Source: Chitinivorax sp. B (lineage in GTDB: Bacteria > Pseudomonadota > Gammaproteobacteria > Burkholderiales > SCOH01). From it: a DNA stretch of 64,000 bases. Under the pieces are notes generated by a model. It saw only the letters and a program-made list of their open reading frames with translations, was not told the origin of the DNA and did not search any database. Below are positions 1 through 64,000 of the stretch, piece by piece. The first letter of the stretch is position 1. Every line of letters starts with the position of its first letter. The DNA lies in contig NZ_SCOH01000002.1 in NCBI RefSeq assembly GCF_005503445.1, positions 186,001 to 250,000 of the forward strand, written 5' to 3'. The position numbers were made by a program, and so were the translations under genes.

Positions 1-1
1 C

Positions 2-265
2 ATCGCCCACGCGCAGCTACAACTGCAGGGCTCCTCGCCTGCCACACATTGCAGCGTGACGCTGGCTGCACATAGCGACCCGTCAATTGACTGTGCAACG
101 CCGCAGCAGCATGCATGGCTCGTCGACAATCTCGACCCGGCAAGCTTCCCAAAACCTGAATCGCACTTTCCGTCGGCAGCATTTCTGATCGCCATCGACG
201 GCGACGGAGCACTGCATTTCTCAATCACCCGTGCAGAACCCGCCAGTCTCGCAAAGGCCGAATGA
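2..265 (+). CDS. C-terminal end of an unidentified protein (partial)
   Basis: The frame is open from base 2 to the TGA at 263-265 and gives 87 residues. The first ATG-like start inside it is a GTG at 56, but the frame continues upstream without a stop, so this is most likely the tail of a gene cut by the window edge. The visible part is soluble-looking, with no membrane segment or motif I recognise, and it ends SLAKAE. I cannot assign a function. It lies 123 bases upstream of the C13 peptidase on the same strand, with no clear terminator between them. Confidence 0.5.
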   Translation: MAHAQLQLQGSSPATHCSVTLAAHSDPSIDCATPQQHAWLVDNLDPASFPKPESHFPSAAFLIAIDGDGALHFSITRAEPASLAKAE

Positions 266-388
266 TCGGCAACGATCAACCCAAATGCCGCCCTCACCCC
301 AGTTGACGGGACACGAGATGCGTTCTCTACACCACCTTGGTGACGGATTTGGGATAATGAACATCGAACCCTTTCCATTGATGTAACC

Positions 389-1771
389 ATGAAACAGATA
401 TTGATCGATTTTGCGCGCAACCTGTGGGCTGGCGGACGCCTGCTCGCGCTGCGACCCGTGGACGTTCGAGATTTTCGCAGCACGCCGGAACAATTCGTAC
501 TGCTCGCATTTGTTGGCATCGCCATGCAGATTGCGATGGACATGGCAGAGCATCCCTGGTCTGGTTATCTGAACTGGCCTTCGTTACCGTATTATCTGCT
601 GCTACCGGTACTGGATCTGTTCATGGGCTTATGTCTCGCCCGGCTCTACCGGCGGCGCCGGCTGATGGCATGGTGGCCCATCGCGGGGATGGTGGTTTCC
701 TGCTGGATAACCCTCACATTATGGCCACTGGTCCGATGGGACAACCTGCAATTGCATGGCGTGGATCAAATCATCTGGTCTCGCGCGTACGTAATCATGA
801 TCGGATTGACGATCTGGACCATGGTGGTTTTGCTGCTGGCGTTGAAACGTGCATTGAACACCTCGCTGCGACAGGCAATTTTGGTATGCGTTGCCATGTT
901 CCCATTACAGTTCGTCGCGGCCATGCTCGTCAACGAGCCATTGTGGCTGGCCGCAACACAAGAGGATATTGCCGATACGGCCGTTGCCAACACGCCATTG
1001 GTGCTCGACGAGTCGTTTCTTTATGAAGAGAAAGACCGTCTCGATCGACAACTGGCATCATTGAAGCCGCAGCGACCCGGTGTGGTGGATACTTATTTTC
1101 TGGCGGTTGCTGGTGACGCATCGCAGCGCGTGTTCAAGCACGAGGCGCTGGCCATCCGCCAATTGTTCGACACGCGTTTCGATACTGCAGGCCGTTCGGT
1201 CGTGCTGATCAACAGCAACATCACTGCCGGACACCGGCCTCTTGCAACACGGACCAGTATCGAAACAACGTTGCAACAAATTGGCACCGTCATGGATCCA
1301 ACAGAGGACGTGTTGGTTTTGTATCTGACGTCACACGGCAGTCCTGACCATGAATTCGTGTTGTCGTACGAACCCCTGTCCCTCTTGCCTATCACGCCAA
1401 ACTGGCTCAAGGAAACGTTGCAGCGGGCCGGTATCCAGTGGCGTGTCATCGTGGTATCCGCTTGTTATTCGGGCGGATTCATCCCCCCATTGCAAAACGA
1501 TACCACGTTGCTGGTAACGGCCGCCGACGCGACTCATCCATCGTTCGGATGTGAAGATCGAGAACAGTTCACCTTTTTTGGACAGGCCATGTTCGACAAT
1601 GCACTGCGCCAGACCCGTAGCTGGCAACAGGCGTTTGAACAAGCCAAAACCAGCATTCGCGAACGCGAACAGAAAGAAGGGTTCGAGCCCTCCAACCCTC
1701 AGCTGTCAATTGGCCGCGCGGTGCTCTCCAAACTGTCCGCAGCATCTTTCAATAGCGGCGACGTGCCATGA
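389..1771 (+). CDS. Membrane-anchored C13 (legumain-like) family peptidase
   Basis: A 460-residue protein. The N-terminal half (about residues 30-200) holds several hydrophobic segments. The C-terminal half carries the catalytic dyad of clan CD peptidases: His316 in LYLTSHGS and Cys359 in VVSACYSGGF, each after a hydrophobic strand. That layout is typical of peptidase family C13 (legumain, GPI transamidase Gpi8). The visible sequence predicts a cysteine peptidase attached to the inner membrane. Substrate and side of the membrane cannot be read from the sequence. ATG start at 389. The next gene (LysE family) follows 62 bases downstream with its own possible promoter, so co-transcription is uncertain. 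The family call is fairly secure from the two motifs; the biological role is unknown. Confidence 0.8.
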   Translation: MKQILIDFARNLWAGGRLLALRPVDVRDFRSTPEQFVLLAFVGIAMQIAMDMAEHPWSGYLNWPSLPYYLLLPVLDLFMGLCLARLYRRRRLMAWWPIAGMVVSCWITLTLWPLVRWDNLQLHGVDQIIWSRAYVIMIGLTIWTMVVLLLALKRALNTSLRQAILVCVAMFPLQFVAAMLVNEPLWLAATQEDIADTAVANTPLVLDESFLYEEKDRLDRQLASLKPQRPGVVDTYFLAVAGDASQRVFKHEALAIRQLFDTRFDTAGRSVVLINSNITAGHRPLATRTSIETTLQQIGTVMDPTEDVLVLYLTSHGSPDHEFVLSYEPLSLLPITPNWLKETLQRAGIQWRVIVVSACYSGGFIPPLQNDTTLLVTAADATHPSFGCEDREQFTFFGQAMFDNALRQTRSWQQAFEQAKTSIREREQKEGFEPSNPQLSIGRAVLSKLSAASFNSGDVP

Positions 1772-1779
1772 CAAACAAG

Positions 1780-1808
1780 TTTTTCCGAGGGTCGTAACAC
1801 GCTACAAT
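1780..1808 (+). promoter_or_regulatory. Candidate sigma70 promoter of the LysE-family gene
   Basis: A -10-like TACAAT lies at 1803-1808 and a weak -35-like TTTTTC at 1780-1785, with 17 bases between them. The predicted transcript would start near 1815, just upstream of the ribosome-binding site AAGGCGG (1822-1828). The ATG at 1807 falls inside the -10 box, which argues against translation from that earlier start. Confidence 0.35.
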
Positions 1809-1833
1809 GCCCACTTTCCTCAAGGCGGTTGAT

Positions 1834-2442
1834 ATGGATATCGGCATCGTGGACATGTGGGCCTATGTGGTCGCCTCATTACTTTTGATCATTTCTCCCG
1901 GCCCGGGCACACTGAACATTCTTGGTTGGTCTATCCGATCTCGCCGATCCGGCATGATGGCGCTGGCAGGCACCAGCGTTGGCGATGCGACATTGATGAC
2001 GCTGGCCGCACTGGGTGTGGCGGCACTACTCAAGTCGTATCCAATCGCCTTTGAACTGGTCAAATATGCTGGCGCCGGTTATTTGGTCTGGCTAGGCATC
2101 CAAGCATGGCTGGCTCGCGGTGGCGAAGTTGTGGCCGTACCACCAACCGATGGTCATGCGTTTCGCCGTGGGCTTACGGTGACCCTGTCAAATCCCAAAG
2201 CAATCGTGTTCTTCATGGCATTCTTCCCACAGTTCGTCACGCCGGAAGCTGGCGTACCGGCATTTGTCGTGCTTGGTGCGTCTTTCCTCACAATGAACTG
2301 CGTGTATCAGCTGGTATTGATCCACAGCGCAGCCAGTATTGGCCGACGCCTGTCGTCGACGCCGCGTTTCGGGACGACACTGAATCGGCTGGTTGGCACG
2401 GTCTTTGTTGCATTCGGTATACGATTGGCAATCGGGAATTAG
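1834..2442 (+). CDS. LysE/RhtB-family amino-acid exporter
   Basis: A 202-residue inner-membrane protein of the usual LysE/RhtB size. It has about six hydrophobic segments and the family start pattern: a first helix followed by ISPGPGTLN near residue 25, then [13 protein letters not shown] near residue 80 and [16 protein letters not shown] near residue 120. Members export amino acids or related small metabolites by proton antiport; the substrate cannot be predicted. I chose ATG 1834 because AAGGCGG sits 5 bases upstream. The in-frame ATG at 1807 would add nine residues but overlaps a likely -10 box. A second member of the family lies at 60856-61479. Confidence 0.88.
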
Positions 2443-2543
2443 TCCCTGTTGCTGATGTCCGACTCACACATGGTGGTCATTTAATTCGTCGTTATTTGAG
2501 CCTTGCGTTCACCACTTTTTTTCACTTTACTCGTCAGCTATTC

Positions 2544-3371
2544 ATGGATCTCATTATTCTGTTGAAAGCCCTGATTCTTGGGCTAGTCGAAGGCTTAACT
2601 GAATTTCTTCCCATTTCCAGCACTGGTCACCTGATATTGGTTGGCGCCCTGCTTGATTTCAATGATGACAAAGGCAAGGTATTTGAAGTCGTGATTCAAC
2701 TAGCTGCGATCCTGGCCGTCTGCTGGGAGTACCGTGTCAGGTTGATCAATGTCACCAAGGGATTGACCACCCACGATGCCACATCACAACGGTTTGTGAT
2801 GAATGTTTTGATTGCTTTCATGCCCGCTGCTGTATTAGGTTTTTTACTGGTCAAGGCCATCAAGACATACCTGTTCAACGCCATTTGTGTGGCAACCGCA
2901 TTCATAGTAGGTGGCATTATTATTCTGTGGGCAGAATCTCGTGCCAGTACGCACACACGGGTGCAATCTATTGATGAGATGACACCGATGGATGCCTTCA
3001 AAGTTGGTGTCGCACAATGCTTTGCCATGATTCCTGGTACTTCCCGCTCCGGTGCAACCATCATCGGCGGCATGCTGTTCGGTCTATCACGTCGAACTGC
3101 CGCGGAATTTTCCTTTTTCCTGGCCATTCCCACCATGTTTGCGGCCACGGTATATGATGTCTATAAACACCGTGACCTGTTTGTGATGTCGGATGCTCCG
3201 GTGTTCCTGGTTGGCTCCATTGCCTCATTCGTATCAGCATTCTTCGCCGTTCGCGGGTTGTTGCGTTTCATTTCGAATCACACCTTTGAAGTGTTCGCTT
3301 GGTATCGAATTGTCTTCGGCATCATCATTCTGTTGACCTACTACTTCGGCTGGGTCAACTGGTCCGCCTGA
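2544..3371 (+). CDS. uppP: Undecaprenyl-diphosphatase UppP/BacA
   Basis: A 275-residue polytopic membrane protein that dephosphorylates undecaprenyl diphosphate, recycling the lipid carrier for peptidoglycan and other envelope polymers. It carries both family signatures: [17 protein letters not shown] near the N-terminus (residues 12-28), with the catalytic Glu and Ser, and [10 protein letters not shown] near residue 165. ATG 2544 begins [13 protein letters not shown], the normal start and length. The frame stays open upstream to 2106, but that part overlaps the LysE gene out of frame and is not part of this protein. Loss of this function usually causes bacitracin sensitivity. Confidence 0.95.
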
Positions 3372-3384
3372 TCGTTCTGCACCG

Positions 3385-3407
3385 CGCCCGGCGATCATCG
3401 CTGGGCG
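3385..3407 (+). terminator. Possible hairpin terminator after uppP
   Basis: A 10-bp stem (CGCCCGGCGA, loop TCA, TCGCTGGGCG, one G-T pair) begins 14 bases after the uppP stop. No T-run follows, so it may act as a processing or Rho-assisted site instead of a classical terminator. Confidence 0.4.
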
Positions 3408-3534
3408 TATTCCCCGACATTCCGTTTCTGGCAAATCCCCCATCTGTCAACTAAGCTGGAACCTGAACGCGCTAGCAGAAGCCGACGCGCACCGTGTTAG
3501 ATGGTTCTTGTTAAATTGATTTGGGGAGAGTCGT

Positions 3535-5058
3535 ATGTCTTGGAACGTCGGGACTCGTCTAACGGTCGTCTTGATCGTTGTCGCCACCGTTCTGCTCGCC
3601 ATTTCAGGCGTTTATGGTTCATGGTCAACCAAGAAACAGCTTGAAAACCGACTTCAGGAAGAGGTATCGGGCGTCACCGCACGGTTGCAAGGTAGCTTGC
3701 CATCCATGTTGTGGAACTTTGACAAAGCCCAAATCGGCAAGACCATCGGTGCCGAAATGCACTCCAATACCATTGTCGGATTATTCGTATCGTCTGACCA
3801 AGGCGTAGTCGCTGGCGTGTTGAAAGACACTGGCGGCAAGCCACAGTCATCCACAACTGTCCCCAAATATGAAGGTATGACCACCGAAGTCGATCTGACT
3901 TATTCCGAAGAAGGGAAAAATCAAAAGGTCGGCAAAGTTAAAGTGCTGGTCTCCACTGCTGAAGTTGACGCCATCCTGCAACAAAACCTGATCGCACTGA
4001 TTGTACAAATCATAGTGCTCGATGTACTGCTGATCGTCGCACTTTCCTGGGCAGTCAACCGCGTGGTATTGCGGCCACTCAAACAAGCCAGAGATGCACT
4101 GAAGAATATCGCCAGTGGCGATGCAGATTTGACTCGCCGCCTGGATGAATCCCGCAAGGATGAATTTGGCGAACTATCACATTGGTTCAATGTATTCGTA
4201 GAACGCATCCGCATGGTGGTAAGTGACGTGTCAGACAGCGCCATTCGTTTGGCCTCGGCGGCAGATGAAACCAGTCGAACCAGTGAACAAGCCTCCGAAA
4301 ATGCAGCCCGCCAAGTGGTGGAAGCGGACAGCATGTTGCAGCACACCCGCAGTGTACTCAATCAGTTGGAACAGGTTGCTGACAGTACAGGCACCGCACA
4401 GCAAATGGTCACGGCAGCTGTCTCACAAGCCGAGCAAGGCAAAAACATCATTCGCGAAACCGGGTACGTGATCAATCAGCTATCCCAAGATGTGGTAAGT
4501 GCTGCGAATGTCATCTCGCAACTGGATACGGAAGCCCAGCGTATCAAAACCGTATTGCAGGTCATCGAAGAGATTGCGGGGCAAACCAATCTATTGGCAC
4601 TGAATGCCGCCATTGAAGCAGCCCGCGCTGGTGAACAAGGGAGAGGGTTCGCCGTTGTAGCAGATGAAGTACGAAAGTTGGCTAATCGGACTGCCGTATC
4701 AACGGGTGAAATTCAGGAAGTCATCAAACGGTTACTGGAAGGCTCACGCAATGCTGTTCAGGTCATGAGCAGCTCTCGAGAACTTGCCGATGCCGGGTCA
4801 GAGCAAACCCAACGTGCTGAAGAAGCCATGGAAACCATTGTTACAGCGATCGCCGAAGTACGGGAGGTCAATGATTCAATCTACGCCATGACCAACGAGC
4901 AACGCACATTAGTCCATGAAGTTGAGGGCCGTGTAACCAATATGCAAGGTACGATTCACGACAGTTCAACCGCAGCGGAAGAAACCGCAGCAGCCAGCCA
5001 TGAACAGGCTAATTTGGCGGAAGGCCTGCAAGCACTGGTGGCAAGATTCCGGATTTAA
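3535..5058 (+). CDS. Methyl-accepting chemotaxis protein
   Basis: A 507-residue receptor with classical topology: a membrane helix near residues 8-28, a periplasmic sensor of about 120 residues with no recognisable Cache or PAS signature, a second helix near 151-172, a HAMP linker (about 175-225) and a cytoplasmic signalling coiled coil. The hairpin tip is conserved near residue 348 ([19 protein letters not shown]), where CheA/CheW bind. GGGGAG lies upstream of the ATG. It is not next to the che or pil genes and stands alone between uppP and a convergent solute-binding protein. The ligand is unknown. It could feed the flagellar or the Pil-Chp pathway, but the tip motif alone does not decide this. 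Confidence 0.93.
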
Positions 5059-5072
5059 GCGCTTCTTCCAAT

Positions 5073-5100
5073 AAGATGGCCGCCATATGGCGGCCATCTT
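5073..5100. terminator. Bidirectional terminator between convergent genes
   Basis: A perfect 28-base palindrome, AAGATGGCCGCCAT followed by its complement, lies 14 bases after the chemoreceptor stop and 15 bases before the end of the convergent solute-binding protein gene. Its A-rich and T-rich outer ends let it serve both strands. Confidence 0.8.
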
Positions 5101-5115
5101 ACTGTTGCAATGTGG

Positions 5116-5925
5116 CTATTCCTGGATCTTGAACAGGCGCATCTGCGGAGCCGGCGAATTGGCACCGAAATAACGGTCGAAAATACGCAAGGCCTCACCT
5201 GAACGCTCCGATTCCACTAACGCTTCGTTCACCACCTTCTGCAAGCGCTTTTCTCCCTTGCGAATACCGATACCAAAGCTTTCGATGCCCAATGGCATTT
5301 CAGCTACGGTCAATCCGGCGCTCGCCGGCTGCTTGGCAATATTGCCATTCAGTACAGATGCAGGGCCTGCAACAGCTTCACATCCACCGCTCACCAATGC
5401 CTTGAAGGCCTGATCATAGTCATCCTGCACGACCTGCACAGCAGTCGGTATGTTCTCTTTGACCAATCCAATAGTCGATGTACCGCTTGCCACACATACC
5501 TTTACACCGGCCAGTTGCTTCAGGTCGCGGAACTTGTTTGCTTTGGCTGCAATCTTTTGTACGGTAACAAAATAACCCAGGCTGAAATCAACCTGTTTTT
5601 CTCGTTCCAGGTTCTTGGCAAACGTTGCAACTACCATATCAACACGTCCCTCTTTCAACGAGGGAATCCGGTCATCAGGTTCAACCGTCTTGAATATTGG
5701 CTTGGCGCCTAGCTTCTTCGCCACCATCTGGGCAAACTCAATGTCATAGCCTGAAACAGTACCTTTGTTCTTGTCGAAAAAGCTGAAAGGTGGCGAATTG
5801 GCGCGCACACCGATCACAACCTCACTTTTCTTCTGTATCTTGTCCAAGTCGTCCGCGAATGCCGGGAAGGCAGCCAAACATGCGGCAATGGCCAGTGGGA
5901 GCTGTCTTATCATTTGTTTCACCAT
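5116..5925 (-). CDS. Periplasmic amino-acid-type solute-binding protein (SBP_bac_3)
   Basis: A 269-residue precursor with a signal peptide (LPLAIAACLAAFPAFA then DDL). The mature part is a family 3 solute-binding protein: VIGVRANSPPFSFFDKN near the start, GYDIEFAQMVAKKLG, a DRIPSLKEGRVDMVVATF motif, and the hinge-return GLVKENIPTAVQVVQDDYDQAF. Members capture polar amino acids or opines for ABC importers. No permease or ATPase lies next to it, so it is either an orphan import component or a chemosensory binding partner. The start is uncertain. ATG 5925 gives MVKQMIRQ; ATG 5913 has the better upstream GGTGA. Either leaves a workable signal peptide. Confidence 0.88.
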   Translation of the reverse strand: MVKQMIRQLPLAIAACLAAFPAFADDLDKIQKKSEVVIGVRANSPPFSFFDKNKGTVSGYDIEFAQMVAKKLGAKPIFKTVEPDDRIPSLKEGRVDMVVATFAKNLEREKQVDFSLGYFVTVQKIAAKANKFRDLKQLAGVKVCVASGTSTIGLVKENIPTAVQVVQDDYDQAFKALVSGGCEAVAGPASVLNGNIAKQPASAGLTVAEMPLGIESFGIGIRKGEKRLQKVVNEALVESERSGEALRIFDRYFGANSPAPQMRLFKIQE

Positions 5926-5972
5926 ATTTGGGGATGCTCTATGAGAATTATTAGTTTTCGCCACACGGAATA

Positions 5973-6010
5973 GCAAAAAAATAATGGCGATATCGAGATG
6001 ATATCGCCAT
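5973..6010 (-). terminator. Rho-independent terminator of the GDPD lipoprotein gene
   Basis: On the minus strand an 11-bp stem, ATGGCGATATC and its complement with a 5-base loop, is followed by TATTTTTTTGC. It lies 21 bases beyond the stop of the 6031-8511 gene, so it is a good intrinsic terminator for that transcript. Confidence 0.85.
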
Positions 6011-6030
6011 ATCAGTTATTTTGTATGTAC

Positions 6031-8511
6031 TTATTTAGTTATTTTCAATGACGTTGGTAGCTTGATTAGTACAAACTCATTGTCGTCTGCGGCTTTGCGG
6101 CCAATATGTCGGCCGACACTGAACGGAAAATTATTGTCGTCCATTACCAGTAATGTGTGTTCGTCCAACACAGCGATATCTTCAATGGTATTGAACGGCA
6201 TTGCAAACGTACCACCCAACCCAATGTCGCCGTCACTGGCTGTACCACTGATACCGTCCGGGTCCTTGATTGACAGCAAATCGACCAGCTCTGTTTTCTC
6301 TACATAGTCACGCACTTTACCCAGGTTGATCCTGAACAACCGCTTGAAGCCGTTCAAATCACCCTGGCTACCATCTCGCTCGATCACGATGCCTTCCTGG
6401 GCATTGAACAAAGTGAAATCACCAATATTCGTCCCCTTGGCATCCAGCTTGTACTTGTAGGTATTACCTGTGTACTGACGTTTAGTAAGGTCAAACTCAT
6501 GGATCAAAAGGGTTTTCTCATCATGACCGCTTAAGGGCAACTCCAGCAACGGATACAGCTTAGTTCCATCCGTGGATAACGCCATACCTTCAAAACCACC
6601 ACTCCGTTTGGCGCGGAAAGCATTACTGGCACTTGTCTGTCGATACGGCCATACCAGCCCATTCATCCAGGGTGTATTTTGGCCGTTTTCGTCCTGCATA
6701 TTGGTTCCATCATCGGAATCTGGCCCGTTGTAGATCGGGAAATCGCCAAACAGATAGGCCGTGCGGATCGAAGGGTAGCGTTCCTGAGTACGGAACAAGG
6801 CACGGAAATCAAAACTCTGGATATCAGTCCTAGCCTCCATTTTATTAGCCATGATTACCCCTGCAAGGGTATCGGTCATTTGCTCAAAACTCACTGTACG
6901 GTTTTGATAGACATTGCCGTGACTATCTTTGCCGGATCTGGGATTAAGCTTGGTTTCAATATTGAAGCGAACCTGCCTGGCATTCGCTACCCGCTTGACC
7001 GCATCGGTATGAGATTGGCCAGCACCGGTATTGTAAAAGTCGATGTAAGCCGATACCAAGTCAAACAAATCCTGTGTAGTCGGCATCACATATGGGCTGA
7101 TATACCCTTTCTTGGCGGCCAATGCAGTAGACACTGGTGACAACGCCAAGTCGTTTTTCTGGTCTGGACCACGGAACAGTTTATCGCACACAAAAGCAGA
7201 TTGGATTTCCGACTGGGTAAGATCCTTGATCAGACGCTCGTCAGCAAAAGCATAGGGCTTGCCATCAGCACGGCGGCACTTGACTGCCTCAATATATGGG
7301 TCATGTTTGATGATCGAGACACCGTCCTTTGTCATCCCCGTATCCGTCTCGATTGTTGTCATCAAGTAATCCAGCGCGACTTCAAAAGCAGGCAAGGTAT
7401 TCTCTGGACGCTGGTTACGACCACCCCGATGCCCTTGGGCATCAAACTTTCTGATATCAATCAGGCCATCCGCTGTCAGGTAATCACCTGCCTTACCATC
7501 ACCATTCGCATCAAACCCGGCTACAGCTTGGTAAAGTAGATCCGGTCGGTCAGAAATGATACCGTTGACACCCGCTTTCAGTAGCTTGGTCATGTCATCA
7601 AGCGTATTCACCGTCCAGGTCACCACAGGAAAACCTGCCGCTTTCATCGATGTAACATCATGAATATCTGACACTGCTTTTTTCAAATCAGCCGGTGTTT
7701 TGCTGCCTCGCGCATAGTGCGCATCAGCGCTGGACTTGACCCCATTTACGTCATACTTCAGTTGAACAAAGTAAGGTGAAAAAACAGGTGGGCGTTTACC
7801 ACCGTGCGCAAGTGCATGCGCCCTTGCCGCATTCATGATGCGTAGTGCTGAAGCTTCCTCGCTGAATGGGTTTTGGGGAGAACGGATTTCCTGGCCCTTG
7901 TTCTCGATATCCGGTAGCGGAATCGGTGCCTCCAGTACAATGCCATTGGCGTCGGTATGAATCAGGAACGGCCCAAATTCATCACCGAACCATAACGTAC
8001 CATCTGGCGCTCGTTGCATCGATTCAATATCGAAATCCGCACCGGTCAAGACTCGATCTTTGGTGAACTGATTAGTCAAGGCAAACGGAATCATTTTGTT
8101 GGGATCCTTCAGTTCGATAAATCCCGTCACTTTGACATTACCATCCCCGCCCACTTTGGTTTTAAAAGTGGGGTACACAGTATAGACACGCAAATTGAAA
8201 TCTGCCGAATTCTCAATTGTGCCGTAACCGTTATCCGCCATCACGGCATAGCTGCCATCAGCGTTACGCAAAACAGCCGAAAAACCCTGTACTGGCTGTT
8301 TTGCAAATGGTGCAATCTGGCCATTCAAATCGCCTGTTACATACTGACCAGACACTGGGCCTTCGGCAAAAGTGGCTGCTGGCAACACTGCATGGCCTGC
8401 CAAGGTGGCTGCGGCTTCCGCATTACTACTTTCTGCATTGCATGCACCGAGCAAGCCGATGCTGACTGCTATGGCTGTTAGTCTCATGGAAAAGGGCAAA
8501 ATGGCCATCAT
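6031..8511 (-). CDS. Lipoprotein: phytase/esterase-like propeller with inserted glycerophosphodiesterase
   Basis: An 826-residue exported lipoprotein; the signal peptide ends in the lipobox LLGAC. Residues about 40-240 and about 610-820 read as the two halves of an 'esterase-like activity of phytase' propeller (ADFDIESMQRAPDGTLWFGDEFG, GGFEGMALSTDGTKLYPLLE). Between them is a glycerophosphodiester phosphodiesterase-like region with the catalytic HRGG (His361), PENT, an ETD motif and KHDPY. A stretch that looks like the last strands of a GDPD barrel (TWTVNTLDDM, GIISDRP; about 295-330) comes before the HRGG strand. The likely role is scavenging phosphate or glycerol phosphate from phosphodiesters at the cell surface. 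I chose ATG 8511 because CGGAG precedes the ATGATG. The frame also opens at a GTG (8532) with no ribosome-binding site. Confidence 0.85.
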   Translation of the reverse strand: MMAILPFSMRLTAIAVSIGLLGACNAESSNAEAAATLAGHAVLPAATFAEGPVSGQYVTGDLNGQIAPFAKQPVQGFSAVLRNADGSYAVMADNGYGTIENSADFNLRVYTVYPTFKTKVGGDGNVKVTGFIELKDPNKMIPFALTNQFTKDRVLTGADFDIESMQRAPDGTLWFGDEFGPFLIHTDANGIVLEAPIPLPDIENKGQEIRSPQNPFSEEASALRIMNAARAHALAHGGKRPPVFSPYFVQLKYDVNGVKSSADAHYARGSKTPADLKKAVSDIHDVTSMKAAGFPVVTWTVNTLDDMTKLLKAGVNGIISDRPDLLYQAVAGFDANGDGKAGDYLTADGLIDIRKFDAQGHRGGRNQRPENTLPAFEVALDYLMTTIETDTGMTKDGVSIIKHDPYIEAVKCRRADGKPYAFADERLIKDLTQSEIQSAFVCDKLFRGPDQKNDLALSPVSTALAAKKGYISPYVMPTTQDLFDLVSAYIDFYNTGAGQSHTDAVKRVANARQVRFNIETKLNPRSGKDSHGNVYQNRTVSFEQMTDTLAGVIMANKMEARTDIQSFDFRALFRTQERYPSIRTAYLFGDFPIYNGPDSDDGTNMQDENGQNTPWMNGLVWPYRQTSASNAFRAKRSGGFEGMALSTDGTKLYPLLELPLSGHDEKTLLIHEFDLTKRQYTGNTYKYKLDAKGTNIGDFTLFNAQEGIVIERDGSQGDLNGFKRLFRINLGKVRDYVEKTELVDLLSIKDPDGISGTASDGDIGLGGTFAMPFNTIEDIAVLDEHTLLVMDDNNFPFSVGRHIGRKAADDNEFVLIKLPTSLKITK

Positions 8512-8590
8512 ACTACTCCGCGGAAAAAACACGGATGCTAGCGACCAGGCGTGACAAGCACTTGAATACTATGTTGCAGCTTTATTACTG

Positions 8591-8630
8591 AATACGAAAA
8601 AGGGCAATACCGCTGGTATTGCCCTTTTAA
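8591..8630 (-). terminator. Terminator of the pil-chp operon
   Basis: On the minus strand AAAAGGGCAATACC pairs with its complement across a three-base loop (stem arms 8598-8611 and 8615-8628) and runs into a T-rich tail. It begins 24 bases beyond the chpA stop. Confidence 0.85.
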
Positions 8631-8651
8631 TTGAGTTCGCCTACTAACTAA

Positions 8652-11600
8652 TCAGACTTGTCGTGCTTTTTTGTGCTCGACGAAACGTTCGATATGACCA
8701 AGCAATTCATCTTCCTGATACGGCTTACCCAGATAGACGTTGACGCCCAACTCATTAGCGTAGTTACGGTGCTTTTCCGCAGTACGTGATGTAATCATGA
8801 TGATTGGAATATGGCGGGTCTTCTCATCGCTTCGAATATGGCGGGTCAATTCAAACCCATCCATCCGAGGCATTTCGATATCGACCAACATCACATCAGG
8901 CATGACGTCCTGAATCTGCTGCAAAGCATCAACACCATCCTTTGCAGTAATCACCTGAAAGCCTTCACGTGCCAGTAAACGGCCCGTAATCTTGCGTACT
9001 GTCAACGAATCATCGACCACCATCACCACTGGAACCATCGACAAGGCATCCGGTTGCGACTGCACCGGTGCTTGTCCTTGGGCCTGCCCTTGTTGCTGGG
9101 CATTCGCAGTCTCAATCCGGTTCAATAGCAACAACGGATTCAGAATCAGAACAATATCGCCGTTACCCAGTACAGTCGCCCCTGCAATACCTGGGACACG
9201 CGCCAGTTGTGGGCCAATGTTCTTAACCACCACTTCCTGGTTACGCATCAGATCATCCACATGCAGCGCAATCCGCTGACTACCACTGCGGAGCAACACG
9301 ATCGTACTGTAACGCTTGGATTCCGGCTGATGTTCTTGGTCTCCCAGTAACCGCGGCAAGTAGGTGAACGGATACTCATTACCCAACCAAGTTGCTTTCT
9401 TCTGTTCGTACAAACGCTCCAGATCGGCCAGTTTAAGTTCCTGTACTTGCTCAACCATCACAGATGGGATGGCATACTTCTTGTTGGCCGCCGTCACCAA
9501 TACCGTTTGGGTTACCGCCAATGTCAACGGCAGGTGAATGGTAAAACGAGTTCCTTTCCCGATCTCCGAATCCAACTGAACACGGCCGCCAAGATCGGAG
9601 ATTTCGTTCTTGACTACGTCCATGCCGATACCACGGCCGGATAGCTGGCTCAGTGCATCAGCAGTGGAGAAGCCTGGCTCGAAGATCAAGTACATGGCTT
9701 CTTCATCACTCAACACCTGATCAGCGGTGATCAGCCCCTTGCTGATGGCTTTTTCGCGAATCTTACCCAAGTTCAAGCCTGCACCATCATCGGCCAGAAT
9801 CAGGACCAATTCGTTACCTTCCTGTTTCAGACTGAGTGAAATCTCACCTACTTCCGGCTTGCCCGCTTCAATCCGTTTTTCCCGGCTTTCAAGGCCATGG
9901 TCAATCGCATTACGCAGCATGTGCTCGAACGGCGAAGTCATCTTCTCCAGCATCGAACGGTCAATTTCCACACGCCCGCCACGGATCTCCAAGTTGACTT
10001 TCTTACCCACTTCCTTACCGGTCTGACGAACGATACGGTACAAACGTTCACTGACACTGGAGAATGGAACCATTCGAATCCGCATCAGTTCCTGCTGTAG
10101 ATCCTTGGTCATACGGCCTTGCTGTAACAGCGCGGCATCGGTTTCATCCAGATTCTTCAGCAGGTTATGTTGAATTGTCGCAACGTCATTCACACTTTCT
10201 GCCATAAAGCGGGTGAGCTCTTGCAAGCGCGTGAATCGATCAAATTCCAACGGATCAAACTCGTTGTCTGTCTGAATATGTGACATGCGGGAGGCCATTT
10301 GCGACTCAGCCTGAATTTCGATCTCCCGCAATTGGGTGCGCAGACGCGTCACGTTATCTGTCAGATCCAGCAGCGATTGCTTCAGGGCCAACATTTCCGC
10401 TTCCATTCGCGACCGGGCGATCGCGACTTCACCAGCCTGGTTTACCAGTCGGTCAACCAGATCAGCACGTACACGCAAGGTACTCTTGGCCGCATCAGCA
10501 TCAACCAGACCCATCGGCATCGCGGGTATTGCCAGATTACCGGCGGCTTGAGATGCTGCCACTACATCAGCCGCAGTCTCTGCTGACGACTTGCCCTGTA
10601 GAATGTCGATCAGCTCGTTCACCTGATCAAGCTGCGACTCTAATTCATCAAAATCGTCACTAGTCGGTGCGGTTTCCTGCAACCCGATGACCTTGGTTTC
10701 AAGGTTATGCGTTGCCTCACCCAGACGCATGGCGCCGGTCATCCGCGCACTACCTTTCAAGGTATGTAACAACCGCTGTAATGCCTTGGACATTTCATAG
10801 GCAGCGGGATCCGTACGCCAATCTCTCATGACTTTACTGATCTGCGGTTGCAGATCGTTCACTTCCTCGATGAAGACCGGCAACAATTGCTCATCGATGT
10901 CATCCTGTACTGAGTAGGTTGCTTCAGCGGTCTCTTCTGCTGGTACAGCATCAAAGCTGGGTACAACCTGTACTGCTGGTGTTACTGGGGACAATATCTC
11001 CACCGGTTCATCAGGTATCACCACGTCTAGAACAGGTTGTTCATCTTCCTGCTCCTGGTCCGCTTGTGGCGCATCAACCTCCAATTCAACATCAGCTATC
11101 ACATTAACCACTGGTGCAGATTCAGAAACCGGTTCAGCTTCAACGGCAGGTTGCTCTGGGAACACGTCCACAGCAGGCAGTTCAATGACAGGTTCATCCA
11201 GATTTACCGAGAGTTCATCGTGAACGACTGGCTCCGACACCGATGCTTCCACTGCAGCAGGGGCAGCTATCTCTTGAGTAACGGAGGGTAGATCCGGGGA
11301 TTCAGCCAGCCCAATTACTGGTAACGTATCCGACGGTTCCATCTCAGCTGGCACTAGCTCAATCGCAGGCAATGCCTCCGGTGGTGTCAGCTCAATCGGC
11401 TCCTCCACCAGATACTGATCTTGATCCAGTGCTTCGACTTCTGGTAAATCGATCGCCAGCAACGCATCTTCTGGCAGATCATCCAAGCCTATAGGTTCGG
11501 TGATGGGCATCCCCGGCTCTAATGGCCCTTGCTCATCCGTATCAAAACTCAGCCCAATTTCATGCTCAGCTATTATGTCCAGCGAAACAGCTGGGCTCTC

Positions 11601-14600
11601 AACAACAGTGTCATCCCATGTCAGTGCTGCTGGTGTAACATCACCAGGCACTGCTTCAAGTGTCGGCAATTCAAAACTGAACCCCTCGTTCACAGGAGCC
11701 GGCGGTGCTTCAACTTCATCCACCAAAGGAACATCACTTGGCGCACGCAGGCGAGTTGCCACCTCGTCCAGCTTTTGCACCAGTTCAGGTGCTGCAGGCG
11801 GTGCCAGCTTGGCATTAATAGTCAAGAACATGACATCAAGCTGCGCAATAGCCTCCGCAAAGGTTTCGATGTCGGCAGAGTCCAGCCGTTCCGGCGCTTT
11901 CATCTGGCCTTGAATGCACAACTCCAAACCATGCCCAAGCTCACCCATATCCTGGAATCCGGCAGTCCGACAAATACCGCATAAGGTATGTGCCGCATGC
12001 AGAAACTGATCCGACACAGCCCGACCCGGATGCTCACGCAACAACGCCTGCTGCTGATTCAAGGTAGAAAGGTAGCGAGCTGCCTCGTTGGTGAAAATGT
12101 CAAACAACACTGACGAAATCACTACATCACCGATATGCAGGTCTACCTCGTCTGGTTCACTGGCCTCTACCGGCTCAGCAGTTACAGGCTCGGTACCAAA
12201 CGAAAGCTCAAACGCAGGCTCCAATATCGACGGCACCTCAGCAGGTGGCACCGCCTCCGCCAAATCCAAGGTTGGCACATCCAGTGATGCTGGCTCCAAC
12301 TCGGCAACAGACTCAAGCGAGGGCAAATCCAGTGCTGCTTCAGGACCGCGAACAGCCGAACTTGGTGCAGGTGGCTCTTCACCAGCTTTCAATGCTTCAG
12401 CCAACTCGAAAATTTCGCTGGCTTCTACCGATGCACTACCCTTGTCACGCAACTCATCAATCCACACGGCAAAGCTGTCATGCGACATATTGACTAGACG
12501 CAATACACCAGCAGTCGCAGGCAAATCATCCTGCAAAACCTTGTTCATGACCTGCTCGACCGACCATGCCACCTCGCCAAGATGGTTCAGGCCAACCATG
12601 CGACCTGATCCCTTCAACGTATGGTAGCTGCGACGAATCACTGTCAGCGCTTCCTTGTCGCGTGGGGACGCAGTAATGATTTCAAGATTGCTGCGGATAT
12701 TGGCCAATACATCCACAGCCTCTTCCAGATACACTTCCAACAGTTCCTGATCAACCGCTTCGTCACTGACAGGTGCCGGTTTAGGCTGAGCTTCTACAAC
12801 GGGCTTTACTTTCTCACCCACCATCTCGCTGACCGTTGCCACCAATGCCTCGATTGGTTTGCCTTCAGCCTCTTTCAACGCAGACAGCGCAGCTGCACTT
12901 TGTTGACCAAGGGCATTGTCAGCAATCAAATCTGCATTTTGCTGCAATGTTTGTAAAGTAGCTTTCAGCTGTTGCTGTGCCGCCTGGTCTTTCGGATTGT
13001 CACGCAACACTTCCAACAACTCTTGCGCTTGCTGTTTCTGCTGGCTGACTTCAGATTCAACGGTTGCTTCTTCAGTTGCTGCCTCGTTGACACTTTCGGT
13101 CTCGCCACGCAATTTACGCAACATCGGACGCAAAATTTCCTGGCGATTGGGTCGGTCGTTCTGTGTGGCTTCTACATAGAAACCCAATGCTGACAATACT
13201 TCTGCCAACAACTCCAGTTCAGCCGGATTCAGCTCCACACCAGCATCTTCATAACGGGCTGTCGTTTCCTGGCTCCACCCCAGCAATTCAGCGGCATCAT
13301 TAAGCTCGGTAATAGCCAACGCGCCTTGAATCTGGCGGAAGTAAGGCTGCAGGCCAGCTAACTCACCGCGTTTGGACGAGTCACGGAAAAACGCGTCTAG
13401 ACCTTGTTCGATATGTTGAAGGTTGACTTGAATCTCATGCATCAGCTGCGATTGCAGCATTTTGGCCTGTGCATCACGCGCCAACTCATCCAGCTGTGGC
13501 AGATCCGGCAATGAAGCATCGATTTTGCCAGTGCGCGCCAACGCATCCAGACGTGCACTCATGGCCTGCAACTGGCCAGGTAGTTCTTGCGGGGGATTCA
13601 CTGGATGCTCACACAACGCATCCAGCAACAGGAATGCCGTTGCAACATCCAACGCAGCAGCTTCAGAAATAGGATTGCCCTGCACTGAATGGACAGCCGC
13701 TTGTAGGTTCTGCAAACAAGGTTGCAATCCGTCCAGATCAAACACCACCGACTTGTTGACCAAACCGGCCAATGAGTCAATCACCAGTGTCAGCTTGTCC
13801 GCCTGACCACCTGCAGCACGCGCCCATGCGTCTTTGGCTTGGGTAAGCAGATCGCGCATGGCACGGGCGGCTTTTTGACGCGCAGCATCCACACTGGATT
13901 CCGGCACATCGTCAGCGGGCATCAATTCGTCAAGCGCAAACGACTGTTTGATCTGACGCAATGTATCGGTTGCTTCGGACGAACGCGCCAGATAGTAAAG
14001 AATATCGCGCTGCAGTCGATCCGCAACGGTTTGCGAACCTTCAGCCAGTCGACGTAACTGAATATTGATACGTGCAAACAATTGCTTGGCAACATAATCA
14101 ATATCAACAGCTTTACTGGCGATGGCTTCCACCAAACCAGCAGCAGTCCACCAGAAAGTACGTTGACGCGGGGATCGCACTGCGGTTTCAATCGCACGTA
14201 AGGTCTGGGCCATGATTAACAGCCCATCTTCTCCCCCCCTCAACCACTTCAGTAAGCCCAGTTCATAACGTGCGCGCTGGGCTTTGACCAGAGCTGGCAA
14301 GTCGCTATCTGCAACTGGTGCTGCATTGGCAGGAAGAGAAAAAGCATCCAAGCTTGGGAAAAACAGATCGCTTGGGGAAACCTTGGTGATACCACGTGCC
14401 AGTTTGATCCTCTCATACTCTGGATAGAGTCTGAGTGGCATGTCCGGCGTACCGTTCATCAGCGCTTCAAGGTAACGCCCACAACCGTCGACAGCCGCCG
14501 CCAATGCATCCAGCACATCAGCGGTCGATTCGGTCTCACCTTTCTCGATGGCGCCAAGTGCCAGTTCCATTTCTTCAGAAACACGCGCCGCGCCATCCAG

Positions 14601-14783
14601 GCCCACCATCTGCAACGCACCGGTAACCTGGTGGAGATGGGTACGGCCGAACTTCAGCTGCGAGGTATCCGCAGGAGATGCCCGGTATTGTTCAAGGCAA
14701 GTTTTGGCTCGCTCCAAGGCCTGGTCAATTTCAGCTTTGACCCAGACCAGCGAGCCGACATCGAATTCGCTATGTACGCGCAT
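8652..14783 (-). CDS. chpA: ChpA/PilL-type hybrid CheA kinase of the twitching chemosensory system
   Basis: A 2043-residue cytoplasmic multidomain histidine kinase. The N-terminus is a PilL-type HPt-like domain (His51). Further HPt modules have the phosphorylatable His at 721 (SYHTLKGSGR), 932 (AAHTLCGICR, a divergent motif) and 1340 (LLHTLKGSAR). A long acidic, Pro/Val-rich linker covers about 1010-1290. Then come the dimerisation and HATPase domains (HMLRNAIDHGLE; GRGIGMDVVK), a CheW-like domain and a C-terminal receiver (Asp1968 in MLVDIEMPRMDG). It phosphorylates PilG and PilH to control type IV pilus extension and retraction. It is the last gene of pilGHIJ-chpA and starts 15 bases after pilJ. 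It is shorter than Pseudomonas ChpA, which has more transfer domains. Confidence 0.95.
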   Translation of the reverse strand: MRVHSEFDVGSLVWVKAEIDQALERAKTCLEQYRASPADTSQLKFGRTHLHQVTGALQMVGLDGAARVSEEMELALGAIEKGETESTADVLDALAAAVDGCGRYLEALMNGTPDMPLRLYPEYERIKLARGITKVSPSDLFFPSLDAFSLPANAAPVADSDLPALVKAQRARYELGLLKWLRGGEDGLLIMAQTLRAIETAVRSPRQRTFWWTAAGLVEAIASKAVDIDYVAKQLFARINIQLRRLAEGSQTVADRLQRDILYYLARSSEATDTLRQIKQSFALDELMPADDVPESSVDAARQKAARAMRDLLTQAKDAWARAAGGQADKLTLVIDSLAGLVNKSVVFDLDGLQPCLQNLQAAVHSVQGNPISEAAALDVATAFLLLDALCEHPVNPPQELPGQLQAMSARLDALARTGKIDASLPDLPQLDELARDAQAKMLQSQLMHEIQVNLQHIEQGLDAFFRDSSKRGELAGLQPYFRQIQGALAITELNDAAELLGWSQETTARYEDAGVELNPAELELLAEVLSALGFYVEATQNDRPNRQEILRPMLRKLRGETESVNEAATEEATVESEVSQQKQQAQELLEVLRDNPKDQAAQQQLKATLQTLQQNADLIADNALGQQSAAALSALKEAEGKPIEALVATVSEMVGEKVKPVVEAQPKPAPVSDEAVDQELLEVYLEEAVDVLANIRSNLEIITASPRDKEALTVIRRSYHTLKGSGRMVGLNHLGEVAWSVEQVMNKVLQDDLPATAGVLRLVNMSHDSFAVWIDELRDKGSASVEASEIFELAEALKAGEEPPAPSSAVRGPEAALDLPSLESVAELEPASLDVPTLDLAEAVPPAEVPSILEPAFELSFGTEPVTAEPVEASEPDEVDLHIGDVVISSVLFDIFTNEAARYLSTLNQQQALLREHPGRAVSDQFLHAAHTLCGICRTAGFQDMGELGHGLELCIQGQMKAPERLDSADIETFAEAIAQLDVMFLTINAKLAPPAAPELVQKLDEVATRLRAPSDVPLVDEVEAPPAPVNEGFSFELPTLEAVPGDVTPAALTWDDTVVESPAVSLDIIAEHEIGLSFDTDEQGPLEPGMPITEPIGLDDLPEDALLAIDLPEVEALDQDQYLVEEPIELTPPEALPAIELVPAEMEPSDTLPVIGLAESPDLPSVTQEIAAPAAVEASVSEPVVHDELSVNLDEPVIELPAVDVFPEQPAVEAEPVSESAPVVNVIADVELEVDAPQADQEQEDEQPVLDVVIPDEPVEILSPVTPAVQVVPSFDAVPAEETAEATYSVQDDIDEQLLPVFIEEVNDLQPQISKVMRDWRTDPAAYEMSKALQRLLHTLKGSARMTGAMRLGEATHNLETKVIGLQETAPTSDDFDELESQLDQVNELIDILQGKSSAETAADVVAASQAAGNLAIPAMPMGLVDADAAKSTLRVRADLVDRLVNQAGEVAIARSRMEAEMLALKQSLLDLTDNVTRLRTQLREIEIQAESQMASRMSHIQTDNEFDPLEFDRFTRLQELTRFMAESVNDVATIQHNLLKNLDETDAALLQQGRMTKDLQQELMRIRMVPFSSVSERLYRIVRQTGKEVGKKVNLEIRGGRVEIDRSMLEKMTSPFEHMLRNAIDHGLESREKRIEAGKPEVGEISLSLKQEGNELVLILADDGAGLNLGKIREKAISKGLITADQVLSDEEAMYLIFEPGFSTADALSQLSGRGIGMDVVKNEISDLGGRVQLDSEIGKGTRFTIHLPLTLAVTQTVLVTAANKKYAIPSVMVEQVQELKLADLERLYEQKKATWLGNEYPFTYLPRLLGDQEHQPESKRYSTIVLLRSGSQRIALHVDDLMRNQEVVVKNIGPQLARVPGIAGATVLGNGDIVLILNPLLLLNRIETANAQQQGQAQGQAPVQSQPDALSMVPVVMVVDDSLTVRKITGRLLAREGFQVITAKDGVDALQQIQDVMPDVMLVDIEMPRMDGFELTRHIRSDEKTRHIPIIMITSRTAEKHRNYANELGVNVYLGKPYQEDELLGHIERFVEHKKARQV

Positions 14784-14798
14784 GAGGCGGCCCGATTT

Positions 14799-16970
14799 TT
14801 ATGAGAGTTTAAAGCCGGCTACGGAACCTTTCAGTTCTGCCGCCAGACCCGTCAACTGACCGATCTGTACAGCGGTCTGTTTGGTACCGGCAGTGGTCTG
14901 CTCGGTAATGTTCAAGATGTCCGTCATCGAATGGGATACATCATCCGCCATCTTCGACTGCTCCTGGGTTGCGCCGGAAATGCGTTGAATCAGCGATGCC
15001 AGATCGCGCGATACCTGACGAATCTCCAACAAAGCCTGACCCGCCGCATCAGACAGCTTCGCACCTTCAACTACACCCTGGGTGGATACTTCCATCGCCG
15101 CTACCGCATCGTGGGTATCGCTCTGAATGGTCTTCACAATCGCGCCGATCTGCTTGGTCGCTTCAGCAGAACGTTCCGCCAGTCGTTGTACTTCTTCTGC
15201 AACCACAGTAAAGCCTCGACCTGCTTCACCGGCCGACGCGGCCTGAATCGCCGCGTTCAGCGCCAGTACGTTGGTCTGTTCGGTAATATCGGAAATCAGT
15301 TCAACGATTTCGCCAATTTCCTGTGAGCTTTCACCCAGTCGCTTAATCCGTTTCGCAGTCTCTTGGATCTGTTCACGAATTTCGTTCATACCCTTAATTG
15401 AGTTATCCACCGCCTGCGTACCTTTTTCCGCAGCTTGCAGCGATTGCTCCGCCACTCGGGCTGACTCGGAAGCAGTATCTGCTACGTCCGAAATCGACTG
15501 TGCCATTTCCTGTACACGGTTGTTGGCAGTCACAATTTCGGTCGACTGGCGTTGTGCAGCATCCAGCAGTTCATTCGAAATCGACTGCGCTTGCGCCGCA
15601 GCGCTTGTTACCTGCTCGGTAGCCTTGTTAATACCGATAATCAGCGAACGGAGTTCGTCAATCGTATAGTTCATGGAATCAGCGATCGCCCCGGTCAGGT
15701 CTTCCGTCACCGACGCACGTACGGTCAAGTCACCATCCGCCAAGTCCGACATTTCATTCAGCAATCGCAGAATCGCTTCCTGGTTCCGTTTGTTTTCACG
15801 TTCAGATTCCAGACGACGTCGCTGTGCTTCGGCCGCGTTCACACTACCCAACATTACCAACGACGCTACCGCGCCCATGCCAAATAGGGCAATCAGTGCG
15901 TAGGTAAGTGCGCTGCCACCTTGCAACTGATATGCATCCGCTAGCTTCTGGGAGTCTTTCAGCAGGTTTTCACTCTCGGCAAAGATCGTCTGGTTAGCCA
16001 AACGGGTGTTCACCAAGTTCTGCATGTTTCGGGAGAAGGTACTGACCACCGTTTCAAAGTCTTTGAAGAGTTTCTTGATCTCTTCAAGCTTCTCACGGGT
16101 CTCAAGATGTTTCACCGGGGTCAGCCGTAATTCCTCACTACCGTCCAGCATACCTTGCAATGTGTCACGGAAAGTGTTGGCATCCTTACCCAGCAGAAAC
16201 ACCACTTCCGGGTTAATGATCTCACCCGCCAACATGGCGTTGGCGTTTTTCGCCATACGCTGCGTCAACACTACCATCTGTTCGGCCAATTCGCGATCGT
16301 GTTCAGGTGCGTTGGTTTCTTTCAGCAGTGAAACCAATTGCTGTGTTGCTTCCAGCAGCTTCGCATCATTGGCATTGATTGAGCTTACGCTCTTGGTAAT
16401 CGTAACGATGGTCTGCTTGTTGTTCAGAATCGTTTCAACAGTTGGCGTACGCGGGTTAGGTAGAAAACTTGATTGCCATACTTTCTGAATCGAATTCAGG
16501 AAAGTGACCGGTGCACCCGTCGATTTGGGTACTGCATCACCACCATCACGCAGTAATGACAAGTTTTGACCAAACTGGGTGTAAGACTCTTTCAGCGTGT
16601 CAAACGCTTTCTCGTTACCTTGGATCGCTTGCGCTGCCGCACGTGCCATCCGTTGCGACAACATCTGCATCTCGGTAGAGGTTGCACGACGGATTGAATT
16701 ATGGTTTGACGAACGGATGTCCCACAATACCAGCGCACCAGCACATGCCAGACACACCACAATACCGGTGGTGAAAATGGTTGACTGACGACGAGTTGGC
16801 AAATGGCCAATCAACGGTAGCGGTGCCGGCATGTCGGAATCGCTTGTAGTACGAAGCTTTTCGATGATGGAGACAGTCTTGGACGGATCGAACGGGCGAT
16901 CGCCGCTACCATCGCCGCCACGGCCAGTCAACTTGCCGAACAGATTTTTAATGTTGTCGGATAACGCCAT
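14799..16970 (-). CDS. pilJ: Type IV pilus chemoreceptor PilJ
   Basis: A 723-residue methyl-accepting protein that senses surface-related signals and feeds the ChpA kinase. A cytoplasmic leader of about 60 residues precedes the first membrane helix (about 63-84). A helical periplasmic PilJ-type sensor (repeats with [10 protein letters not shown] and [10 protein letters not shown]) leads to a second helix near 355-378, then HAMP and a signalling domain with the tip [17 protein letters not shown]. The tip differs from the classical [12 protein letters not shown], as is usual for PilJ. It is translated between pilI and chpA. No pilK methyltransferase or chpB methylesterase gene is present beside it. 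Confidence 0.95.
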
Positions 16971-17020
16971 TTTTCTTTCTCTCCCTCACCGAACAAGTCG
17001 GGGACGACTGAATTTTGGAA

Positions 17021-17536
17021 TCACGCGGCAACCTGCAGAAATTGCGGGTGTGTTGTCAGCGCGGAAATATCAAGCACGTTCCAGACGATACCGTCCTGAT
17101 CGCGCAACTTGCCCCCCAGCCACGGCGGGCTGTCCGGCGGTACATCCAGGGTCTCCATACTCTGCAAACCGCGCAAGCCCAGCATTCTGGTCACCAAAAG
17201 CGCAGAGTTGGAAATGAAATGCGGATTGACCAACAGCAGACGGCTACTGCTGGTCAATACTGAATACTCGCCGCCAAAGAAAGCAGGAAGATCAATCACG
17301 CTGTATAAATTACCGCGGACATTGGCTACGCCCCGAAACCAGTTGTGGGTCAACGGTACTGGGGCCATTTCCGTCAAGGCAACAACTTCGCTGGTGTCCT
17401 GCAGATCAACTACCCAGCGTTCGTTACCGATCTGCAAACCGAGTTTGGATGCTGACGCCGTGGTCGATGCCAGCGAGGTCTGCAACTTGGCAACCACACT
17501 TTCCTGATATTCCCTGAGGCTGATTTTTTTTGCCAT
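17021..17536 (-). CDS. pilI: CheW-like adaptor PilI
   Basis: A 171-residue CheW-domain protein that couples the PilJ receptor to the ChpA kinase. The CheW fold is visible in WFRGVANVRGNLYSVIDLPAFFG (around residues 65-87) and the strand pairs after it. The N-terminal 25 residues (KISLREYQESVVAKLQ) form a helix as in other PilI proteins. It lies between pilH and pilJ with short gaps on both sides. Confidence 0.9.
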   Translation of the reverse strand: MAKKISLREYQESVVAKLQTSLASTTASASKLGLQIGNERWVVDLQDTSEVVALTEMAPVPLTHNWFRGVANVRGNLYSVIDLPAFFGGEYSVLTSSSRLLLVNPHFISNSALLVTRMLGLRGLQSMETLDVPPDSPPWLGGKLRDQDGIVWNVLDISALTTHPQFLQVAA

Positions 17537-17568
17537 AAGGTGGGCGCTCCCGCTTGCTTTTCTGGTAT

Positions 17569-17934
17569 TTAGCCCAGTGCCGAAATCTTCTGCAGCAACT
17601 CTTCCTGATTAACAGGCTTGACGATGTAGTCTTTTGCACCTTGGCGCAGACCCCAGATCTTGTCGGTTTCTTGGCCTTTGGTGGTACACATGATCACGGG
17701 AATATGCTTGGTCGCTTCTTCTCGGGTAATCGTACGGGTTGCCTGGAAACCATTCAGGCCGGGCATTACGACATCCATCAGGATGAGGTCTGGCAATGCC
17801 ACTTTCGACTTGGTCACTGCTTCCTCGCCACTCTCAGCCGTAACGACCTCAAAACCGTTACGAGTCAGCATTTCGCTCAAAACGTGGCGCTCAGTCGGAG
17901 AGTCGTCCACAACCATGATTTTCTTGATCGGCAT
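17569..17934 (-). CDS. pilH: Single-domain response regulator PilH
   Basis: A 121-residue CheY-like receiver with no output domain. The acidic pocket is Asp10/Asp11 (VVDDSPTE), the phosphoacceptor Asp54 (LILMDVVMPG), the switch Thr lies in MCTTKGQE, and Lys is in YIVKPV. In Pseudomonas the PilH counterpart favours pilus retraction and limits signalling through PilG. The gene follows pilG after 38 bases and precedes pilI after 32. Confidence 0.9.
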   Translation of the reverse strand: MPIKKIMVVDDSPTERHVLSEMLTRNGFEVVTAESGEEAVTKSKVALPDLILMDVVMPGLNGFQATRTITREEATKHIPVIMCTTKGQETDKIWGLRQGAKDYIVKPVNQEELLQKISALG

Positions 17935-17972
17935 TTTGTATTTCCTCGATACACGATGATGTCTATTCAGAA

Positions 17973-18368
17973 TTAGCCCGGCTGCCTGGCATGCTGGCCA
18001 ACAGCCTGCAACAGGCTATCTTTGGTGAATGGTTTGGTCAGATATTCGTCAGAGCCTACCATGCGACCGCGCGCCCGGTCGAACAAGCCATCCTTGCTGG
18101 ATAGCATGATGACCGGCGTGGCCTTGAAACGCGGATGCTTTTTGATCAGCGAACACGTCTGATAACCATCCAGGCGCGGCATCATGACATCGACGAAGAT
18201 CAAGTCGGGATGAAAGTCGGTGATTTTCGCCAGCGCGTCAAAACCATCTTCTGCCAGGATGACTTCGCAGCCAGCCTGACCAAGGAAAATCTCCGCACTG
18301 CGTCTGATGGTGTTGCTATCGTCAATCACCATAACCTTGACGCCCTTCAGATCCGTTGTACCAGTCAC
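17973..18368 (-). CDS. pilG: Single-domain response regulator PilG
   Basis: A 131-residue CheY-like receiver, first gene of the Pil-Chp operon. Asp16/Asp17 (VIDDSNTI), phosphoacceptor Asp60 (LIFVDVMMPRLDG) and the conserved Lys in YLTKPFTKD are all present. PilG promotes pilus extension and, in Pseudomonas, adenylate cyclase activity. The start is a GTG at 18368, chosen because AAGGAGG lies 4 bases upstream, a near-ideal ribosome-binding site. Confidence 0.92.
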   Translation of the reverse strand: MTGTTDLKGVKVMVIDDSNTIRRSAEIFLGQAGCEVILAEDGFDALAKITDFHPDLIFVDVMMPRLDGYQTCSLIKKHPRFKATPVIMLSSKDGLFDRARGRMVGSDEYLTKPFTKDSLLQAVGQHARQPG

Positions 18369-18496
18369 ACAACCTCCTTGGCATTCCGTTTAGCACGAAC
18401 CGAATGGCACCGCACCAAGCGGCATTGCCGCGAATTGGGGGTAGATGATACGTCCACCCTGTTGCGGCAATGAAATTTTATTCGGGGTTTAATTCG

Positions 18497-18525
18497 TTTT
18501 TATGCGATACCACGCGGATGGGCAA
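18497..18525 (-). promoter_or_regulatory. Candidate promoter of the pilGHIJ-chpA operon
   Basis: On the minus strand TTGCCC (18525-18520) and TAAAAA (18502-18497) are separated by 17 bases, giving a leader of roughly 120 bases before the pilG GTG. The boxes match sigma70 only moderately. The 268 bases between pilG and the small-RNA terminator hold no gene I can support. Confidence 0.4.
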
Positions 18526-18636
18526 GTTCCGGAAGCGTCCGCAAACCCACGCGCGGTAATTAATGTTAGCGCATTTTTTAGGACTTGCTAATGTTCAGCA
18601 TGCCGTATTCATCAAATACGTTACCAAGACAACAAA

Positions 18637-18669
18637 GAAAAACCCCGGCCTAAAGGGGAAAGCCGGGGT
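18637..18669 (-). terminator. Intrinsic terminator of the candidate sRNA (and of engB)
   Basis: An eight-bp G+C-rich stem, ACCCCGGC with GCCGGGGT, is followed on the minus strand by TTTTTCTTTG. It lies about 135 bases beyond the engB stop, so it can end both an engB transcript and the small RNA. Confidence 0.8.
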
Positions 18670-18745
18670 GAAACGCCTTAACGAGTAAGGCACCCGCTCA
18701 GGGAGGAGAAGCGGGAGGCGGAAAGTCTCGCCTACTACCTAAGAT
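18637..18745 (-). ncRNA. Candidate small RNA with C-rich anti-Shine-Dalgarno loops
   Basis: On the minus strand four hairpins follow one another over about 105 bases. The first pairs AGGCG with CGCCT. The second pairs CCCGCT with AGCGGG and exposes a loop containing CTTCTCCTCCCTG, complementary to Shine-Dalgarno sequences. The third pairs GCCTTA with TAAGGC. The last pairs ACCCCGGC with GCCGGGGT, has a TTTCCCCTTT loop and is followed by TTTTTCTTTG, a good intrinsic terminator. A perfect -35 TTGACA lies at 18781-18776; the element 17 bases on (GCATGA) is a weak -10, so the 5' end is uncertain. It could be a free-standing sRNA or be cut from the engB 3' end. Structure and terminator are seen; function as an anti-SD regulator is inferred. 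Confidence 0.6.
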
Positions 18746-18801
18746 AGTTCATTCATGCGAGAGTTCCAATGAATTTGTCAATTAATTTAAACTATTGAAT
18801 A

Positions 18802-19392
18802 TCAATCAATTTTTATCCAGTCGCAAATCGCTTTCTCCAGCTCCTCGACCCCTGTTTTCTTCAGGCTGGAGAACAATTGCACAGAACAATTCGAGTGTTC
18901 TGCCAAGGCTTTTCGTACTGAATTTAGAGCTAATACTTGTTGTTGGCGGGTCAACTTATCCGCTTTGGTCAGTACAACGTGAACGGGTTTGCCAGTCGGC
19001 AAAAACCACTGCAACATCTGAACATCAAGATCCTTCATCGGATGACGTGAGTCCATCAGCAGAACCAAGCCCTTAAGCGGTCCTCGGGTTTGCAGATATT
19101 GACCCAGCAACTTTTCCCAATGTGCTCTGACCGCTACAGGAACTTGGGCATAACCATAACCAGGTAAATCTACCAAGTAGGCTTCGTCACCAAACGAAAA
19201 ATAGTTGATATGCTGTGTACGGCCTGGTGTTTTTGAGACAAAGGCCAAACGAGTATGATTTGCCAGCGTATTAATAGCACTTGACTTGCCGGCATTGGAA
19301 CGGCCAGCAAAAGCAATTTCGGCCCGAGTATCGGGTAAATCACGCAGATGGTTGACGGTGGTATAGAACTGTAATCGAGAGAAGAGTGACAT
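18802..19392 (-). CDS. engB: Ribosome-biogenesis GTPase EngB/YihA
   Basis: A 196-residue GTPase of the TRAFAC class needed for large ribosomal subunit assembly. The G motifs are all visible: GRSNAGKSS (G1, about residues 31-39), TPGRTQ (G2 region), DLPGYGYA (G3), TKADKL (G4) and a C-terminal SSLKKTG (G5). Length and start ([20 protein letters not shown]) are normal. It is divergent from the cytochrome c4 gene, an arrangement common in betaproteobacteria, and its 3' side runs into the candidate small RNA. Confidence 0.97.
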
Positions 19393-19483
19393 TCACAATC
19401 CGTGCGCTGGTATCGCTTTGATAAGTTGGGATAGAATAACAGGTTTGAATCGAAATCTACTTTTGCAGATGCAAGGAGCCCGT

Positions 19484-20101
19484 ATGAAATTCCGCATGGT
19501 GGCCTTCATTACCGCCGGCTTAGCAGTCTCCGGAGCCGCGTTGGCCGGGACCAAAGCTGATCCAGCAAAAGGCCAGCAGATCGTGCAGCAAGTTTGCGTT
19601 GCCTGTCATGGCACCGACGGTAACAGCAGTGCGCCGGTCAACCCAAACTTGGCCGGCCAGCATCCGGAGTATCTCTTCAAGCAGTTGAAGGAATTCAAGG
19701 AAAATAAGCTGCGCAAGAATCCGACCATGTTGGGCATGGTGGCGAATCTAAGTGAAGAGGACATGCGGAACGTTTCGGCGTTTCTGGCTGACCAGAAGCC
19801 CAAAGTACGGGAAGGCACCAAACCCGATCTGCAGGACCTTGGCAAGAAGATCTACAAAGCCGGCAACCCCGCGACGGGCATACCTGCCTGTGCAGCCTGT
19901 CATGGCCCAAAAGGTAATGGGATGCCAGCCCAGTTCCCGCGCCTAGGTGGTCAGCATGCCGAGTACACCATTGCTCAACTGACCGCCTTCCGCAAGGGTG
20001 AGCGTGCCAATGATCCTAACGAAACCATGCGCCAAATTACCTTGAAGATGACCGACAAGGAAATAGAAGCCGTTGCCAATTACATGGTTGGCCTGCGCTG
20101 A
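19484..20101 (+). CDS. Dihaem cytochrome c4
   Basis: A 205-residue periplasmic precursor with signal peptide (MKFRMVAFITAGLAVSGAALA). Two haem c sites, C38-V-A-C41-H42 and C136-A-A-C139-H140, sit in two homologous halves (VACHGTDGNS; AACHGPKGNG), each with a distal Met candidate (NPTMLGMV; NETMRQIT). This is the cytochrome c4 pattern: electron transfer to terminal oxidases. I chose ATG 19484 for the AAGGAG at 19473-19478; the frame is open further upstream but without support. It lies just ahead of resB and ccsB, which make the enzyme system that attaches its haems. Confidence 0.93.
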   Translation: MKFRMVAFITAGLAVSGAALAGTKADPAKGQQIVQQVCVACHGTDGNSSAPVNPNLAGQHPEYLFKQLKEFKENKLRKNPTMLGMVANLSEEDMRNVSAFLADQKPKVREGTKPDLQDLGKKIYKAGNPATGIPACAACHGPKGNGMPAQFPRLGGQHAEYTIAQLTAFRKGERANDPNETMRQITLKMTDKEIEAVANYMVGLR

Positions 20102-20124
20102 TTTACTGACGCCAATCAAAGCGT

Positions 20125-20150
20125 ACAAGGGTGGCTTAGGCCACCCTTGT
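20125..20150 (+). terminator. Terminator after cytochrome c4
   Basis: ACAAGGGTGG and its complement with a six-base loop (CTTAGG), starting 24 bases after the cytochrome c4 stop and followed by TTTAC. The hairpin covers the earliest in-frame start of resB, so that start is unlikely to be used. Confidence 0.75.
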
Positions 20151-20215
20151 TTACATTCGCCAATCGCAGAAATGCCATTGGCAAGTGTTGTGATGTTCCC
20201 AAACGGATTGATATT

Positions 20216-22249
20216 TTGCGCCGCCAGACGTTTCCCCGCGCGTTGTACGAGTTACTAAGCTCGATGCGCTTTGCCATCACTTTGTTGACGGTCATCGCCA
20301 TTGCTTCGGTAATCGGCACCGTGTTACAACAGAACCAACCCTATCCTGCCTACACCATCGAATTTGGTCCATTCTGGTTCGAAGTGTTCCGCACACTGGG
20401 CTTATACGATGTTTACCATGCTGGCTGGTTCCTGGCGATTCTCTTGTTTCTGGTGATTTCCACCAGCCTGTGCATTTATCGCAACCTACCGGGCATGTTG
20501 AAAGACATGCGTAGCTTTCGCGAACATGCCGGTGAATCTTCACTCAAGTCTTTCTCACATCATGCCATCCTGCCGATTGGCGATCCAGCAGCACCATTGT
20601 CAGCCCTAAGCCAATACCTGACAGCCAAAGGCTATCGCTTCAAACAACAGGACCAGACAAGTGGTGCCATTTTACTAGCAGGCAAAACAGGAAGCGCACA
20701 AAGACTTGGTTACTTTTTCGCGCATGCAGCAATCGTATTGATCTGCATTGGCGGCCTGATCGATGGCAATATTCCGCTGCAACTACAGCAACTGACTGGC
20801 TCTAAGCGTGCGGAAACACGTGATATACCACAGAGCCAAGTCCCTACAATCAGCCGTCTACCACAGGACACTCTGTCTTTTCGGGGTAATGTCACCATCC
20901 CCGCCGGTAGTGAAACTGATGTCATGTTTATCAACGTTGGCAACGGTTATATGGTGCAAGAGCTGCCATTCAGCATCAAACTGAAACAGTTCCATATTGA
21001 ACATTACTCCACAGGCCAACCCAAGCTGTTTGCCAGTGATGTTGTTGTTACCGACAAGGCAACCGGAACGACTGCCGAAGGTACAGTCAAAGTCAACCAT
21101 CCGTTAATTTTCAATGGGGCGGCTATCTATCAAGCCAGTTTTGGTGATGGTGGCTCTGGGCTTGAATTGGCGCAATGGGCGCTACGTGGTGATGGCACAC
21201 AGCCAGTGCCGTTCAAATCACGTTCGCAAACGGCTATATCGATTACACTCGGCAGCAAACCTTACACGCTGGAGTTTGGAGACTTCCGCCCATTCAACAT
21301 TGAGAATTTCAGCAAAAATCCCGAGCCAAGTAGTGGCATGGCTGGCCAATTAGCCAGCGCGGTCGAAAATGCAATGCAGGTTCGATCTGAGAAAAGCTTG
21401 CGCAATGTTGGCCCAAGTATCCAGTTCAAACTTCGCGATGAGACTGGGCAGGCACGTGAGTACATGAACTATATGCAACCAGTGTTACTGGATGGGCAAA
21501 GCTATTTTGTCAGTGGCATGCGTACGCAACCAGGCGACCCGTTCCAGTATCTGCGCATCCCGGCTGACGACAACCTGGAAATCAACGGCTTCATGCGACT
21601 GAAAGCTGTACTGACCAGCCCACAGCACATTGACAAGCTGGTTGACGCCACCCGGAAAACCATTCTGAGTGCAGACGCCATGTCTGCCAAGAGCGGGGAG
21701 CAATTTGCACTTGGGGTGTCATGGGTATTGAGCCAGTTTGCCAAAGGCGGATTTCCAGCCCTCGATAAAACACTCCGTGACAATGTTCCACAAGACAAAC
21801 GAGATACCATTGCACGAACTTATCTGCAAATTTTGCAGGGTGTCGCAGTAGAAGCTGACAAACTTTCGCGGGAACAGGCAGGCTTACCAGTCAAGCCGAT
21901 GACACCTGAACATTTCCGTTTTATTGTCGATAGCTTGGTCGCCATCAGCACCAGCTTCGACTATGGCGAACCGGTATACCTGCAACTCACTGGCTTCGAC
22001 GAAGTCAAAGCCAGTGGTTTTCAAGTTACTCGTGCCCCGGGGCAGAATATTGTCTACCTTGGATCATTAATGTTGATTCTGGGCGTTTTCGCCATGTTCT
22101 ACATTCGGGAACGCAGGGTATTTATCTTGATCAAACCGGAAGAATTGGTCCTGGCTATGTCGGCCAACCGCAAGCACGCCGAATTTGAGCGCGAATTCAA
22201 GCAGATCCGGCAAGACATCGAACAGATCACCCAAATCGCTCGTCATTAA
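20216..22249 (+). CDS. resB: Cytochrome c biogenesis protein ResB (Ccs1)
   Basis: About 677 residues. Three N-terminal membrane helices (SSMRFAITLLTVIAIASVIG; the YHAGWFLAILLFLVIS region; RLGYFFAHAAIVLICIGG), a large periplasmic domain and a last helix near the C-terminus (NIVYLGSLMLILGVFAMFY) define ResB. With CcsB it moves haem across the membrane and ligates it to apocytochromes (system II). The start is unclear. There is no ATG before the first helix except at 20264, which would truncate the leader. A TTG at 20216 gives MRRQTFPRALYELL, close to family starts. A TTG at 20147 lies inside a terminator hairpin. The next gene begins 10 bases after the stop. Confidence 0.9.
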   Translation: MRRQTFPRALYELLSSMRFAITLLTVIAIASVIGTVLQQNQPYPAYTIEFGPFWFEVFRTLGLYDVYHAGWFLAILLFLVISTSLCIYRNLPGMLKDMRSFREHAGESSLKSFSHHAILPIGDPAAPLSALSQYLTAKGYRFKQQDQTSGAILLAGKTGSAQRLGYFFAHAAIVLICIGGLIDGNIPLQLQQLTGSKRAETRDIPQSQVPTISRLPQDTLSFRGNVTIPAGSETDVMFINVGNGYMVQELPFSIKLKQFHIEHYSTGQPKLFASDVVVTDKATGTTAEGTVKVNHPLIFNGAAIYQASFGDGGSGLELAQWALRGDGTQPVPFKSRSQTAISITLGSKPYTLEFGDFRPFNIENFSKNPEPSSGMAGQLASAVENAMQVRSEKSLRNVGPSIQFKLRDETGQAREYMNYMQPVLLDGQSYFVSGMRTQPGDPFQYLRIPADDNLEINGFMRLKAVLTSPQHIDKLVDATRKTILSADAMSAKSGEQFALGVSWVLSQFAKGGFPALDKTLRDNVPQDKRDTIARTYLQILQGVAVEADKLSREQAGLPVKPMTPEHFRFIVDSLVAISTSFDYGEPVYLQLTGFDEVKASGFQVTRAPGQNIVYLGSLMLILGVFAMFYIRERRVFILIKPEELVLAMSANRKHAEFEREFKQIRQDIEQITQIARH

Positions 22250-22259
22250 GGTGCACACC

Positions 22260-23561
22260 ATGGAACTTGCACAACCGTATCGAGAACCTGGCTTATTGGC
22301 CCGGCTCAATTGGTTTGATTGGCTCTACGCCGCGGTACTGATGCTCAGCGCAGGCTGGGCATGGACGCAGTATGGCAACTACATGGATGGTTACGAAAAA
22401 GGCATCCTGATCCTGGCTGCAATATCCATGGCAGCATTCGGCTGGTACTGGAAACCCATACGCTTACTGCTGCCTGCCGCAGGCCTCCTAGCTCTGCTCG
22501 CCACCCAACAATACGCAGGTGAGTTGACACGGGCCAATCAGGTTTTTCTGCTGAAGTATCTGATCGCCAGCCAGCCAGCCATCATGTGGATGTGTGCCTT
22601 GTTCTTCCTGGCTACTGGTGCGTATTGGTTAGGGCTGCTCAGTCGTAGTGAATTTGCTACCCGTACTGGCAGTGGCTTGACTTGGGCTGCAATCACCATG
22701 GGCCTGACCGGAATGCTGGTACGCTGGTTCGAAAGCTACTTGCTGGGTAGTGATGTTGGCCACATTCCGGTATCCAACCTGTATGAAGTATTTGTCCTGT
22801 TCTGTCTGATCACCGCCTTGATGTATCTTTACTATGAAGGCCGCTATGCATCCCGCCAGTTGGGCGCATTCGTCTTGCTGGTGATTTCGGCAGCAGTGGG
22901 CTTTCTGCTCTGGTATTCGTTCGACCGGCAGGCTCATGAGATCCAGCCACTGATCCCTGCCTTGCAATCATGGTGGATGAAGCTGCATGTACCTGCAAAT
23001 TTTGTAGGCTACGGTGCATTTGCCATGTCTGCCATGCTGGGCATTGCCTATTTACTCGCGACAGGGGAGCCCACCCACGCGGGTCGTTATTGGGTTGCCA
23101 TCGCCATCTTAGCGATCGCCGGGATCGTACTGAATACAATGGCTGGCACTTGGGCACAAAGTGCACACTACTGGGGTAAAGCTGCAATCACTGTAGCCGT
23201 ACTGTTGATGGTACAGGCAAGTCGAGGCAAGCTTGCACGCTTTTTGCCACAGCCTGTAATGATTGAAGAAATCAGCTATAAGGCCATCGCCATCGGCTTC
23301 GCCTTCTTCACCATTGCCACCGTCTTAGGCGCAATGTGGGCGGCCGATGCCTGGGGTGGTTACTGGTCATGGGATCCAAAAGAGACCTGGGCGCTGATTG
23401 TGTGGCTCAACTATGCAGCATGGCTACATATGCGTTTAATGAAAGGTTTGCGCGGCACAGTCTTGGCTTGGTGGGCAGTAATCGGGTTGTTTGTTACTAC
23501 CTTTGCCTTTTTGGGCGTGAATATGTTCCTGACTGGTCTGCATTCCTACGGTTCGCTATAA
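22260..23561 (+). CDS. ccsB: Cytochrome c biogenesis protein CcsB/ResC (CcsA family)
   Basis: A 433-residue polytopic membrane protein of the haem-handling superfamily. The tryptophan-rich WWD loop is clear near residue 360 (WAADAWGGYWSWDPKETW), and conserved histidines flank it (KLHVPANFVGYG; YAAWLHMRLMKG). With ResB it forms the system II cytochrome c synthase. ATG 22260 is chosen because AAGGTG lies just upstream and the gene follows resB after 10 bases. An in-frame upstream extension would overlap resB. A hairpin terminator follows, so the unit appears to be cytochrome c4 - resB - ccsB with an internal terminator after the cytochrome gene. Confidence 0.95.
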   Translation: MELAQPYREPGLLARLNWFDWLYAAVLMLSAGWAWTQYGNYMDGYEKGILILAAISMAAFGWYWKPIRLLLPAAGLLALLATQQYAGELTRANQVFLLKYLIASQPAIMWMCALFFLATGAYWLGLLSRSEFATRTGSGLTWAAITMGLTGMLVRWFESYLLGSDVGHIPVSNLYEVFVLFCLITALMYLYYEGRYASRQLGAFVLLVISAAVGFLLWYSFDRQAHEIQPLIPALQSWWMKLHVPANFVGYGAFAMSAMLGIAYLLATGEPTHAGRYWVAIAILAIAGIVLNTMAGTWAQSAHYWGKAAITVAVLLMVQASRGKLARFLPQPVMIEEISYKAIAIGFAFFTIATVLGAMWAADAWGGYWSWDPKETWALIVWLNYAAWLHMRLMKGLRGTVLAWWAVIGLFVTTFAFLGVNMFLTGLHSYGSL

Positions 23562-23587
23562 CGTTGCTGCCAGCTGCTTGACGTACC

Positions 23588-23625
23588 AAAGTGGCCACGA
23601 CTAAACTACTGGCCACTTTCCTTTT
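23588..23625 (+). terminator. Terminator after ccsB
   Basis: AAAGTGGCCA (23588-23597) pairs with TGGCCACTTT (23610-23619) across a 12-base loop and is followed by CCTTTT. It lies 26 bases after the ccsB stop. Confidence 0.75.
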
Positions 23626-23702
23626 ATCGCTGCTGATCTGGAAAGACTATTTTCACCCCCAAATTGTGGGTGCTGATGCACGTCTTTTTGAAAGCAGCAT
23701 AG

Positions 23703-25106
23703 ATGTACAAACTTTCTCGGCTTGAAAAAGCTTTTTTGCGTTCGGGCATCGAACTGTCCCGCAACGGCAACATCGTTTCTCTTATCCGCCAACACGGCGA
23801 TACTCAAGCCACGATATTGCTTCCTGAGGCCTTCCCTCTTGAAGAAAAAGCAGTTCGGCAACTATTGGATTTTGCCTCCGTGCATGTCCCCGGTCAGTCT
23901 GGACACGTCTGCAAAGCCTGCGCAACTCCTGACTTCCATCCCGGAAGTATTGCACCTGTTGGTAGCGTAGTCGCCACCACGCCCGATCTGATCATTCCCG
24001 CTGCAATTGGCACCGACATCAACTGCGGCATGCGACTATTAAGTACTGGCTTGTCACTTGCTGAAGTCGAAGCAAAGCGTACACCACTGTTGAACAAGCT
24101 CACCCATACCTTGTTACAGAATGGGCGAGACGTACCAATGACATCTCGCGCCTTTACCGCCTTGTTCGACGACAGCCCAGCAGCTTGCCTGGATCAGCTT
24201 GGCCAGCAAGGGTTATGGGCTCGTGTTGACCATAATCGATTGAGTGACGAACTGACTGGATGTATTGGCCTGCATGAAATGCAAGGTCACCGACGCTTTG
24301 CGCCCGAAGCTTTGATGCCTACAACCCGGGATACTTTGCGTGATCCATGTCTTGGCACGCCAGGTAGCGGAAATCACTTCGTCGAGTTGCAGGTGGTCGA
24401 AACACTGATAGACCGTCATACCGTGTATCAATATGGGCTAAAGCCAGATGAGATCGTAATCATGATCCATAGCGGCTCCCGTAATGTTGGTTTCTTTGTT
24501 GGCCAACGTTGGATGGATCGTGCCAAGGCAGCTTGGCCGAAGGGCATCAAGCACCCAGGCTCTGGGCTTTATGGCTTGACTGGCCATTTGGCCAGTGAAT
24601 ACCTGCAGGCCATGGGTGTTGCGGCCCGCTACGCTTGGTTGAATCGTGTAGTACTGTCGGAAATGGTACGCGATTGTCTACAGCAGGTTTTTCAACAGGA
24701 TAACAGCCGAATGATCGTAGATATTCCCCACAATGTTGTACTGAGAGAGCAAGGCCTGAATATTCATCGTAAAGGGGCAACACCTGCCCGCAATGGTGAT
24801 CTGGCTCTGATCCCAGGGTCAATGGGTGACCATTCCTATTTGGTCTGTGGGTTGGGAAATGCAGATTGGTTATGGTCATGCAGCCATGGGGCGGGGCGTA
24901 GCATACGTCGACAGGCGATGCGCGCTGTCAAATCCGTCGGCGACAGCAATTTACCCTGGCACTGCGTCACCTTACGGGAAGAGCGGAAGGTGGAAGAAGC
25001 ACCGGCAGCCTATAAACCGATTGGACCTGCCATTGAAGTACAGGAAAGTCATGGCCTAATTCGTCCCGTCGCCAAGTTTCGACCTTGGGTCACCTTCAAG
25101 GCTTAA
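23703..25106 (+). CDS. rtcB: RtcB-family RNA ligase
   Basis: A 467-residue protein of the RtcB family, which joins 2',3'-cyclic phosphate or 3'-phosphate RNA ends to 5'-OH ends using GTP and Mn2+. All expected metal and guanylylation residues are present: Asp105 and Cys108 (GTDINCGMR), His225 (GSGNHFVEL), His256 (IHSGSRNVG), His343 (DIPHNVV) and the guanylate acceptor His395 (CSHGAGR). GSMGDHSYLV matches the nucleotide site. It departs from the commonest form at DINCGM in place of DIGCGM, and begins with a roughly 70-residue domain. The stop lies 72 bases before kptA. No rtcA or rtcR is near. Probable role: repair of RNAs cut by endonucleases. Confidence 0.93.
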   Translation: MYKLSRLEKAFLRSGIELSRNGNIVSLIRQHGDTQATILLPEAFPLEEKAVRQLLDFASVHVPGQSGHVCKACATPDFHPGSIAPVGSVVATTPDLIIPAAIGTDINCGMRLLSTGLSLAEVEAKRTPLLNKLTHTLLQNGRDVPMTSRAFTALFDDSPAACLDQLGQQGLWARVDHNRLSDELTGCIGLHEMQGHRRFAPEALMPTTRDTLRDPCLGTPGSGNHFVELQVVETLIDRHTVYQYGLKPDEIVIMIHSGSRNVGFFVGQRWMDRAKAAWPKGIKHPGSGLYGLTGHLASEYLQAMGVAARYAWLNRVVLSEMVRDCLQQVFQQDNSRMIVDIPHNVVLREQGLNIHRKGATPARNGDLALIPGSMGDHSYLVCGLGNADWLWSCSHGAGRSIRRQAMRAVKSVGDSNLPWHCVTLREERKVEEAPAAYKPIGPAIEVQESHGLIRPVAKFRPWVTFKA

Positions 25107-25178
25107 ACAATATGCCTGATCACATTAATTAGGCATAGAATTTATACAAAAATATTATATAGAAGAAAGAAATGGCAC

Positions 25179-25751
25179 ATGACAAACACGACAATACAAC
25201 TCAGTAAATTCCTGAGCTACGTGCTCCGACATGACCCAGGGTCTATTGGCCTCACGCTGGATGAGCATGGTTGGGCCGATGTCAATATGCTGCTTAGCCA
25301 AGCCAATGCAGCTGGTCAATCAATCACGATGGACTTACTGCAACAAGTAATACGCGACAATGACAAACAACGATTTGCACTCAGTCCGGATGGCAAAATG
25401 ATCCGGGCCAACCAAGGTCATTCCATCAAGGTCAATTTGGCATTGGAAGACATCGAGCCGCCTCAGCAACTTTTTCATGGTACCGCAACCCGCTTTTTGG
25501 AGACCATCCGGCGACAAGGTCTGAAACCAGCGTCCCGGCATGACGTCCACCTTTCAGTGGATAGGGAGACCGCCGTCAAAGTAGGTTCGCGCCATGGCAC
25601 ACCGGCCGTACTGATCATCGACAGTACAAGCATGTACCGCGATGGCTATACATTCCAGTGTTCGGCAAATGGCGTGTGGCTTACCCAACAAGTGCCTGCA
25701 CAATACATCCTGTTTCCAGATCAGTTTCCGAACCATCAGAGTAAACAATGA
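25179..25751 (+). CDS. kptA: RNA 2'-phosphotransferase KptA (Tpt1 family)
   Basis: A 190-residue enzyme that transfers an internal RNA 2'-phosphate to NAD+. The family opening LSKFLSYVLRHDPGSIGLTL (residues 6-25), the LFHGTATRFLETI motif, GLKPASRHDVHLS and the end motif with IIDSTSMYRDGYTFQCSANG place it firmly. The conserved Arg-His (LRH), the HGT His and a late Arg are visible. It lies 72 bases after rtcB in an A+T-rich leader with an ATGCCT/AGGCAT inverted repeat (25112-25136). It probably belongs to an RNA-repair unit with rtcB. Its substrate in bacteria is not established, since RtcB does not leave 2'-phosphates. Confidence 0.93.
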   Translation: MTNTTIQLSKFLSYVLRHDPGSIGLTLDEHGWADVNMLLSQANAAGQSITMDLLQQVIRDNDKQRFALSPDGKMIRANQGHSIKVNLALEDIEPPQQLFHGTATRFLETIRRQGLKPASRHDVHLSVDRETAVKVGSRHGTPAVLIIDSTSMYRDGYTFQCSANGVWLTQQVPAQYILFPDQFPNHQSKQ

Positions 25752-25858
25752 GCAGCAACCAATCCATACTGCCATGGGGTAACTTGAAACAATTAGGTAA
25801 CCCCATACCAATCACCTTCACCTACTCAATTCACTCATCACCACCAAGAGGAAACCGC

Positions 25859-26416
25859 ATGAAACAACCGCCCGTGCTGCGTGATGGGCCCGTCACATTG
25901 AAGATGGCAAATGATGGAGATGTGCCAGAGTTGATTGATTACTACCAACGTAACCAAGTCTTCCTGCGGCCATTTTCACCACCCTGGCCGGAAAACATGT
26001 TTGAACCCGATATATGGCCTGGTCGTCTTGCAGCACAGTGGGATGAGTTCTTGCAAGGCAGGGGCTGCAAGCTCTATTTGTTTGACGGCACTCGAATCAT
26101 TGGCTCTGTTGGCCTGTCTGGTATTCAACGCGGCCCGTTCCAAGCATGCTTCCTGGGCTACGAACTAGATGAGCATGTACAAGGCAAAGGCCTGGCAACC
26201 CGGGCCGTCAAACTGGTGACCCACTATGCATTTGTCGAGCTGGGCCTGCATCGCATTCAGGCCAATTACATGCCCGCCAACGAACGCAGCGGCAAATTAT
26301 TGAGGCGCTGTGGTTTCACTGTGGAAGGGTACGCACGGGATTATCTCTACATCAATGGCACGTGGGCTGACCATGTGCTCACTTCCCTGACAAATGCGGA
26401 CTTATTGAAACCCTGA
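25859..26416 (+). CDS. GNAT acetyltransferase, RimJ/RimL type
   Basis: A 185-residue acetyl-CoA-dependent N-acetyltransferase. The acetyl-CoA loop (LDEHVQGKGLATRAV, about residues 103-117), the following helix and NERSGKLLRRCGFTVEGYARDYL are typical of RimJ/RimL-like enzymes, which acetylate protein N-termini or other amines. The acceptor cannot be predicted. I chose ATG 25859 because of AAGAGGAAA just upstream; the frame is open back into kptA but that part lacks family character. An imperfect hairpin (25774-25806) separates it from kptA, so linkage to the RNA-repair pair is only possible. Confidence 0.85.
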   Translation: MKQPPVLRDGPVTLKMANDGDVPELIDYYQRNQVFLRPFSPPWPENMFEPDIWPGRLAAQWDEFLQGRGCKLYLFDGTRIIGSVGLSGIQRGPFQACFLGYELDEHVQGKGLATRAVKLVTHYAFVELGLHRIQANYMPANERSGKLLRRCGFTVEGYARDYLYINGTWADHVLTSLTNADLLKP

Positions 26417-26737
26417 TCGGATCGAAATGATTGGGACGTTGTGAGTGGCCGCCAATAAAGGATGTAGCCAGCCATCAATCCTATGGTCAACGATCAGACC
26501 TGACACCCAATCACACTGAGCCGACAATGTTTAAAAGCCGTAACACAGGCACAATCAGGAAACCTCAAGTCAGTTTGCACCATGACATCAAGACTCAAGT
26601 GGCCAGGGGATGTCGACACTTGGCCCGGCTGCAAATCTGATAGTACGTTCGTCGAATGCTGACTGATACTGGAAAGTTACAAACGCTTGCAAGCCGACCA
26701 GTGTTTGGAGAGCAGCATAGGTGCCATCCCAATTTGC
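26417..26737. other. Intergenic stretch with no gene recognised
   Basis: About 320 bases between the acetyltransferase and the purD terminator. Short open frames exist on the plus strand but have no family character or ribosome-binding site. No tRNA, repeat or mobile-element signature was seen. Confidence 0.5.
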
Positions 26738-26770
26738 GGACAAAACAAAGGGCAACCTAAGCTGCCCTTG
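26738..26770 (-). terminator. Terminator of the purine/dusB unit after purD
   Basis: On the minus strand AAGGGCA and TGCCCTT form a stem across an eight-base loop, followed by TGTTTTGTC, starting about 20 bases beyond the purD stop. Confidence 0.75.
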
Positions 26771-26788
26771 TCACCTGCATTAAGCGCC

Positions 26789-28060
26789 CTATTTTTTGAT
26801 AGCGCGATGCCCAATGTCTTTACGATACTGCATTCCAGCAAACGTGATCTGTTCAGCCAACTCGTATGCACGCTTTTGTGCAATCCGCACACTATCGCCC
26901 AAAGCCGTAACACAAAGTACTCGGCCACCGCTGACCGCCACCTGCTTTTGGTCATTCAATGTCGTACCAGCGTGAAAGACATGTGCATCCTCGCCATTTT
27001 TGGCCTGACTGGCAATCACATCCCCTTTACGAGGGCTGTCAGGATAGCCTGAAGCGGCAAGCACTACGCCCAACGCCACTCGGCGATCCCATTCTGCTTC
27101 TACCTTGTCCAGACGCGACTCAACTGCTGCTTCAACCAAATCCACCAAGTCCGACTTCAAACGGAACATGATGGGCTGAGTTTCCGGATCACCCATGCGG
27201 CAGTTGAACTCCACCACATTGACTTTGCCATCTTCGCCAATCATCAGGCCAGCATACAAGAAGCCGGTATAGGGAATACCGTCCTTCGCCATACCTGCCA
27301 CGGTAGGGAGAATCACTTCGCGCATCACACGGGCATGCACCTCCGGCGTCACGACGGGGGCTGGGGAATATGCGCCCATACCACCCGTATTCGGGCCCTG
27401 GTCGCCATCCCGCAATCGCTTGTGGTCTTGGCTGGTTGCAAGTGGCAACACATTGTAACCATCCACCATGACAATGAAGCTGGCCTCTTCGCCTACCAGA
27501 AAATCCTCAATCACGACTCGTGCGCCAGCATCGCCCATCTTGTTATCAAGCAACATCGCATCAATTGCCGCATGGGCTTCATCCAATGTCATCGCCACAA
27601 TGACACCCTTACCAGCAGCTAGTCCATCAGCCTTGATGACAATGGGGGCACCACGCTCAGCGACATAGTCATGCGCCTCCTGAGCAACGGCGAAAGTACG
27701 GTATTGTGCTGTCGGAATACCATGGCGAATCATGAAAGCCTTGGCAAAGTCCTTTGACCACTCCAATTGCGCTGCACTACGAGTCGGGCCAAAAATCTTA
27801 AGGCCTTCCACACGGAATGCATCCACCACGCCTTGTGACAATGGCGCTTCCGGACCAACTACAGTCAGCTCAACATTTTCCTGTTTTACAAAGGCAATCA
27901 GATCAGGAATGGCCGTGATGTCAACATTCACCAAACCTTCTTCCTGGGCCGTACCGGCGTTGCCCGGTGCAACATATACACGCTGCACTTTCGGCGACTG
28001 CGCAAGCTTCCAGGCCAACGCATGTTCACGGCCGCCGGAGCCGATGACCAAAACTTTCAT
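26789..28060 (-). CDS. purD: Phosphoribosylamine-glycine ligase PurD
   Basis: A 423-residue ATP-grasp enzyme for the second step of purine synthesis (phosphoribosylamine + glycine to GAR). The N-terminal MKVLVIGSGGREHALAWKL, the ATP-grasp core IVIKADGLAAGKGVIVA and GLMIGEDGKVNVVEFNCRMGDPE are diagnostic. ATG 28060 is the family start, with AGGA upstream; the frame continues for 22 codons toward purH but these are not part of the protein. It lies downstream of purH in the same direction, 84 bases after its stop. Confidence 0.97.
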   Translation of the reverse strand: MKVLVIGSGGREHALAWKLAQSPKVQRVYVAPGNAGTAQEEGLVNVDITAIPDLIAFVKQENVELTVVGPEAPLSQGVVDAFRVEGLKIFGPTRSAAQLEWSKDFAKAFMIRHGIPTAQYRTFAVAQEAHDYVAERGAPIVIKADGLAAGKGVIVAMTLDEAHAAIDAMLLDNKMGDAGARVVIEDFLVGEEASFIVMVDGYNVLPLATSQDHKRLRDGDQGPNTGGMGAYSPAPVVTPEVHARVMREVILPTVAGMAKDGIPYTGFLYAGLMIGEDGKVNVVEFNCRMGDPETQPIMFRLKSDLVDLVEAAVESRLDKVEAEWDRRVALGVVLAASGYPDSPRKGDVIASQAKNGEDAHVFHAGTTLNDQKQVAVSGGRVLCVTALGDSVRIAQKRAYELAEQITFAGMQYRKDIGHRAIKK

Positions 28061-28144
28061 CAAACGATCCTGTTCCAACAATACAAAAATAAATGCCCTT
28101 CCCTCAGCATAGCCAAGCCGCCGCACAGGCGACGGCCCATAAGC

Positions 28145-29719
28145 TTAGTGGCGGAAGTGGCGAGTGCCGGTCAGCACCATAGCAATGCCGTGCTCGTCGG
28201 CAGCTGCGAAAACTTCTTCGTCACGCATTGAGCCTCCGGGCTGAATAATAGCTTTGATACCGTTCTCGGCAATCACGTCCACCCCATCTCGGAACGGAAA
28301 GAATGCATCCGATGATGCAACGGCACCAGTCAAAGGTAAACCAGCATTCGCCGCCTTGATCGCAGCAATCTTAGTGGAATCTACGCGGCTCATCTGCCCA
28401 GCGCCAATACCAGCTGTCTGACCATTCTTAGCGAAGACAATTGCATTGGATTTAACGAATTTGGCAACACGCCATGCAAACAACAAGTCCTGCAACTCAG
28501 CCGGGGTCGGTTGACGTTTCGTCACCACACGTAGTTCATCCAAGCCCACGTTACGGGTATCAGCACTTTGCACCAGCAAACCACCACCTACGCGCTTCAA
28601 ATCATATGGATTGCAGCCTAAATGCATCGGCACTTCCAACACACGGACATTGATCTTTTTAACCAGCAATGCACGAGCTTCAGCGGTATAAGCTGGAGCA
28701 ATCAACACCTCCAGGAACTGGGCCGATACAGCTTCCGCTGTCACTGCATCAACTTCACGGTTGAATGCGATGATTCCGCCAAATGCACTGGTGGTATCCG
28801 TAGCAAATGCCAGCTTGTAGGCAGTCAGTGTATCGCTTGCTACAGCGATACCGCAGGGGTTTGCATGTTTGACAATGACACAGGCCGTCTGGTCGAAGGT
28901 TTTAACCGCTTCCCACGCTGCGTCAGCATCAGCGATGTTGTTGTAGCTGAGTTCCTTACCCTGATGCTGGGTGTAATTGGCGATGGTACCCGGCACTGCG
29001 ACCAGATCACGATAGAAGGCAGCTTTCTGGTGTGGGTTCTCGCCATAGCGCATGTCCTGCACTTTTTCGACATTGATATTGAAACGGTCTGGGAAATCGG
29101 CGGTTGGTCTATTTTCGTGATCGCGGCCAGTCAAGTAATTGCTGATTGCGCTATCGTATGCCGCAGTATGCGAAAACGCCTTGCATGCCAGTTTGAAGCG
29201 GGTGGGCAGGCCCAACGCGCCTTCGTTAGCCTTCATTTCTTCCACCAATGCAGTATAGTCGGCCACATCAGTCACAATGGCTACATGGGCATGGTTCTTT
29301 GCGGCAGAACGGACCATGGCCGGACCGCCGATGTCGATATTTTCGATGGCATCTTCCAACGCACAATCAGGCTTGGCCACAGTTTGGGTAAACGGGTACA
29401 GGTTCACACAAACCAAATCGATATTACCGATACCATGTTGCGCCATCGTGGTGACATGCGTAGCTAAGTCACGGCGACCGAGAATTCCACCGTGGATTTT
29501 AGGGTGAAGCGTCTTGACCCGACCATCCAACATCTCGGGAAAGCCGGTGTAGTCAGCAACTTCGATAACCTTCAAGCCATGATCGGCAAGTAGTTTGGCA
29601 GTACCGCCGGTGGACAGGATTTCAACACCGAAAGCGGCCAGGCTTTTGGCAAACTCCAGCACGCCGGTTTTATCGGACACGCTGATCAGGGCTCGTTGGA
29701 TTTTGGTCATGATGGTCAT
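28145..29719 (-). CDS. purH: Bifunctional AICAR transformylase/IMP cyclohydrolase PurH
   Basis: A 524-residue enzyme catalysing the last two steps of IMP synthesis. The cyclohydrolase domain comes first ([34 protein letters not shown]) and the transformylase second ([25 protein letters not shown], the SRVDSTKIA region, [10 protein letters not shown]). Length is normal. Two in-frame ATGs (29719, 29710) start it; neither has a strong ribosome-binding site, and MTKIQRAL from 29710 is equally credible. It lies about 45 bases upstream of a gap before fis and ahead of purD. Confidence 0.97.
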
Positions 29720-29764
29720 CGTCGTTACAGGTGAATCGGATAAAGATCAATATAGATCAGCGCC

Positions 29765-30001
29765 TTAGGCCAGATCGTAGTCTTTCAGCTTCTTGCGCAG
29801 GGTGTTGCGATTAATACCCAACAATTCAGCAGCTTTAGTTTGGTTACCTTGGGCATGGGACAACACCACTTCCAGCAGCGGTTTTTCAACGCACGCCAAT
29901 ACCATATCGTAAATGGCAGAGGGCGCTTCCCCATCCAGATCATGGAAATACTGCTCCATCGCCCGCTTGACCGCGGCCGAGATTTGCTCGTTACCTTGCA
30001 T
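29765..30001 (-). CDS. fis: DNA-binding nucleoid protein Fis
   Basis: A 78-residue Fis protein: a dimerisation region and a C-terminal helix-turn-helix (NQTKAAELLGINRNTLRKKL, residues 53-72). It bends DNA and regulates rRNA operons and many other genes. ATG 30001 is chosen because AGGGAAAGG precedes it and the length fits; the frame runs far upstream through the end of dusB, but that part is not Fis. The gene follows dusB after 73 bases, the conserved dusB-fis order. Confidence 0.95.
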   Translation of the reverse strand: MQGNEQISAAVKRAMEQYFHDLDGEAPSAIYDMVLACVEKPLLEVVLSHAQGNQTKAAELLGINRNTLRKKLKDYDLA

Positions 30002-30074
30002 ACCTTTCCCTATTTGTATGGATATCGCCGGCCTTGCCCGCTTGTGTGGGTCTAAACAGGCCTGAGCATTATTG

Positions 30075-31100
30075 TTACGCCGCCAGTGGTTCTTCTGATA
30101 CTGCCTCTGATTCGTATACCAAGCGCTCACCCTGCTCGGCGAGCTGATCAAAGTAGCGTTGCACCGCCTGATGTTGTTCGATGGTCGATTCCAATTGATA
30201 CATGGCTTGGCGGAATTCATTCGAACCACGCAAGCCTTTGGTGTACCAAGCAATGTGCTTACGGGCGATGCGCACGCCGGAATACTCGCCATAGAACTGG
30301 TGCAGATCATCCAGATGCGTCAGCAACACACTGCGAATCTCTGCCACCTCGGGTGGCGGCAATAACTCACCAACAGCCAGATAATGTGCAATCTCACGGA
30401 AAATCCATGGTCGGCCTTGTGCGGCACGCCCAATCATGATGGCATCTACCCCAGTGGCGGCTAGGATTGATTCAGCCTTTTGCGGTGAATTGATATCGCC
30501 ATTGGCGATAACCGGAATTTGAATACTGCGCTTCACTTCACGAATCAGCTCATAACGAGCCGATCCGTTGTACATGTCTTCACGTGTACGCCCATGTACG
30601 GCCAGTGCGGCAATACCCGCGTTTTCAGCCATTTTGGCCACACGCAGGATATTTTCCTCACCGTTTCGAAAACCCAGGCGGGTTTTCAAAGTAACAGGCA
30701 CATCCACCGCACCCACTACCGCATCCAGAATGCGTGCAACCAGCTCTTCATGCTGAAGCAGCGCCGATCCGGCCATCACATTGCATACCTTCTTGGCAGG
30801 GCAGCCCATGTTGATATCAATGATCTGTGCACCATGTGCAACATTGATGCGTGCCGCTTCTGCCATCTGCTCCGGAATCCCACCGGCAATCTGCACAGAG
30901 ACAGGAGCGATCTCACCCTGATGATTGGCGCGCCGCTTGGTTTTCTCAGATCCCCATAAGAGTGAATTCGACGTAATCATCTCGCTGACAGCATGTCCAG
31001 CCCCAAACCGTTTGCACAGCATGCGAAACGGCCGATCAGTCACGCCAGCCATTGGGGCAACGATCAGATTGTTCTTGAGGATATGGGGACCAATACGCAT
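30075..31100 (-). CDS. dusB: tRNA-dihydrouridine synthase DusB
   Basis: A 341-residue FMN enzyme that reduces uridine to dihydrouridine in the tRNA D-loop. MRIGPHILKNNLIVAPMAGVTD at the start is the family N-terminus, followed by NMGCPAKKVCN with the catalytic Cys, KTRLGF and VIANGDINSP/IMIGRAAQGRPW for FMN binding. I chose ATG 31100 by family alignment; the frame is open 24 codons further, with no better ribosome-binding site. It is the first gene of dusB-fis-purH-purD. Confidence 0.95.
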   Translation of the reverse strand: MRIGPHILKNNLIVAPMAGVTDRPFRMLCKRFGAGHAVSEMITSNSLLWGSEKTKRRANHQGEIAPVSVQIAGGIPEQMAEAARINVAHGAQIIDINMGCPAKKVCNVMAGSALLQHEELVARILDAVVGAVDVPVTLKTRLGFRNGEENILRVAKMAENAGIAALAVHGRTREDMYNGSARYELIREVKRSIQIPVIANGDINSPQKAESILAATGVDAIMIGRAAQGRPWIFREIAHYLAVGELLPPPEVAEIRSVLLTHLDDLHQFYGEYSGVRIARKHIAWYTKGLRGSNEFRQAMYQLESTIEQHQAVQRYFDQLAEQGERLVYESEAVSEEPLAA

Positions 31101-31323
31101 GCGAGGTTTCACTGGCGGAAAGGTGCGTATTTTAATCGTTTCATACGCTGCCGCCAAAGACATTTTGCACAAAATTTAAGCGGGGACATCACGCATAGCC
31201 CCATATTACTTACTAGATATGAAATATTGCATCGCATCAATTATTAACAGAGTTCCGCCAGTTTTTTCACTACAATTCAGGGATAACATATTGCATTGCA
31301 ACAAATCGATTTAGGAGGGAAAG

Positions 31324-31680
31324 ATGCATAACCCAAAAATCCTAAGCTGGCTCAGTAAACGTGCAGGCATCAGCGAGGAACAGGCACATTGCCTATGGCT
31401 ACGGGCGGTTCGGCGTGCCGAGCTATACTTTGATGAGACTGAACGAGCCACGCCAGCTTACTGGCAATTTGCACTCAGAGAATTACGTACAGCGCTTGAC
31501 CAGATCGGGCGTCAGCACCAATGGCATCATGATGTACCTGCACACGTTCCGCAGTGGCTGACAGAAGTAGCGGAGTGGCAAGCCAACTACCTGATGAACT
31601 CCATGCTAATCTGGCGCAATGTCACACTGGCTTCGTCACGGGCTTGGGCAAATGCATGGCAACAGTCTCGGGCTGCATAA
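31324..31680 (+). CDS. Small conserved-looking protein of unknown function
   Basis: A 118-residue protein with a strong ribosome-binding site (AGGAGGGA, 6 bases before the ATG) and codon use like its neighbours, so it is very probably translated. It is mostly helical and rich in Trp and Ala (WLSKRAGISEEQAHCLWL; AEWQANYLMNSMLIWRNVTL), with no signal peptide or clear membrane helix. The C-terminal half resembles a phasin-like helical arrangement only vaguely, and I do not assign it. It is divergent from dusB and convergent with the EpsD-like gene. Confidence 0.7.
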   Translation: MHNPKILSWLSKRAGISEEQAHCLWLRAVRRAELYFDETERATPAYWQFALRELRTALDQIGRQHQWHHDVPAHVPQWLTEVAEWQANYLMNSMLIWRNVTLASSRAWANAWQQSRAA

Positions 31681-31702
31681 GCAGGCCCGTCAACAGCGTC
31701 TG

Positions 31703-32569
31703 TTATTCGTCAGGAGGTGGCCCGATAATATCCCCCATGGTTTCAGCCTGCTTGCTGGACAGATATTCCACCCGCGCTGACTTACGCAAGGCGGTCAACA
31801 GTTGCTGGGCAGTCTCGGCACGCTTGGTGTTTTCCAAATAACGCGCAATCATGGGTTTGGCCTCAGCCAAACTCAATGACCGAGGTGAAGCCGCCAAAAT
31901 GTTCATCACCGTCAGCATTTGCTTGTTCCCGGCAATCACCACATCACCGGCCTCTGCACGTTGCAGGTCAGCATGCAGATAATCCGGTATTTGTTCTGCA
32001 CCAGCAGTTCCATCAGCTGCACGAAACTTATAACCGGCAGCTTCCAATCCAACCGTCAACTCGCTTAGCCCTTTTCCGACTTGCAGTTCACGTTTCAGAT
32101 GCCGTTCCAACCCTGCTCGAGGTTCAACAACATTGATGCTTCGAAAGGTAAAAACCCGCCGATTGCTGAACAATATCGGGTGCTGATCATAATACCTGGC
32201 GATTTCGTCATCGCTTGGTTTGCCAGCGGCATGCTTTTCCAACAAAGCTTGCGTCAGTACTTGGCGACGAGCGGCGGCCAGCGCATCCTTCACTGCCCAA
32301 TCCTGGTCAATCCGCTCTTTTTCGGCCAAATCTGCCAATAGTTGCTGATCAACCAATGAATCAAGCATTTGCCGCGCAGCGGTTGTCGGTTGGCCAGCGC
32401 GCTGCAATGCTCGATCTACTTGAATCTGACTGATTAGTGTGTCGTTGACACGAGCAAGTGGGGCTGACTGTTCGCCATTACCCGTCACACGGCCACACCC
32501 GGCAACGATCATGCAGATTCCCATCCCTAAGCACAGCCATAATCGAGTCACATCGAATTCTTTTTTCAT
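31703..32569 (-). CDS. EpsD-like peptidyl-prolyl isomerase lipoprotein
   Basis: A 288-residue lipoprotein precursor (lipobox IVAGC, about residues 17-21). The mature part has a SurA/PpiC-like chaperone region: LARVNDTLISQIQVDRAL, MLDSLVDQQLLADLAEKE, a parvulin-like segment starting near SDDEIARYYDQHPILFSNRR, and a C-terminal helix. It resembles the EpsD foldases found in exopolysaccharide clusters, but no polysaccharide genes are nearby. I chose ATG 32569 because it puts the hydrophobic signal at the N-terminus. It is last in a minus-strand set after the M23 peptidase and a 59-residue membrane protein. Catalytic activity as an isomerase is not certain. Confidence 0.75.
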   Translation of the reverse strand: MKKEFDVTRLWLCLGMGICMIVAGCGRVTGNGEQSAPLARVNDTLISQIQVDRALQRAGQPTTAARQMLDSLVDQQLLADLAEKERIDQDWAVKDALAAARRQVLTQALLEKHAAGKPSDDEIARYYDQHPILFSNRRVFTFRSINVVEPRAGLERHLKRELQVGKGLSELTVGLEAAGYKFRAADGTAGAEQIPDYLHADLQRAEAGDVVIAGNKQMLTVMNILAASPRSLSLAEAKPMIARYLENTKRAETAQQLLTALRKSARVEYLSSKQAETMGDIIGPPPDE

Positions 32570-32646
32570 ATCAGGAGCTCGCCATTTAGCTATCAAGTGT
32601 CCGGTACGTTTGAATGATGTAAACCATGACCGCCAAAGTGAAACGA

Positions 32647-32826
32647 TTACATCCCTACACCCAAGACATAACACACCAGAATAAGACCGCCAGACACCAA
32701 CAGTGCCATAGCCAGAGCCCGGGTAAATTCAGCAACCTTGGCACGCTGCCCAGGGCGTAGCAGCCATTGAAAGATAAAGACCAATACCAGTGCCAGTAAC
32801 GCAAACCGCAATAATCGGCCAGTCAT
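32647..32826 (-). CDS. 59-residue membrane protein of unknown function
   Basis: Two hydrophobic segments (LLRFALLALVLVFIFQWLL and ALAMALLVSGGLILVCYVLG) are joined by a short basic loop (RPGQRAKVAEFTRA). Its ATG at 32826 comes one base after the TGA of the M23 peptidase gene, so translation is probably coupled. The EpsD-like gene follows in the same direction. The sequence is membrane-like throughout; no family is recognised. Confidence 0.6.
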   Translation of the reverse strand: MTGRLLRFALLALVLVFIFQWLLRPGQRAKVAEFTRALAMALLVSGGLILVCYVLGVGM

Positions 32827-32827
32827 G

Positions 32828-33655
32828 TCAACGCAATGCTAAAAAGCGACGAGGATTGAGTGGTACACCGTTGTATCGCACTTCAAAATGGAGATGTGCG
32901 CCTGTGGACTTGCCACTGGAGCCCACTTCAGCAATTTTTTGTCCTTCTGCCACAGTTTGCCCTTTTACTACCAATAGACGCAGTGCATGGGCATAACGCG
33001 TGGTAAGCCCATTCGGGTGCTCCAGCTCCACAGTCCAGCCAAATTGTGGCATCAGGCCAGCACTCTTCACACGCCCTGCCTCCACCGCCAATATCGAAGT
33101 ACCGATCGGCGCCTTGAAGTCAATACCGTTGTGCATAGCCAATCGCTTGGAGAACGGGTCCATCCGCAAGCCAAAATCAGATGTTGGCTGGATGCCTGCA
33201 ACAGGCAACAAGCACTGCGCTCCTTGCCGCTTCATTTCCTTCAGTTCGTTCAGACGTTCGCCCAACGCAGTAGTCAGGACTTCCAGTCGACGCTGCAATT
33301 CGTCATTCCCAAGTTGTTCTGCCGGCTGCAATGCCAACGCAACAGCCGGTGTAATAGATGTCGCGCTACGATCATTGTCCGGTTGAGCCAGTAACAACGC
33401 TTCAAGCCGACGCCATTGGGTCTGCAACAACTGCAAACGCAAGCGCAGATCGCCCTGTTCGAAAGGATCAGCCTCTACGGGTTGTACAGGCGGTGCCAAC
33501 AACGGCCCATCGGCCTCACGCTCATTTAACGCCCAATACCCTGCGGTGGCCATAGCCATCAACATCGCCAACGTTGCCATCACTGTCCGACGACGTTGAC
33601 GTTTCAGGTAATCAGTAGGGGCGTAAGCGGGCCGCCGGTGGGTGGGTTGGTGCAT
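32828..33655 (-). CDS. Membrane-anchored M23-family peptidoglycan endopeptidase
   Basis: A 275-residue protein with a single N-terminal membrane helix (about residues 26-43), a coiled-coil region (about 70-150) and a C-terminal LytM/M23 domain. The zinc ligands are present: His and Asp in MHNGIDFKAP and the pair in GAHLHFEVRYNG. Such proteins cleave cross-links in peptidoglycan or act as activators of amidases. ATG 33655 has AGGAAG upstream; the open frame continues further toward parC but is not needed. It is divergent from parC and is followed one base later by the 59-residue membrane protein. Confidence 0.92.
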   Translation of the reverse strand: MHQPTHRRPAYAPTDYLKRQRRRTVMATLAMLMAMATAGYWALNEREADGPLLAPPVQPVEADPFEQGDLRLRLQLLQTQWRRLEALLLAQPDNDRSATSITPAVALALQPAEQLGNDELQRRLEVLTTALGERLNELKEMKRQGAQCLLPVAGIQPTSDFGLRMDPFSKRLAMHNGIDFKAPIGTSILAVEAGRVKSAGLMPQFGWTVELEHPNGLTTRYAHALRLLVVKGQTVAEGQKIAEVGSSGKSTGAHLHFEVRYNGVPLNPRRFLALR

Positions 33656-33724
33656 GGTCTTCCTGTGAAAACAGCATTCTAACCGACTCGCTGCAGATAA
33701 ACACAGCCCGCCTTGCGCAACGGG

Positions 33725-33730
33725 TATAAT
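33725..33730 (+). promoter_or_regulatory. Perfect TATAAT upstream of parC
   Basis: TATAAT with a GGG just before it lies 189 bases before the parC ATG and 29 bases before a small open frame (33759). No good -35 box is visible at 16-18 bases upstream, so the match is suggestive only. Confidence 0.4.
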
Positions 33731-33758
33731 GGCACCAAGATCAACCGGTGGCTTTACC

Positions 33759-33944
33759 ATGTCTCGACTTCTGATTCGTCGTGCCAGCCCGGAAGGGCGT
33801 GTCAAATCTGGCCGTTCGCCGCAACCGGCAGGCACGCCAATTGCAACCACAGCGACCACCATGCCCAACACCGTATCAGAAGCCAAGCCCGCCGACACTA
33901 CTACGCCACAGCACGACAATGAACGAAAACGACGACCTGATTGA
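33759..33944 (+). CDS. Possible 61-residue basic leader peptide overlapping parC
   Basis: An ATG frame ([18 protein letters not shown]...) ends 26 bases inside parC in another frame. GGTGG precedes it at a workable distance and a TATAAT lies 29 bases upstream. Arg/Lys-rich N-terminus and a Pro/Thr-rich tail; no family recognised. It may be a leader that couples to parC translation, or simply a chance frame. Confidence 0.3.
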
Positions 33945-36339
33945 AGACTTGTTTGACAGCCCAGCACTTGATGAGGCTGGACCCGAGCCCTTGCCGGAGC
34001 CTGAACTCGAAACTGGCAACAATAGCGGCCAGCATGATGGCCCGCCACCTGCACTGACTGACTTCAACGACGATGCAGTCCCATTGGGCCTTTATGCTGA
34101 GCGGGCTTATCTGGAATATGCCGTCTCTGTCGTCAAGGGTCGTGCCCTGCCAGATGTCTGTGATGGCCAAAAGCCAGTCCAGCGCCGTATTCTCTATGCC
34201 ATGCATGAGATGGGGCTGTCGCCCACTGCCAAACCCGTCAAATCTGCTCGTGTAGTGGGTGAAGTACTGGGTAAATTCCACCCACACGGTGATGTATCGG
34301 CCTACGATGCCATGGTGCGATTGGCGCAGGATTTTTCGCTACGCTACCCGCTGATCGATGGCCATGGCAACTTTGGCTCGCGTGATGGTGATGGTGCGGC
34401 AGCAATGCGTTACACCGAAGCACGGTTGACCAAGCTTGCTGAGTTGCTGCTGTCAGAAATCGATCGCGGTACCGTTGATTTCGTGCCCAATTATGACGGT
34501 GCTTTTGAAGAACCCAAGCTGCTACCCGCGCGCTTACCCATGGTATTGCTAAATGGCGCATCGGGTATTGCAGTCGGCATGGCAACAGAAATCCCTTCGC
34601 ATAATTTACGTGAGGTAGCGGAAGCTGCTGTTGCGCTGATCAAAAAGCCGGAGCTCACCACGACTGACCTGTTGCAATACGTGCAAGGGCCGGACTTTCC
34701 TGGCGGTGGGCAGATCATCTCGCAGCCAAAGGATATTCAGGCAGCCTATGAAAATGGGCGTGGCTCGCTGACGGTACGGGCACGCTGGAAGATTGAAGAG
34801 CTGGCGCGCGGTCAGTGGCAGATCGTTGTCACTGAGCTGCCCCCCAATACCTCGTCACAGAAGGTATTGGAAGAAATTGAAGATCTGACCAATCCAAAAG
34901 TCAAAAAGGGTAAAAAGACGCTCACGCAAGATCAGTTGCAAACCAAGCAGTTGTTGTTGTCGCAACTAGATACGGTGCGTGATGAATCTGGCAAGGATCA
35001 GGCAGTGCGCTTGGTATTCGAACCCAAGTCATCCCGACAGAACGCCGACGAGTTCATGAACCTGCTGTTGACGCATACCAGCCTTGAGGGTAACTCCTCA
35101 ATCAACATGGTGATGATCGGCATTGATGGTCGGCCACAGCAGAAATCCCTGAAACAGATCATTTCGGAATGGATCGACTTCCGCTTCCAGACTGTCACCC
35201 GCCGCACTCAGTATCGCTTGGGTGAGGTGGACAGCCGAATCCATATTCTGGAAGGCCGGTTGATTGTCTATTTGAACATTGATGAGGTGATTCGCATCAT
35301 TCGCAATGCGGACGACCCGAAAGCCGATTTGATCGCCGCTTTCAGCCTGTCGGATCGACAGGCTGAAGACATCTTGGAAATCCGCCTACGCCAATTGGCA
35401 CGACTTGAAGGCATCAAGATTGAGCAGGAGTTGGACAAGCTGCGAGGTGAAAAAGCAGAGCTGGAACATCTACTGGCTGATGGTGGTGCCATGCAAAAGC
35501 TGATCATCAGCGAAATCAAGACTGATGCCAAAACTTTCGGCGATGACCGCCGCACGCTGATCGAAACCACAGAACGTGCCAGTCTTACCCAGCAAGTGGT
35601 GGATGAGCCACTGACCATCATCCTGTCGAAAAAGGGCTGGATTCGTTCTCGTACCGGTCAAGGGCACGATGCGCAGAACTTCGGCTTCAAAGAAGGCGAC
35701 AGTCTGTTTGTGGCGTTGGAATGCCGCTCTATCGAGCAAGTGATCCTGTTTGGTAGCAACGGCCGTGTATTCTCGCTATTGGCAGGACAAATCCCTGGTG
35801 GGCGTGGCGATGGCGTGCCAATTGCCACACTGATTGACTTGCCAGCGGGTGTGAAGGTTGTACAAGCCGTTGCTGGCAAAGGTGACCAACGCTACCTGCT
35901 GGCTGCCAGCAATGGTTATGGCTTTACCACTAAGCTTGAGAACCTGGTCAGCCGCGTCAAAGCGGGTAAACAGTACATCACGTTGGATGACGGTGATACC
36001 TTGTTGCCCCCGTTTCTGTTTGATGACAATACTCCGCCATTCCTGGCGGCATTATCGAAGGAAGGCCGTCTGCTGTTGTTTACCCGTGACGAGATGAAAG
36101 AACTGACTGGCGGGGGCAAAGGTGTACAGATCATGAGTCTGGACAATAGCGATAGCTTGCTCGATTTGGCCTTCACCAATGGGCATCAGTTAAACATTAC
36201 CGGCAAATCAGCACGTGGCAAAGACACAGCAGAACGTTTTGATGTGATGGAGCTGGCGCAATGCCAAAGCAAACGTGGCCGTAAGGGTAAGGTATTGAGT
36301 CTGAACTTTGCACCGCTTGGATTTTCTGTAGAGCACTGA
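33919..36339 (+). CDS. parC: DNA topoisomerase IV subunit A (ParC)
   Basis: An 806-residue type IIA topoisomerase subunit that decatenates daughter chromosomes with ParE (not in this window). An acidic N-terminal extension of about 50 residues precedes the breakage-reunion domain; the catalytic Tyr is Tyr165 ([11 protein letters not shown]). In the quinolone region the sequence reads [12 protein letters not shown]: the usual Ser is Val126 and the usual Glu is Asp130. The C-terminal domain lacks the GyrA box, which favours ParC over GyrA. ATG 33919 lacks a clear ribosome-binding site and overlaps a small upstream frame. Confidence 0.93.
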
Positions 36340-36355
36340 GTCTCGTACCACAAAC

Positions 36356-36385
36356 AACAATGGGCCGTAACGGCCCATTGTGTTA
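36356..36385. terminator. Terminator between parC and msrP
   Basis: CAATGGGCCG and its complement around a three-base loop (36358-36380), between convergent genes. On the minus strand it is followed by TTGTTTG, on the plus strand by TGTTACT, so it may act for both. Confidence 0.65.
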
Positions 36386-36403
36386 CTGCTGACCCGCCCG
36401 CCG

Positions 36404-37330
36404 CTAAAAATACTTCTTCAAATCCATCCCAGCATACATTGAAGCGACCTGATCACCGTAACCGTTGAACATCACCGTTTTGCGCTTGAAGAATTCACCG
36501 ATGCGACGTTCGCTGGCCTGACTCCAGCGCGGGTGGTCCACCTGTGGATTCACGTTGGAAAAGAACCCATACTCTCGCGGATTGGCGCTCATCCAGCTAC
36601 TTATGGGCTGTTTTTCCACCAAGCGGATTCGGATAACGGACTTGGCACTCTTGAAGCCATACTTCCAGGGCACCGCGATACGAATCGGTGCACCATTCTG
36701 ATTTGGCAATAATTCACCGTAAAGCCCAAGCGTCACCAAAGTCAACGGATTCATTGCCTCATCAATCCGTAACCCTTCGACATATGGCCAATCCAGTACA
36801 GCATTACGTTGCCCGGGCATTTGCTCAGGTCGCTTCAAGGTAGTAAATTCCACATACTTAGCTTTGCTGGTCGGTTCAACCCGTTTCAGTATCTCCGACA
36901 GCGAATAACCAATCCACGGGATAACCATTGACCACCCCTCGACACAGCGCAATCGATAGATGCGCTCTTCCAAAGGGGCCAACTTCATGATTTCGTCCAG
37001 ATCAAAGGTCTTGGGCTTCATCACCTCTCCTTCTACCCTGACTGTCCAAGGCCGGGTGACCAACTTGCCCGCATTGACAGCAGGGTCGCCCTTGTCAGTG
37101 CCAAACTCATAGAAGTTGTTGTAGGTGGTGATTTCTTGCTTGGTGTTGGGTTTATCAGCTGTTGAAAATCGGCTGGGTACCGTTGCCAGTTTAGCCTCAA
37201 CCGGCCCACTAACACCCGCCAACACCAGACCCGCAGCCCCGGCTGCAGTCATGAAGTCACGGCGGGACAAGTACAAAGCCTTATCGGTAATTTCACTGGG
37301 CAAGATATCGGTAGGGTGACGGATCAGCAT
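36404..37330 (-). CDS. msrP: Periplasmic methionine-sulfoxide reductase catalytic subunit MsrP (YedY)
   Basis: A 308-residue molybdopterin enzyme that repairs oxidised methionines in periplasmic proteins. A twin-arginine signal ([14 protein letters not shown], about residues 25-38) marks Tat export. The Mo-binding Cys is Cys129 in [12 protein letters not shown], and [13 protein letters not shown] and the C-terminal PRW-like region match the family. I chose ATG 37330 for family length. The membrane haem partner MsrQ, usually adjacent, is not found beside it. It is convergent with parC and divergent from a TonB-like gene. Confidence 0.95.
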
Positions 37331-37547
37331 GTTGGTATCTCCACGTTTTGCATTGGTCGCATGTATTGACCATGCATTACAGCTTCGACCCAATTCCCCA
37401 GAAAAATTCCTTGATCGGCATACCTGACATTGATCGAACATATCATTGACCAGAATAGGGCTGATCTGGTCAATACATCAACACATCACCAGATAGAGTT
37501 AATATTCTAGTAAAATCCATTACTCTTGCGTTCCATGAGACTTGGTC

Positions 37548-38561
37548 ATGTTCAACCTACGTTTCGGCTCGTTACTTGCCTGTGTTCTAATCACGTCAGT
37601 TCACGCTGAAACACCTGTCAACCATTTTGACACCCCACCCATTCATGATGCGTTGCACCTGAAAAATCAACGGCCGGTTGCAAGTGCGACATCACGAGAG
37701 TTAGGGGAACATGGTCAAACCATCATTACGGTATTGATTAGACGGGACGGTACTTTGCAGGATGCCAAGATCAAGCAATCATCAGGCTTTCCACGACTGG
37801 ACAATCTGTCATTGGACACGGTCAAGGTCTGGAAATTTGAACCAGGCAGGCGTGATGGCGTACCTGTTGTTGCATCGGTCGACATCCCGTTCGATTTCCC
37901 ACCCGGTGATACGGCCAACAGCATCATTGTTGCTAACGTTAGCTCTCGTAAAGATGCGCCAGAGCTCTGTGGCCACCACTTTCCGAACCCTGATAAATGG
38001 CTGCCACTGAAATCGGAACAACCTCCGGTCAATGACTATCCCAAGACGATTCAGGACCGCGCCATTCCCATCAATCGCTGGGATAAGGAATTCGATTTCG
38101 ATAGCGGGACTAGCCCTTATCTGGCTTTCGAGCTCCCACGTTATGAAATGCCTTACAAAATCAAAGTCACCAGCGTACCTAGTCCCAAGCTGTTCTACCC
38201 GATTTTTGCTTTGCTTGATCGGCAGAAACGCGTAACCCGGTGTATTGCCACAGGCCATCAGTTCATCACCGGCAATTGGTCACGCCATCCCAACTACGTG
38301 ATCGAACTGCCTATTGACCGAGATTCCCGCCGGGATCGCTACCTGATCGTTTTTACAACGGCATTTCAGGCAAATAACGTCGTAACAGACAAAGAGAGCT
38401 ATACGTTAGCAAGTGTGGTGAATAACTATATACTAGCAATGCTGGGTGCAAAACCGGGCGATCCCCCGCCGATTCCGCATGGCTACTATGGCATGCTGCG
38501 TCTTGAAGAAAAGCCGTTGAATATCACAAAGAAACCGGTCGCAGATAGGCATGCACACTAG
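37548..38561 (+). CDS. Secreted TonB-C-terminal/MalM-like fusion protein
   Basis: A 337-residue exported protein (signal MFNLRFGSLLACVLITSVHA). Residues about 40-125 match a TonB C-terminal domain (TVLIRRDGTLQDAKIKQSSG, VKVWKFEPGRRDGVPV, VDIPFDF). The remainder (about 140-320) contains a beta-rich region with FELPRYEMPYKIKVTS and DRQKRVTRCI, reminiscent of the maltose-operon protein MalM. There is no N-terminal TonB anchor helix beyond the cleavable signal, so it is unlikely to energise outer-membrane transport in the ordinary way. ATG 37548 is preferred to the TTG two codons upstream; the ribosome-binding site is weak. Function unknown. Confidence 0.7.
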   Translation: MFNLRFGSLLACVLITSVHAETPVNHFDTPPIHDALHLKNQRPVASATSRELGEHGQTIITVLIRRDGTLQDAKIKQSSGFPRLDNLSLDTVKVWKFEPGRRDGVPVVASVDIPFDFPPGDTANSIIVANVSSRKDAPELCGHHFPNPDKWLPLKSEQPPVNDYPKTIQDRAIPINRWDKEFDFDSGTSPYLAFELPRYEMPYKIKVTSVPSPKLFYPIFALLDRQKRVTRCIATGHQFITGNWSRHPNYVIELPIDRDSRRDRYLIVFTTAFQANNVVTDKESYTLASVVNNYILAMLGAKPGDPPPIPHGYYGMLRLEEKPLNITKKPVADRHAH

Positions 38562-38651
38562 ACACCTACGATGGCGACATCACACTACGTCAAGCATTTT
38601 GTTGACCACGTTTAATGAAAATGCAGCAGAGCTGGAGAGATCAATGCCATG

Positions 38652-39236
38652 CTAAGCAGATGTCTGCTTGAACTGGTATGCAACGTAGCCGACTACTTCC
38701 CGTGAAAGTGAGTACACATCCCGCCATTCATAGTATTCAGCATGCATGTGTCCTGCACTTTCAACCCCAAATTGACGCAGTGCCAGACGAAACCGGGCAA
38801 GATGAAAATACTGGCTGACCAGAATTGGGCGTTGAAATCCTTTGTTCTGCATCAGTGATGCTGTAAATCTGGCTGTTTCATAGGTATTGGTACCTTGGTT
38901 ATCGGTAAAGATAACAGGGTCTGGCACACCTCGGCTAACCAGATAAGCCTTCATTACCGCCGCTTCATCAAAGCCTTCTTTACCAATTCCACCACTCACC
39001 AGAATGGCTGTGCAGTAACCATCCCGATACAGCTTGAGGGCTGCATCAAGCCGACCCTGAAGCCGCCCGGAAGGCGTACCATCCAGATTCACCGTATTAC
39101 CTGGCACAACGGCCAAATCCGCAGGAACCAATCGGTCTTGCAAACCATACAGGCTGATTGCCAACGCACCGATCAGGAAACCGGCAACAGAACAGACCAA
39201 CAGCCAGCGGCATACCCGCTTCAGCACAGCAAACAT
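38652..39236 (-). CDS. YdcF/ElyC-like (DUF218) envelope protein
   Basis: A 194-residue protein with one N-terminal membrane helix (about residues 10-30) and a DUF218 domain: LAVVPGNTVNLDGTPSGRLQGRLDAA, ILVSGGIGKEGFDEA, DNQGTNTYETARF, ILVSQYFHLARFRLAL. These motifs match SanA/ElyC/YdcF-type proteins, which are linked to envelope lipid-carrier metabolism and antibiotic sensitivity. Exact activity is unknown. ATG 39236 avoids a preceding TTG. It lies on the minus strand between the TonB/MalM-like gene and prfA, with a likely transcription link to prfA (78 bases apart). Confidence 0.85.
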   Translation of the reverse strand: MFAVLKRVCRWLLVCSVAGFLIGALAISLYGLQDRLVPADLAVVPGNTVNLDGTPSGRLQGRLDAALKLYRDGYCTAILVSGGIGKEGFDEAAVMKAYLVSRGVPDPVIFTDNQGTNTYETARFTASLMQNKGFQRPILVSQYFHLARFRLALRQFGVESAGHMHAEYYEWRDVYSLSREVVGYVAYQFKQTSA

Positions 39237-39314
39237 AAGTGGCAATTTCCGGATTGTCCTGGAATCAAATGCCCAATGACCAAGTCACGGTCAAACTGAT
39301 CATCTTGCTCGTGA

Positions 39315-40394
39315 TCAATCTTCACCCATTGCGGCCAACAGTTCAGCTTGGTGCTCGCTCAACAGGGCCTGTGTCAGCTCAAACAGGTCGCCATCCATGA
39401 TGGCATCCAGCTTATAGAGGGTAAGGTTGATGCGATGGTCGGTCATGCGGCCCTGTGGAAAGTTGTAAGTGCGAATACGCTCAGAGCGGTCTCCAGAGCC
39501 AACCAGGCTCTTGCGAGTCGCCGCTTCTTTGGCCTGGCGTTCACGCAATTCCTTGTCTTTGATGCGAGCAGCCAACACAGACAAAGCACGCGCCTTATTC
39601 TTGTGTTGTGAACGATCATCCTGACACTCCACCACAATGCCGGTCGGCAGGTGGGTAATTCGTACCGCCGAGTCGGTCTTATTGATGTGCTGGCCACCTG
39701 CGCCACTAGCGCGGAAGGTATCAACACGGATGTCTTCGGTGCGGATTTCAACCTCAGCCATTTCGTCCGCCTCCGGCATGACCGCGACAGTGCAGGCTGA
39801 TGTGTGAATGCGGCCCTGGGTTTCAGTAGCGGGCACACGTTGAACACGATGGCCGCCGGATTCGAATTTCAGTTTTGAATAGGCACCAAAACCGACAACA
39901 CGAGCGATCACTTCCTTGAAACCACCTAAGTCTGATTCACTGGCAGAGATAATCTCGACCTGCCAGCGATTACGCTCTGCAAAGCGGGAATACATGCGAA
40001 ACAAATCCGCTGCAAACAAGGCCGATTCGTCCCCGCCAGTACCCGCCCGAATTTCCAGGAAGATATTGCGTTCGTCATTGGGGTCGCGTGGCAACAGCAA
40101 CATTTGCAGTTCGCGATCAAGTTGCTCAAGCTTGCCCTCGTTGTCTTCAATTTCGGCTTCGGCAAACTCTTTCATATCTGGATCAGACAACAGCTCCTGC
40201 GCTGTTTCGATATCGGCCTGGCATTGCTGGAAAGTATGATACAACGCTACCACCGGCGTGATTTCAGCGTGCTCGCGGTTCAGCTTGCGATATTGGTCCA
40301 TATCACGCGTGGCCTCCTCACTGGCGAGCAACAAATTAACCTCATCCAAGCGATCGGCAAGTTGAGCGAGTTTGGCAGCAATACTGGGTTTCAT
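39315..40394 (-). CDS. prfA: Peptide chain release factor 1
   Basis: A 359-residue release factor for UAA and UAG codons. The stop-codon-recognition motif is PAT ([12 protein letters not shown]) and the peptidyl-hydrolysis motif is Gly233-Gly234-Gln235 (AGGQHINK), the Gln at the position known from E. coli. ATG 40394 starts [14 protein letters not shown]; the frame is open upstream without a convincing start. The normal partner hemA lies further upstream in the same direction, separated here by a plus-strand gene of unknown function. prmC is not adjacent. Confidence 0.97.
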
Positions 40395-40707
40395 GAATGT
40401 TCTTGAGGCACAGGCAAGGGCGCGATTATGCACTGAAAATCTACAGGGCGAAATCGTTGACACAGATACTTTATCATTTGGCACCAATCTCAACCCAAGC
40501 TAAAAACAGGCTGTGCCTGGCCAAAGCCATCATCAAGCTCTTGCTCGTCATCTGTTTGATCAAATTAAGAGCAAACGGGTCCACAGCCAATAAAATTGAT
40601 ACAGTCAAGATGGCTAGATATCGATATTGAATGACATTTTGTTGATAGCGAGCCAAGTACAACTCAATCCACAATGAACATGCTTTCAACTGCCTGTGAG
40701 CCATGCC
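40395..40707. other. Divergent intergenic region between prfA and an unknown gene
   Basis: About 313 bases. It must hold the start signals of prfA (minus) and of the 40708 gene (plus), but no pair of boxes stands out. A TTGACA at about 40457 lacks a -10 at the right distance. No RNA gene, repeat or small protein frame with support was seen. Confidence 0.4.
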
Positions 40708-41385
40708 ATGTCGACCTCTACCACGTTTCATTGCCAACCCGATGTGCAAGTACTTGTTGATGAATTGACTCGATCACCCGCCAAGTTACCAGCCTGGCTT
40801 GCCGCAGACTGCGAAGTCCTACATGACAACGAGCCTGTCGCAAGCTTACCCCTAACCCTTGTAGATCAGGTATTAACCACCATACAGATCAAAGCAACCC
40901 TGGCACATGGTGACTATCAGACCTTGTTGCTGACAGCACACTATTGTGACGTTACACAACAAACTCACCAATACGACTATCAAGTTCTGCTTCGTTGGCA
41001 GCAGAGTCAAATCATCTTTTGGCATACCTATCGTCTTTGCCAACCACATCAGATCAATAACGCACTTTCCTCGGTCAATCATGAAATTGTGGCCAACGGT
41101 GAACATTTACCCGTCGTGAAATTGAAAGATGGCACTCCAGTACAAACGGGCACTGTCGCCGCCATGCTGGTCAATGTGGCTCGCTATAACACTGGCGAAC
41201 GGGGCCAAATGGAGGAGGCTCTGGCTTTATCGGTTCCCACCTTGATCAAGGTGGGTTTGTTTGATTTGTTTTCACCGGCAGAATGGCAAGCTGGTAACAA
41301 TGCCGGGCGTCGACTGGTTGGGCAACTTGGCGAGGCGTATTTGAATACCCACGGTCAGGGCACTCAGAACACGCCCAGTGCATGA
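40708..41385 (+). CDS. Protein of unknown function between prfA and hemA
   Basis: A 225-residue soluble-looking protein with two parts. The N-terminal 120 residues are beta-rich (YQTLLLTAHYCDVTQQ; YQVLLRWQQSQIIFW). The C-terminal 100 are helical and better conserved in character (VKLKDGTPVQTGTVAAMLVN, YNTGERGQMEEALALSVPTL, NNAGRRLVGQLGEAYL). No catalytic motif or export signal was recognised. I chose ATG 40708; a GTG four codons upstream is possible. It interrupts the usual hemA-prfA order in the opposite orientation. No terminator is apparent at its convergent end with hemA. Confidence 0.65.
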   Translation: MSTSTTFHCQPDVQVLVDELTRSPAKLPAWLAADCEVLHDNEPVASLPLTLVDQVLTTIQIKATLAHGDYQTLLLTAHYCDVTQQTHQYDYQVLLRWQQSQIIFWHTYRLCQPHQINNALSSVNHEIVANGEHLPVVKLKDGTPVQTGTVAAMLVNVARYNTGERGQMEEALALSVPTLIKVGLFDLFSPAEWQAGNNAGRRLVGQLGEAYLNTHGQGTQNTPSA

Positions 41386-41469
41386 CAATGTGGTAGTTCT
41401 TGTCCGCTACAGACGTCAATTACATTATCCAGTTTGCCCTAATTCTGATTAAGAGCGACAGGTTGTTTG

Positions 41470-42717
41470 TCAGTCATGTATGCCATAGATACGTGTGATC
41501 AGTGCCAGCGTATCCTCACGCTCAGTAACAGCGGCTTTGCTGAGGGCTTGGGTCGGGGGGTGGATCAGTTTGTTGGTGAGACCTTGTGACAGGGACTCCA
41601 AGACCGTACAGGGGTCCTCGCCTTTTTCAAGCAACTTCAACGCTCGCTCAACCTCCTGTCGACGCAGCCGTTCTGCCTTGTCACGCAAAGCACGAATGAC
41701 AGGCACCACTTCACGTGTGTTGAGCCAAGTCATGAACTCAATCACTTTGCCTTCTATGATGGTTTCCGCTTCACTGACTGCCAACTGACGACGCTCTCGG
41801 CCTTCCTGCACCACAACGGCCAAGTCGTCCACGGTGTACAGATAGACATCATCCATCTCGCCAACCTCTGGCTCCACATCACGCGGTACCGCCAAATCCA
41901 CCATGAAAATCGGTTTGTGTTTGCGCTGTTTGATGGCCCGTTCAACCATTCCCTTACCAAGAATCGGAAGTGTGGAAGCAGTTGAGGTCACGACAATATC
42001 GTGCTGGGGCAACACGGCTGGCAACTCGGACAACAACACGGCCTTGGCACCAATGCGGCCAGCCAACGCCTCTCCACGCTCCATAGTCCGGTTGGCTACA
42101 GTCATGGACTTAGGATGTTGTGCGGCAAAGTAGGTAGCACAAAGCTCGATCATCTCGCCCGCGCCAATGAACAACACATTGGTGTGGGATACACTGGGAA
42201 ACAGTCGCTCTGCCAACCGAACACTGGCTGCTGCCATCGATACTGAATTGGCACCGATTTCAGTACGGGTTCGAACTTCCTTCGCAACAGAAAAGGTTCG
42301 TTGAAACAGAGTGTTCAGCAGTTGTCCCATCGTACCAGCCTGCTCGGCAACCCGGACAGCATCCTTCATCTGCCCCAGAATCTGTGCTTCACCGAGCACC
42401 ATGGAATCCAACCCTGATGCAACACGGAAAGCATGACGTACTGCTTCGCTTTCCGGCAAACGGTAAAGATAAGGCTCGACTTTTCCAATGGGTAATTCGT
42501 GATAACCTGCCAACCAATCCACGACCACACCGGGATCTTGGGTGTTACAGTAGATTTCGGTTCGATTGCAGGTAGAGACAATCGCGGCTTCCGCCACACG
42601 GGGGCGGGCTATCAGGTCACGCAGCGCTTGGGCCACGCTGTCAGCTGGAAATGCCACACGCTCGCGCACAGACAAGGGCGCAGTCTGATGATTAAGGCCG
42701 AAAGCGAACAAATGCAT
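41470..42717 (-). CDS. hemA: Glutamyl-tRNA reductase
   Basis: A 415-residue enzyme that reduces glutamyl-tRNA to glutamate-1-semialdehyde, the first step of C5 haem synthesis. The catalytic Cys50 lies in ATCNRTEIY-like sequence ([12 protein letters not shown]), followed by the shikimate/NADPH-binding region ([13 protein letters not shown]) and a helical dimerisation domain with a ribosome-independent C-terminus. ATG 42717 ([20 protein letters not shown]) is the family start; the frame is open 16 codons upstream without support. Faces the response-regulator gene across a 292-base intergenic region rich in CCGAC inverted repeats. Confidence 0.96.
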
Positions 42718-42884
42718 GGCGCAACGATGAAACGAGTGGATTATATAGTTTACCCGATGCAGCACATGAATGAGGTGTGTTTTACCAATGTGCTACATTG
42801 AGGGCCTCAATCGATACGATTTTGCTTAAAAGTATCCATCGGCATATACCGACCCAACAATATCGCCGACCTGCAATCCGGCAA

Positions 42885-42925
42885 AAGTCGGAAGACCTCT
42901 GACGGACATTCCGACTTATGTCGGA
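42885..42925. repeat. Overlapping inverted repeats, possible operator
   Basis: AAGTCGGAA (42885-42893) and TTCCGACTT (42909-42917) form a perfect 9-bp pair, and TCCGAC-TTAT-GTCGGA (42910-42925) forms a second one that shares an arm. The core GTCGGA therefore occurs three times within 41 bases, 85 bases before the response-regulator start and divergent from hemA. This spacing suits a repressor or activator site; which protein binds is unknown. Confidence 0.5.
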
Positions 42926-43009
42926 GTCCAATCAGCCATATGGCGGACTACCGTAATGCAGCATTCCGCGTTACCCTTAACACTAACGTAATAGCCACTG
43001 GAAGCTGCC

Positions 43010-43666
43010 ATGAAAATCTTGGTGATCGATGACCATCACCTTTTCCGGGAAGGCTTGCGCTACATGCTGCAGAGTCTCGACCAACAGGTGGACGTCACGC
43101 AATGCGGGAGCGTTGAGGAAGCGGAAGATCTGGCGGATGAGCGGCAGGATATCGACGTCATACTGCTGGATATGAAGCTGCCAGGTAAGTGCGAGATCGA
43201 CGCAGTCAATGCAGTGCACAACGCTTTCCCCGATGCCCGCTTGGTTGTGCTGTCAGGCGAAACCTCGCCGGATCTGGTCAATATGGCAATTGGTGCAGGC
43301 GCAATGGGTTATATCCCCAAAACGACCAGCCCGGATGTCATGTTGAGTGCACTGCGCCTGATTCTGGCCAACGGCATTTATCTGCCGGCCGATATCTTGT
43401 TGGCTGCCCGCGTCAGTCAGCCGATACCGGAAATTATCGACCATGACATTGAACCGCACTTCTCGCTGGATGAGCTATCTGACCGTCAGCGTGAGGTGTT
43501 GCGCCTGCTGATTCACGGTGCACCCAACAAGCGCATTGCCACTGAACTAGATATTGGCGAAGCCACCGTCAAGTCACATTTGACTGCGGTCTTCAAGGCA
43601 CTGGGCGCGCGCAATCGGACAGAAGCTGTTTATGCTGCAGCCCGGGCAGGCATTCGCTTCGAATAA
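43010..43666 (+). CDS. NarL/LuxR-family response regulator
   Basis: A 218-residue two-component regulator. The receiver has Asp9/Asp10 (VIDDHHLFREG), phosphoacceptor Asp54 (ILLDMKLPG) and a conserved Lys (YIPKTTSPD). The C-terminal HTH is LuxR type: LSDRQREVLRLLIHGAPNKR and IATELDIGEATVKSHLTAVF. It probably binds DNA as a phosphorylated dimer. The convergent hybrid histidine kinase (43852-45675) is the likely partner by proximity. A cluster of GTCGGA inverted repeats upstream (42885-42925) could be its own operator. Confidence 0.93.
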   Translation: MKILVIDDHHLFREGLRYMLQSLDQQVDVTQCGSVEEAEDLADERQDIDVILLDMKLPGKCEIDAVNAVHNAFPDARLVVLSGETSPDLVNMAIGAGAMGYIPKTTSPDVMLSALRLILANGIYLPADILLAARVSQPIPEIIDHDIEPHFSLDELSDRQREVLRLLIHGAPNKRIATELDIGEATVKSHLTAVFKALGARNRTEAVYAAARAGIRFE

Positions 43667-43734
43667 ATTATTGTACTTCGACCGGTAGACACCACCAGGC
43701 GCTGGCCTGCTACTTGACTTTTGCTATTGATCAG

Positions 43735-43762
43735 GCCCCGCACATGCGGGGCTTTGTTTTGC
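43735..43762 (+). terminator. Terminator after the response regulator
   Basis: GCCCCGC and GCGGGGC with a four-base ACAT loop (43735-43752), followed by TTTGTTTTGC. It lies about 70 bases after the response-regulator stop and 90 before the convergent kinase end. Confidence 0.85.
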
Positions 43763-43851
43763 ACGAGATACTGATGAGTGAAATACCGAATAGCCGCCAG
43801 AATTACCTGCTTAGCATCCACGCAATTTCAGGGACGATAACCAAGCTCCCG

Positions 43852-45675
43852 CTATTGGGTACTGATCAGCCAATTGGACAGCACATCGGCTGGTACGGGC
43901 TTCTGGAATACTGGTACTTCTGGCAACGCACTGGTTGGAGTCCAGTTGGCTTCACTTTCACCGGTGATAATGGACGATGGCAAATCTTCGTAAAGCTGTC
44001 GCAACGAAATGATGGCATCAAAACCATTGAAGCCATCGGCAAGCCGAAAGTCTGTAATCAGCGCATCAGGGCGGATATCAGTTCCCTGCAATGCCTCTAC
44101 CGCCGCAGATGCCGATTCATACACCAACGACCGGCAGCCCCACGATTCAAGCAAGCTATGCATGGCAATCCGGCCACGCGAATCGTCTTCGATGACCACC
44201 ACCGTCATGCCACGCAAACCTTCCGTGGATTCAACCGTAGGCAACGCTTCAGGAATGACCGGCTGTGCTATTCGCCCAAGCGGCATACTCACCGAGATCG
44301 TAGTACCTTTACCAGGCTTCGAATCCAACATCAAACGGTGGTCCAGCAGATCACAAAGACGACGCACGATCGACAGGCCAAGCCCAGCGCCCTTTTCCGA
44401 ATCCCGCGAAGGGTTATGCAATTGGTAGAACTCGTCAAATACAAATGGTTGGTCTTGTTCACGAATACCAATACCAGTATCGCTGATGGATACAATGATT
44501 TCGTGCTCTTGACGTTTGACTCTGACAGTCACACCACCGGCAGCTGTGTACTTGATGGCATTGTCGACCAGATTACGCAATACCCGTTCGATCAGGAAGG
44601 GGTCCGTCACAGCCACAACATCATCCGCTTCGAGCTTCAGCGACAACTGTTTGGCAGCTGCTTTGGGTTGGTACTCGCTAACGATATTTTCGACCAATGG
44701 CTTGACCCGGGTTGCCACCCAGTTGGCTTGTACCGCACCTGCATCAAGCCTGGACAAATCAAGCAACCCGCTAAACAACCGATTAAGCGAATCGGCGGAA
44801 TGACGGATATGCTGAACAAAGATCTGACGCTGTTCGGTCGACGCCGTATCCAACAGACCAGAGAACAGCACCAATGCATGCAATGGTTGCCGCAAATCAT
44901 GGCTGGCTGCAGCCAGAAAGCGGGTTTTCATCAAATTGGCCTGTTCGGCCTGCCTTAATGCGGATTCAGCGTTTTGTTTCTCTTGCTCCAAGCGTTTGAC
45001 CAGTTCCAGATTTTCATAGCGCATCCGCAAACTGGCATCGAATTCATCCTTGATCTGGCGGGAAAATCTCACCAAGGTTGCCAACAGCCCCAACAGTACC
45101 ACACCAATCGGCAAACCAGATGGCCCCAGACCGAACCAGAATATGGCTGCCGAGACCAGATTGATGGTTGCACCTACAGTAAACGTAGGCGGATGGGTCG
45201 ACATATTGACCAAGGCAGCCACCGCGTAGACGCACTGGAGAATGGTCACCAGGAAGATGGCCGTGTAATCGGTAGCACCCACACCAATCCACCAGATACC
45301 GCTACCAACAATCATTGCATTCAAGGCGACGAAGAGCAGCAGACTGCGTTGTGCAAGCACAATCTCGCGTTCATCACCATGTTCAATTCGATCCAACCAA
45401 TGACGGCAGGTCCCTGGTACAAACACCCAGACTACTGCCAACGGCACTATCCATGCGCATACACGCCACCAAGGCACCATCGTGGAAAACACCCCGATGA
45501 TGACTGCACCAGTCAGCACAATCGTTGGACGCATCAGCATGATCTGGCTGGCCCTCAATCGCACCGACTCACGGGCAGCCTCAACTGCAACCCGACCTCG
45601 TTGTGCAAGCCGCTGGGCCAGCAGTGCCGGGCTGATCAGCATGCCAAGACCTGATCTCTCGATATGACTAGACAT
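43852..45675 (-). CDS. Hybrid membrane histidine kinase with C-terminal receiver
   Basis: A 607-residue sensor kinase. About six hydrophobic segments fill residues 50-190 with no large periplasmic loop, suggesting a membrane-buried or membrane-proximal sensor. A coiled coil leads to the HisKA motif (AAASHDLRQPLHAL; His259), then the HATPase domain (NLVDNAIKYTA, ISDTGIGI, GAGLGLSIVRRL) and a receiver with Asp542 (LITDFRLADG). The HDLRQPLHA type often pairs with LuxR-type regulators such as the one convergent here. ATG 45675 was kept as the longest; ATG 45642 has an AGG upstream and is possible. Only 37 bases separate it from the divergent trifunctional gene. The input signal is unknown. Confidence 0.92.
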   Translation of the reverse strand: MSSHIERSGLGMLISPALLAQRLAQRGRVAVEAARESVRLRASQIMLMRPTIVLTGAVIIGVFSTMVPWWRVCAWIVPLAVVWVFVPGTCRHWLDRIEHGDEREIVLAQRSLLLFVALNAMIVGSGIWWIGVGATDYTAIFLVTILQCVYAVAALVNMSTHPPTFTVGATINLVSAAIFWFGLGPSGLPIGVVLLGLLATLVRFSRQIKDEFDASLRMRYENLELVKRLEQEKQNAESALRQAEQANLMKTRFLAAASHDLRQPLHALVLFSGLLDTASTEQRQIFVQHIRHSADSLNRLFSGLLDLSRLDAGAVQANWVATRVKPLVENIVSEYQPKAAAKQLSLKLEADDVVAVTDPFLIERVLRNLVDNAIKYTAAGGVTVRVKRQEHEIIVSISDTGIGIREQDQPFVFDEFYQLHNPSRDSEKGAGLGLSIVRRLCDLLDHRLMLDSKPGKGTTISVSMPLGRIAQPVIPEALPTVESTEGLRGMTVVVIEDDSRGRIAMHSLLESWGCRSLVYESASAAVEALQGTDIRPDALITDFRLADGFNGFDAIISLRQLYEDLPSSIITGESEANWTPTSALPEVPVFQKPVPADVLSNWLISTQ

Positions 45676-45712
45676 GCCACATCACACATTCATTCGCAGG
45701 GGAGACGTCATC

Positions 45713-48700
45713 ATGGCTCGCAATGAGTTTGTCAGTACAAGTATATATGCAATCAATGCCGCTCATCGCCTTGCCTCGCCGGTAGAAAGCTTGTTACAAG
45801 CCAAGCGGCCATTGTATTGCGATGTACTGATTGTCGGTAGTGGTTATGGTGGATCATTTGCGGCTATGGAACTGGCTGCTACCGGGCAATCGGTGTGGGT
45901 CATGGAGAAAGGACGTGAATATGCCTTGGGGGAATTCCCCGAAACACTGGGCGATTTGCCGGGCCATGTTCAGTATCACCAGCAGGCATCCCGACCTGTG
46001 GTTGGCAATCCAGACGCATTGTTTTCATTACAGGTTGGCAAGCATGTGACGGTAGTTACTGGCTGTGGGTTGGGTGGTACGTCGCTGATCAATGCCAGTG
46101 TGGCGCTAACGCCGCCTGATCGGGTATTTCAGGATGAACGCTGGCCACGTGCGTTACGTGCAGATCTGACTAATCTAAAAACGTGTTTTGCGGATGCCCA
46201 CCACTTGCTGGGGACCGTGGAATGGACCGTTGCTGGCCAGACAAGCAAGTATCGCGCGTTACAGCAATTGGCCAAGGCGATTCCAGGTAGTCATTGTCAA
46301 CCACTCACCCTGGCTATTGCACCTGGCCATCAGGAAAGCACCGCTGGCATGATGCAGGCCAAATGCACTCAATGCGGAAATTGTGTGACCGGCTGCAATG
46401 TTGGTGCGAAGAATACGCTGCCGATGAACGTGATTCCGCTGGCTTGCCAGGCTGGTGCCCGCTTTTATACCGGTGCAACCGCACAAACCATTCGCCCGGC
46501 AAGGGCAAGTGATCAATATGGTTTAGCAAATGGTGCTCAATGGGTAGTCCAGTTTGCCCGGACGGCGACACTGAAATGCGAGGAAGGTCCCGATGAGTTT
46601 GAGATTGTTGCGAAGACCGTGATCCTGGCTGGCGGCAGTCTGGGCAGCACGGAAATCCTGCTGCGATCACAGACTGCCAACACGACTTTTTCCAAACAAC
46701 TGGGGCGACATTTTTCAGGTAATGGAGATTTCCTCGCATTCGGCTATGCCCAACGCCGTGCTGTCAATGCATTTGGGCACAGTCAGCTGTCTTCTACGCA
46801 ATTGCAGCAGATTGGCCCGACTGCAGTCGGCATGATCCGCGCAGTTGATCCTGCAATCAGCCCATTAGGGCGATACATCATCGAAGACGGTGCAATCCCT
46901 AGTGTACTTGGCCAAATACTGGGCCCTATACTGGCGAACGCGTCGTTGCTGCAGCGGTTCATCAGCGATCAACAACCTGCTTGGTTCGCTCAACACGCCA
47001 ATGTGGACCCATTGACGGTACATGAGTCGGTATTGGCACATACCCAGGTACTACTGTGTATGGGACAAGACAGCGCCGACGGTGAACTATATCTGGGGCA
47101 GCAAGGCATTGATATCGAATGGCCCACCGCGCCGCGACATAGCAGCATCCAACAGTTGCACCACGTTTTGACACAGGCACACCTGAATGGTGGGATGGAT
47201 GGTGGAGACTATTTGCCCAATCCACAGTGGCGTAATGTACCAGAAGCCTTTGAGCAGATTGTTGGCCAATCCACCACTGGTAGCCTTGTTACTGCCCACC
47301 CGCTTGGCGGATGCGCGATGGGCAACAACGCCACGCTAGGTGTGGTGGACCATTTGGGTCGCGTGTTTGATGGCGCCGACCACGCAGGCCTGCAGTTACA
47401 TCAAGGCCTGTATGTACTGGACAGCGCGATTTTACCCTGCCCGGTCGAGGTCAATCCGTTCATCACTCTGTCTGGCGTGGTACTTCGTGCCGTCCGCATA
47501 CTGACGGGTCAAACCTATGCAGCCCGCGCCATTCACCCGCCACGCCAACCCTATCGCACATGTATACCTACAGCATCACCCCATGTTCCAGTGCTCCTTT
47601 CGTTGCGTGAAACCTTGTTCAACCTCACGCCCATCCTGCTTCCTCCTGACTGGCGGGGCGCAGTACTGGCAGCCCGCACATTTGACCAATTGCAACAACA
47701 TGCCACAGGGTTGATAGCGCAGATACAGATTGAACTCGATATGCTAGCGTGGCTGGCCAATCCATCCATCGCGCTCCCGGCTACCATCACACTTCATTGT
47801 CCAGCTCAAACAAGCACAAGACGAGGCAAAACGGTAGGTGACGGGCCAATCACTGCACCAGCCCTGTTCTCAGGCCACGGGACAGTACGCTTGCTGGCGC
47901 TGGATGAACCAATCGATGGCAAACAAGCCAAGGCACGTACTGATCAAGCATTGGCTGCTTTTTTGAAACGGCGCGGGTTACGCGATCTCTTTCTGGCTCC
48001 CGGCCAACAGACCATGCGATCACGCTTGCGCAGCTTTCTGCGCATCGCCCGTATCCACAGTCAATGGCGACGAATGGACTATCGATTCACTTTGCTGCCC
48101 ATCCAGGCTGGGCATGGCAGCCCGCTGATGTTTTCTGGCTTCAAACAGTTAGCCTATCAATCACAAGCCAAAAACCCTTGGACCTCATTACAACAACTGC
48201 AAGTGACTTTAACCGCACCGGGAATCACAGGACAGGTCTCGATCAGCTTACAAGTGGATGTGTTAAGGATGCTGCGTCAACATGCGCTCCAGGTCACAGC
48301 AGCACGTAATACACCGGTTGCAATGTCAGCTTTGTTGCAGGCTAGCCATCTGTTGATGCGAATAATGTTCGCCACCCATTTTTGGACATTCAGAGGATTA
48401 CGCTACCGTGCGCTCCGATCAAGCCATCCCGCTCGTATCCAGTCGTTACTATTACGCAATGGACAACACATCGATCCCGTTCGCCATACCTTGCATGTGC
48501 CCCGACAAGCTGGCGATGACACCTCACTACCGCTTTCACTGACATGTTATCTACCCGCTTCACGCCATCCCTTACACCCCCCCATTTTGCTGACCCATGG
48601 CCTGGCCCATGGTGGCGAAATTTTCACAACCCATCATAGCCCCTGCGCCATGGCAGCGTGGTTTGCAGAACAAGGACGCGTAGTTTGGGTATTTGATCAT

Positions 48701-51235
48701 CGCTATTCGAACCGGACAATGGGAGTGGGGCAATTGGCAGGCTCGCTTGATGAGCTGGCACAATTTGATCTCCCAGCTGCAGTCCGTTTTGTATATGAGC
48801 AACACGAAAGCCAACCAATTGACCTGTTTGCCCATTGTATTGGCGCGGCTGGCGTGACCATGGCTGTCCTCAATGGGAGGATATGGGATACATGCAAACA
48901 ACAATCCATGATTGGCAAATTGGCACTACATGCGGTTCCACCCTGGCCACAACCTTCCACAGGCAATCGCATCATGGCGGCGTTGTTACAGTATGTGGAT
49001 GAGTTGCTAGGGGCATGGACCTTACAGGCTAGCCCGGGCAGACACCCCGAACAACTGGATCAATGGATCGATCGTTTGGCTGAGTCACTACCATTACCCG
49101 ATAGCGAGCAACGCCCAAACCGTCCAACTAGCGGCGATGCATTGACCGGCTATGCAACTGCGAATCGGATGGCATTGTTCTATGGCCATCAATGGCGTCA
49201 ATCCAATCTGACCCCCGCACTACTGACCGCACTACCGCGCATGATGGGGCCGTTGCATCTCGACGTGATCCGTCACATGTTGCAAATTACCGAACGAGGC
49301 ATGCTGCTTGATCGGTTTGGCAATCCTTGTTACTTACAGACTCCGCGCTTTGCCGAGTATTGGACATTCCCCACGTTACTGGTACATGGCCTGGATAACC
49401 AAGTATTCGATGCGCAGGCCAGCATACACAGTGCGCTTGCACTACATCGAATACTGCCGAAAGGACGATCGGTACAGCTGCTTGCCATTCCGCAAGTGGG
49501 GCATCTGGATTTGGTATTTGGCAAACATGCGGCGCAGCCCTATCAACCCCATCTCTCGGGTAGTGGCGTATTTCCAGCGTTACAGCAATTCTTCGACGGA
49601 CAACCACTGTCCATCCCACTGCGCCGCTTAGCTTGGCAACAATTGAAACAGCATGGTAAACAAACGCCACCGCTGGAGCACGTGACCGGCCCGAGCTTTC
49701 ACTATCGAATTCATGCGGGACGCCAGCTTGAACTGATTAGTTGCATTGAGCAGACCACACTGGCAGCAACCCCACCTATCCCACCTCGCTTGCGTGGTGC
49801 TCAGCACAATGGACGTGTCTATGACTACACAGCAGCTTGGGCGCCAACTGTCATACTGCCTGGACAATACTGGCTACTGACTACGCGTGTAGACCCGCTA
49901 CATCCACCAGTCTCCTTGCAAATTGGTTTACGGCGACGCAAATTGCCAAGGCACCCAGCAGGTAACAAGTCTGACCAATGGGTACAGATCCCATTGCATG
50001 GTATGCCCTGGTTCACTCGCTTGATTGGTTATCTGCAAGGCAAACCTCCACGACAATGGCGAATCCTAGCAGCTTCATGCCGATGGCCAGGAACCCCGTT
50101 TGAGCGCGAGGCAGTAGACCGGATCTTCGCCGCCATGCTGCAGTTAGCACAACAAGCGCCCGGTGTAGATGGCCTGTGGCTGTTAGGCGACCAGATCTAT
50201 GCCAACGCAGGGGCAGACGTGCTTCGCTACCGAGAACACAGTGACCGTTACGCTCGGCGCTACCGGGAAGCCTTTGGAGATGGCCAATTGGGCCTGGAGC
50301 AATTGGCCTCCCCTCACTTTGCCGCCCTACTGCGTAGCATCCCAACCTGGATGGTGATTGATGATCATGAATTGGAGGACAACTGGCCCGGTCGAGACAA
50401 AGGCCAACCGTTCAATGTTCAGGAACGACAGGCAATGGCGGCTGTACTGGCATATCAGCATCGCCAGCTTGGTTGTGAAATCGGGCCACCACCACCACTG
50501 GAACAAGTGCGTTATTGGCACGCATTTGAAGTGTGTGGGCTGCCAGCTTTTGCAATCGACACGCGTAGTGAACGTGAGCGCCGACACCGCACCACCTGGC
50601 CACGAGCCCGATTACTGGGACAAACACAGTTTCACGCATTGACCACTTGGCTAGAGGAACAACAACGTATCGCTCCTGATCGACCCAAGCTGATTTTGTC
50701 CGGTAGCGTATTTGGGTTTCCGCGCCGCCACGAAGTTGATTTTCCGGCAACCTGCGTGGATGCAGACCACTGGCAGGGTTACCCGCGTACTTGGCGGGCC
50801 TTGGTTCGCTTCATCGTAAGCCGACAAATCACTCATGTCATATTTGTTTGCGGTGATCTCCATGCCGCAGCTGTAGCCAACCTGACCTTACGTTTTGGTC
50901 GCCATTCTCCGGTTCGGGCACACACTGTTGTGTTGTCCGGGTTAAATGCCACACTGCCGTTCGCCAATGCCCGTCAGCATCAATTCATGTTAGATATGCC
51001 GGTCAGACTCCCCATGAGTAATCAAACCGTCAGTGTCGATAGTACCTTGCATTGGCTGACAGATGCATATAGACAGTTTGGTTGCATTGATGTTTGCCAG
51101 GATACAAGAGGTTGGCAAGTCACCATCTCCATACGCGACCCAATGGGTGTCAAACTGGCTGAAACGCGTTTGTATGATCGGGTTGCTCAAGCGCTAGCCG
51201 GGCAGCTTACAAGCGATGTGCCCGTATCAGCGTAG
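45713..51235 (+). CDS. Trifunctional fusion: GMC oxidoreductase, alpha/beta hydrolase, PhoD-like phosphatase
   Basis: An 1840-residue protein with three enzyme modules. Residues 1-600: GMC flavoprotein, with a G42-x-G-x-G dinucleotide motif (LIVGSGYGG), a four-Cys segment (C218-TQC-GNC-VTGC228), His529 (AHPLGGCAMG) and Asn581 (NPFITL) in place for catalysis, resembling cholesterol-oxidase-like enzymes. About 620-900: a region I cannot identify. About 905-1285: alpha/beta hydrolase with nucleophile Cys1042 (FAHCIGAAG), acid Asp1228 and His1264. About 1450-1770: PhoD-like metallophosphatase (D1493 in GDQIYA, DDHELEDNW at 1550, GDLHAAA at 1714). No signal peptide is visible. I chose ATG 45713 because GGGGAG precedes it; the earlier ATG (45674) has none. 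Likely role: sequential attack on a lipid or sterol-type ester or phosphate. The stop overlaps the convergent tsaC-like gene. Confidence 0.85.
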   Translation: MARNEFVSTSIYAINAAHRLASPVESLLQAKRPLYCDVLIVGSGYGGSFAAMELAATGQSVWVMEKGREYALGEFPETLGDLPGHVQYHQQASRPVVGNPDALFSLQVGKHVTVVTGCGLGGTSLINASVALTPPDRVFQDERWPRALRADLTNLKTCFADAHHLLGTVEWTVAGQTSKYRALQQLAKAIPGSHCQPLTLAIAPGHQESTAGMMQAKCTQCGNCVTGCNVGAKNTLPMNVIPLACQAGARFYTGATAQTIRPARASDQYGLANGAQWVVQFARTATLKCEEGPDEFEIVAKTVILAGGSLGSTEILLRSQTANTTFSKQLGRHFSGNGDFLAFGYAQRRAVNAFGHSQLSSTQLQQIGPTAVGMIRAVDPAISPLGRYIIEDGAIPSVLGQILGPILANASLLQRFISDQQPAWFAQHANVDPLTVHESVLAHTQVLLCMGQDSADGELYLGQQGIDIEWPTAPRHSSIQQLHHVLTQAHLNGGMDGGDYLPNPQWRNVPEAFEQIVGQSTTGSLVTAHPLGGCAMGNNATLGVVDHLGRVFDGADHAGLQLHQGLYVLDSAILPCPVEVNPFITLSGVVLRAVRILTGQTYAARAIHPPRQPYRTCIPTASPHVPVLLSLRETLFNLTPILLPPDWRGAVLAARTFDQLQQHATGLIAQIQIELDMLAWLANPSIALPATITLHCPAQTSTRRGKTVGDGPITAPALFSGHGTVRLLALDEPIDGKQAKARTDQALAAFLKRRGLRDLFLAPGQQTMRSRLRSFLRIARIHSQWRRMDYRFTLLPIQAGHGSPLMFSGFKQLAYQSQAKNPWTSLQQLQVTLTAPGITGQVSISLQVDVLRMLRQHALQVTAARNTPVAMSALLQASHLLMRIMFATHFWTFRGLRYRALRSSHPARIQSLLLRNGQHIDPVRHTLHVPRQAGDDTSLPLSLTCYLPASRHPLHPPILLTHGLAHGGEIFTTHHSPCAMAAWFAEQGRVVWVFDHRYSNRTMGVGQLAGSLDELAQFDLPAAVRFVYEQHESQPIDLFAHCIGAAGVTMAVLNGRIWDTCKQQSMIGKLALHAVPPWPQPSTGNRIMAALLQYVDELLGAWTLQASPGRHPEQLDQWIDRLAESLPLPDSEQRPNRPTSGDALTGYATANRMALFYGHQWRQSNLTPALLTALPRMMGPLHLDVIRHMLQITERGMLLDRFGNPCYLQTPRFAEYWTFPTLLVHGLDNQVFDAQASIHSALALHRILPKGRSVQLLAIPQVGHLDLVFGKHAAQPYQPHLSGSGVFPALQQFFDGQPLSIPLRRLAWQQLKQHGKQTPPLEHVTGPSFHYRIHAGRQLELISCIEQTTLAATPPIPPRLRGAQHNGRVYDYTAAWAPTVILPGQYWLLTTRVDPLHPPVSLQIGLRRRKLPRHPAGNKSDQWVQIPLHGMPWFTRLIGYLQGKPPRQWRILAASCRWPGTPFEREAVDRIFAAMLQLAQQAPGVDGLWLLGDQIYANAGADVLRYREHSDRYARRYREAFGDGQLGLEQLASPHFAALLRSIPTWMVIDDHELEDNWPGRDKGQPFNVQERQAMAAVLAYQHRQLGCEIGPPPPLEQVRYWHAFEVCGLPAFAIDTRSERERRHRTTWPRARLLGQTQFHALTTWLEEQQRIAPDRPKLILSGSVFGFPRRHEVDFPATCVDADHWQGYPRTWRALVRFIVSRQITHVIFVCGDLHAAAVANLTLRFGRHSPVRAHTVVLSGLNATLPFANARQHQFMLDMPVRLPMSNQTVSVDSTLHWLTDAYRQFGCIDVCQDTRGWQVTISIRDPMGVKLAETRLYDRVAQALAGQLTSDVPVSA

Positions 51236-51808
51236 CACTTTGCCTGTCCGCAAATCGATGATAGTGGAAGGTTTTTTGCGACGGCCAGTCTGGCCTGCAA
51301 CCACATGCACGCGCTTACCGAACGCTCGATGGCATGCACGTGCAGACTTCAATGACACCTGACCTGCCAAATTTGCGCTAGTCGATACCAAGGCCGTGCC
51401 AAGTGCCCGACAAACCCCTGCCGCCCCGGGGTGGGCTGTCACTCGAACTGCAATGGTACCGTGACGACCGGTCAACAGTCGATGGGCACGCCTTGAAGCA
51501 CGCATGATGAAGGTATAAGGGCCAGGCCAAAAACGATCCAGTAAAGCCCGTTCAGCAGCCGTAGGCGATTGAACGAATGGGGCCAGCTGCTCGAAGCTGG
51601 CTGCAATCATGATCAATCCCTTATGGGCAGGCCTGCGTTTGAGTCGAATCACACGCTGCACTGCCCGCCATTGCCGCGGGTCACATCCCAGGCCATAACA
51701 GGATTCCGTTGCATAGGCGATCACGCCGCCTTGCCTGATTTGCCGGCGCATGGCCGGTAACTCGCCAGCACGTGGTTGGCGCATACAAAACTGATGTTTC
51801 AATTTCAT
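51227..51808 (-). CDS. tsaC: TsaC/YrdC-family threonylcarbamoyl-AMP synthase
   Basis: A 193-residue protein of the Sua5/YrdC fold. It uses ATP, bicarbonate and threonine to form threonylcarbamoyl-AMP for the t6A modification of tRNA. The ATP/substrate region YATESCYGLGCDPRQWRAV, the KRRPAHKGLIMIA motif and STSANLAGQ match. Its ATG (51808) overlaps the rlpA stop as TGATG, so translation is coupled; this settles the start. It is the last gene of the elongasome set on the minus strand. The stop overlaps the trifunctional gene by nine bases. The genome could hold another YrdC-type gene, so the essential copy is not proven. Confidence 0.85.
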   Translation of the reverse strand: MKLKHQFCMRQPRAGELPAMRRQIRQGGVIAYATESCYGLGCDPRQWRAVQRVIRLKRRPAHKGLIMIAASFEQLAPFVQSPTAAERALLDRFWPGPYTFIMRASRRAHRLLTGRHGTIAVRVTAHPGAAGVCRALGTALVSTSANLAGQVSLKSARACHRAFGKRVHVVAGQTGRRKKPSTIIDLRTGKVLR

Positions 51809-52893
51809 CAACGAACAACAACGGCACTTAGTGCCAATTTATCCTTCAAGCGACCGACTGCTTCACGCGCCTGCTGCTCACTGGCAAATGGTCCGATCTG
51901 CAACCGGAACATCCCTTCCTTCGAAACGATGTTCACCTTACTATCGTCCGCTTCCTGCCAACCAGTCAGCACTTTTGAGCGCATGGACTCAGCATTGGTC
52001 TTGTTTCGAAACACCCCCACCTGTAGAAACACATTGGTGGCCTCGGCTACTTCGCCGGAGACCATGGTCTCCTCGGTCTGGGGAGGTAAAGTCTCGGACA
52101 GAATCGGCCCCGTGTCATTCAATACAGCGACGACCGTTTCCGCTTGCTCTGCGACAACTCTAGCACCAGGCCCACGTGGCAATTCGCCACGGCTGGCCAA
52201 TTCGGTAATCTGATCTGGTGTAATGGCCTCAACCTCGACCTTGGCATGCCCCTTACCGGCATAGCCCAATCGATGCGCCGCCGCATAGGATAAATCCATC
52301 AGGCGGCCTTTGTGAAATGGTCCCCTATCATTCACCCTGACCACCACCGATTTGCCATTCTCCAGATTGGTCACCCGCGCATAACTTGGGATAGGCAATG
52401 TCGGGTGCGCAGCACTCAAGCCCAACATGTCATACAACTCGCCAGAGCTGGTTCGCTTGCCATGGAACTTACGCCCATACCAAGATGCAGTACCTTGCGC
52501 CTTGTAAGTCTTATGCTCTTTCGCTGGCACGTACTCTTCACCAAATCGACTGTAAGGCCGGTTTGCATATTTATGCAACGGCTCGTCTTTGGGCTTTGGC
52601 TCCGGGATCTTGTCCAGATCCACATTGATACTATCTGGCGGGCCATCATCCTTGTAATAGGCGCCACCATTCTTGCCGGGTTTGACCGGTTGAGTCGAAG
52701 TAGTCGGCGGTAACTTAAATGGGTCGTTCGGCATGGATACCGCGACCGGGGGTTGATTGCCTTGACGTTGCTGTGGGCCACTGAGGCTTGTACAGGCTTG
52801 AATCAAAGCAGCAGCCAAACAGATCAGGACATAGCCTGCCCAATGTTCAACTGGTGTGCGTTTCAACTTGGCAAAAAAAGTCCGAGCAATCAC
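51808..52893 (-). CDS. rlpA: Septal/rod-associated lipoprotein RlpA
   Basis: A 361-residue lipoprotein precursor with a signal helix and lipobox (LIQACTS, about residues 30-36), a double-psi beta-barrel domain (GTASWYGRKFHGKRTSSGE; VRVNDRGPFHKGRLMDLS) and a C-terminal SPOR domain (FLQVGVFRNKTNAESM, KVNIVSKEGMFRLQIG) that binds denuded septal peptidoglycan. In some species RlpA is a lytic transglycosylase. It follows rodA after a 279-base gap that holds an imperfect hairpin and is translationally coupled to the tsaC-like gene. Confidence 0.94.
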   Translation of the reverse strand: MIARTFFAKLKRTPVEHWAGYVLICLAAALIQACTSLSGPQQRQGNQPPVAVSMPNDPFKLPPTTSTQPVKPGKNGGAYYKDDGPPDSINVDLDKIPEPKPKDEPLHKYANRPYSRFGEEYVPAKEHKTYKAQGTASWYGRKFHGKRTSSGELYDMLGLSAAHPTLPIPSYARVTNLENGKSVVVRVNDRGPFHKGRLMDLSYAAAHRLGYAGKGHAKVEVEAITPDQITELASRGELPRGPGARVVAEQAETVVAVLNDTGPILSETLPPQTEETMVSGEVAEATNVFLQVGVFRNKTNAESMRSKVLTGWQEADDSKVNIVSKEGMFRLQIGPFASEQQAREAVGRLKDKLALSAVVVR

Positions 52894-53172
52894 GCGAATC
52901 CTCCGTTCGTCAAAATACTGCTGGTTGGCGAATTAGTTGGACGGTGGTGTCCGGGTCAACGAGCGGTGCAGGACGCTGCACCTTGACCGTAAATAAAGGC
53001 ACCGTAGAAAATACGCTACGTAGCCCTGATAAAGCAGTTTTTCAGCTTAGCCGAAAAACCGTAAGAGAATCATAGAGATTAATAACGAGCAGGATTGTTT
53101 CACAAACGCGCAAATACGGCAAGTGTTTGATTTTATGTGAATGTCTAAATAGCAGTGAAAGCCTGATGGCAC
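52894..53172. other. Gap between rodA and rlpA
   Basis: Holds a roughly 11-bp stem with one mismatch (GTTTTTC...GAAAAAC, 53037-53059) that could slow or end minus-strand transcription after rodA, and presumably the rlpA promoter. No coding frame or RNA gene with support was seen. Confidence 0.4.
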
Positions 53173-54294
53173 CTAGCTTTGCAGCAATTTTCGATGCGAA
53201 TGGATACTCATCAGGATGCCAAAGCCTAGACTTAGCGTGACTAAAGCGGTACCGCCATAACTGATCATGGGCAACGGCACACCCACAACAGGCAGAATTC
53301 CCGACACCATACCCATGTTCACAAACGCATATGTGAAGAAGCTGAGTGCAATCGCACCAGCCAATAGTCGGCCAAACAGATTGGCTGCACTCGCAGAAAT
53401 GTATAGCCCCCGGCCAATAATGGCCAGATAAAGTACCAGCAACAAACAGTTGCCAATCAAGCCGAATTCTTCGGCAAATACTGCAAAAATGAAGTCCGTT
53501 GTCCGTTCAGGAATGAAATCCAGGTGGGTCTGCGTTCCTGCCAGCCAACCTTTACCAAACACGCCACCCGAACCAATGGCAATTGTTCCCTGAATAGTGT
53601 GATAACCATCTCCTAGTGGATCGGCCATTGGGTCCAGCATGGTAGCCACACGTCGACACTGGTAATCGTGAAACACCTGGATGCAGATATCCCAATGCGT
53701 CACGAAGTAGATCGCTCCGCTACCCGCCAGTACCAACCCCAGCACCACATACCAGGATAAACCTGCAAGAAACAGGATATAGAAGCTCGCCGCCCCTACC
53801 AGAATGGCTGTGCCCAGATCCGGTTGCTTGAGGATCAGCGCTACGGGCAACAGCATCATCATGCCAGCAACAGCAAAATCCTTCATACGCAAAGCAGCTT
53901 CCTGCCGGTCAAAATACCAAGCTAACATCATCGGCAAGGCAATCTTCATGATTTCAGAAGGTTGAATGCGTGTAACACCAATGTGAAGCCAGCGGCGGGC
54001 GCCATTGACCACATCACCAGCCAGCGCCACTCCGATCAGTAATACCAATCCGACCAGATACAACGGGGGGGCGAACAGCATCATTCGCTGTGGGGATACA
54101 TTAGCAGCCACCCACATCACAACGACCGCAACCGACATGTTGATCAGTTGTGCCATGATCTTGTCGAAGCTTTGATTGGACGCCGAATACAGGGCCACCA
54201 GATTGACTGAAATCAGAATCGTGCCCAGCACCAGTAATGGGCCATCCAGATGCCTGACCAATAATTGCCAGAACTGACGAACGTCGAGTTTCAT
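53173..54294 (-). CDS. rodA: Peptidoglycan polymerase RodA
   Basis: A 373-residue SEDS-family glycosyltransferase with about ten membrane helices. It polymerises lipid II during cell elongation with its transpeptidase partner PBP2. The family stretches GARRWLHIGVTRIQPSEIMK and AGTQTHLDFIPERTTDFIFA, and the final GVPLPMISYGGTALVTL, are present. ATG 54294 follows the mrdA stop by 10 bases; the open frame continues upstream inside mrdA out of frame and is not part of RodA. Length equals the family norm. Confidence 0.96.
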   Translation of the reverse strand: MKLDVRQFWQLLVRHLDGPLLVLGTILISVNLVALYSASNQSFDKIMAQLINMSVAVVVMWVAANVSPQRMMLFAPPLYLVGLVLLIGVALAGDVVNGARRWLHIGVTRIQPSEIMKIALPMMLAWYFDRQEAALRMKDFAVAGMMMLLPVALILKQPDLGTAILVGAASFYILFLAGLSWYVVLGLVLAGSGAIYFVTHWDICIQVFHDYQCRRVATMLDPMADPLGDGYHTIQGTIAIGSGGVFGKGWLAGTQTHLDFIPERTTDFIFAVFAEEFGLIGNCLLLVLYLAIIGRGLYISASAANLFGRLLAGAIALSFFTYAFVNMGMVSGILPVVGVPLPMISYGGTALVTLSLGFGILMSIHSHRKLLQS

Positions 54295-54304
54295 AATGAG
54301 GTTC

Positions 54305-56197
54305 TCAGTCACCTTCCACCGCAGTTTCAGCCGCTGGCTCGGTCGATTTCTTACCAGCCAGATAAAAATCCAGAACCTGTCGCGCGATTGGGGCGGCAGC
54401 TTGCGCACCAAAACCGCCATTTTCCACCAGCACGGCCAACGCAATCTTAGGTTGGTCTGCAGGTGCAAACACCATGTACCAAGCATGGTCGCGCAGATGC
54501 TCCTTGGTAGCTGACGCGACGTATTTGGCACCCTTCAGGCTGAATACCTGAGCGGTACCGGTTTTACCGGCTGCGACATAGGCTGCCCCACGAAAAACCG
54601 TGGCACCCGTTCCCTCTGTATTCACCCCCACCATACCGCGCTTTACCAGATCGATATTGGACTGTTTCAATGGGATGGTGGACACAGGCTTGGGTTCAAT
54701 CGCCACCCGTTGCTCACTTACACTATTTTCGATGAAACGAACAATATGCGGTTTGAAAACCACACCATCGTTGGCCAGGATTGCAGTGGCCTGCGCCAAT
54801 TGCATCGGGGTGTAGTTGTTGTAACCTTGTCCAATCGAGACACTGACGGTTTCACCCAACAACCACTTCTGCTGTTCCTTCTTGCGGAAGCGCTTGGCTT
54901 TCCATTCCCGCGAAGGTAGTACGCCAATTTTTTCACCTTCGATATCAATCCCGGTTTTTTGACCAAAACTGAACTGCTTCATGAACTGCGCAATATTGTC
55001 GATACCCAGATCATTAGCCAACATGTAGTAATAGGTGTCACAGGACACCACGATCGATTTGTAGAGGTCAACATAACCATGGCCACCCGCTTTGTCATCA
55101 CGGAACCGGTGATTACCTAACACAAAGTAACCGGGGTCAAGAAATGCTTGATGTGGCGTACGCTTGTTATATTCCAGCGCCGCCAATGCCATGAACGGCT
55201 TGAAAGTGGAGCCTGGTGGGTAGGTTCCCTGCAGTGCACGGTTGTTCAACGGTCGGTCGGGTGATTCGTTCAACTCTTTCCAGGATTGCGGATCGATTCC
55301 ATCTACAAACAGGTTCGGGTCATAACCAGGTTGAGATACCAATGCCAATACCCCGCCTGTGGCCGGTTCAATCGCTACCAATGCACCGCGCCGCTTCCCA
55401 AATGCCTTTTCGGCAACCTTTTGAAGCTCGATATCGATCGATAACACCAGATTGTTGCCTGCAATGGGTGCTTTGGTACGCAGAGTACGCACCGCCCGGT
55501 TGGCAGCATCTGTTTCAACCTCGGCATAGCCGGTAATGCCATGTAGCTCACGCTCATAACTTTGCTCGACCCCAGCCTTGCCAATGTGATCAGTACCCTT
55601 GTAATCCTTTTCTTCGTCGCGTTCCTTAATCCGCTGCATATCTGCGGTGTTGATACGACCGATATAACCAAGAAAATGTGACCCTACCTCACCTTGCGGG
55701 TACTGACGGAACAAACGGGCATTGATTTCGACGCCGGGAAAACGCCAGCGATTGGCCGCAAATTTGGCAACCTCCTCATCACTCAACCGCACCTTGATTG
55801 GCAAGCTAGCGAAGTTTTTGTTTTCTTCCTGAAGCTTTTTGAAACGCTTACGATCTTTGGGCGTGATTTCGACCAGACTGGAGAGTGCGTCAATCGTCGC
55901 ATCCAGATCTTTTACCTTGCTAGGAGTAATTTCGAGTGTGTATGCCGAATAGTTGTTTGCCAGTATGACACCATTGCGATCCATGATCAGGCCGCGAGTG
56001 GGTGGCACCGGCAGAATCGAGATACGGTTGGATTCCGCCAGTGTCCGATAGTGTTCGTGCTGCAACACTTGTAACCAGACGAATCGCACTACCAAGCCGC
56101 CAAAAGCAATCAACACCACCAGCACCGCCATCAACAGGCGGAACTGGAATCGATTCCGCTCGCGGGCGCTATCCCTAAGTACCGCTGGACGATTCAT
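54305..56197 (-). CDS. mrdA: Penicillin-binding protein 2 (elongation transpeptidase)
   Basis: A 630-residue class B PBP: N-terminal membrane helix (about residues 20-40), a pedestal region, and a transpeptidase domain with Ser330 in GSTFKPF, the position of the E. coli active-site serine. SFGQKTGIDIEGEK and KTGTAQVFSLKG (the KTG motif) follow. With RodA it builds the side wall; it is a beta-lactam (mecillinam-type) target. ATG 56197 is supported by AAAGAGCG and by overlap with the end of mreD (23 bases), a sign of tight coupling. Confidence 0.96.
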   Translation of the reverse strand: MNRPAVLRDSARERNRFQFRLLMAVLVVLIAFGGLVVRFVWLQVLQHEHYRTLAESNRISILPVPPTRGLIMDRNGVILANNYSAYTLEITPSKVKDLDATIDALSSLVEITPKDRKRFKKLQEENKNFASLPIKVRLSDEEVAKFAANRWRFPGVEINARLFRQYPQGEVGSHFLGYIGRINTADMQRIKERDEEKDYKGTDHIGKAGVEQSYERELHGITGYAEVETDAANRAVRTLRTKAPIAGNNLVLSIDIELQKVAEKAFGKRRGALVAIEPATGGVLALVSQPGYDPNLFVDGIDPQSWKELNESPDRPLNNRALQGTYPPGSTFKPFMALAALEYNKRTPHQAFLDPGYFVLGNHRFRDDKAGGHGYVDLYKSIVVSCDTYYYMLANDLGIDNIAQFMKQFSFGQKTGIDIEGEKIGVLPSREWKAKRFRKKEQQKWLLGETVSVSIGQGYNNYTPMQLAQATAILANDGVVFKPHIVRFIENSVSEQRVAIEPKPVSTIPLKQSNIDLVKRGMVGVNTEGTGATVFRGAAYVAAGKTGTAQVFSLKGAKYVASATKEHLRDHAWYMVFAPADQPKIALAVLVENGGFGAQAAAPIARQVLDFYLAGKKSTEPAAETAVEGD

Positions 56198-56708
56198 AAC
56201 GCTCTTTGACAGCCCGACGCTGTGGCAACTGCAATCCGGTAACACACAACGGCCACAACAGGGCACCGGTGATACTGGACAGGAAGTAACCCAAGCCAAT
56301 GAAACTGGCTCCACCCACCATGCGCAACACCACCATCATCACCTGCGCCAGTAATATCAAACTGAACACATGAGCTGCCTGCTGCCACACGTTTTGCATG
56401 GACAGGCGTCGTGAGAACTGCACTGACAAGTAGCAAATGACAATGTAGGCCAAGGCATGCTGACCAAACACGTTGGCATCTGCGATATCCATGACTAGGC
56501 CAAAAATGAAAGCAAAGCTTAGCCCAATCTTGCGTGGCTGGTGAGAACACCAATAGATCAGCAACAACAGCACAAAATCAGGCTGCAGGGTAACGGTCTT
56601 GTTACTCCACGGAATGAAATTGAGTGTAAAGGCAATGATGAAGGTAAATGTGATCCAACCATTGCTGACGGGCCGTAGAATCTGCCTTGGCGTCATTGAG
56701 ATGGGCAT
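56175..56708 (-). CDS. mreD: Rod shape-determining protein MreD
   Basis: A 177-residue inner-membrane protein with about five or six hydrophobic segments and the MreD pattern (PDFVLLLLIYWCSHQPRKIG; FGLVMDIADANVFGQHALAY). It is a scaffold between MreC and the RodA-PBP2 complex. Its ATG overlaps the mreC stop (TAATG), and its end overlaps mrdA. Confidence 0.93.
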   Translation of the reverse strand: MPISMTPRQILRPVSNGWITFTFIIAFTLNFIPWSNKTVTLQPDFVLLLLIYWCSHQPRKIGLSFAFIFGLVMDIADANVFGQHALAYIVICYLSVQFSRRLSMQNVWQQAAHVFSLILLAQVMMVVLRMVGGASFIGLGYFLSSITGALLWPLCVTGLQLPQRRAVKERYESSSGT

Positions 56709-57607
56709 TACTGCTCCCCCTTTCGCTGCTTCTTGCCCTTAGGCTCTGGCGGTGTTTCTGGCAGCGGCGGAAGCTCACGCTTTTCCTTCATAATCAATAA
56801 ATAACGATGTTTATCGACATTACCAGCAGGACGACAAATGATTCGGGCAAAGTTGGATGCCCCCGTCTTGTCGACCGTCAGCACCACGGCAACCGGCAAT
56901 CCTGGTGGATAGGTACCATCAATGCCGGAGGTAACCAATACATCGCCAGCACGGATATCGGCATTCAACGGCATGAACCTCACTTCCAGCTCCGAGGCGT
57001 GGCCCGTACCAAACACAATCGAACGTAACCCATTACGCTGCACCTGAACCGGTACTGGCTGTCCCTTCTCGGTCAGCAAGGTTACTTCACTGACCAACTC
57101 GTGGACTCGCGTCACCTGGCCCAATACACCCGCATCATCAATCACCGGTTGCCCCAGCAGTACCGCATCACGTGAACCACGGTTGACAATTACTTTGCGG
57201 GTAAAGGGATCACGGCCAGCATAAAGGATTTCTGCAAACATGGTCTGCCCAGACAACTGATTGGCAGTGCCTAGCAAACCTCTCAGCCGGTCGTTCTCTG
57301 ACTGCAACTCACGCATGCGCAGCAGTTGGGCATTGGCTTCAAGCTGCTGATTATGCAAACGTTCATTTTCAGACCGCAAACGGGCCTGATCAGACAGGAA
57401 ATCGGATACCCGGTGTGCGGCAGTGATTGGCGTAGTTGCCACTACCTGCAACGGGTAAAGGACGACAGAGACTTTTTCCCGTACCACATCCAATACACGG
57501 TAACGGCTATCAATGACCAATAAAGCCAGTGACAACAAGCCATAAATGACCAGTTTGGTCTTAGGGCTGATACCCCGGATGAAGAACGGTGGTGCTTGAT
57601 GCTCCAT
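56708..57607 (-). CDS. mreC: Rod shape-determining protein MreC
   Basis: A 299-residue bitopic protein: one N-terminal helix (about residues 17-37), a periplasmic coiled coil (about 75-110) and a two-lobe beta domain (FTRKVIVNRGSRDAVLLGQPVI, GQPVPVQVQRNGLRSIVFGT, VTSGIDGTYPPGLPVAVV). It activates PBP2 in the elongasome. A partial terminator separates it from mreB, as is frequent where mreB is expressed at a higher level. The C-terminal tail is Lys/Pro-rich. Confidence 0.95.
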   Translation of the reverse strand: MEHQAPPFFIRGISPKTKLVIYGLLSLALLVIDSRYRVLDVVREKVSVVLYPLQVVATTPITAAHRVSDFLSDQARLRSENERLHNQQLEANAQLLRMRELQSENDRLRGLLGTANQLSGQTMFAEILYAGRDPFTRKVIVNRGSRDAVLLGQPVIDDAGVLGQVTRVHELVSEVTLLTEKGQPVPVQVQRNGLRSIVFGTGHASELEVRFMPLNADIRAGDVLVTSGIDGTYPPGLPVAVVLTVDKTGASNFARIICRPAGNVDKHRYLLIMKEKRELPPLPETPPEPKGKKQRKGEQ

Positions 57608-57644
57608 AACCGCCCGCGTGCGCCCCTACGTGTCGATTGCAGCT

Positions 57645-57685
57645 AAAGACAAGGCCCGCTCGGTCTCGCGACAGGCGGGCTTTGG
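57645..57685 (-). terminator. Attenuating terminator between mreB and mreC
   Basis: On the minus strand GCCCGC (57680-57675) pairs with GCGGGC (57659-57654) across a 15-base loop and is followed by CTTGTCTTT. The T-run is broken, so readthrough into mreC is likely. Confidence 0.5.
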
Positions 57686-57708
57686 AGTGATTGTATGACG
57701 TCTGGCGC

Positions 57709-58767
<1,059 letters not shown>

Positions 58768-59005
58768 TTAACTGGTCGCAATCAAAGCCTGCGGGCGTTG
58801 CATATGACGCCCCGAGGCGACATTCGGTTCAACGGCCGAGAAAAATTCCTGTTTTCCGTAACTTGAGACCAGCCACACCATGATATGCACCGTTATCGGT
58901 GTCGGAACGAGCGAGCGGCTCGTGGTATGGCGGCACTTGGGTCTAGCAAGCGGTGTATGATACCTTAGCACCAGTGAACAATTAAAGCTGTATTGAGAGG
59001 AATTT

Positions 59006-59293
59006 ATGTCGCTTTCGCTCGACGATGTGAAGCGCATCGCCAATTTGTCGCGACTGGACGTCAGCGAGGCCGAGGCAGAACAAGTCCTGGCCAAGCTTAA
59101 CGGCATTTTTGGACTGATCGAAGAGATGCGCGCGGTGGATACCACAGGTGTGGCGCCAATGAGTCACGCCCAGGATGTCTACCTGCGTTTGCGTGAGGAT
59201 GCCGTGACCGAAACCGATCGCCGCGACGCGTTCCAGGCAGTTGCGCCCCAAGTGGAAGCCGGTCTATACCTGGTACCCAAGGTAATCGAATAA
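59006..59293 (+). CDS. gatC: Aspartyl/glutamyl-tRNA amidotransferase subunit C
   Basis: A 95-residue subunit that wraps around GatA and Gat[21 protein letters not shown] at the N-terminus and the [16 protein letters not shown] segment match. GAGAGGAA lies upstream of the ATG. First gene of gatCAB, which converts mischarged Asp-tRNA(Asn) and/or Glu-tRNA(Gln) to the amidated forms. Confidence 0.95.
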
Positions 59294-59380
59294 GCCATCT
59301 CACCCTAATCTGACATGGTATGTCTCCGTCGCGAATATATCCGCAGCGGACTTGAGGGTGACTTTGACGAAGAACACAGC

Positions 59381-60832
59381 ATGATTGAATCCAGCCTAAA
59401 GCAACTTTCAACGGCCTTACAGACCAAGCAGATTTCAAGTGTCGAACTGACACAGCTGTTTTTGGATCGCATCGCCGCATTGAACCCGGCACTGAATGCC
59501 TACATTACCGTCGATCCAGCCAAATCGCTGGCGATGGCTGCTGCTGCAGATGCCCGCCTTGCTACAGGGAATGCCGCACCATTGACCGGTATTCCAATCG
59601 CACACAAGGACATCTTCTGCACCGAAGGTTGGCTGACTACCGCCGGCTCAAAGATTCTGTCCAATTTTGTATCGCCCTATAACGCCCATGTGATTGAACA
59701 ATTCAACACTGCTGGCGGCGTGATTCTGGGCAAATTGAATATGGACGAGTTCGCCATGGGCTCATCCAACGAGAACAGCCACTATGGCCCGGTAAAAAAC
59801 CCTTGGGATCACAAAGCGGTTCCTGGTGGTAGCTCTGGCGGTTCCGCCGCCGCAGTCGCTGCCCGGTTGACGCCTGCTGCCACCGCCACCGATACAGGCG
59901 GCTCCATCCGCCAACCAGCTGGATTCTGTGGCGTTACCGGCATCAAGCCGACTTACGGCAATGTATCCCGCTACGGCATGATCGCCTATGCATCCAGCCT
60001 GGACCAAGGCGGCCCAATTGCCAAAACAGCTGAAGACTGCGCGCTGATGTTGAATGTCATGGCCGGCTTTGACATGCGCGACTCAACCAGCCTAGATCGC
60101 GCCAAGGAAGATTACACCCGTGAATTAGGGCAACCTTTGACCGGCTTGAAGATCGGCCTGCCGAAGGAATACTTTGGCGACGGTTTATCCAGCGATGTAG
60201 CTGCCGCTATTGAAACAGCCGTGGCCGAATACAAGAAGTTGGGTGCAGAGGTTGTTGAAGTCAGCTTGCCACGCAGCCGTCTGGCCATTGCATCGTATTA
60301 CGTGATTGCACCTGCCGAAGCCTCAAGCAACTTGTCGCGTTTCGACGGCGTTCGTTATGGGCATCGTGCAGCGGAATATGGCGACCTCAACGACATGTAC
60401 AAGAAATCCCGTGCAGAGGGATTCGGTACTGAGGTGAAACGCCGCATCCTGACCGGCACCTACGTACTGTCGCATGGTTACTACGACGCCTACTACATCA
60501 AAGCCCAACAACTACGCCGTCTGATCGCCAATGACTTCCAAGAAGCACTGAAGTACTGCGATGTCATCATGGGCCCGGTTGCACCGACGGTCGCGTGGAA
60601 TCTGGGTGAGAAAGCCGATGACCCGGTCGCGATGTACCTGGCAGATATCTACACCCTGGCAATCAACCTGGCAGGCTTGCCTGGCATGAGTGTCCCAGTT
60701 GGTTTTGGCGCACAAGGTCGTCCGGTTGGGCTACAAATCATCGGCAACTATTTCGCCGAAGCGAAGATTCTGAATGTCGCTCATCAGTATCAACAAGTAA
60801 CCGACTGGCACTTGAAAGCCCCTGCGCTGTAA
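59381..60832 (+). CDS. gatA: Aspartyl/glutamyl-tRNA amidotransferase subunit A
   Basis: A 483-residue amidase-signature enzyme that releases ammonia from glutamine and channels it to GatB. The triad is Lys76 (AHKDIF), Ser151 (GGSSGGS) and Ser175 (TGGSIRQP). ATG 59381 ([14 protein letters not shown]) is the family start; the frame stays open upstream across the gatC gap without support. Next downstream, instead of gatB, comes a LysE-type exporter. Confidence 0.97.
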
Positions 60833-60855
60833 TGCCGGATTAGCAAGGATTGACC

Positions 60856-61479
60856 ATGACACTGCATACTTGGCTTGCCTTCTTTGTCGCCTGCTGGCTG
60901 ATCAGCCTGTCACCCGGTGCAGGCGCCATCAAGTCGATGAGCACAGGCATGCGTTATGGTTACCGCAAGGGTTTGTACAACATCGTTGGCTTGCAACTGG
61001 GCGTAGTGTTTTTGGTCGCCATTGTGGCAGCCGGGCTGGGCGCCGTATTGGCAGCCAGTTCCATGGCATTCACCGTCATCAAATGGGTTGGTGTGGCTTA
61101 CCTGATCTGGCTGGGTATTCAACAATGGCGTGCTGAAGCCAAGCCGATGGAATTTGAAACTGACCACGGTGCGTCGCCACGGCAATTGATACTGGAAGGG
61201 TTTCTGGTCAATGCCAGCAACCCTAAAGGCATCATCTTCATGTTGGCGGTGTTGCCACAGTTTATCGACCCGCATGCCCCGCAGTTACAGCAGTATGTTA
61301 TTTGCGCGGCCAGTCTGGTGTTTACCGATCTGGTCGTGATGAGCGGCTATACCTTGTTGGCCTCCAAAGTATTGAGCGCGTTGCGTGAACCGCACCATGT
61401 GACTTGGCTGAACCGTACCTTCGGCAGTTTGTTTGTCGGTGCTGGTGTGCTGTTGGCCACCTTCAAACGTAGCGCATAA
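60856..61479 (+). CDS. LysE/RhtB-family exporter inside the gat operon
   Basis: A 207-residue six-helix exporter with the family features ISLSPGAGAIKSM (residues 19-31), GVAYLIWLGIQQW and NASNPKGIIFMLAVLPQFI. It probably exports amino acids or related metabolites. ATG 60856 follows AAGGAT; an in-frame TTG two codons earlier is less likely. It starts 24 bases after gatA and stops 30 bases before gatB, all on the plus strand, so it is almost certainly co-transcribed with them. It differs from the LysE member at 1834-2442 and is not a duplicate in sequence. Confidence 0.88.
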   Translation: MTLHTWLAFFVACWLISLSPGAGAIKSMSTGMRYGYRKGLYNIVGLQLGVVFLVAIVAAGLGAVLAASSMAFTVIKWVGVAYLIWLGIQQWRAEAKPMEFETDHGASPRQLILEGFLVNASNPKGIIFMLAVLPQFIDPHAPQLQQYVICAASLVFTDLVVMSGYTLLASKVLSALREPHHVTWLNRTFGSLFVGAGVLLATFKRSA

Positions 61480-61508
61480 CCAATTGAACCGGAATTGAGA
61501 ACACAACC

Positions 61509-62936
61509 ATGAAGTGGGAAGTCGTCATCGGTCTGGAAGTCCATACCCAGCTCTCGACCCAATCCAAAATTTTCTCGGGCAGCTCGACTGCCTTTGGCGC
61601 CGAACCCAACCGTCAGGCCAGTGCGGTAGACATCGCCTTGCCAGGCGTATTGCCAGTGCTGAACCGTAGTGCCGTGGAGCGAGCCATTCAGTTTGGTTTG
61701 GCCATTGGCGCCAAGATCAATCAGAAGTCGATCTTCGCCCGTAAGAATTACTTCTACCCTGACCTGCCCAAAGGCTATCAAATCAGCCAATTTGAGCTGC
61801 CAGTTGTAGAAGGCGGTTCGCTGACCATTCAGGTAGGCGAACAGGAAAAAACCATCAACCTGACCCGCGCGCATTTGGAAGAAGATGCTGGTAAAAGCCT
61901 GCACGAAGACTTCCACGGTATGTCAGGCATCGATTTGAACCGTGCCGGCACACCCTTGCTGGAAATTGTCTCCGAGCCGGAAATGCGTTCCGCCGCCGAG
62001 GCCGTAGCCTACGCCAAGCAACTGCACAGCTTGGTAACTTGGCTGGGTATTTGTGATGGCAATATGCAGGAAGGCAGCTTCCGTGTAGATGCCAACGTAT
62101 CGGTTCGCCCTGAAGGCCAGAAAGAGTTTGGCACTCGCCGCGAGATCAAGAACCTGAACAGCTTCAAGTTCCTGCAACAGGCGATTGAATACGAAGTTCA
62201 ATGGCAGATCAACGAGATTGAAGACGGCCGCAAGATCGTGCAAGCCACCGTGCTGTTTGACCCCGCCACCGGCAAGACCCGCATGATGCGGACCAAGGAA
62301 GATGCACACGATTACCGCTACTTCCCAGATCCCGATCTGCTGCCGTTGTATATCGACGATGCCTGGATCGAACGCATCAAAGCTGCGTTACCTGAATTGC
62401 CTGCGGCCATGAAACAACGGTTCATGGCGCAATTTGGCTTGCCTGCTTATGACGCCACCACATTGACTGCAACCAAAACCATGGCTGCCTTCTTTGAAGC
62501 AACCGTAGCCGCCGGTGCAGACGCCAAACTGGCTGCCAACTGGTTGATGGGCGAAGTTTCCGCCACCCTAAACCGCGAAGAAAAGGAACTGGCCGACTGC
62601 CCGCTGACACCTACCATGCTGGCCGGGCTGATCAAGCGCATCAGCGACAACACGATCTCCAATAAGATTGCGAAAGACGTGTTCGCCGCAATGTGGGCTG
62701 GCGAAGGCGATGCCGATGCCATCATCGATGCCAAAGGTTTGAAGCAAGTTACCGACACTGGCGCCATCGAAGCCATCATCGATGAAGTATTGGCAGCTAA
62801 TGCCAATATGGTGGCCGAATACAAATCCGGCAAGGACAAAGCCTTCAATGCATTGGTTGGCCAAGTCATGAAAGCCAGCAAGGGCAAGGCCAACCCAGCT
62901 CAAGTCAATGAATTGATGAAGAAGAAACTGGGTTAA
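61509..62936 (+). CDS. gatB: Aspartyl/glutamyl-tRNA amidotransferase subunit B
   Basis: A 475-residue subunit that phosphorylates and amidates the mischarged aminoacyl-t[23 protein letters not shown] and [15 protein letters not shown] are family signatures, with a C-terminal YqeY-like tail ([10 protein letters not shown]). Length is normal. It closes the gatC-gatA-lysE-gatB unit, followed by an intrinsic terminator. Confidence 0.97.
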
Positions 62937-62960
62937 GTGGTTTCTGACTGAGTCAGTCGC

Positions 62961-62990
62961 AAAAAACGCCAGGTTCCGGCGTTTTTTGTT
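62961..62990 (+). terminator. Terminator of the gat operon
   Basis: AAAAAACGCC (62961-62970) pairs with GGCGTTTTTT (62978-62987) around a 7-base loop and ends in TTTTTTGTTT, 25 bases after the gatB stop. Confidence 0.93.
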
Positions 62991-63391
62991 TGGTGCGCCT
63001 TACATCGTCGCGTTTAATTCAAACTCACTTCTGACAAGACTCAGCGACTTGGTTTTGGATAAGCTGGTAAGCGAAACCTGTATAAAGCTACGGGCAGTTT
63101 AGGGAATAACGTCACATAGGTTTTGTTTGTAACGGAGAACCTGTTCAAGACCTGTCATAAGCAGCACATGCCATCGGCCTCAGAGCGAAAAACATTGTGC
63201 AAGTTCAACATCTAGTGAATACCGTGTCAGAGCCAATATCCGCAACAATCACGCATAATATGCTTGCACATGATGTGCCTCCAACACTGACAAATCAGTT
63301 AAGGCTTTAAGCAGTCCAATTCCAACCACACCACCATAGATGTGAAGATCACCAAGATAGATTACTTTCACATGATGGCATTGCTTACCCG
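62991..63391. other. Intergenic stretch with no gene recognised
   Basis: About 400 bases between the gat terminator and the convergent oxidoreductase end. It is rather A+T-rich with only short open frames and a small palindrome (GCACAT/ATGTGC near 63265-63277). I see no tRNA, insertion-sequence end or RNA structure worth naming. Confidence 0.5.
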
Positions 63392-64000
63392 TTAATTGTA
63401 GTTGGCCGGATCGATTGTTAACGAGTCCTTATGCTGTTTAGCTCGTGAGGAGGTCGATTTGTCTGTCGATACGGTGGTGGGCAAAGAGATGGTTTGATTG
63501 AACTTCGCAGATTTCAAGGCTGCCTCCAGCACCACCATGACCGCCAGCGCTTGTTCAGGCGGGACCGGATTGGCACCGCCTTGCTGAATGGAATCGGCAA
63601 TACCTTGGTAATAGTGGCGATAATCACCGGAGGGAACGGGTAGTAACTCGACGGCACCGCTTTCACCCAGATACAGGGTGCCATGCAGTGGATCTAAGCC
63701 CCAGTCCATACAACCGGGTTGCTGACCATCCCGCAGACTATCCTCCTGAGTATCCAGGCCGAATTTGGTCCAACTGGCCAAGGTGCCGTGTGCCGCGAAG
63801 CGTGGCATGCCACCCGCGACCAAAACCGATGCCTGGAGTACGATTTGCCTGCGGCCATAGTCCAGCACCACATGAACCCAGTCAGTAGCGACAGCCCCCG
63901 GCCTTAATTTGGCCAGTCTGGCGGTGACGCTTTGTGGCATACCGAACAGTTGTAATGCCTGATCGATCAAATGCGGCCCCAGGTCGTACCACAGGCCACC
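63392..64000 (-). CDS. Gfo/Idh/MocA-family oxidoreductase (C-terminal part)
   Basis: The frame runs from the window edge to the TAA at 63392-63394, giving the last 202 residues of a NAD(P)-dependent sugar or inositol dehydrogenase-type protein. WYDLGPHLIDQALQLFGMP at the visible start is the substrate-site segment of the C-terminal alpha/beta domain, followed by GTLASWTKFGLDTQE and SGAVELLPVPSGDYRHYYQG. The final 30 residues (Ser/Thr/Lys-rich, ending DPANYN) extend beyond the usual end. The Rossmann half lies outside the window. Substrate unknown. Confidence 0.85.
   Translation of the reverse strand, partial: GGLWYDLGPHLIDQALQLFGMPQSVTARLAKLRPGAVATDWVHVVLDYGRRQIVLQASVLVAGGMPRFAAHGTLASWTKFGLDTQEDSLRDGQQPGCMDWGLDPLHGTLYLGESGAVELLPVPSGDYRHYYQGIADSIQQGGANPVPPEQALAVMVVLEAALKSAKFNQTISLPTTVSTDKSTSSRAKQHKDSLTIDPANYN

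Follow-up and report, generated by a model that had tools for sequence, protein, structure and literature searches.

To our knowledge, the GMC oxidoreductase, cysteine-type hydrolase and PhoD phosphatase families are not known to work together. Within the GMC family, the FAD glucose dehydrogenase of Burkholderia cepacia (6a2u) carries a cysteine loop (residues 212-222) in which a 3Fe-4S cluster passes on the electrons of the FAD (PMC6719666), and the enzyme operates with gamma and heme subunits. The paper on B. subtilis PhoD (PMC4223295) describes the PhoD family as extracytoplasmic and Ca-dependent and names a phospholipase D as its other exemplar. No description of the three families joined in one protein was found among the papers listed by literature searches, nor was a characterised example, which the initial annotation of the locus had allowed for.

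The window analysed here is a stretch of 64,000 nucleotides from Chitinivorax sp. B, in which one forward frame (45713-51235) runs for 1840 codons without interruption or internal stop. The initial annotation had claimed three catalytic modules in this frame, and Pfam agreed, placing GMC_oxred_N at residues 109-333, GMC_oxred_C at 513-586, Abhydrolase_1 at 956-1269 and PhoD at 1471-1754, each above its curated cut-off. An alternative in-frame ATG at 45674 would give a protein of 1853 aa; the start at 45713 is favoured because a GGGAG lies upstream of it at 45700-45704. By simple hydropathy no signal peptide was seen and the N-terminus had no hydrophobic segment (for the 1853-aa form, the best mean over 19 residues with a start at residues 1-30 was 0.8). 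The features of the locus are:

43010..43666, +, LuxR-type response regulator (nearest models ErdR, MadR and NarL, all below cut-off)
43852..45675, -, divergent hybrid sensor histidine kinase, 607 aa, about 5 hydrophobic segments
45713..51235, +, fusion of GMC, conserved domain, Cys hydrolase and PhoD, 1840 aa
45818..47527, +, GMC flavoprotein module, aa 36-605 (Pfam, PDB sequence relatives, alignment)
46364..46396, +, ferredoxin-like Cys loop C218-x2-C221-G-x-C224-x3-C228 (alignment, pattern, profile)
47528..48502, +, unnamed conserved domain, about aa 606-930 (relatives, Pfam and PDB negatives, model)
48518..49612, +, alpha/beta hydrolase module of acid-lipase fold, aa 936-1300 (Pfam, model, fold match)
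48836..48838, +, predicted nucleophile Cys1042 in AHCxGA
49397..49399, +, Asn1229 at the predicted catalytic-acid position (alignments)
49502..49504, +, predicted catalytic His1264 in GHxD
49673..49987, +, beta-rich domain ahead of the PhoD catalytic core, about aa 1321-1425 (DSSP of the model)
50048..51187, +, PhoD-type metallophosphoesterase module, about aa 1446-1825 (Pfam, fold, alignment), with putative ligands C1456, D1493, Y1496, D1550, D1551, D1556, N1557, D1715 and H1717

The two-component genes, the first two of these features, had been overlooked in the initial annotation, as had the four-Cys loop at residues 218-228. The GC content showed no anomaly at the locus, and a compositional island was rejected.

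The combination of the three enzymes is genuine and recurrent. In the 80 loci that rank highest in similarity to the window protein, the three modules share a single frame at 29, and at 14 the phosphatase has a gene of its own, which gives the frequency of fused and adjacent forms that the initial annotation had proposed to count. Many genomes, also beyond these 80 loci, have relatives that are colinear over the full length; in Ensifer sp. PDNC004, for example, RefSeq has a single CDS of 5727 bp in which all four regions are present without a stop. An assembly error or frameshift joining separate genes, already considered in the initial annotation, could be argued from the existence of separate-gene versions, but the colinear single frames at the named loci and in other genomes, the lack of an internal stop, the RefSeq CDS and the position of the window gene inside a 253-kb contig leave practically no room for it, and the colinear relatives rule it out.

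On the tree, one strongly supported branch separates nearly all phosphatase-bearing members. Presence and absence of PhoD require 4 changes, and those other than the main split are read as the separate PhoD neighbours of L055 and L104, which lie inside the PhoD-free clade, and as the contig-truncated L076; the distribution is compatible with one main origin of the phosphatase. The fused and split states changed 6 times among the PhoD-bearing rows. At Bacteroidota loci the GMC and hydrolase modules are encoded by separate genes. Relatives are distributed over several phyla. The fusion was not found in any of the four genomes examined from the same genus and family, and is therefore regarded as accessory. 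At 13 loci of the PhoD-free clade a neighbouring gene encodes a protein of about 600 aa; of the two that were scanned, both of which look calcineurin-like, one scored above the Pfam cut-off and the other below it. A neighbour metallophosphoesterase matched PhoD only weakly (hhalign probability 31) and was not taken as a PhoD. Together with the separate PhoD genes, these neighbours uphold the link to a phosphatase made in the initial annotation. Genes of the fusion type carry only the label 'alpha/beta fold hydrolase' in RefSeq. No clear function emerged from the neighbours at Paraburkholderia loci (ABC transporter, GntR regulators, GlcD-like oxidase, cytochrome bd).

The GMC module scored 44.5 and 36.1 bits against PF00732 and PF05199 (cut-offs 23 and 24.6), and has the FAD motif GSGYGG at residues 42-47. 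His529 and Asn581, which we take to be the active-site His and the His/Asn pair of GMC enzymes, were invariant in all 16 aligned GMC rows. The nearest solved proteins are cholesterol oxidases (E 2.4e-44). However, the cholesterol oxidase equivalog NF058674 requires 850 bits, and the window protein reached 146 (116 to 161 bits in 5 relatives), which rules out membership. The four-Cys loop was kept in 16/16 aligned rows, and its strict pattern was present in 78 of the 81 main GMC frames; L090 has a variant that still includes the fourth Cys, and the pattern was not found in L070 and L072. A profile of the loop region matched 4Fe-4S proteins (best E 5.6e-4). The loop is probably an Fe-S site, which suggests export of electrons through Fe-S. 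The proteins listed by this short profile included ferredoxins but not the B. cepacia dehydrogenase, so the parallel with that enzyme is drawn from the published description and the overall alignment.

The initial annotation had left a stretch of about 280 residues between the first two modules unassigned. This stretch was confirmed, with a size of about 320 residues (about 606-930). In an alignment of 50 of its 78 relatives (A5), no Pfam family recurred in more than 2 of the 51 rows, and no PDB sequence matched at E values up to 10, excluding a known sequence family by these two comparisons. Comparison with an acetoacetate-decarboxylase-like neighbour showed no relation. The domain also occurs C-terminally in GMC proteins of Bacteroidota and Myxococcota, and its model had a pLDDT of at least 90 in 18 of 29 ten-residue blocks. 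Judged by sequence, this conserved domain has no Pfam family; its fold may be a known one.

For the hydrolase module, the window protein was aligned with 60 of the 65 usable relatives (A2, 61 rows; L076, L120, L123, L134 and L137 omitted). The initial annotation had proposed Cys1042 as nucleophile, with a full acid and His. The nucleophile and His1264 stood, each being conserved in 61/61 rows; the acid did not, the corresponding column holding Asn1229 (Asn in 59 rows, Ser in 2). The preceding Asp1228 is rejected as the catalytic acid, as it is Asp in just 19/61 rows. Asn1229 faces Asp in all three PHA synthases aligned with MAFFT (3 of 4 candidates, L167 being left out), and it faces the Asp of dog gastric lipase in a weak stretch of the HMMER alignment. 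The alignments thus predict a Cys1042-His1264-Asn1229 triad on an acid-lipase fold. The best fold match was lysosomal acid lipase 6v7n (Z 33.1, rmsd 3.1, 333 residues aligned, chain of 369 residues), and PhaC came next after the acid lipases (Z 26.2); the sequence also matched gastric lipase and PHA synthases. PhaC_N (PF07167) was not among the 18 Pfam families listed for the fusion protein at E up to 1, and is present elsewhere in the genome.

The PhoD module scored 76.8 bits against PF09423 (cut-off 27), and its fold matched 2yeq (E 4.6e-16, 13% identity, TM 0.46-0.48, rmsd 12.5 over 601 columns), with acid sphingomyelinase next (E 3.2e-6). The structure prediction suggested in the initial annotation thus matched the hydrolase and PhoD modules to known folds within the region modelled. 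D207, D265, D266, N272 and D436 of B. subtilis PhoD aligned with D1493, D1550, D1551, N1557 and D1715, and N271 is replaced by D1556 (Asp in 34/40 rows). C180 would correspond to C1456, by position and invariance. The ligands were largely kept among the 39 of 43 relatives taken (A3; L088, L095, L107 and L134 omitted), several being lost in 1 of the 40 rows. Alignments A4, A6 and A7 were small hand-picked sets. Because no signal peptide was seen, the module is probably cytoplasmic, which would be unusual for a family described as extracytoplasmic and Ca-dependent (PMC4223295); its metals may differ, or it may be inactive.

A hybrid histidine kinase adjoins 37 of 47 phosphatase-bearing loci, versus 1 of 43 others. 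At 10 of the 47 PhoD-bearing loci it is absent nearby, and 7 of these have enough flank to show it. The kinase/receiver half in the window is nearest to NahK/ErcS, with 297 bits against NF041832, below the cut-off of 400.

From the architecture, the motifs, the two module folds, the alternation of fused and split forms and the association with the regulator genes, we infer, tentatively and at somewhat less than even confidence, a cytoplasmic fusion under two-component control that processes an amphipathic, lipid-like phospho- or acyl-ester stepwise. The PhoD-type metal site would cleave off a phosphate or a head group; the acyl group would be bound to Cys1042 of the acid-lipase-fold module as a thioester and be hydrolysed or transferred; and the alcohol so freed would be oxidised by the GMC flavoprotein, whose electrons would leave by the four-Cys loop, probably an Fe-S site, with a partner, and not chiefly oxygen, as their acceptor. 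A role in substrate binding or in keeping the modules together is probable for the unnamed domain, and expression would be governed by the fusion's own membrane-sensing two-component system. Stepwise processing of a lipid had been proposed in the initial annotation, and fits the cholesterol-oxidase-type GMC module, the acid-lipase fold and the PhoD family; the sterol or sterol ester named there as substrate is not supported (see below). We regard as doubtful a self-contained lipid machine in which the adjacent membrane-embedded kinase reads the fusion's own lipid substrate or product, and which would combine an Fe-S-coupled GMC dehydrogenase, the unnamed domain, a Cys-His-Asn acyl enzyme and a cytoplasmic PhoD.

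The hydrolase module might instead be mainly an acyltransferase or a polyester- or wax-type synthase, in which Cys1042, like the cysteine of PHA synthase, carries the acyl group and hands it to an alcohol or CoA, the acceptor being prepared by the GMC and PhoD modules. The invariant Cys, the rank of PhaC after the acid lipases and the PHA synthase sequence matches are consistent with this, as is a Rhizobium leguminosarum GMC-hydrolase gene that adjoins phaC, phaE, an iron alcohol dehydrogenase and a CoA-transferase. However, this PHA neighbourhood was found once, on one plasmid, the acid position is Asn where PhaC has Asp, PhaC_N is absent from the Pfam matches listed for the fusion, and the top fold match is a hydrolase; we consider such a synthase unlikely. 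Still less probable is a sterol or steryl-ester enzyme, in which the esterase would free a sterol, the GMC module form the ketone and PhoD remove a phosphate. It would account for the cholesterol oxidases as nearest solved GMC relatives and for the likeness of the hydrolase to gastric lipase and lysosomal acid lipase/cholesteryl ester hydrolase. The equivalog score argues against it, as do the relatives in several phyla, which are mostly not known for sterols. The genome had no match above cut-off to one KstD-type and one hopene-cyclase model, a search without positive control in which 0 of 14 control genomes passed either model.

The modules could also act on separate substrates, their fusion serving solely to co-express them in a single stress or lipid-turnover response. 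The repeated fused/split changes mean that the covalent linkage is dispensable, and the separate GMC and hydrolase genes of Bacteroidota point the same way; yet phosphoesterase, hydrolase and GMC are tied in several arrangements, which suggests one pathway, and we give separate substrates little weight. If the stepwise lipid pathway is correct, it would join three enzyme families in one regulated pathway, mostly in Pseudomonadota, with a conserved domain without Pfam family and a function to be sought in genes labelled 'alpha/beta fold hydrolase'. It would also include an alpha/beta hydrolase family with a Cys nucleophile in which the triad Asp is replaced by Asn in nearly every member.

Compared with known systems, the kinase and regulator resemble NahK/ErcS hybrid kinases and ErdR/NarL regulators as their nearest models, but differ in scoring below the cut-offs, in a membrane-type N-terminus of the kinase and in having the fusion as partner. 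The GMC module shares family, FAD motif and invariant His/Asn pair with its closest solved sequences, the cholesterol oxidases (1b4v, 1coy), unlike which it has the four-Cys loop, falls far short of the equivalog score and is fused to further domains. The B. cepacia dehydrogenase 6a2u ranks directly after these oxidases among the sequence matches, although its Cys spacing differs from that of the window loop. Lysosomal acid and gastric lipases (6v7n, 1k8q, 1hlg) match the hydrolase over most of the domain (Z 31 to 33), and their nucleophile and HLD motifs align with it, but the predicted triad has Cys for Ser and Asn for Asp, which sets it apart from the Ser-His-Asp of LIPA/LIPF. With PhaC (9knl, 6k3c, 5xav; Z 24 to 26) it shares the Cys nucleophile and a lipase-box-like motif; the predicted Asn in place of the PhaC Asp (3/3 aligned), and the absence of PhaC_N from the Pfam matches listed, place it outside the PHA synthases. 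The PhoD module agrees with the phosphodiesterase 2yeq in Pfam family, fold and metal-ligand pattern, and differs from it in that no signal peptide was seen, in the Asp at the position of N271 and in being the C-terminal module of a fusion.

The reading frame at 45713-51235 (+) encodes 1840 amino acids and was stop-free throughout on frame translation. An alternative in-frame start (ATG at 45674) lies upstream of 45713, and a GGGAG at 45700-45704 suits the latter start better. The following Pfam domains scored above cut-off:

Residues 109-333, GMC_oxred_N
Residues 513-586, GMC_oxred_C
Residues 956-1269, Abhydrolase_1
Residues 1471-1754, PhoD

This uninterrupted frame with GMC, Abhydrolase_1 and PhoD domains agrees with the initial annotation, which had described three modules in one 1840-residue frame. 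The gene is internal to a 253-kb contig and the GC content around it is uniform. A frameshift or assembly error is argued against by the same triple arrangement (all three modules in one frame) in many other genomes and by a stop-free 1908-aa RefSeq CDS of Ensifer sp. PDNC004, containing GMC, middle domain, hydrolase and PhoD; the fusion is genuine.

Genome contigs were searched with a query alignment built from ten relatives; the best 80 of at least 566 confirmed stretches were retained (L numbers) and their modules called by module HMMs, the ranking being biased toward the architecture of the window protein. Among these best 80 loci, 29 contained the triple, 14 a GMC-hydrolase fusion with PhoD as a separate gene, 22 GMC-hydrolase without PhoD, 7 GMC and hydrolase in separate genes and 8 GMC alone. 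L076, scored as GMC-hydrolase only, stops at the end of its contig, L134 is a contig fragment, and in L140, which comes from a MAG labelled Nitrospirae, the GMC is spread over two frames. Apart from L140, the triple loci were pseudomonadotal wherever a taxon was given. Bacteroidota loci (L111, 6687-15073, and similar) have an unfused gene row that could reveal the pathway: a separate Cys hydrolase, an acetoacetate-decarboxylase-like protein, two small hydrophobic proteins, a patatin, a calcineurin-like phosphoesterase and GMC.

In a draw of 399 genomes of the order (G numbers), not ranked by architecture, 25 matched at E 1e-15 or better, the window's own included. Stretches of 14 were inspected: six contained the triple (window, G058, G341, G175, G120 and G209), two had a PhoD gene directly alongside (G099 and, with a weak PhoD, G237), four had GMC-hydrolase with no PhoD within the stretch read (G254, G017, G101 and G019), G025 had GMC and hydrolase on separate frames, and in G270 the locus was broken across two contigs. 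For the remaining 11 only a GMC match was listed. The class draw gave 17 matching genomes out of 369, again including the window's; apart from that genome, all three modules were listed in a single open frame for G556 and G540. In the window's own genus and family, the four genomes searched showed no fusion.

A tree of the GMC domain was built from 88 rows (quick IQ-TREE, root not inferred), leaving aside the fragments L134 and L140, the duplicates L066 (of L048) and L109 (of L060), and L050, L051 and L061. A single branch (SH-aLRT 100) divided 42 rows without fused PhoD from the other 46. Presence versus absence of PhoD required 4 changes; besides the main split, these are read as L055 and L104, members of the PhoD-free clade whose PhoD neighbour is a separate gene, and the truncated L076. 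Fused versus split PhoD required 6 changes among PhoD-bearing rows. Because of this main branch and these numbers of changes, the tree is compatible with one main origin of the PhoD association, with several fusions or fissions.

Next to the gene, and elsewhere in the window, the following were seen:

43852-45675 (-), hybrid histidine kinase, adjoining the gene
Beyond the kinase, as seen from the gene, LuxR-type regulator
6031-8532 (-), 833-aa protein with glycerophosphodiester phosphodiesterase and phytase-like esterase domains, another phosphoesterase fusion
8652-14783 (-), 2043-aa Hpt/HATPase/CheW/receiver protein, which with the adjoining gene probably forms a type IV pilus chemosensory system
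14799-16970 (-), PilJ-type chemoreceptor
37542-38561 (+), TonB C-terminal and MalM domains on one chain

The kinase was nearest to the NahK/ErcS model and the regulator to the ErdR/MadR/NarL models, all below cut-off. Over 90 loci (the window, nine order loci and 80 L loci, with L055 and L104 counted as PhoD-free by clade), 37 of 47 PhoD-bearing loci had a hybrid kinase no more than 700 bp from the modules, versus 1 of 43 PhoD-free loci, the exception being the truncated L076. In 9 further PhoD-free loci it was 0.7-2 kb away; the background was 7 such kinases in 1157 kb of flank beyond 2 kb. Three of the ten PhoD-bearing loci without kinase have too little flank (L067, L070 and L134), five are alphaproteobacterial, and no kinase was seen beside L071 and L110. 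Four of these alphaproteobacterial loci (L073, L075, L080 and L086) share, upstream on the opposite strand in the kinase's place, a divergent protein of ~1345 aa; that of L073, the one scanned, has cyclase and AAA domains. In the PhoD-free clade, 13 loci have a ~600-aa protein near the GMC gene, directly upstream in 12 and downstream on the other strand in L114. The two scanned were calcineurin-like (L111 above, L089 below the Pfam cut-off), and RefSeq labels that of Azospirillum a metallophosphoesterase. Since such neighbours also occur in the PhoD-free clade, a phosphoesterase is tied to the GMC-hydrolase pair in several ways. On a Rhizobium leguminosarum plasmid (L158, 1309-12297), class III PHA synthase genes, an iron alcohol dehydrogenase and a CoA-transferase lie beside a GMC-hydrolase fusion.

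The region between the first two modules, initially given as roughly 280 unassigned residues, covers about residues 606-930; no Pfam family recurred in more than 2 of 51 rows and no PDB sequence matched. Glu31, Tyr188 and Lys209 (numbering of alignment A5) were invariant in the 51 rows. In the predicted model the domain is mixed alpha/beta and its last helix is long; pLDDT is >=90 in 18 of 29 ten-residue blocks. As this domain ends a ~780-aa GMC protein in Bacteroidota and Myxococcota, it belongs with the GMC unit.

In the hydrolase alignment (A2, 61 rows), Cys1042 and His1264 were invariant, as expected from the initial annotation, which had placed Cys where Ser is usual. The full acid it had also described was not found: Asn1229 was Asn in 59 rows and Ser in 2, and the preceding Asp1228 was Asp in just 19. 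With MAFFT, three PHA synthases had their Asp in the Asn1229 column (3/3), with Cys and His in register too, and HMMER placed the Asp of dog gastric lipase opposite Asn1229, in a stretch not significant alone (i-Evalue 3.8). We take these Asp residues to be the catalytic acids. Because Cys1042 and His1264 are invariant and Asn1229 occupies this column, the predicted triad is Cys-His-Asn.

The window's genome has three PhaC_N matches over cut-off, no hopene cyclase over cut-off, and only partial, below-cut-off matches to KstD (one model each). None of 14 control genomes passed the hopene cyclase or the KstD cut-off, which leaves these two results without a positive control. We tentatively propose, as a possibility somewhat short of an even chance, a cytoplasmic lipid-processing enzyme: the PhoD module would remove phosphate from a lipid substrate, the hydrolase would remove or transfer an acyl group through a thioester, and the GMC module would oxidise an alcohol and export the electrons. 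The order of steps and the substrate are what we infer. A full-text literature search with limited coverage of subscription journals found no paper on the GMC-hydrolase-PhoD architecture, in line with the initial annotation, which knew of no standard description adding PhoD; an earlier description is possible. In the excerpted texts of PMC12542777 and PMC5371717, 'GMC oxidoreductase' and 'PhoD' both occur, for separate things.

Compared with known systems, the solved sequences nearest to the GMC module were cholesterol oxidases (E 2.4e-44), yet the cholesterol oxidase equivalog model scored 146, far below its cut-off of 850; FAD glucose dehydrogenase 6a2u followed (7.6e-18). Cys218, 221, 224 and 228 were Cys in 16/16 aligned rows. 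Of the 81 main GMC frames of the window and the 80 loci taken together, 78 show the strict four-Cys pattern; L090 retains the four Cys with a differing spacing residue, and L070 and L072 did not match. A profile of this stretch matched 4Fe-4S proteins (best E 5.6e-4). The B. cepacia FAD glucose dehydrogenase is likewise a GMC protein with a Cys loop, three cysteines of which bind a characterised 3Fe-4S cluster relaying electrons from FAD (PMC6719666, excerpted text); by analogy, the window loop may hold an Fe-S cluster.

The hydrolase model (residues 596-1303, pLDDT 88.1, pTM 0.89) scored Z 33.1 against lysosomal acid lipase and Z 32.1 and 31.4 against gastric lipases, enzymes with which it shares its kind of fold. 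HMMER set its AHCxG opposite the GHSQG of these lipases, and GHxD opposite their NHLD/EHLD. PhaC (Z 26.2) shares the fold and, as GYCIG, the Cys register, but has Asp at the Asn1229 position.

The PhoD model (pLDDT 83.8) matched 2yeq at E 4.6e-16, followed by acid sphingomyelinase at E 3.2e-6; superposition of the entire two-domain model was loose (rmsd 12.5). According to the excerpted text of PMC4223295, loss of C180, D207, D265, D266, N271, N272 or D436 abolishes or strongly reduces B. subtilis PhoD activity. D207, D265, D266, N272 and D436 correspond to D1493, D1550, D1551, N1557 and D1715, and C1456 would be the counterpart of C180, whereas N271 is replaced by D1556. Two of these positions varied over 40 rows: 1556 is Asp in 34 and Asn in 5, and 1557 is Asn in 32 and Asp in 6. 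The others were conserved in 38-40 rows. Two adjoining PhoD genes of ordinary size occur elsewhere in this genome (C24, 71847-75194). PMC4223295 describes PhoD as extracytoplasmic, whereas the window fusion has no hydrophobic N-terminus; a cytoplasmic location would also be indicated by the GMC module with its Cys loop.
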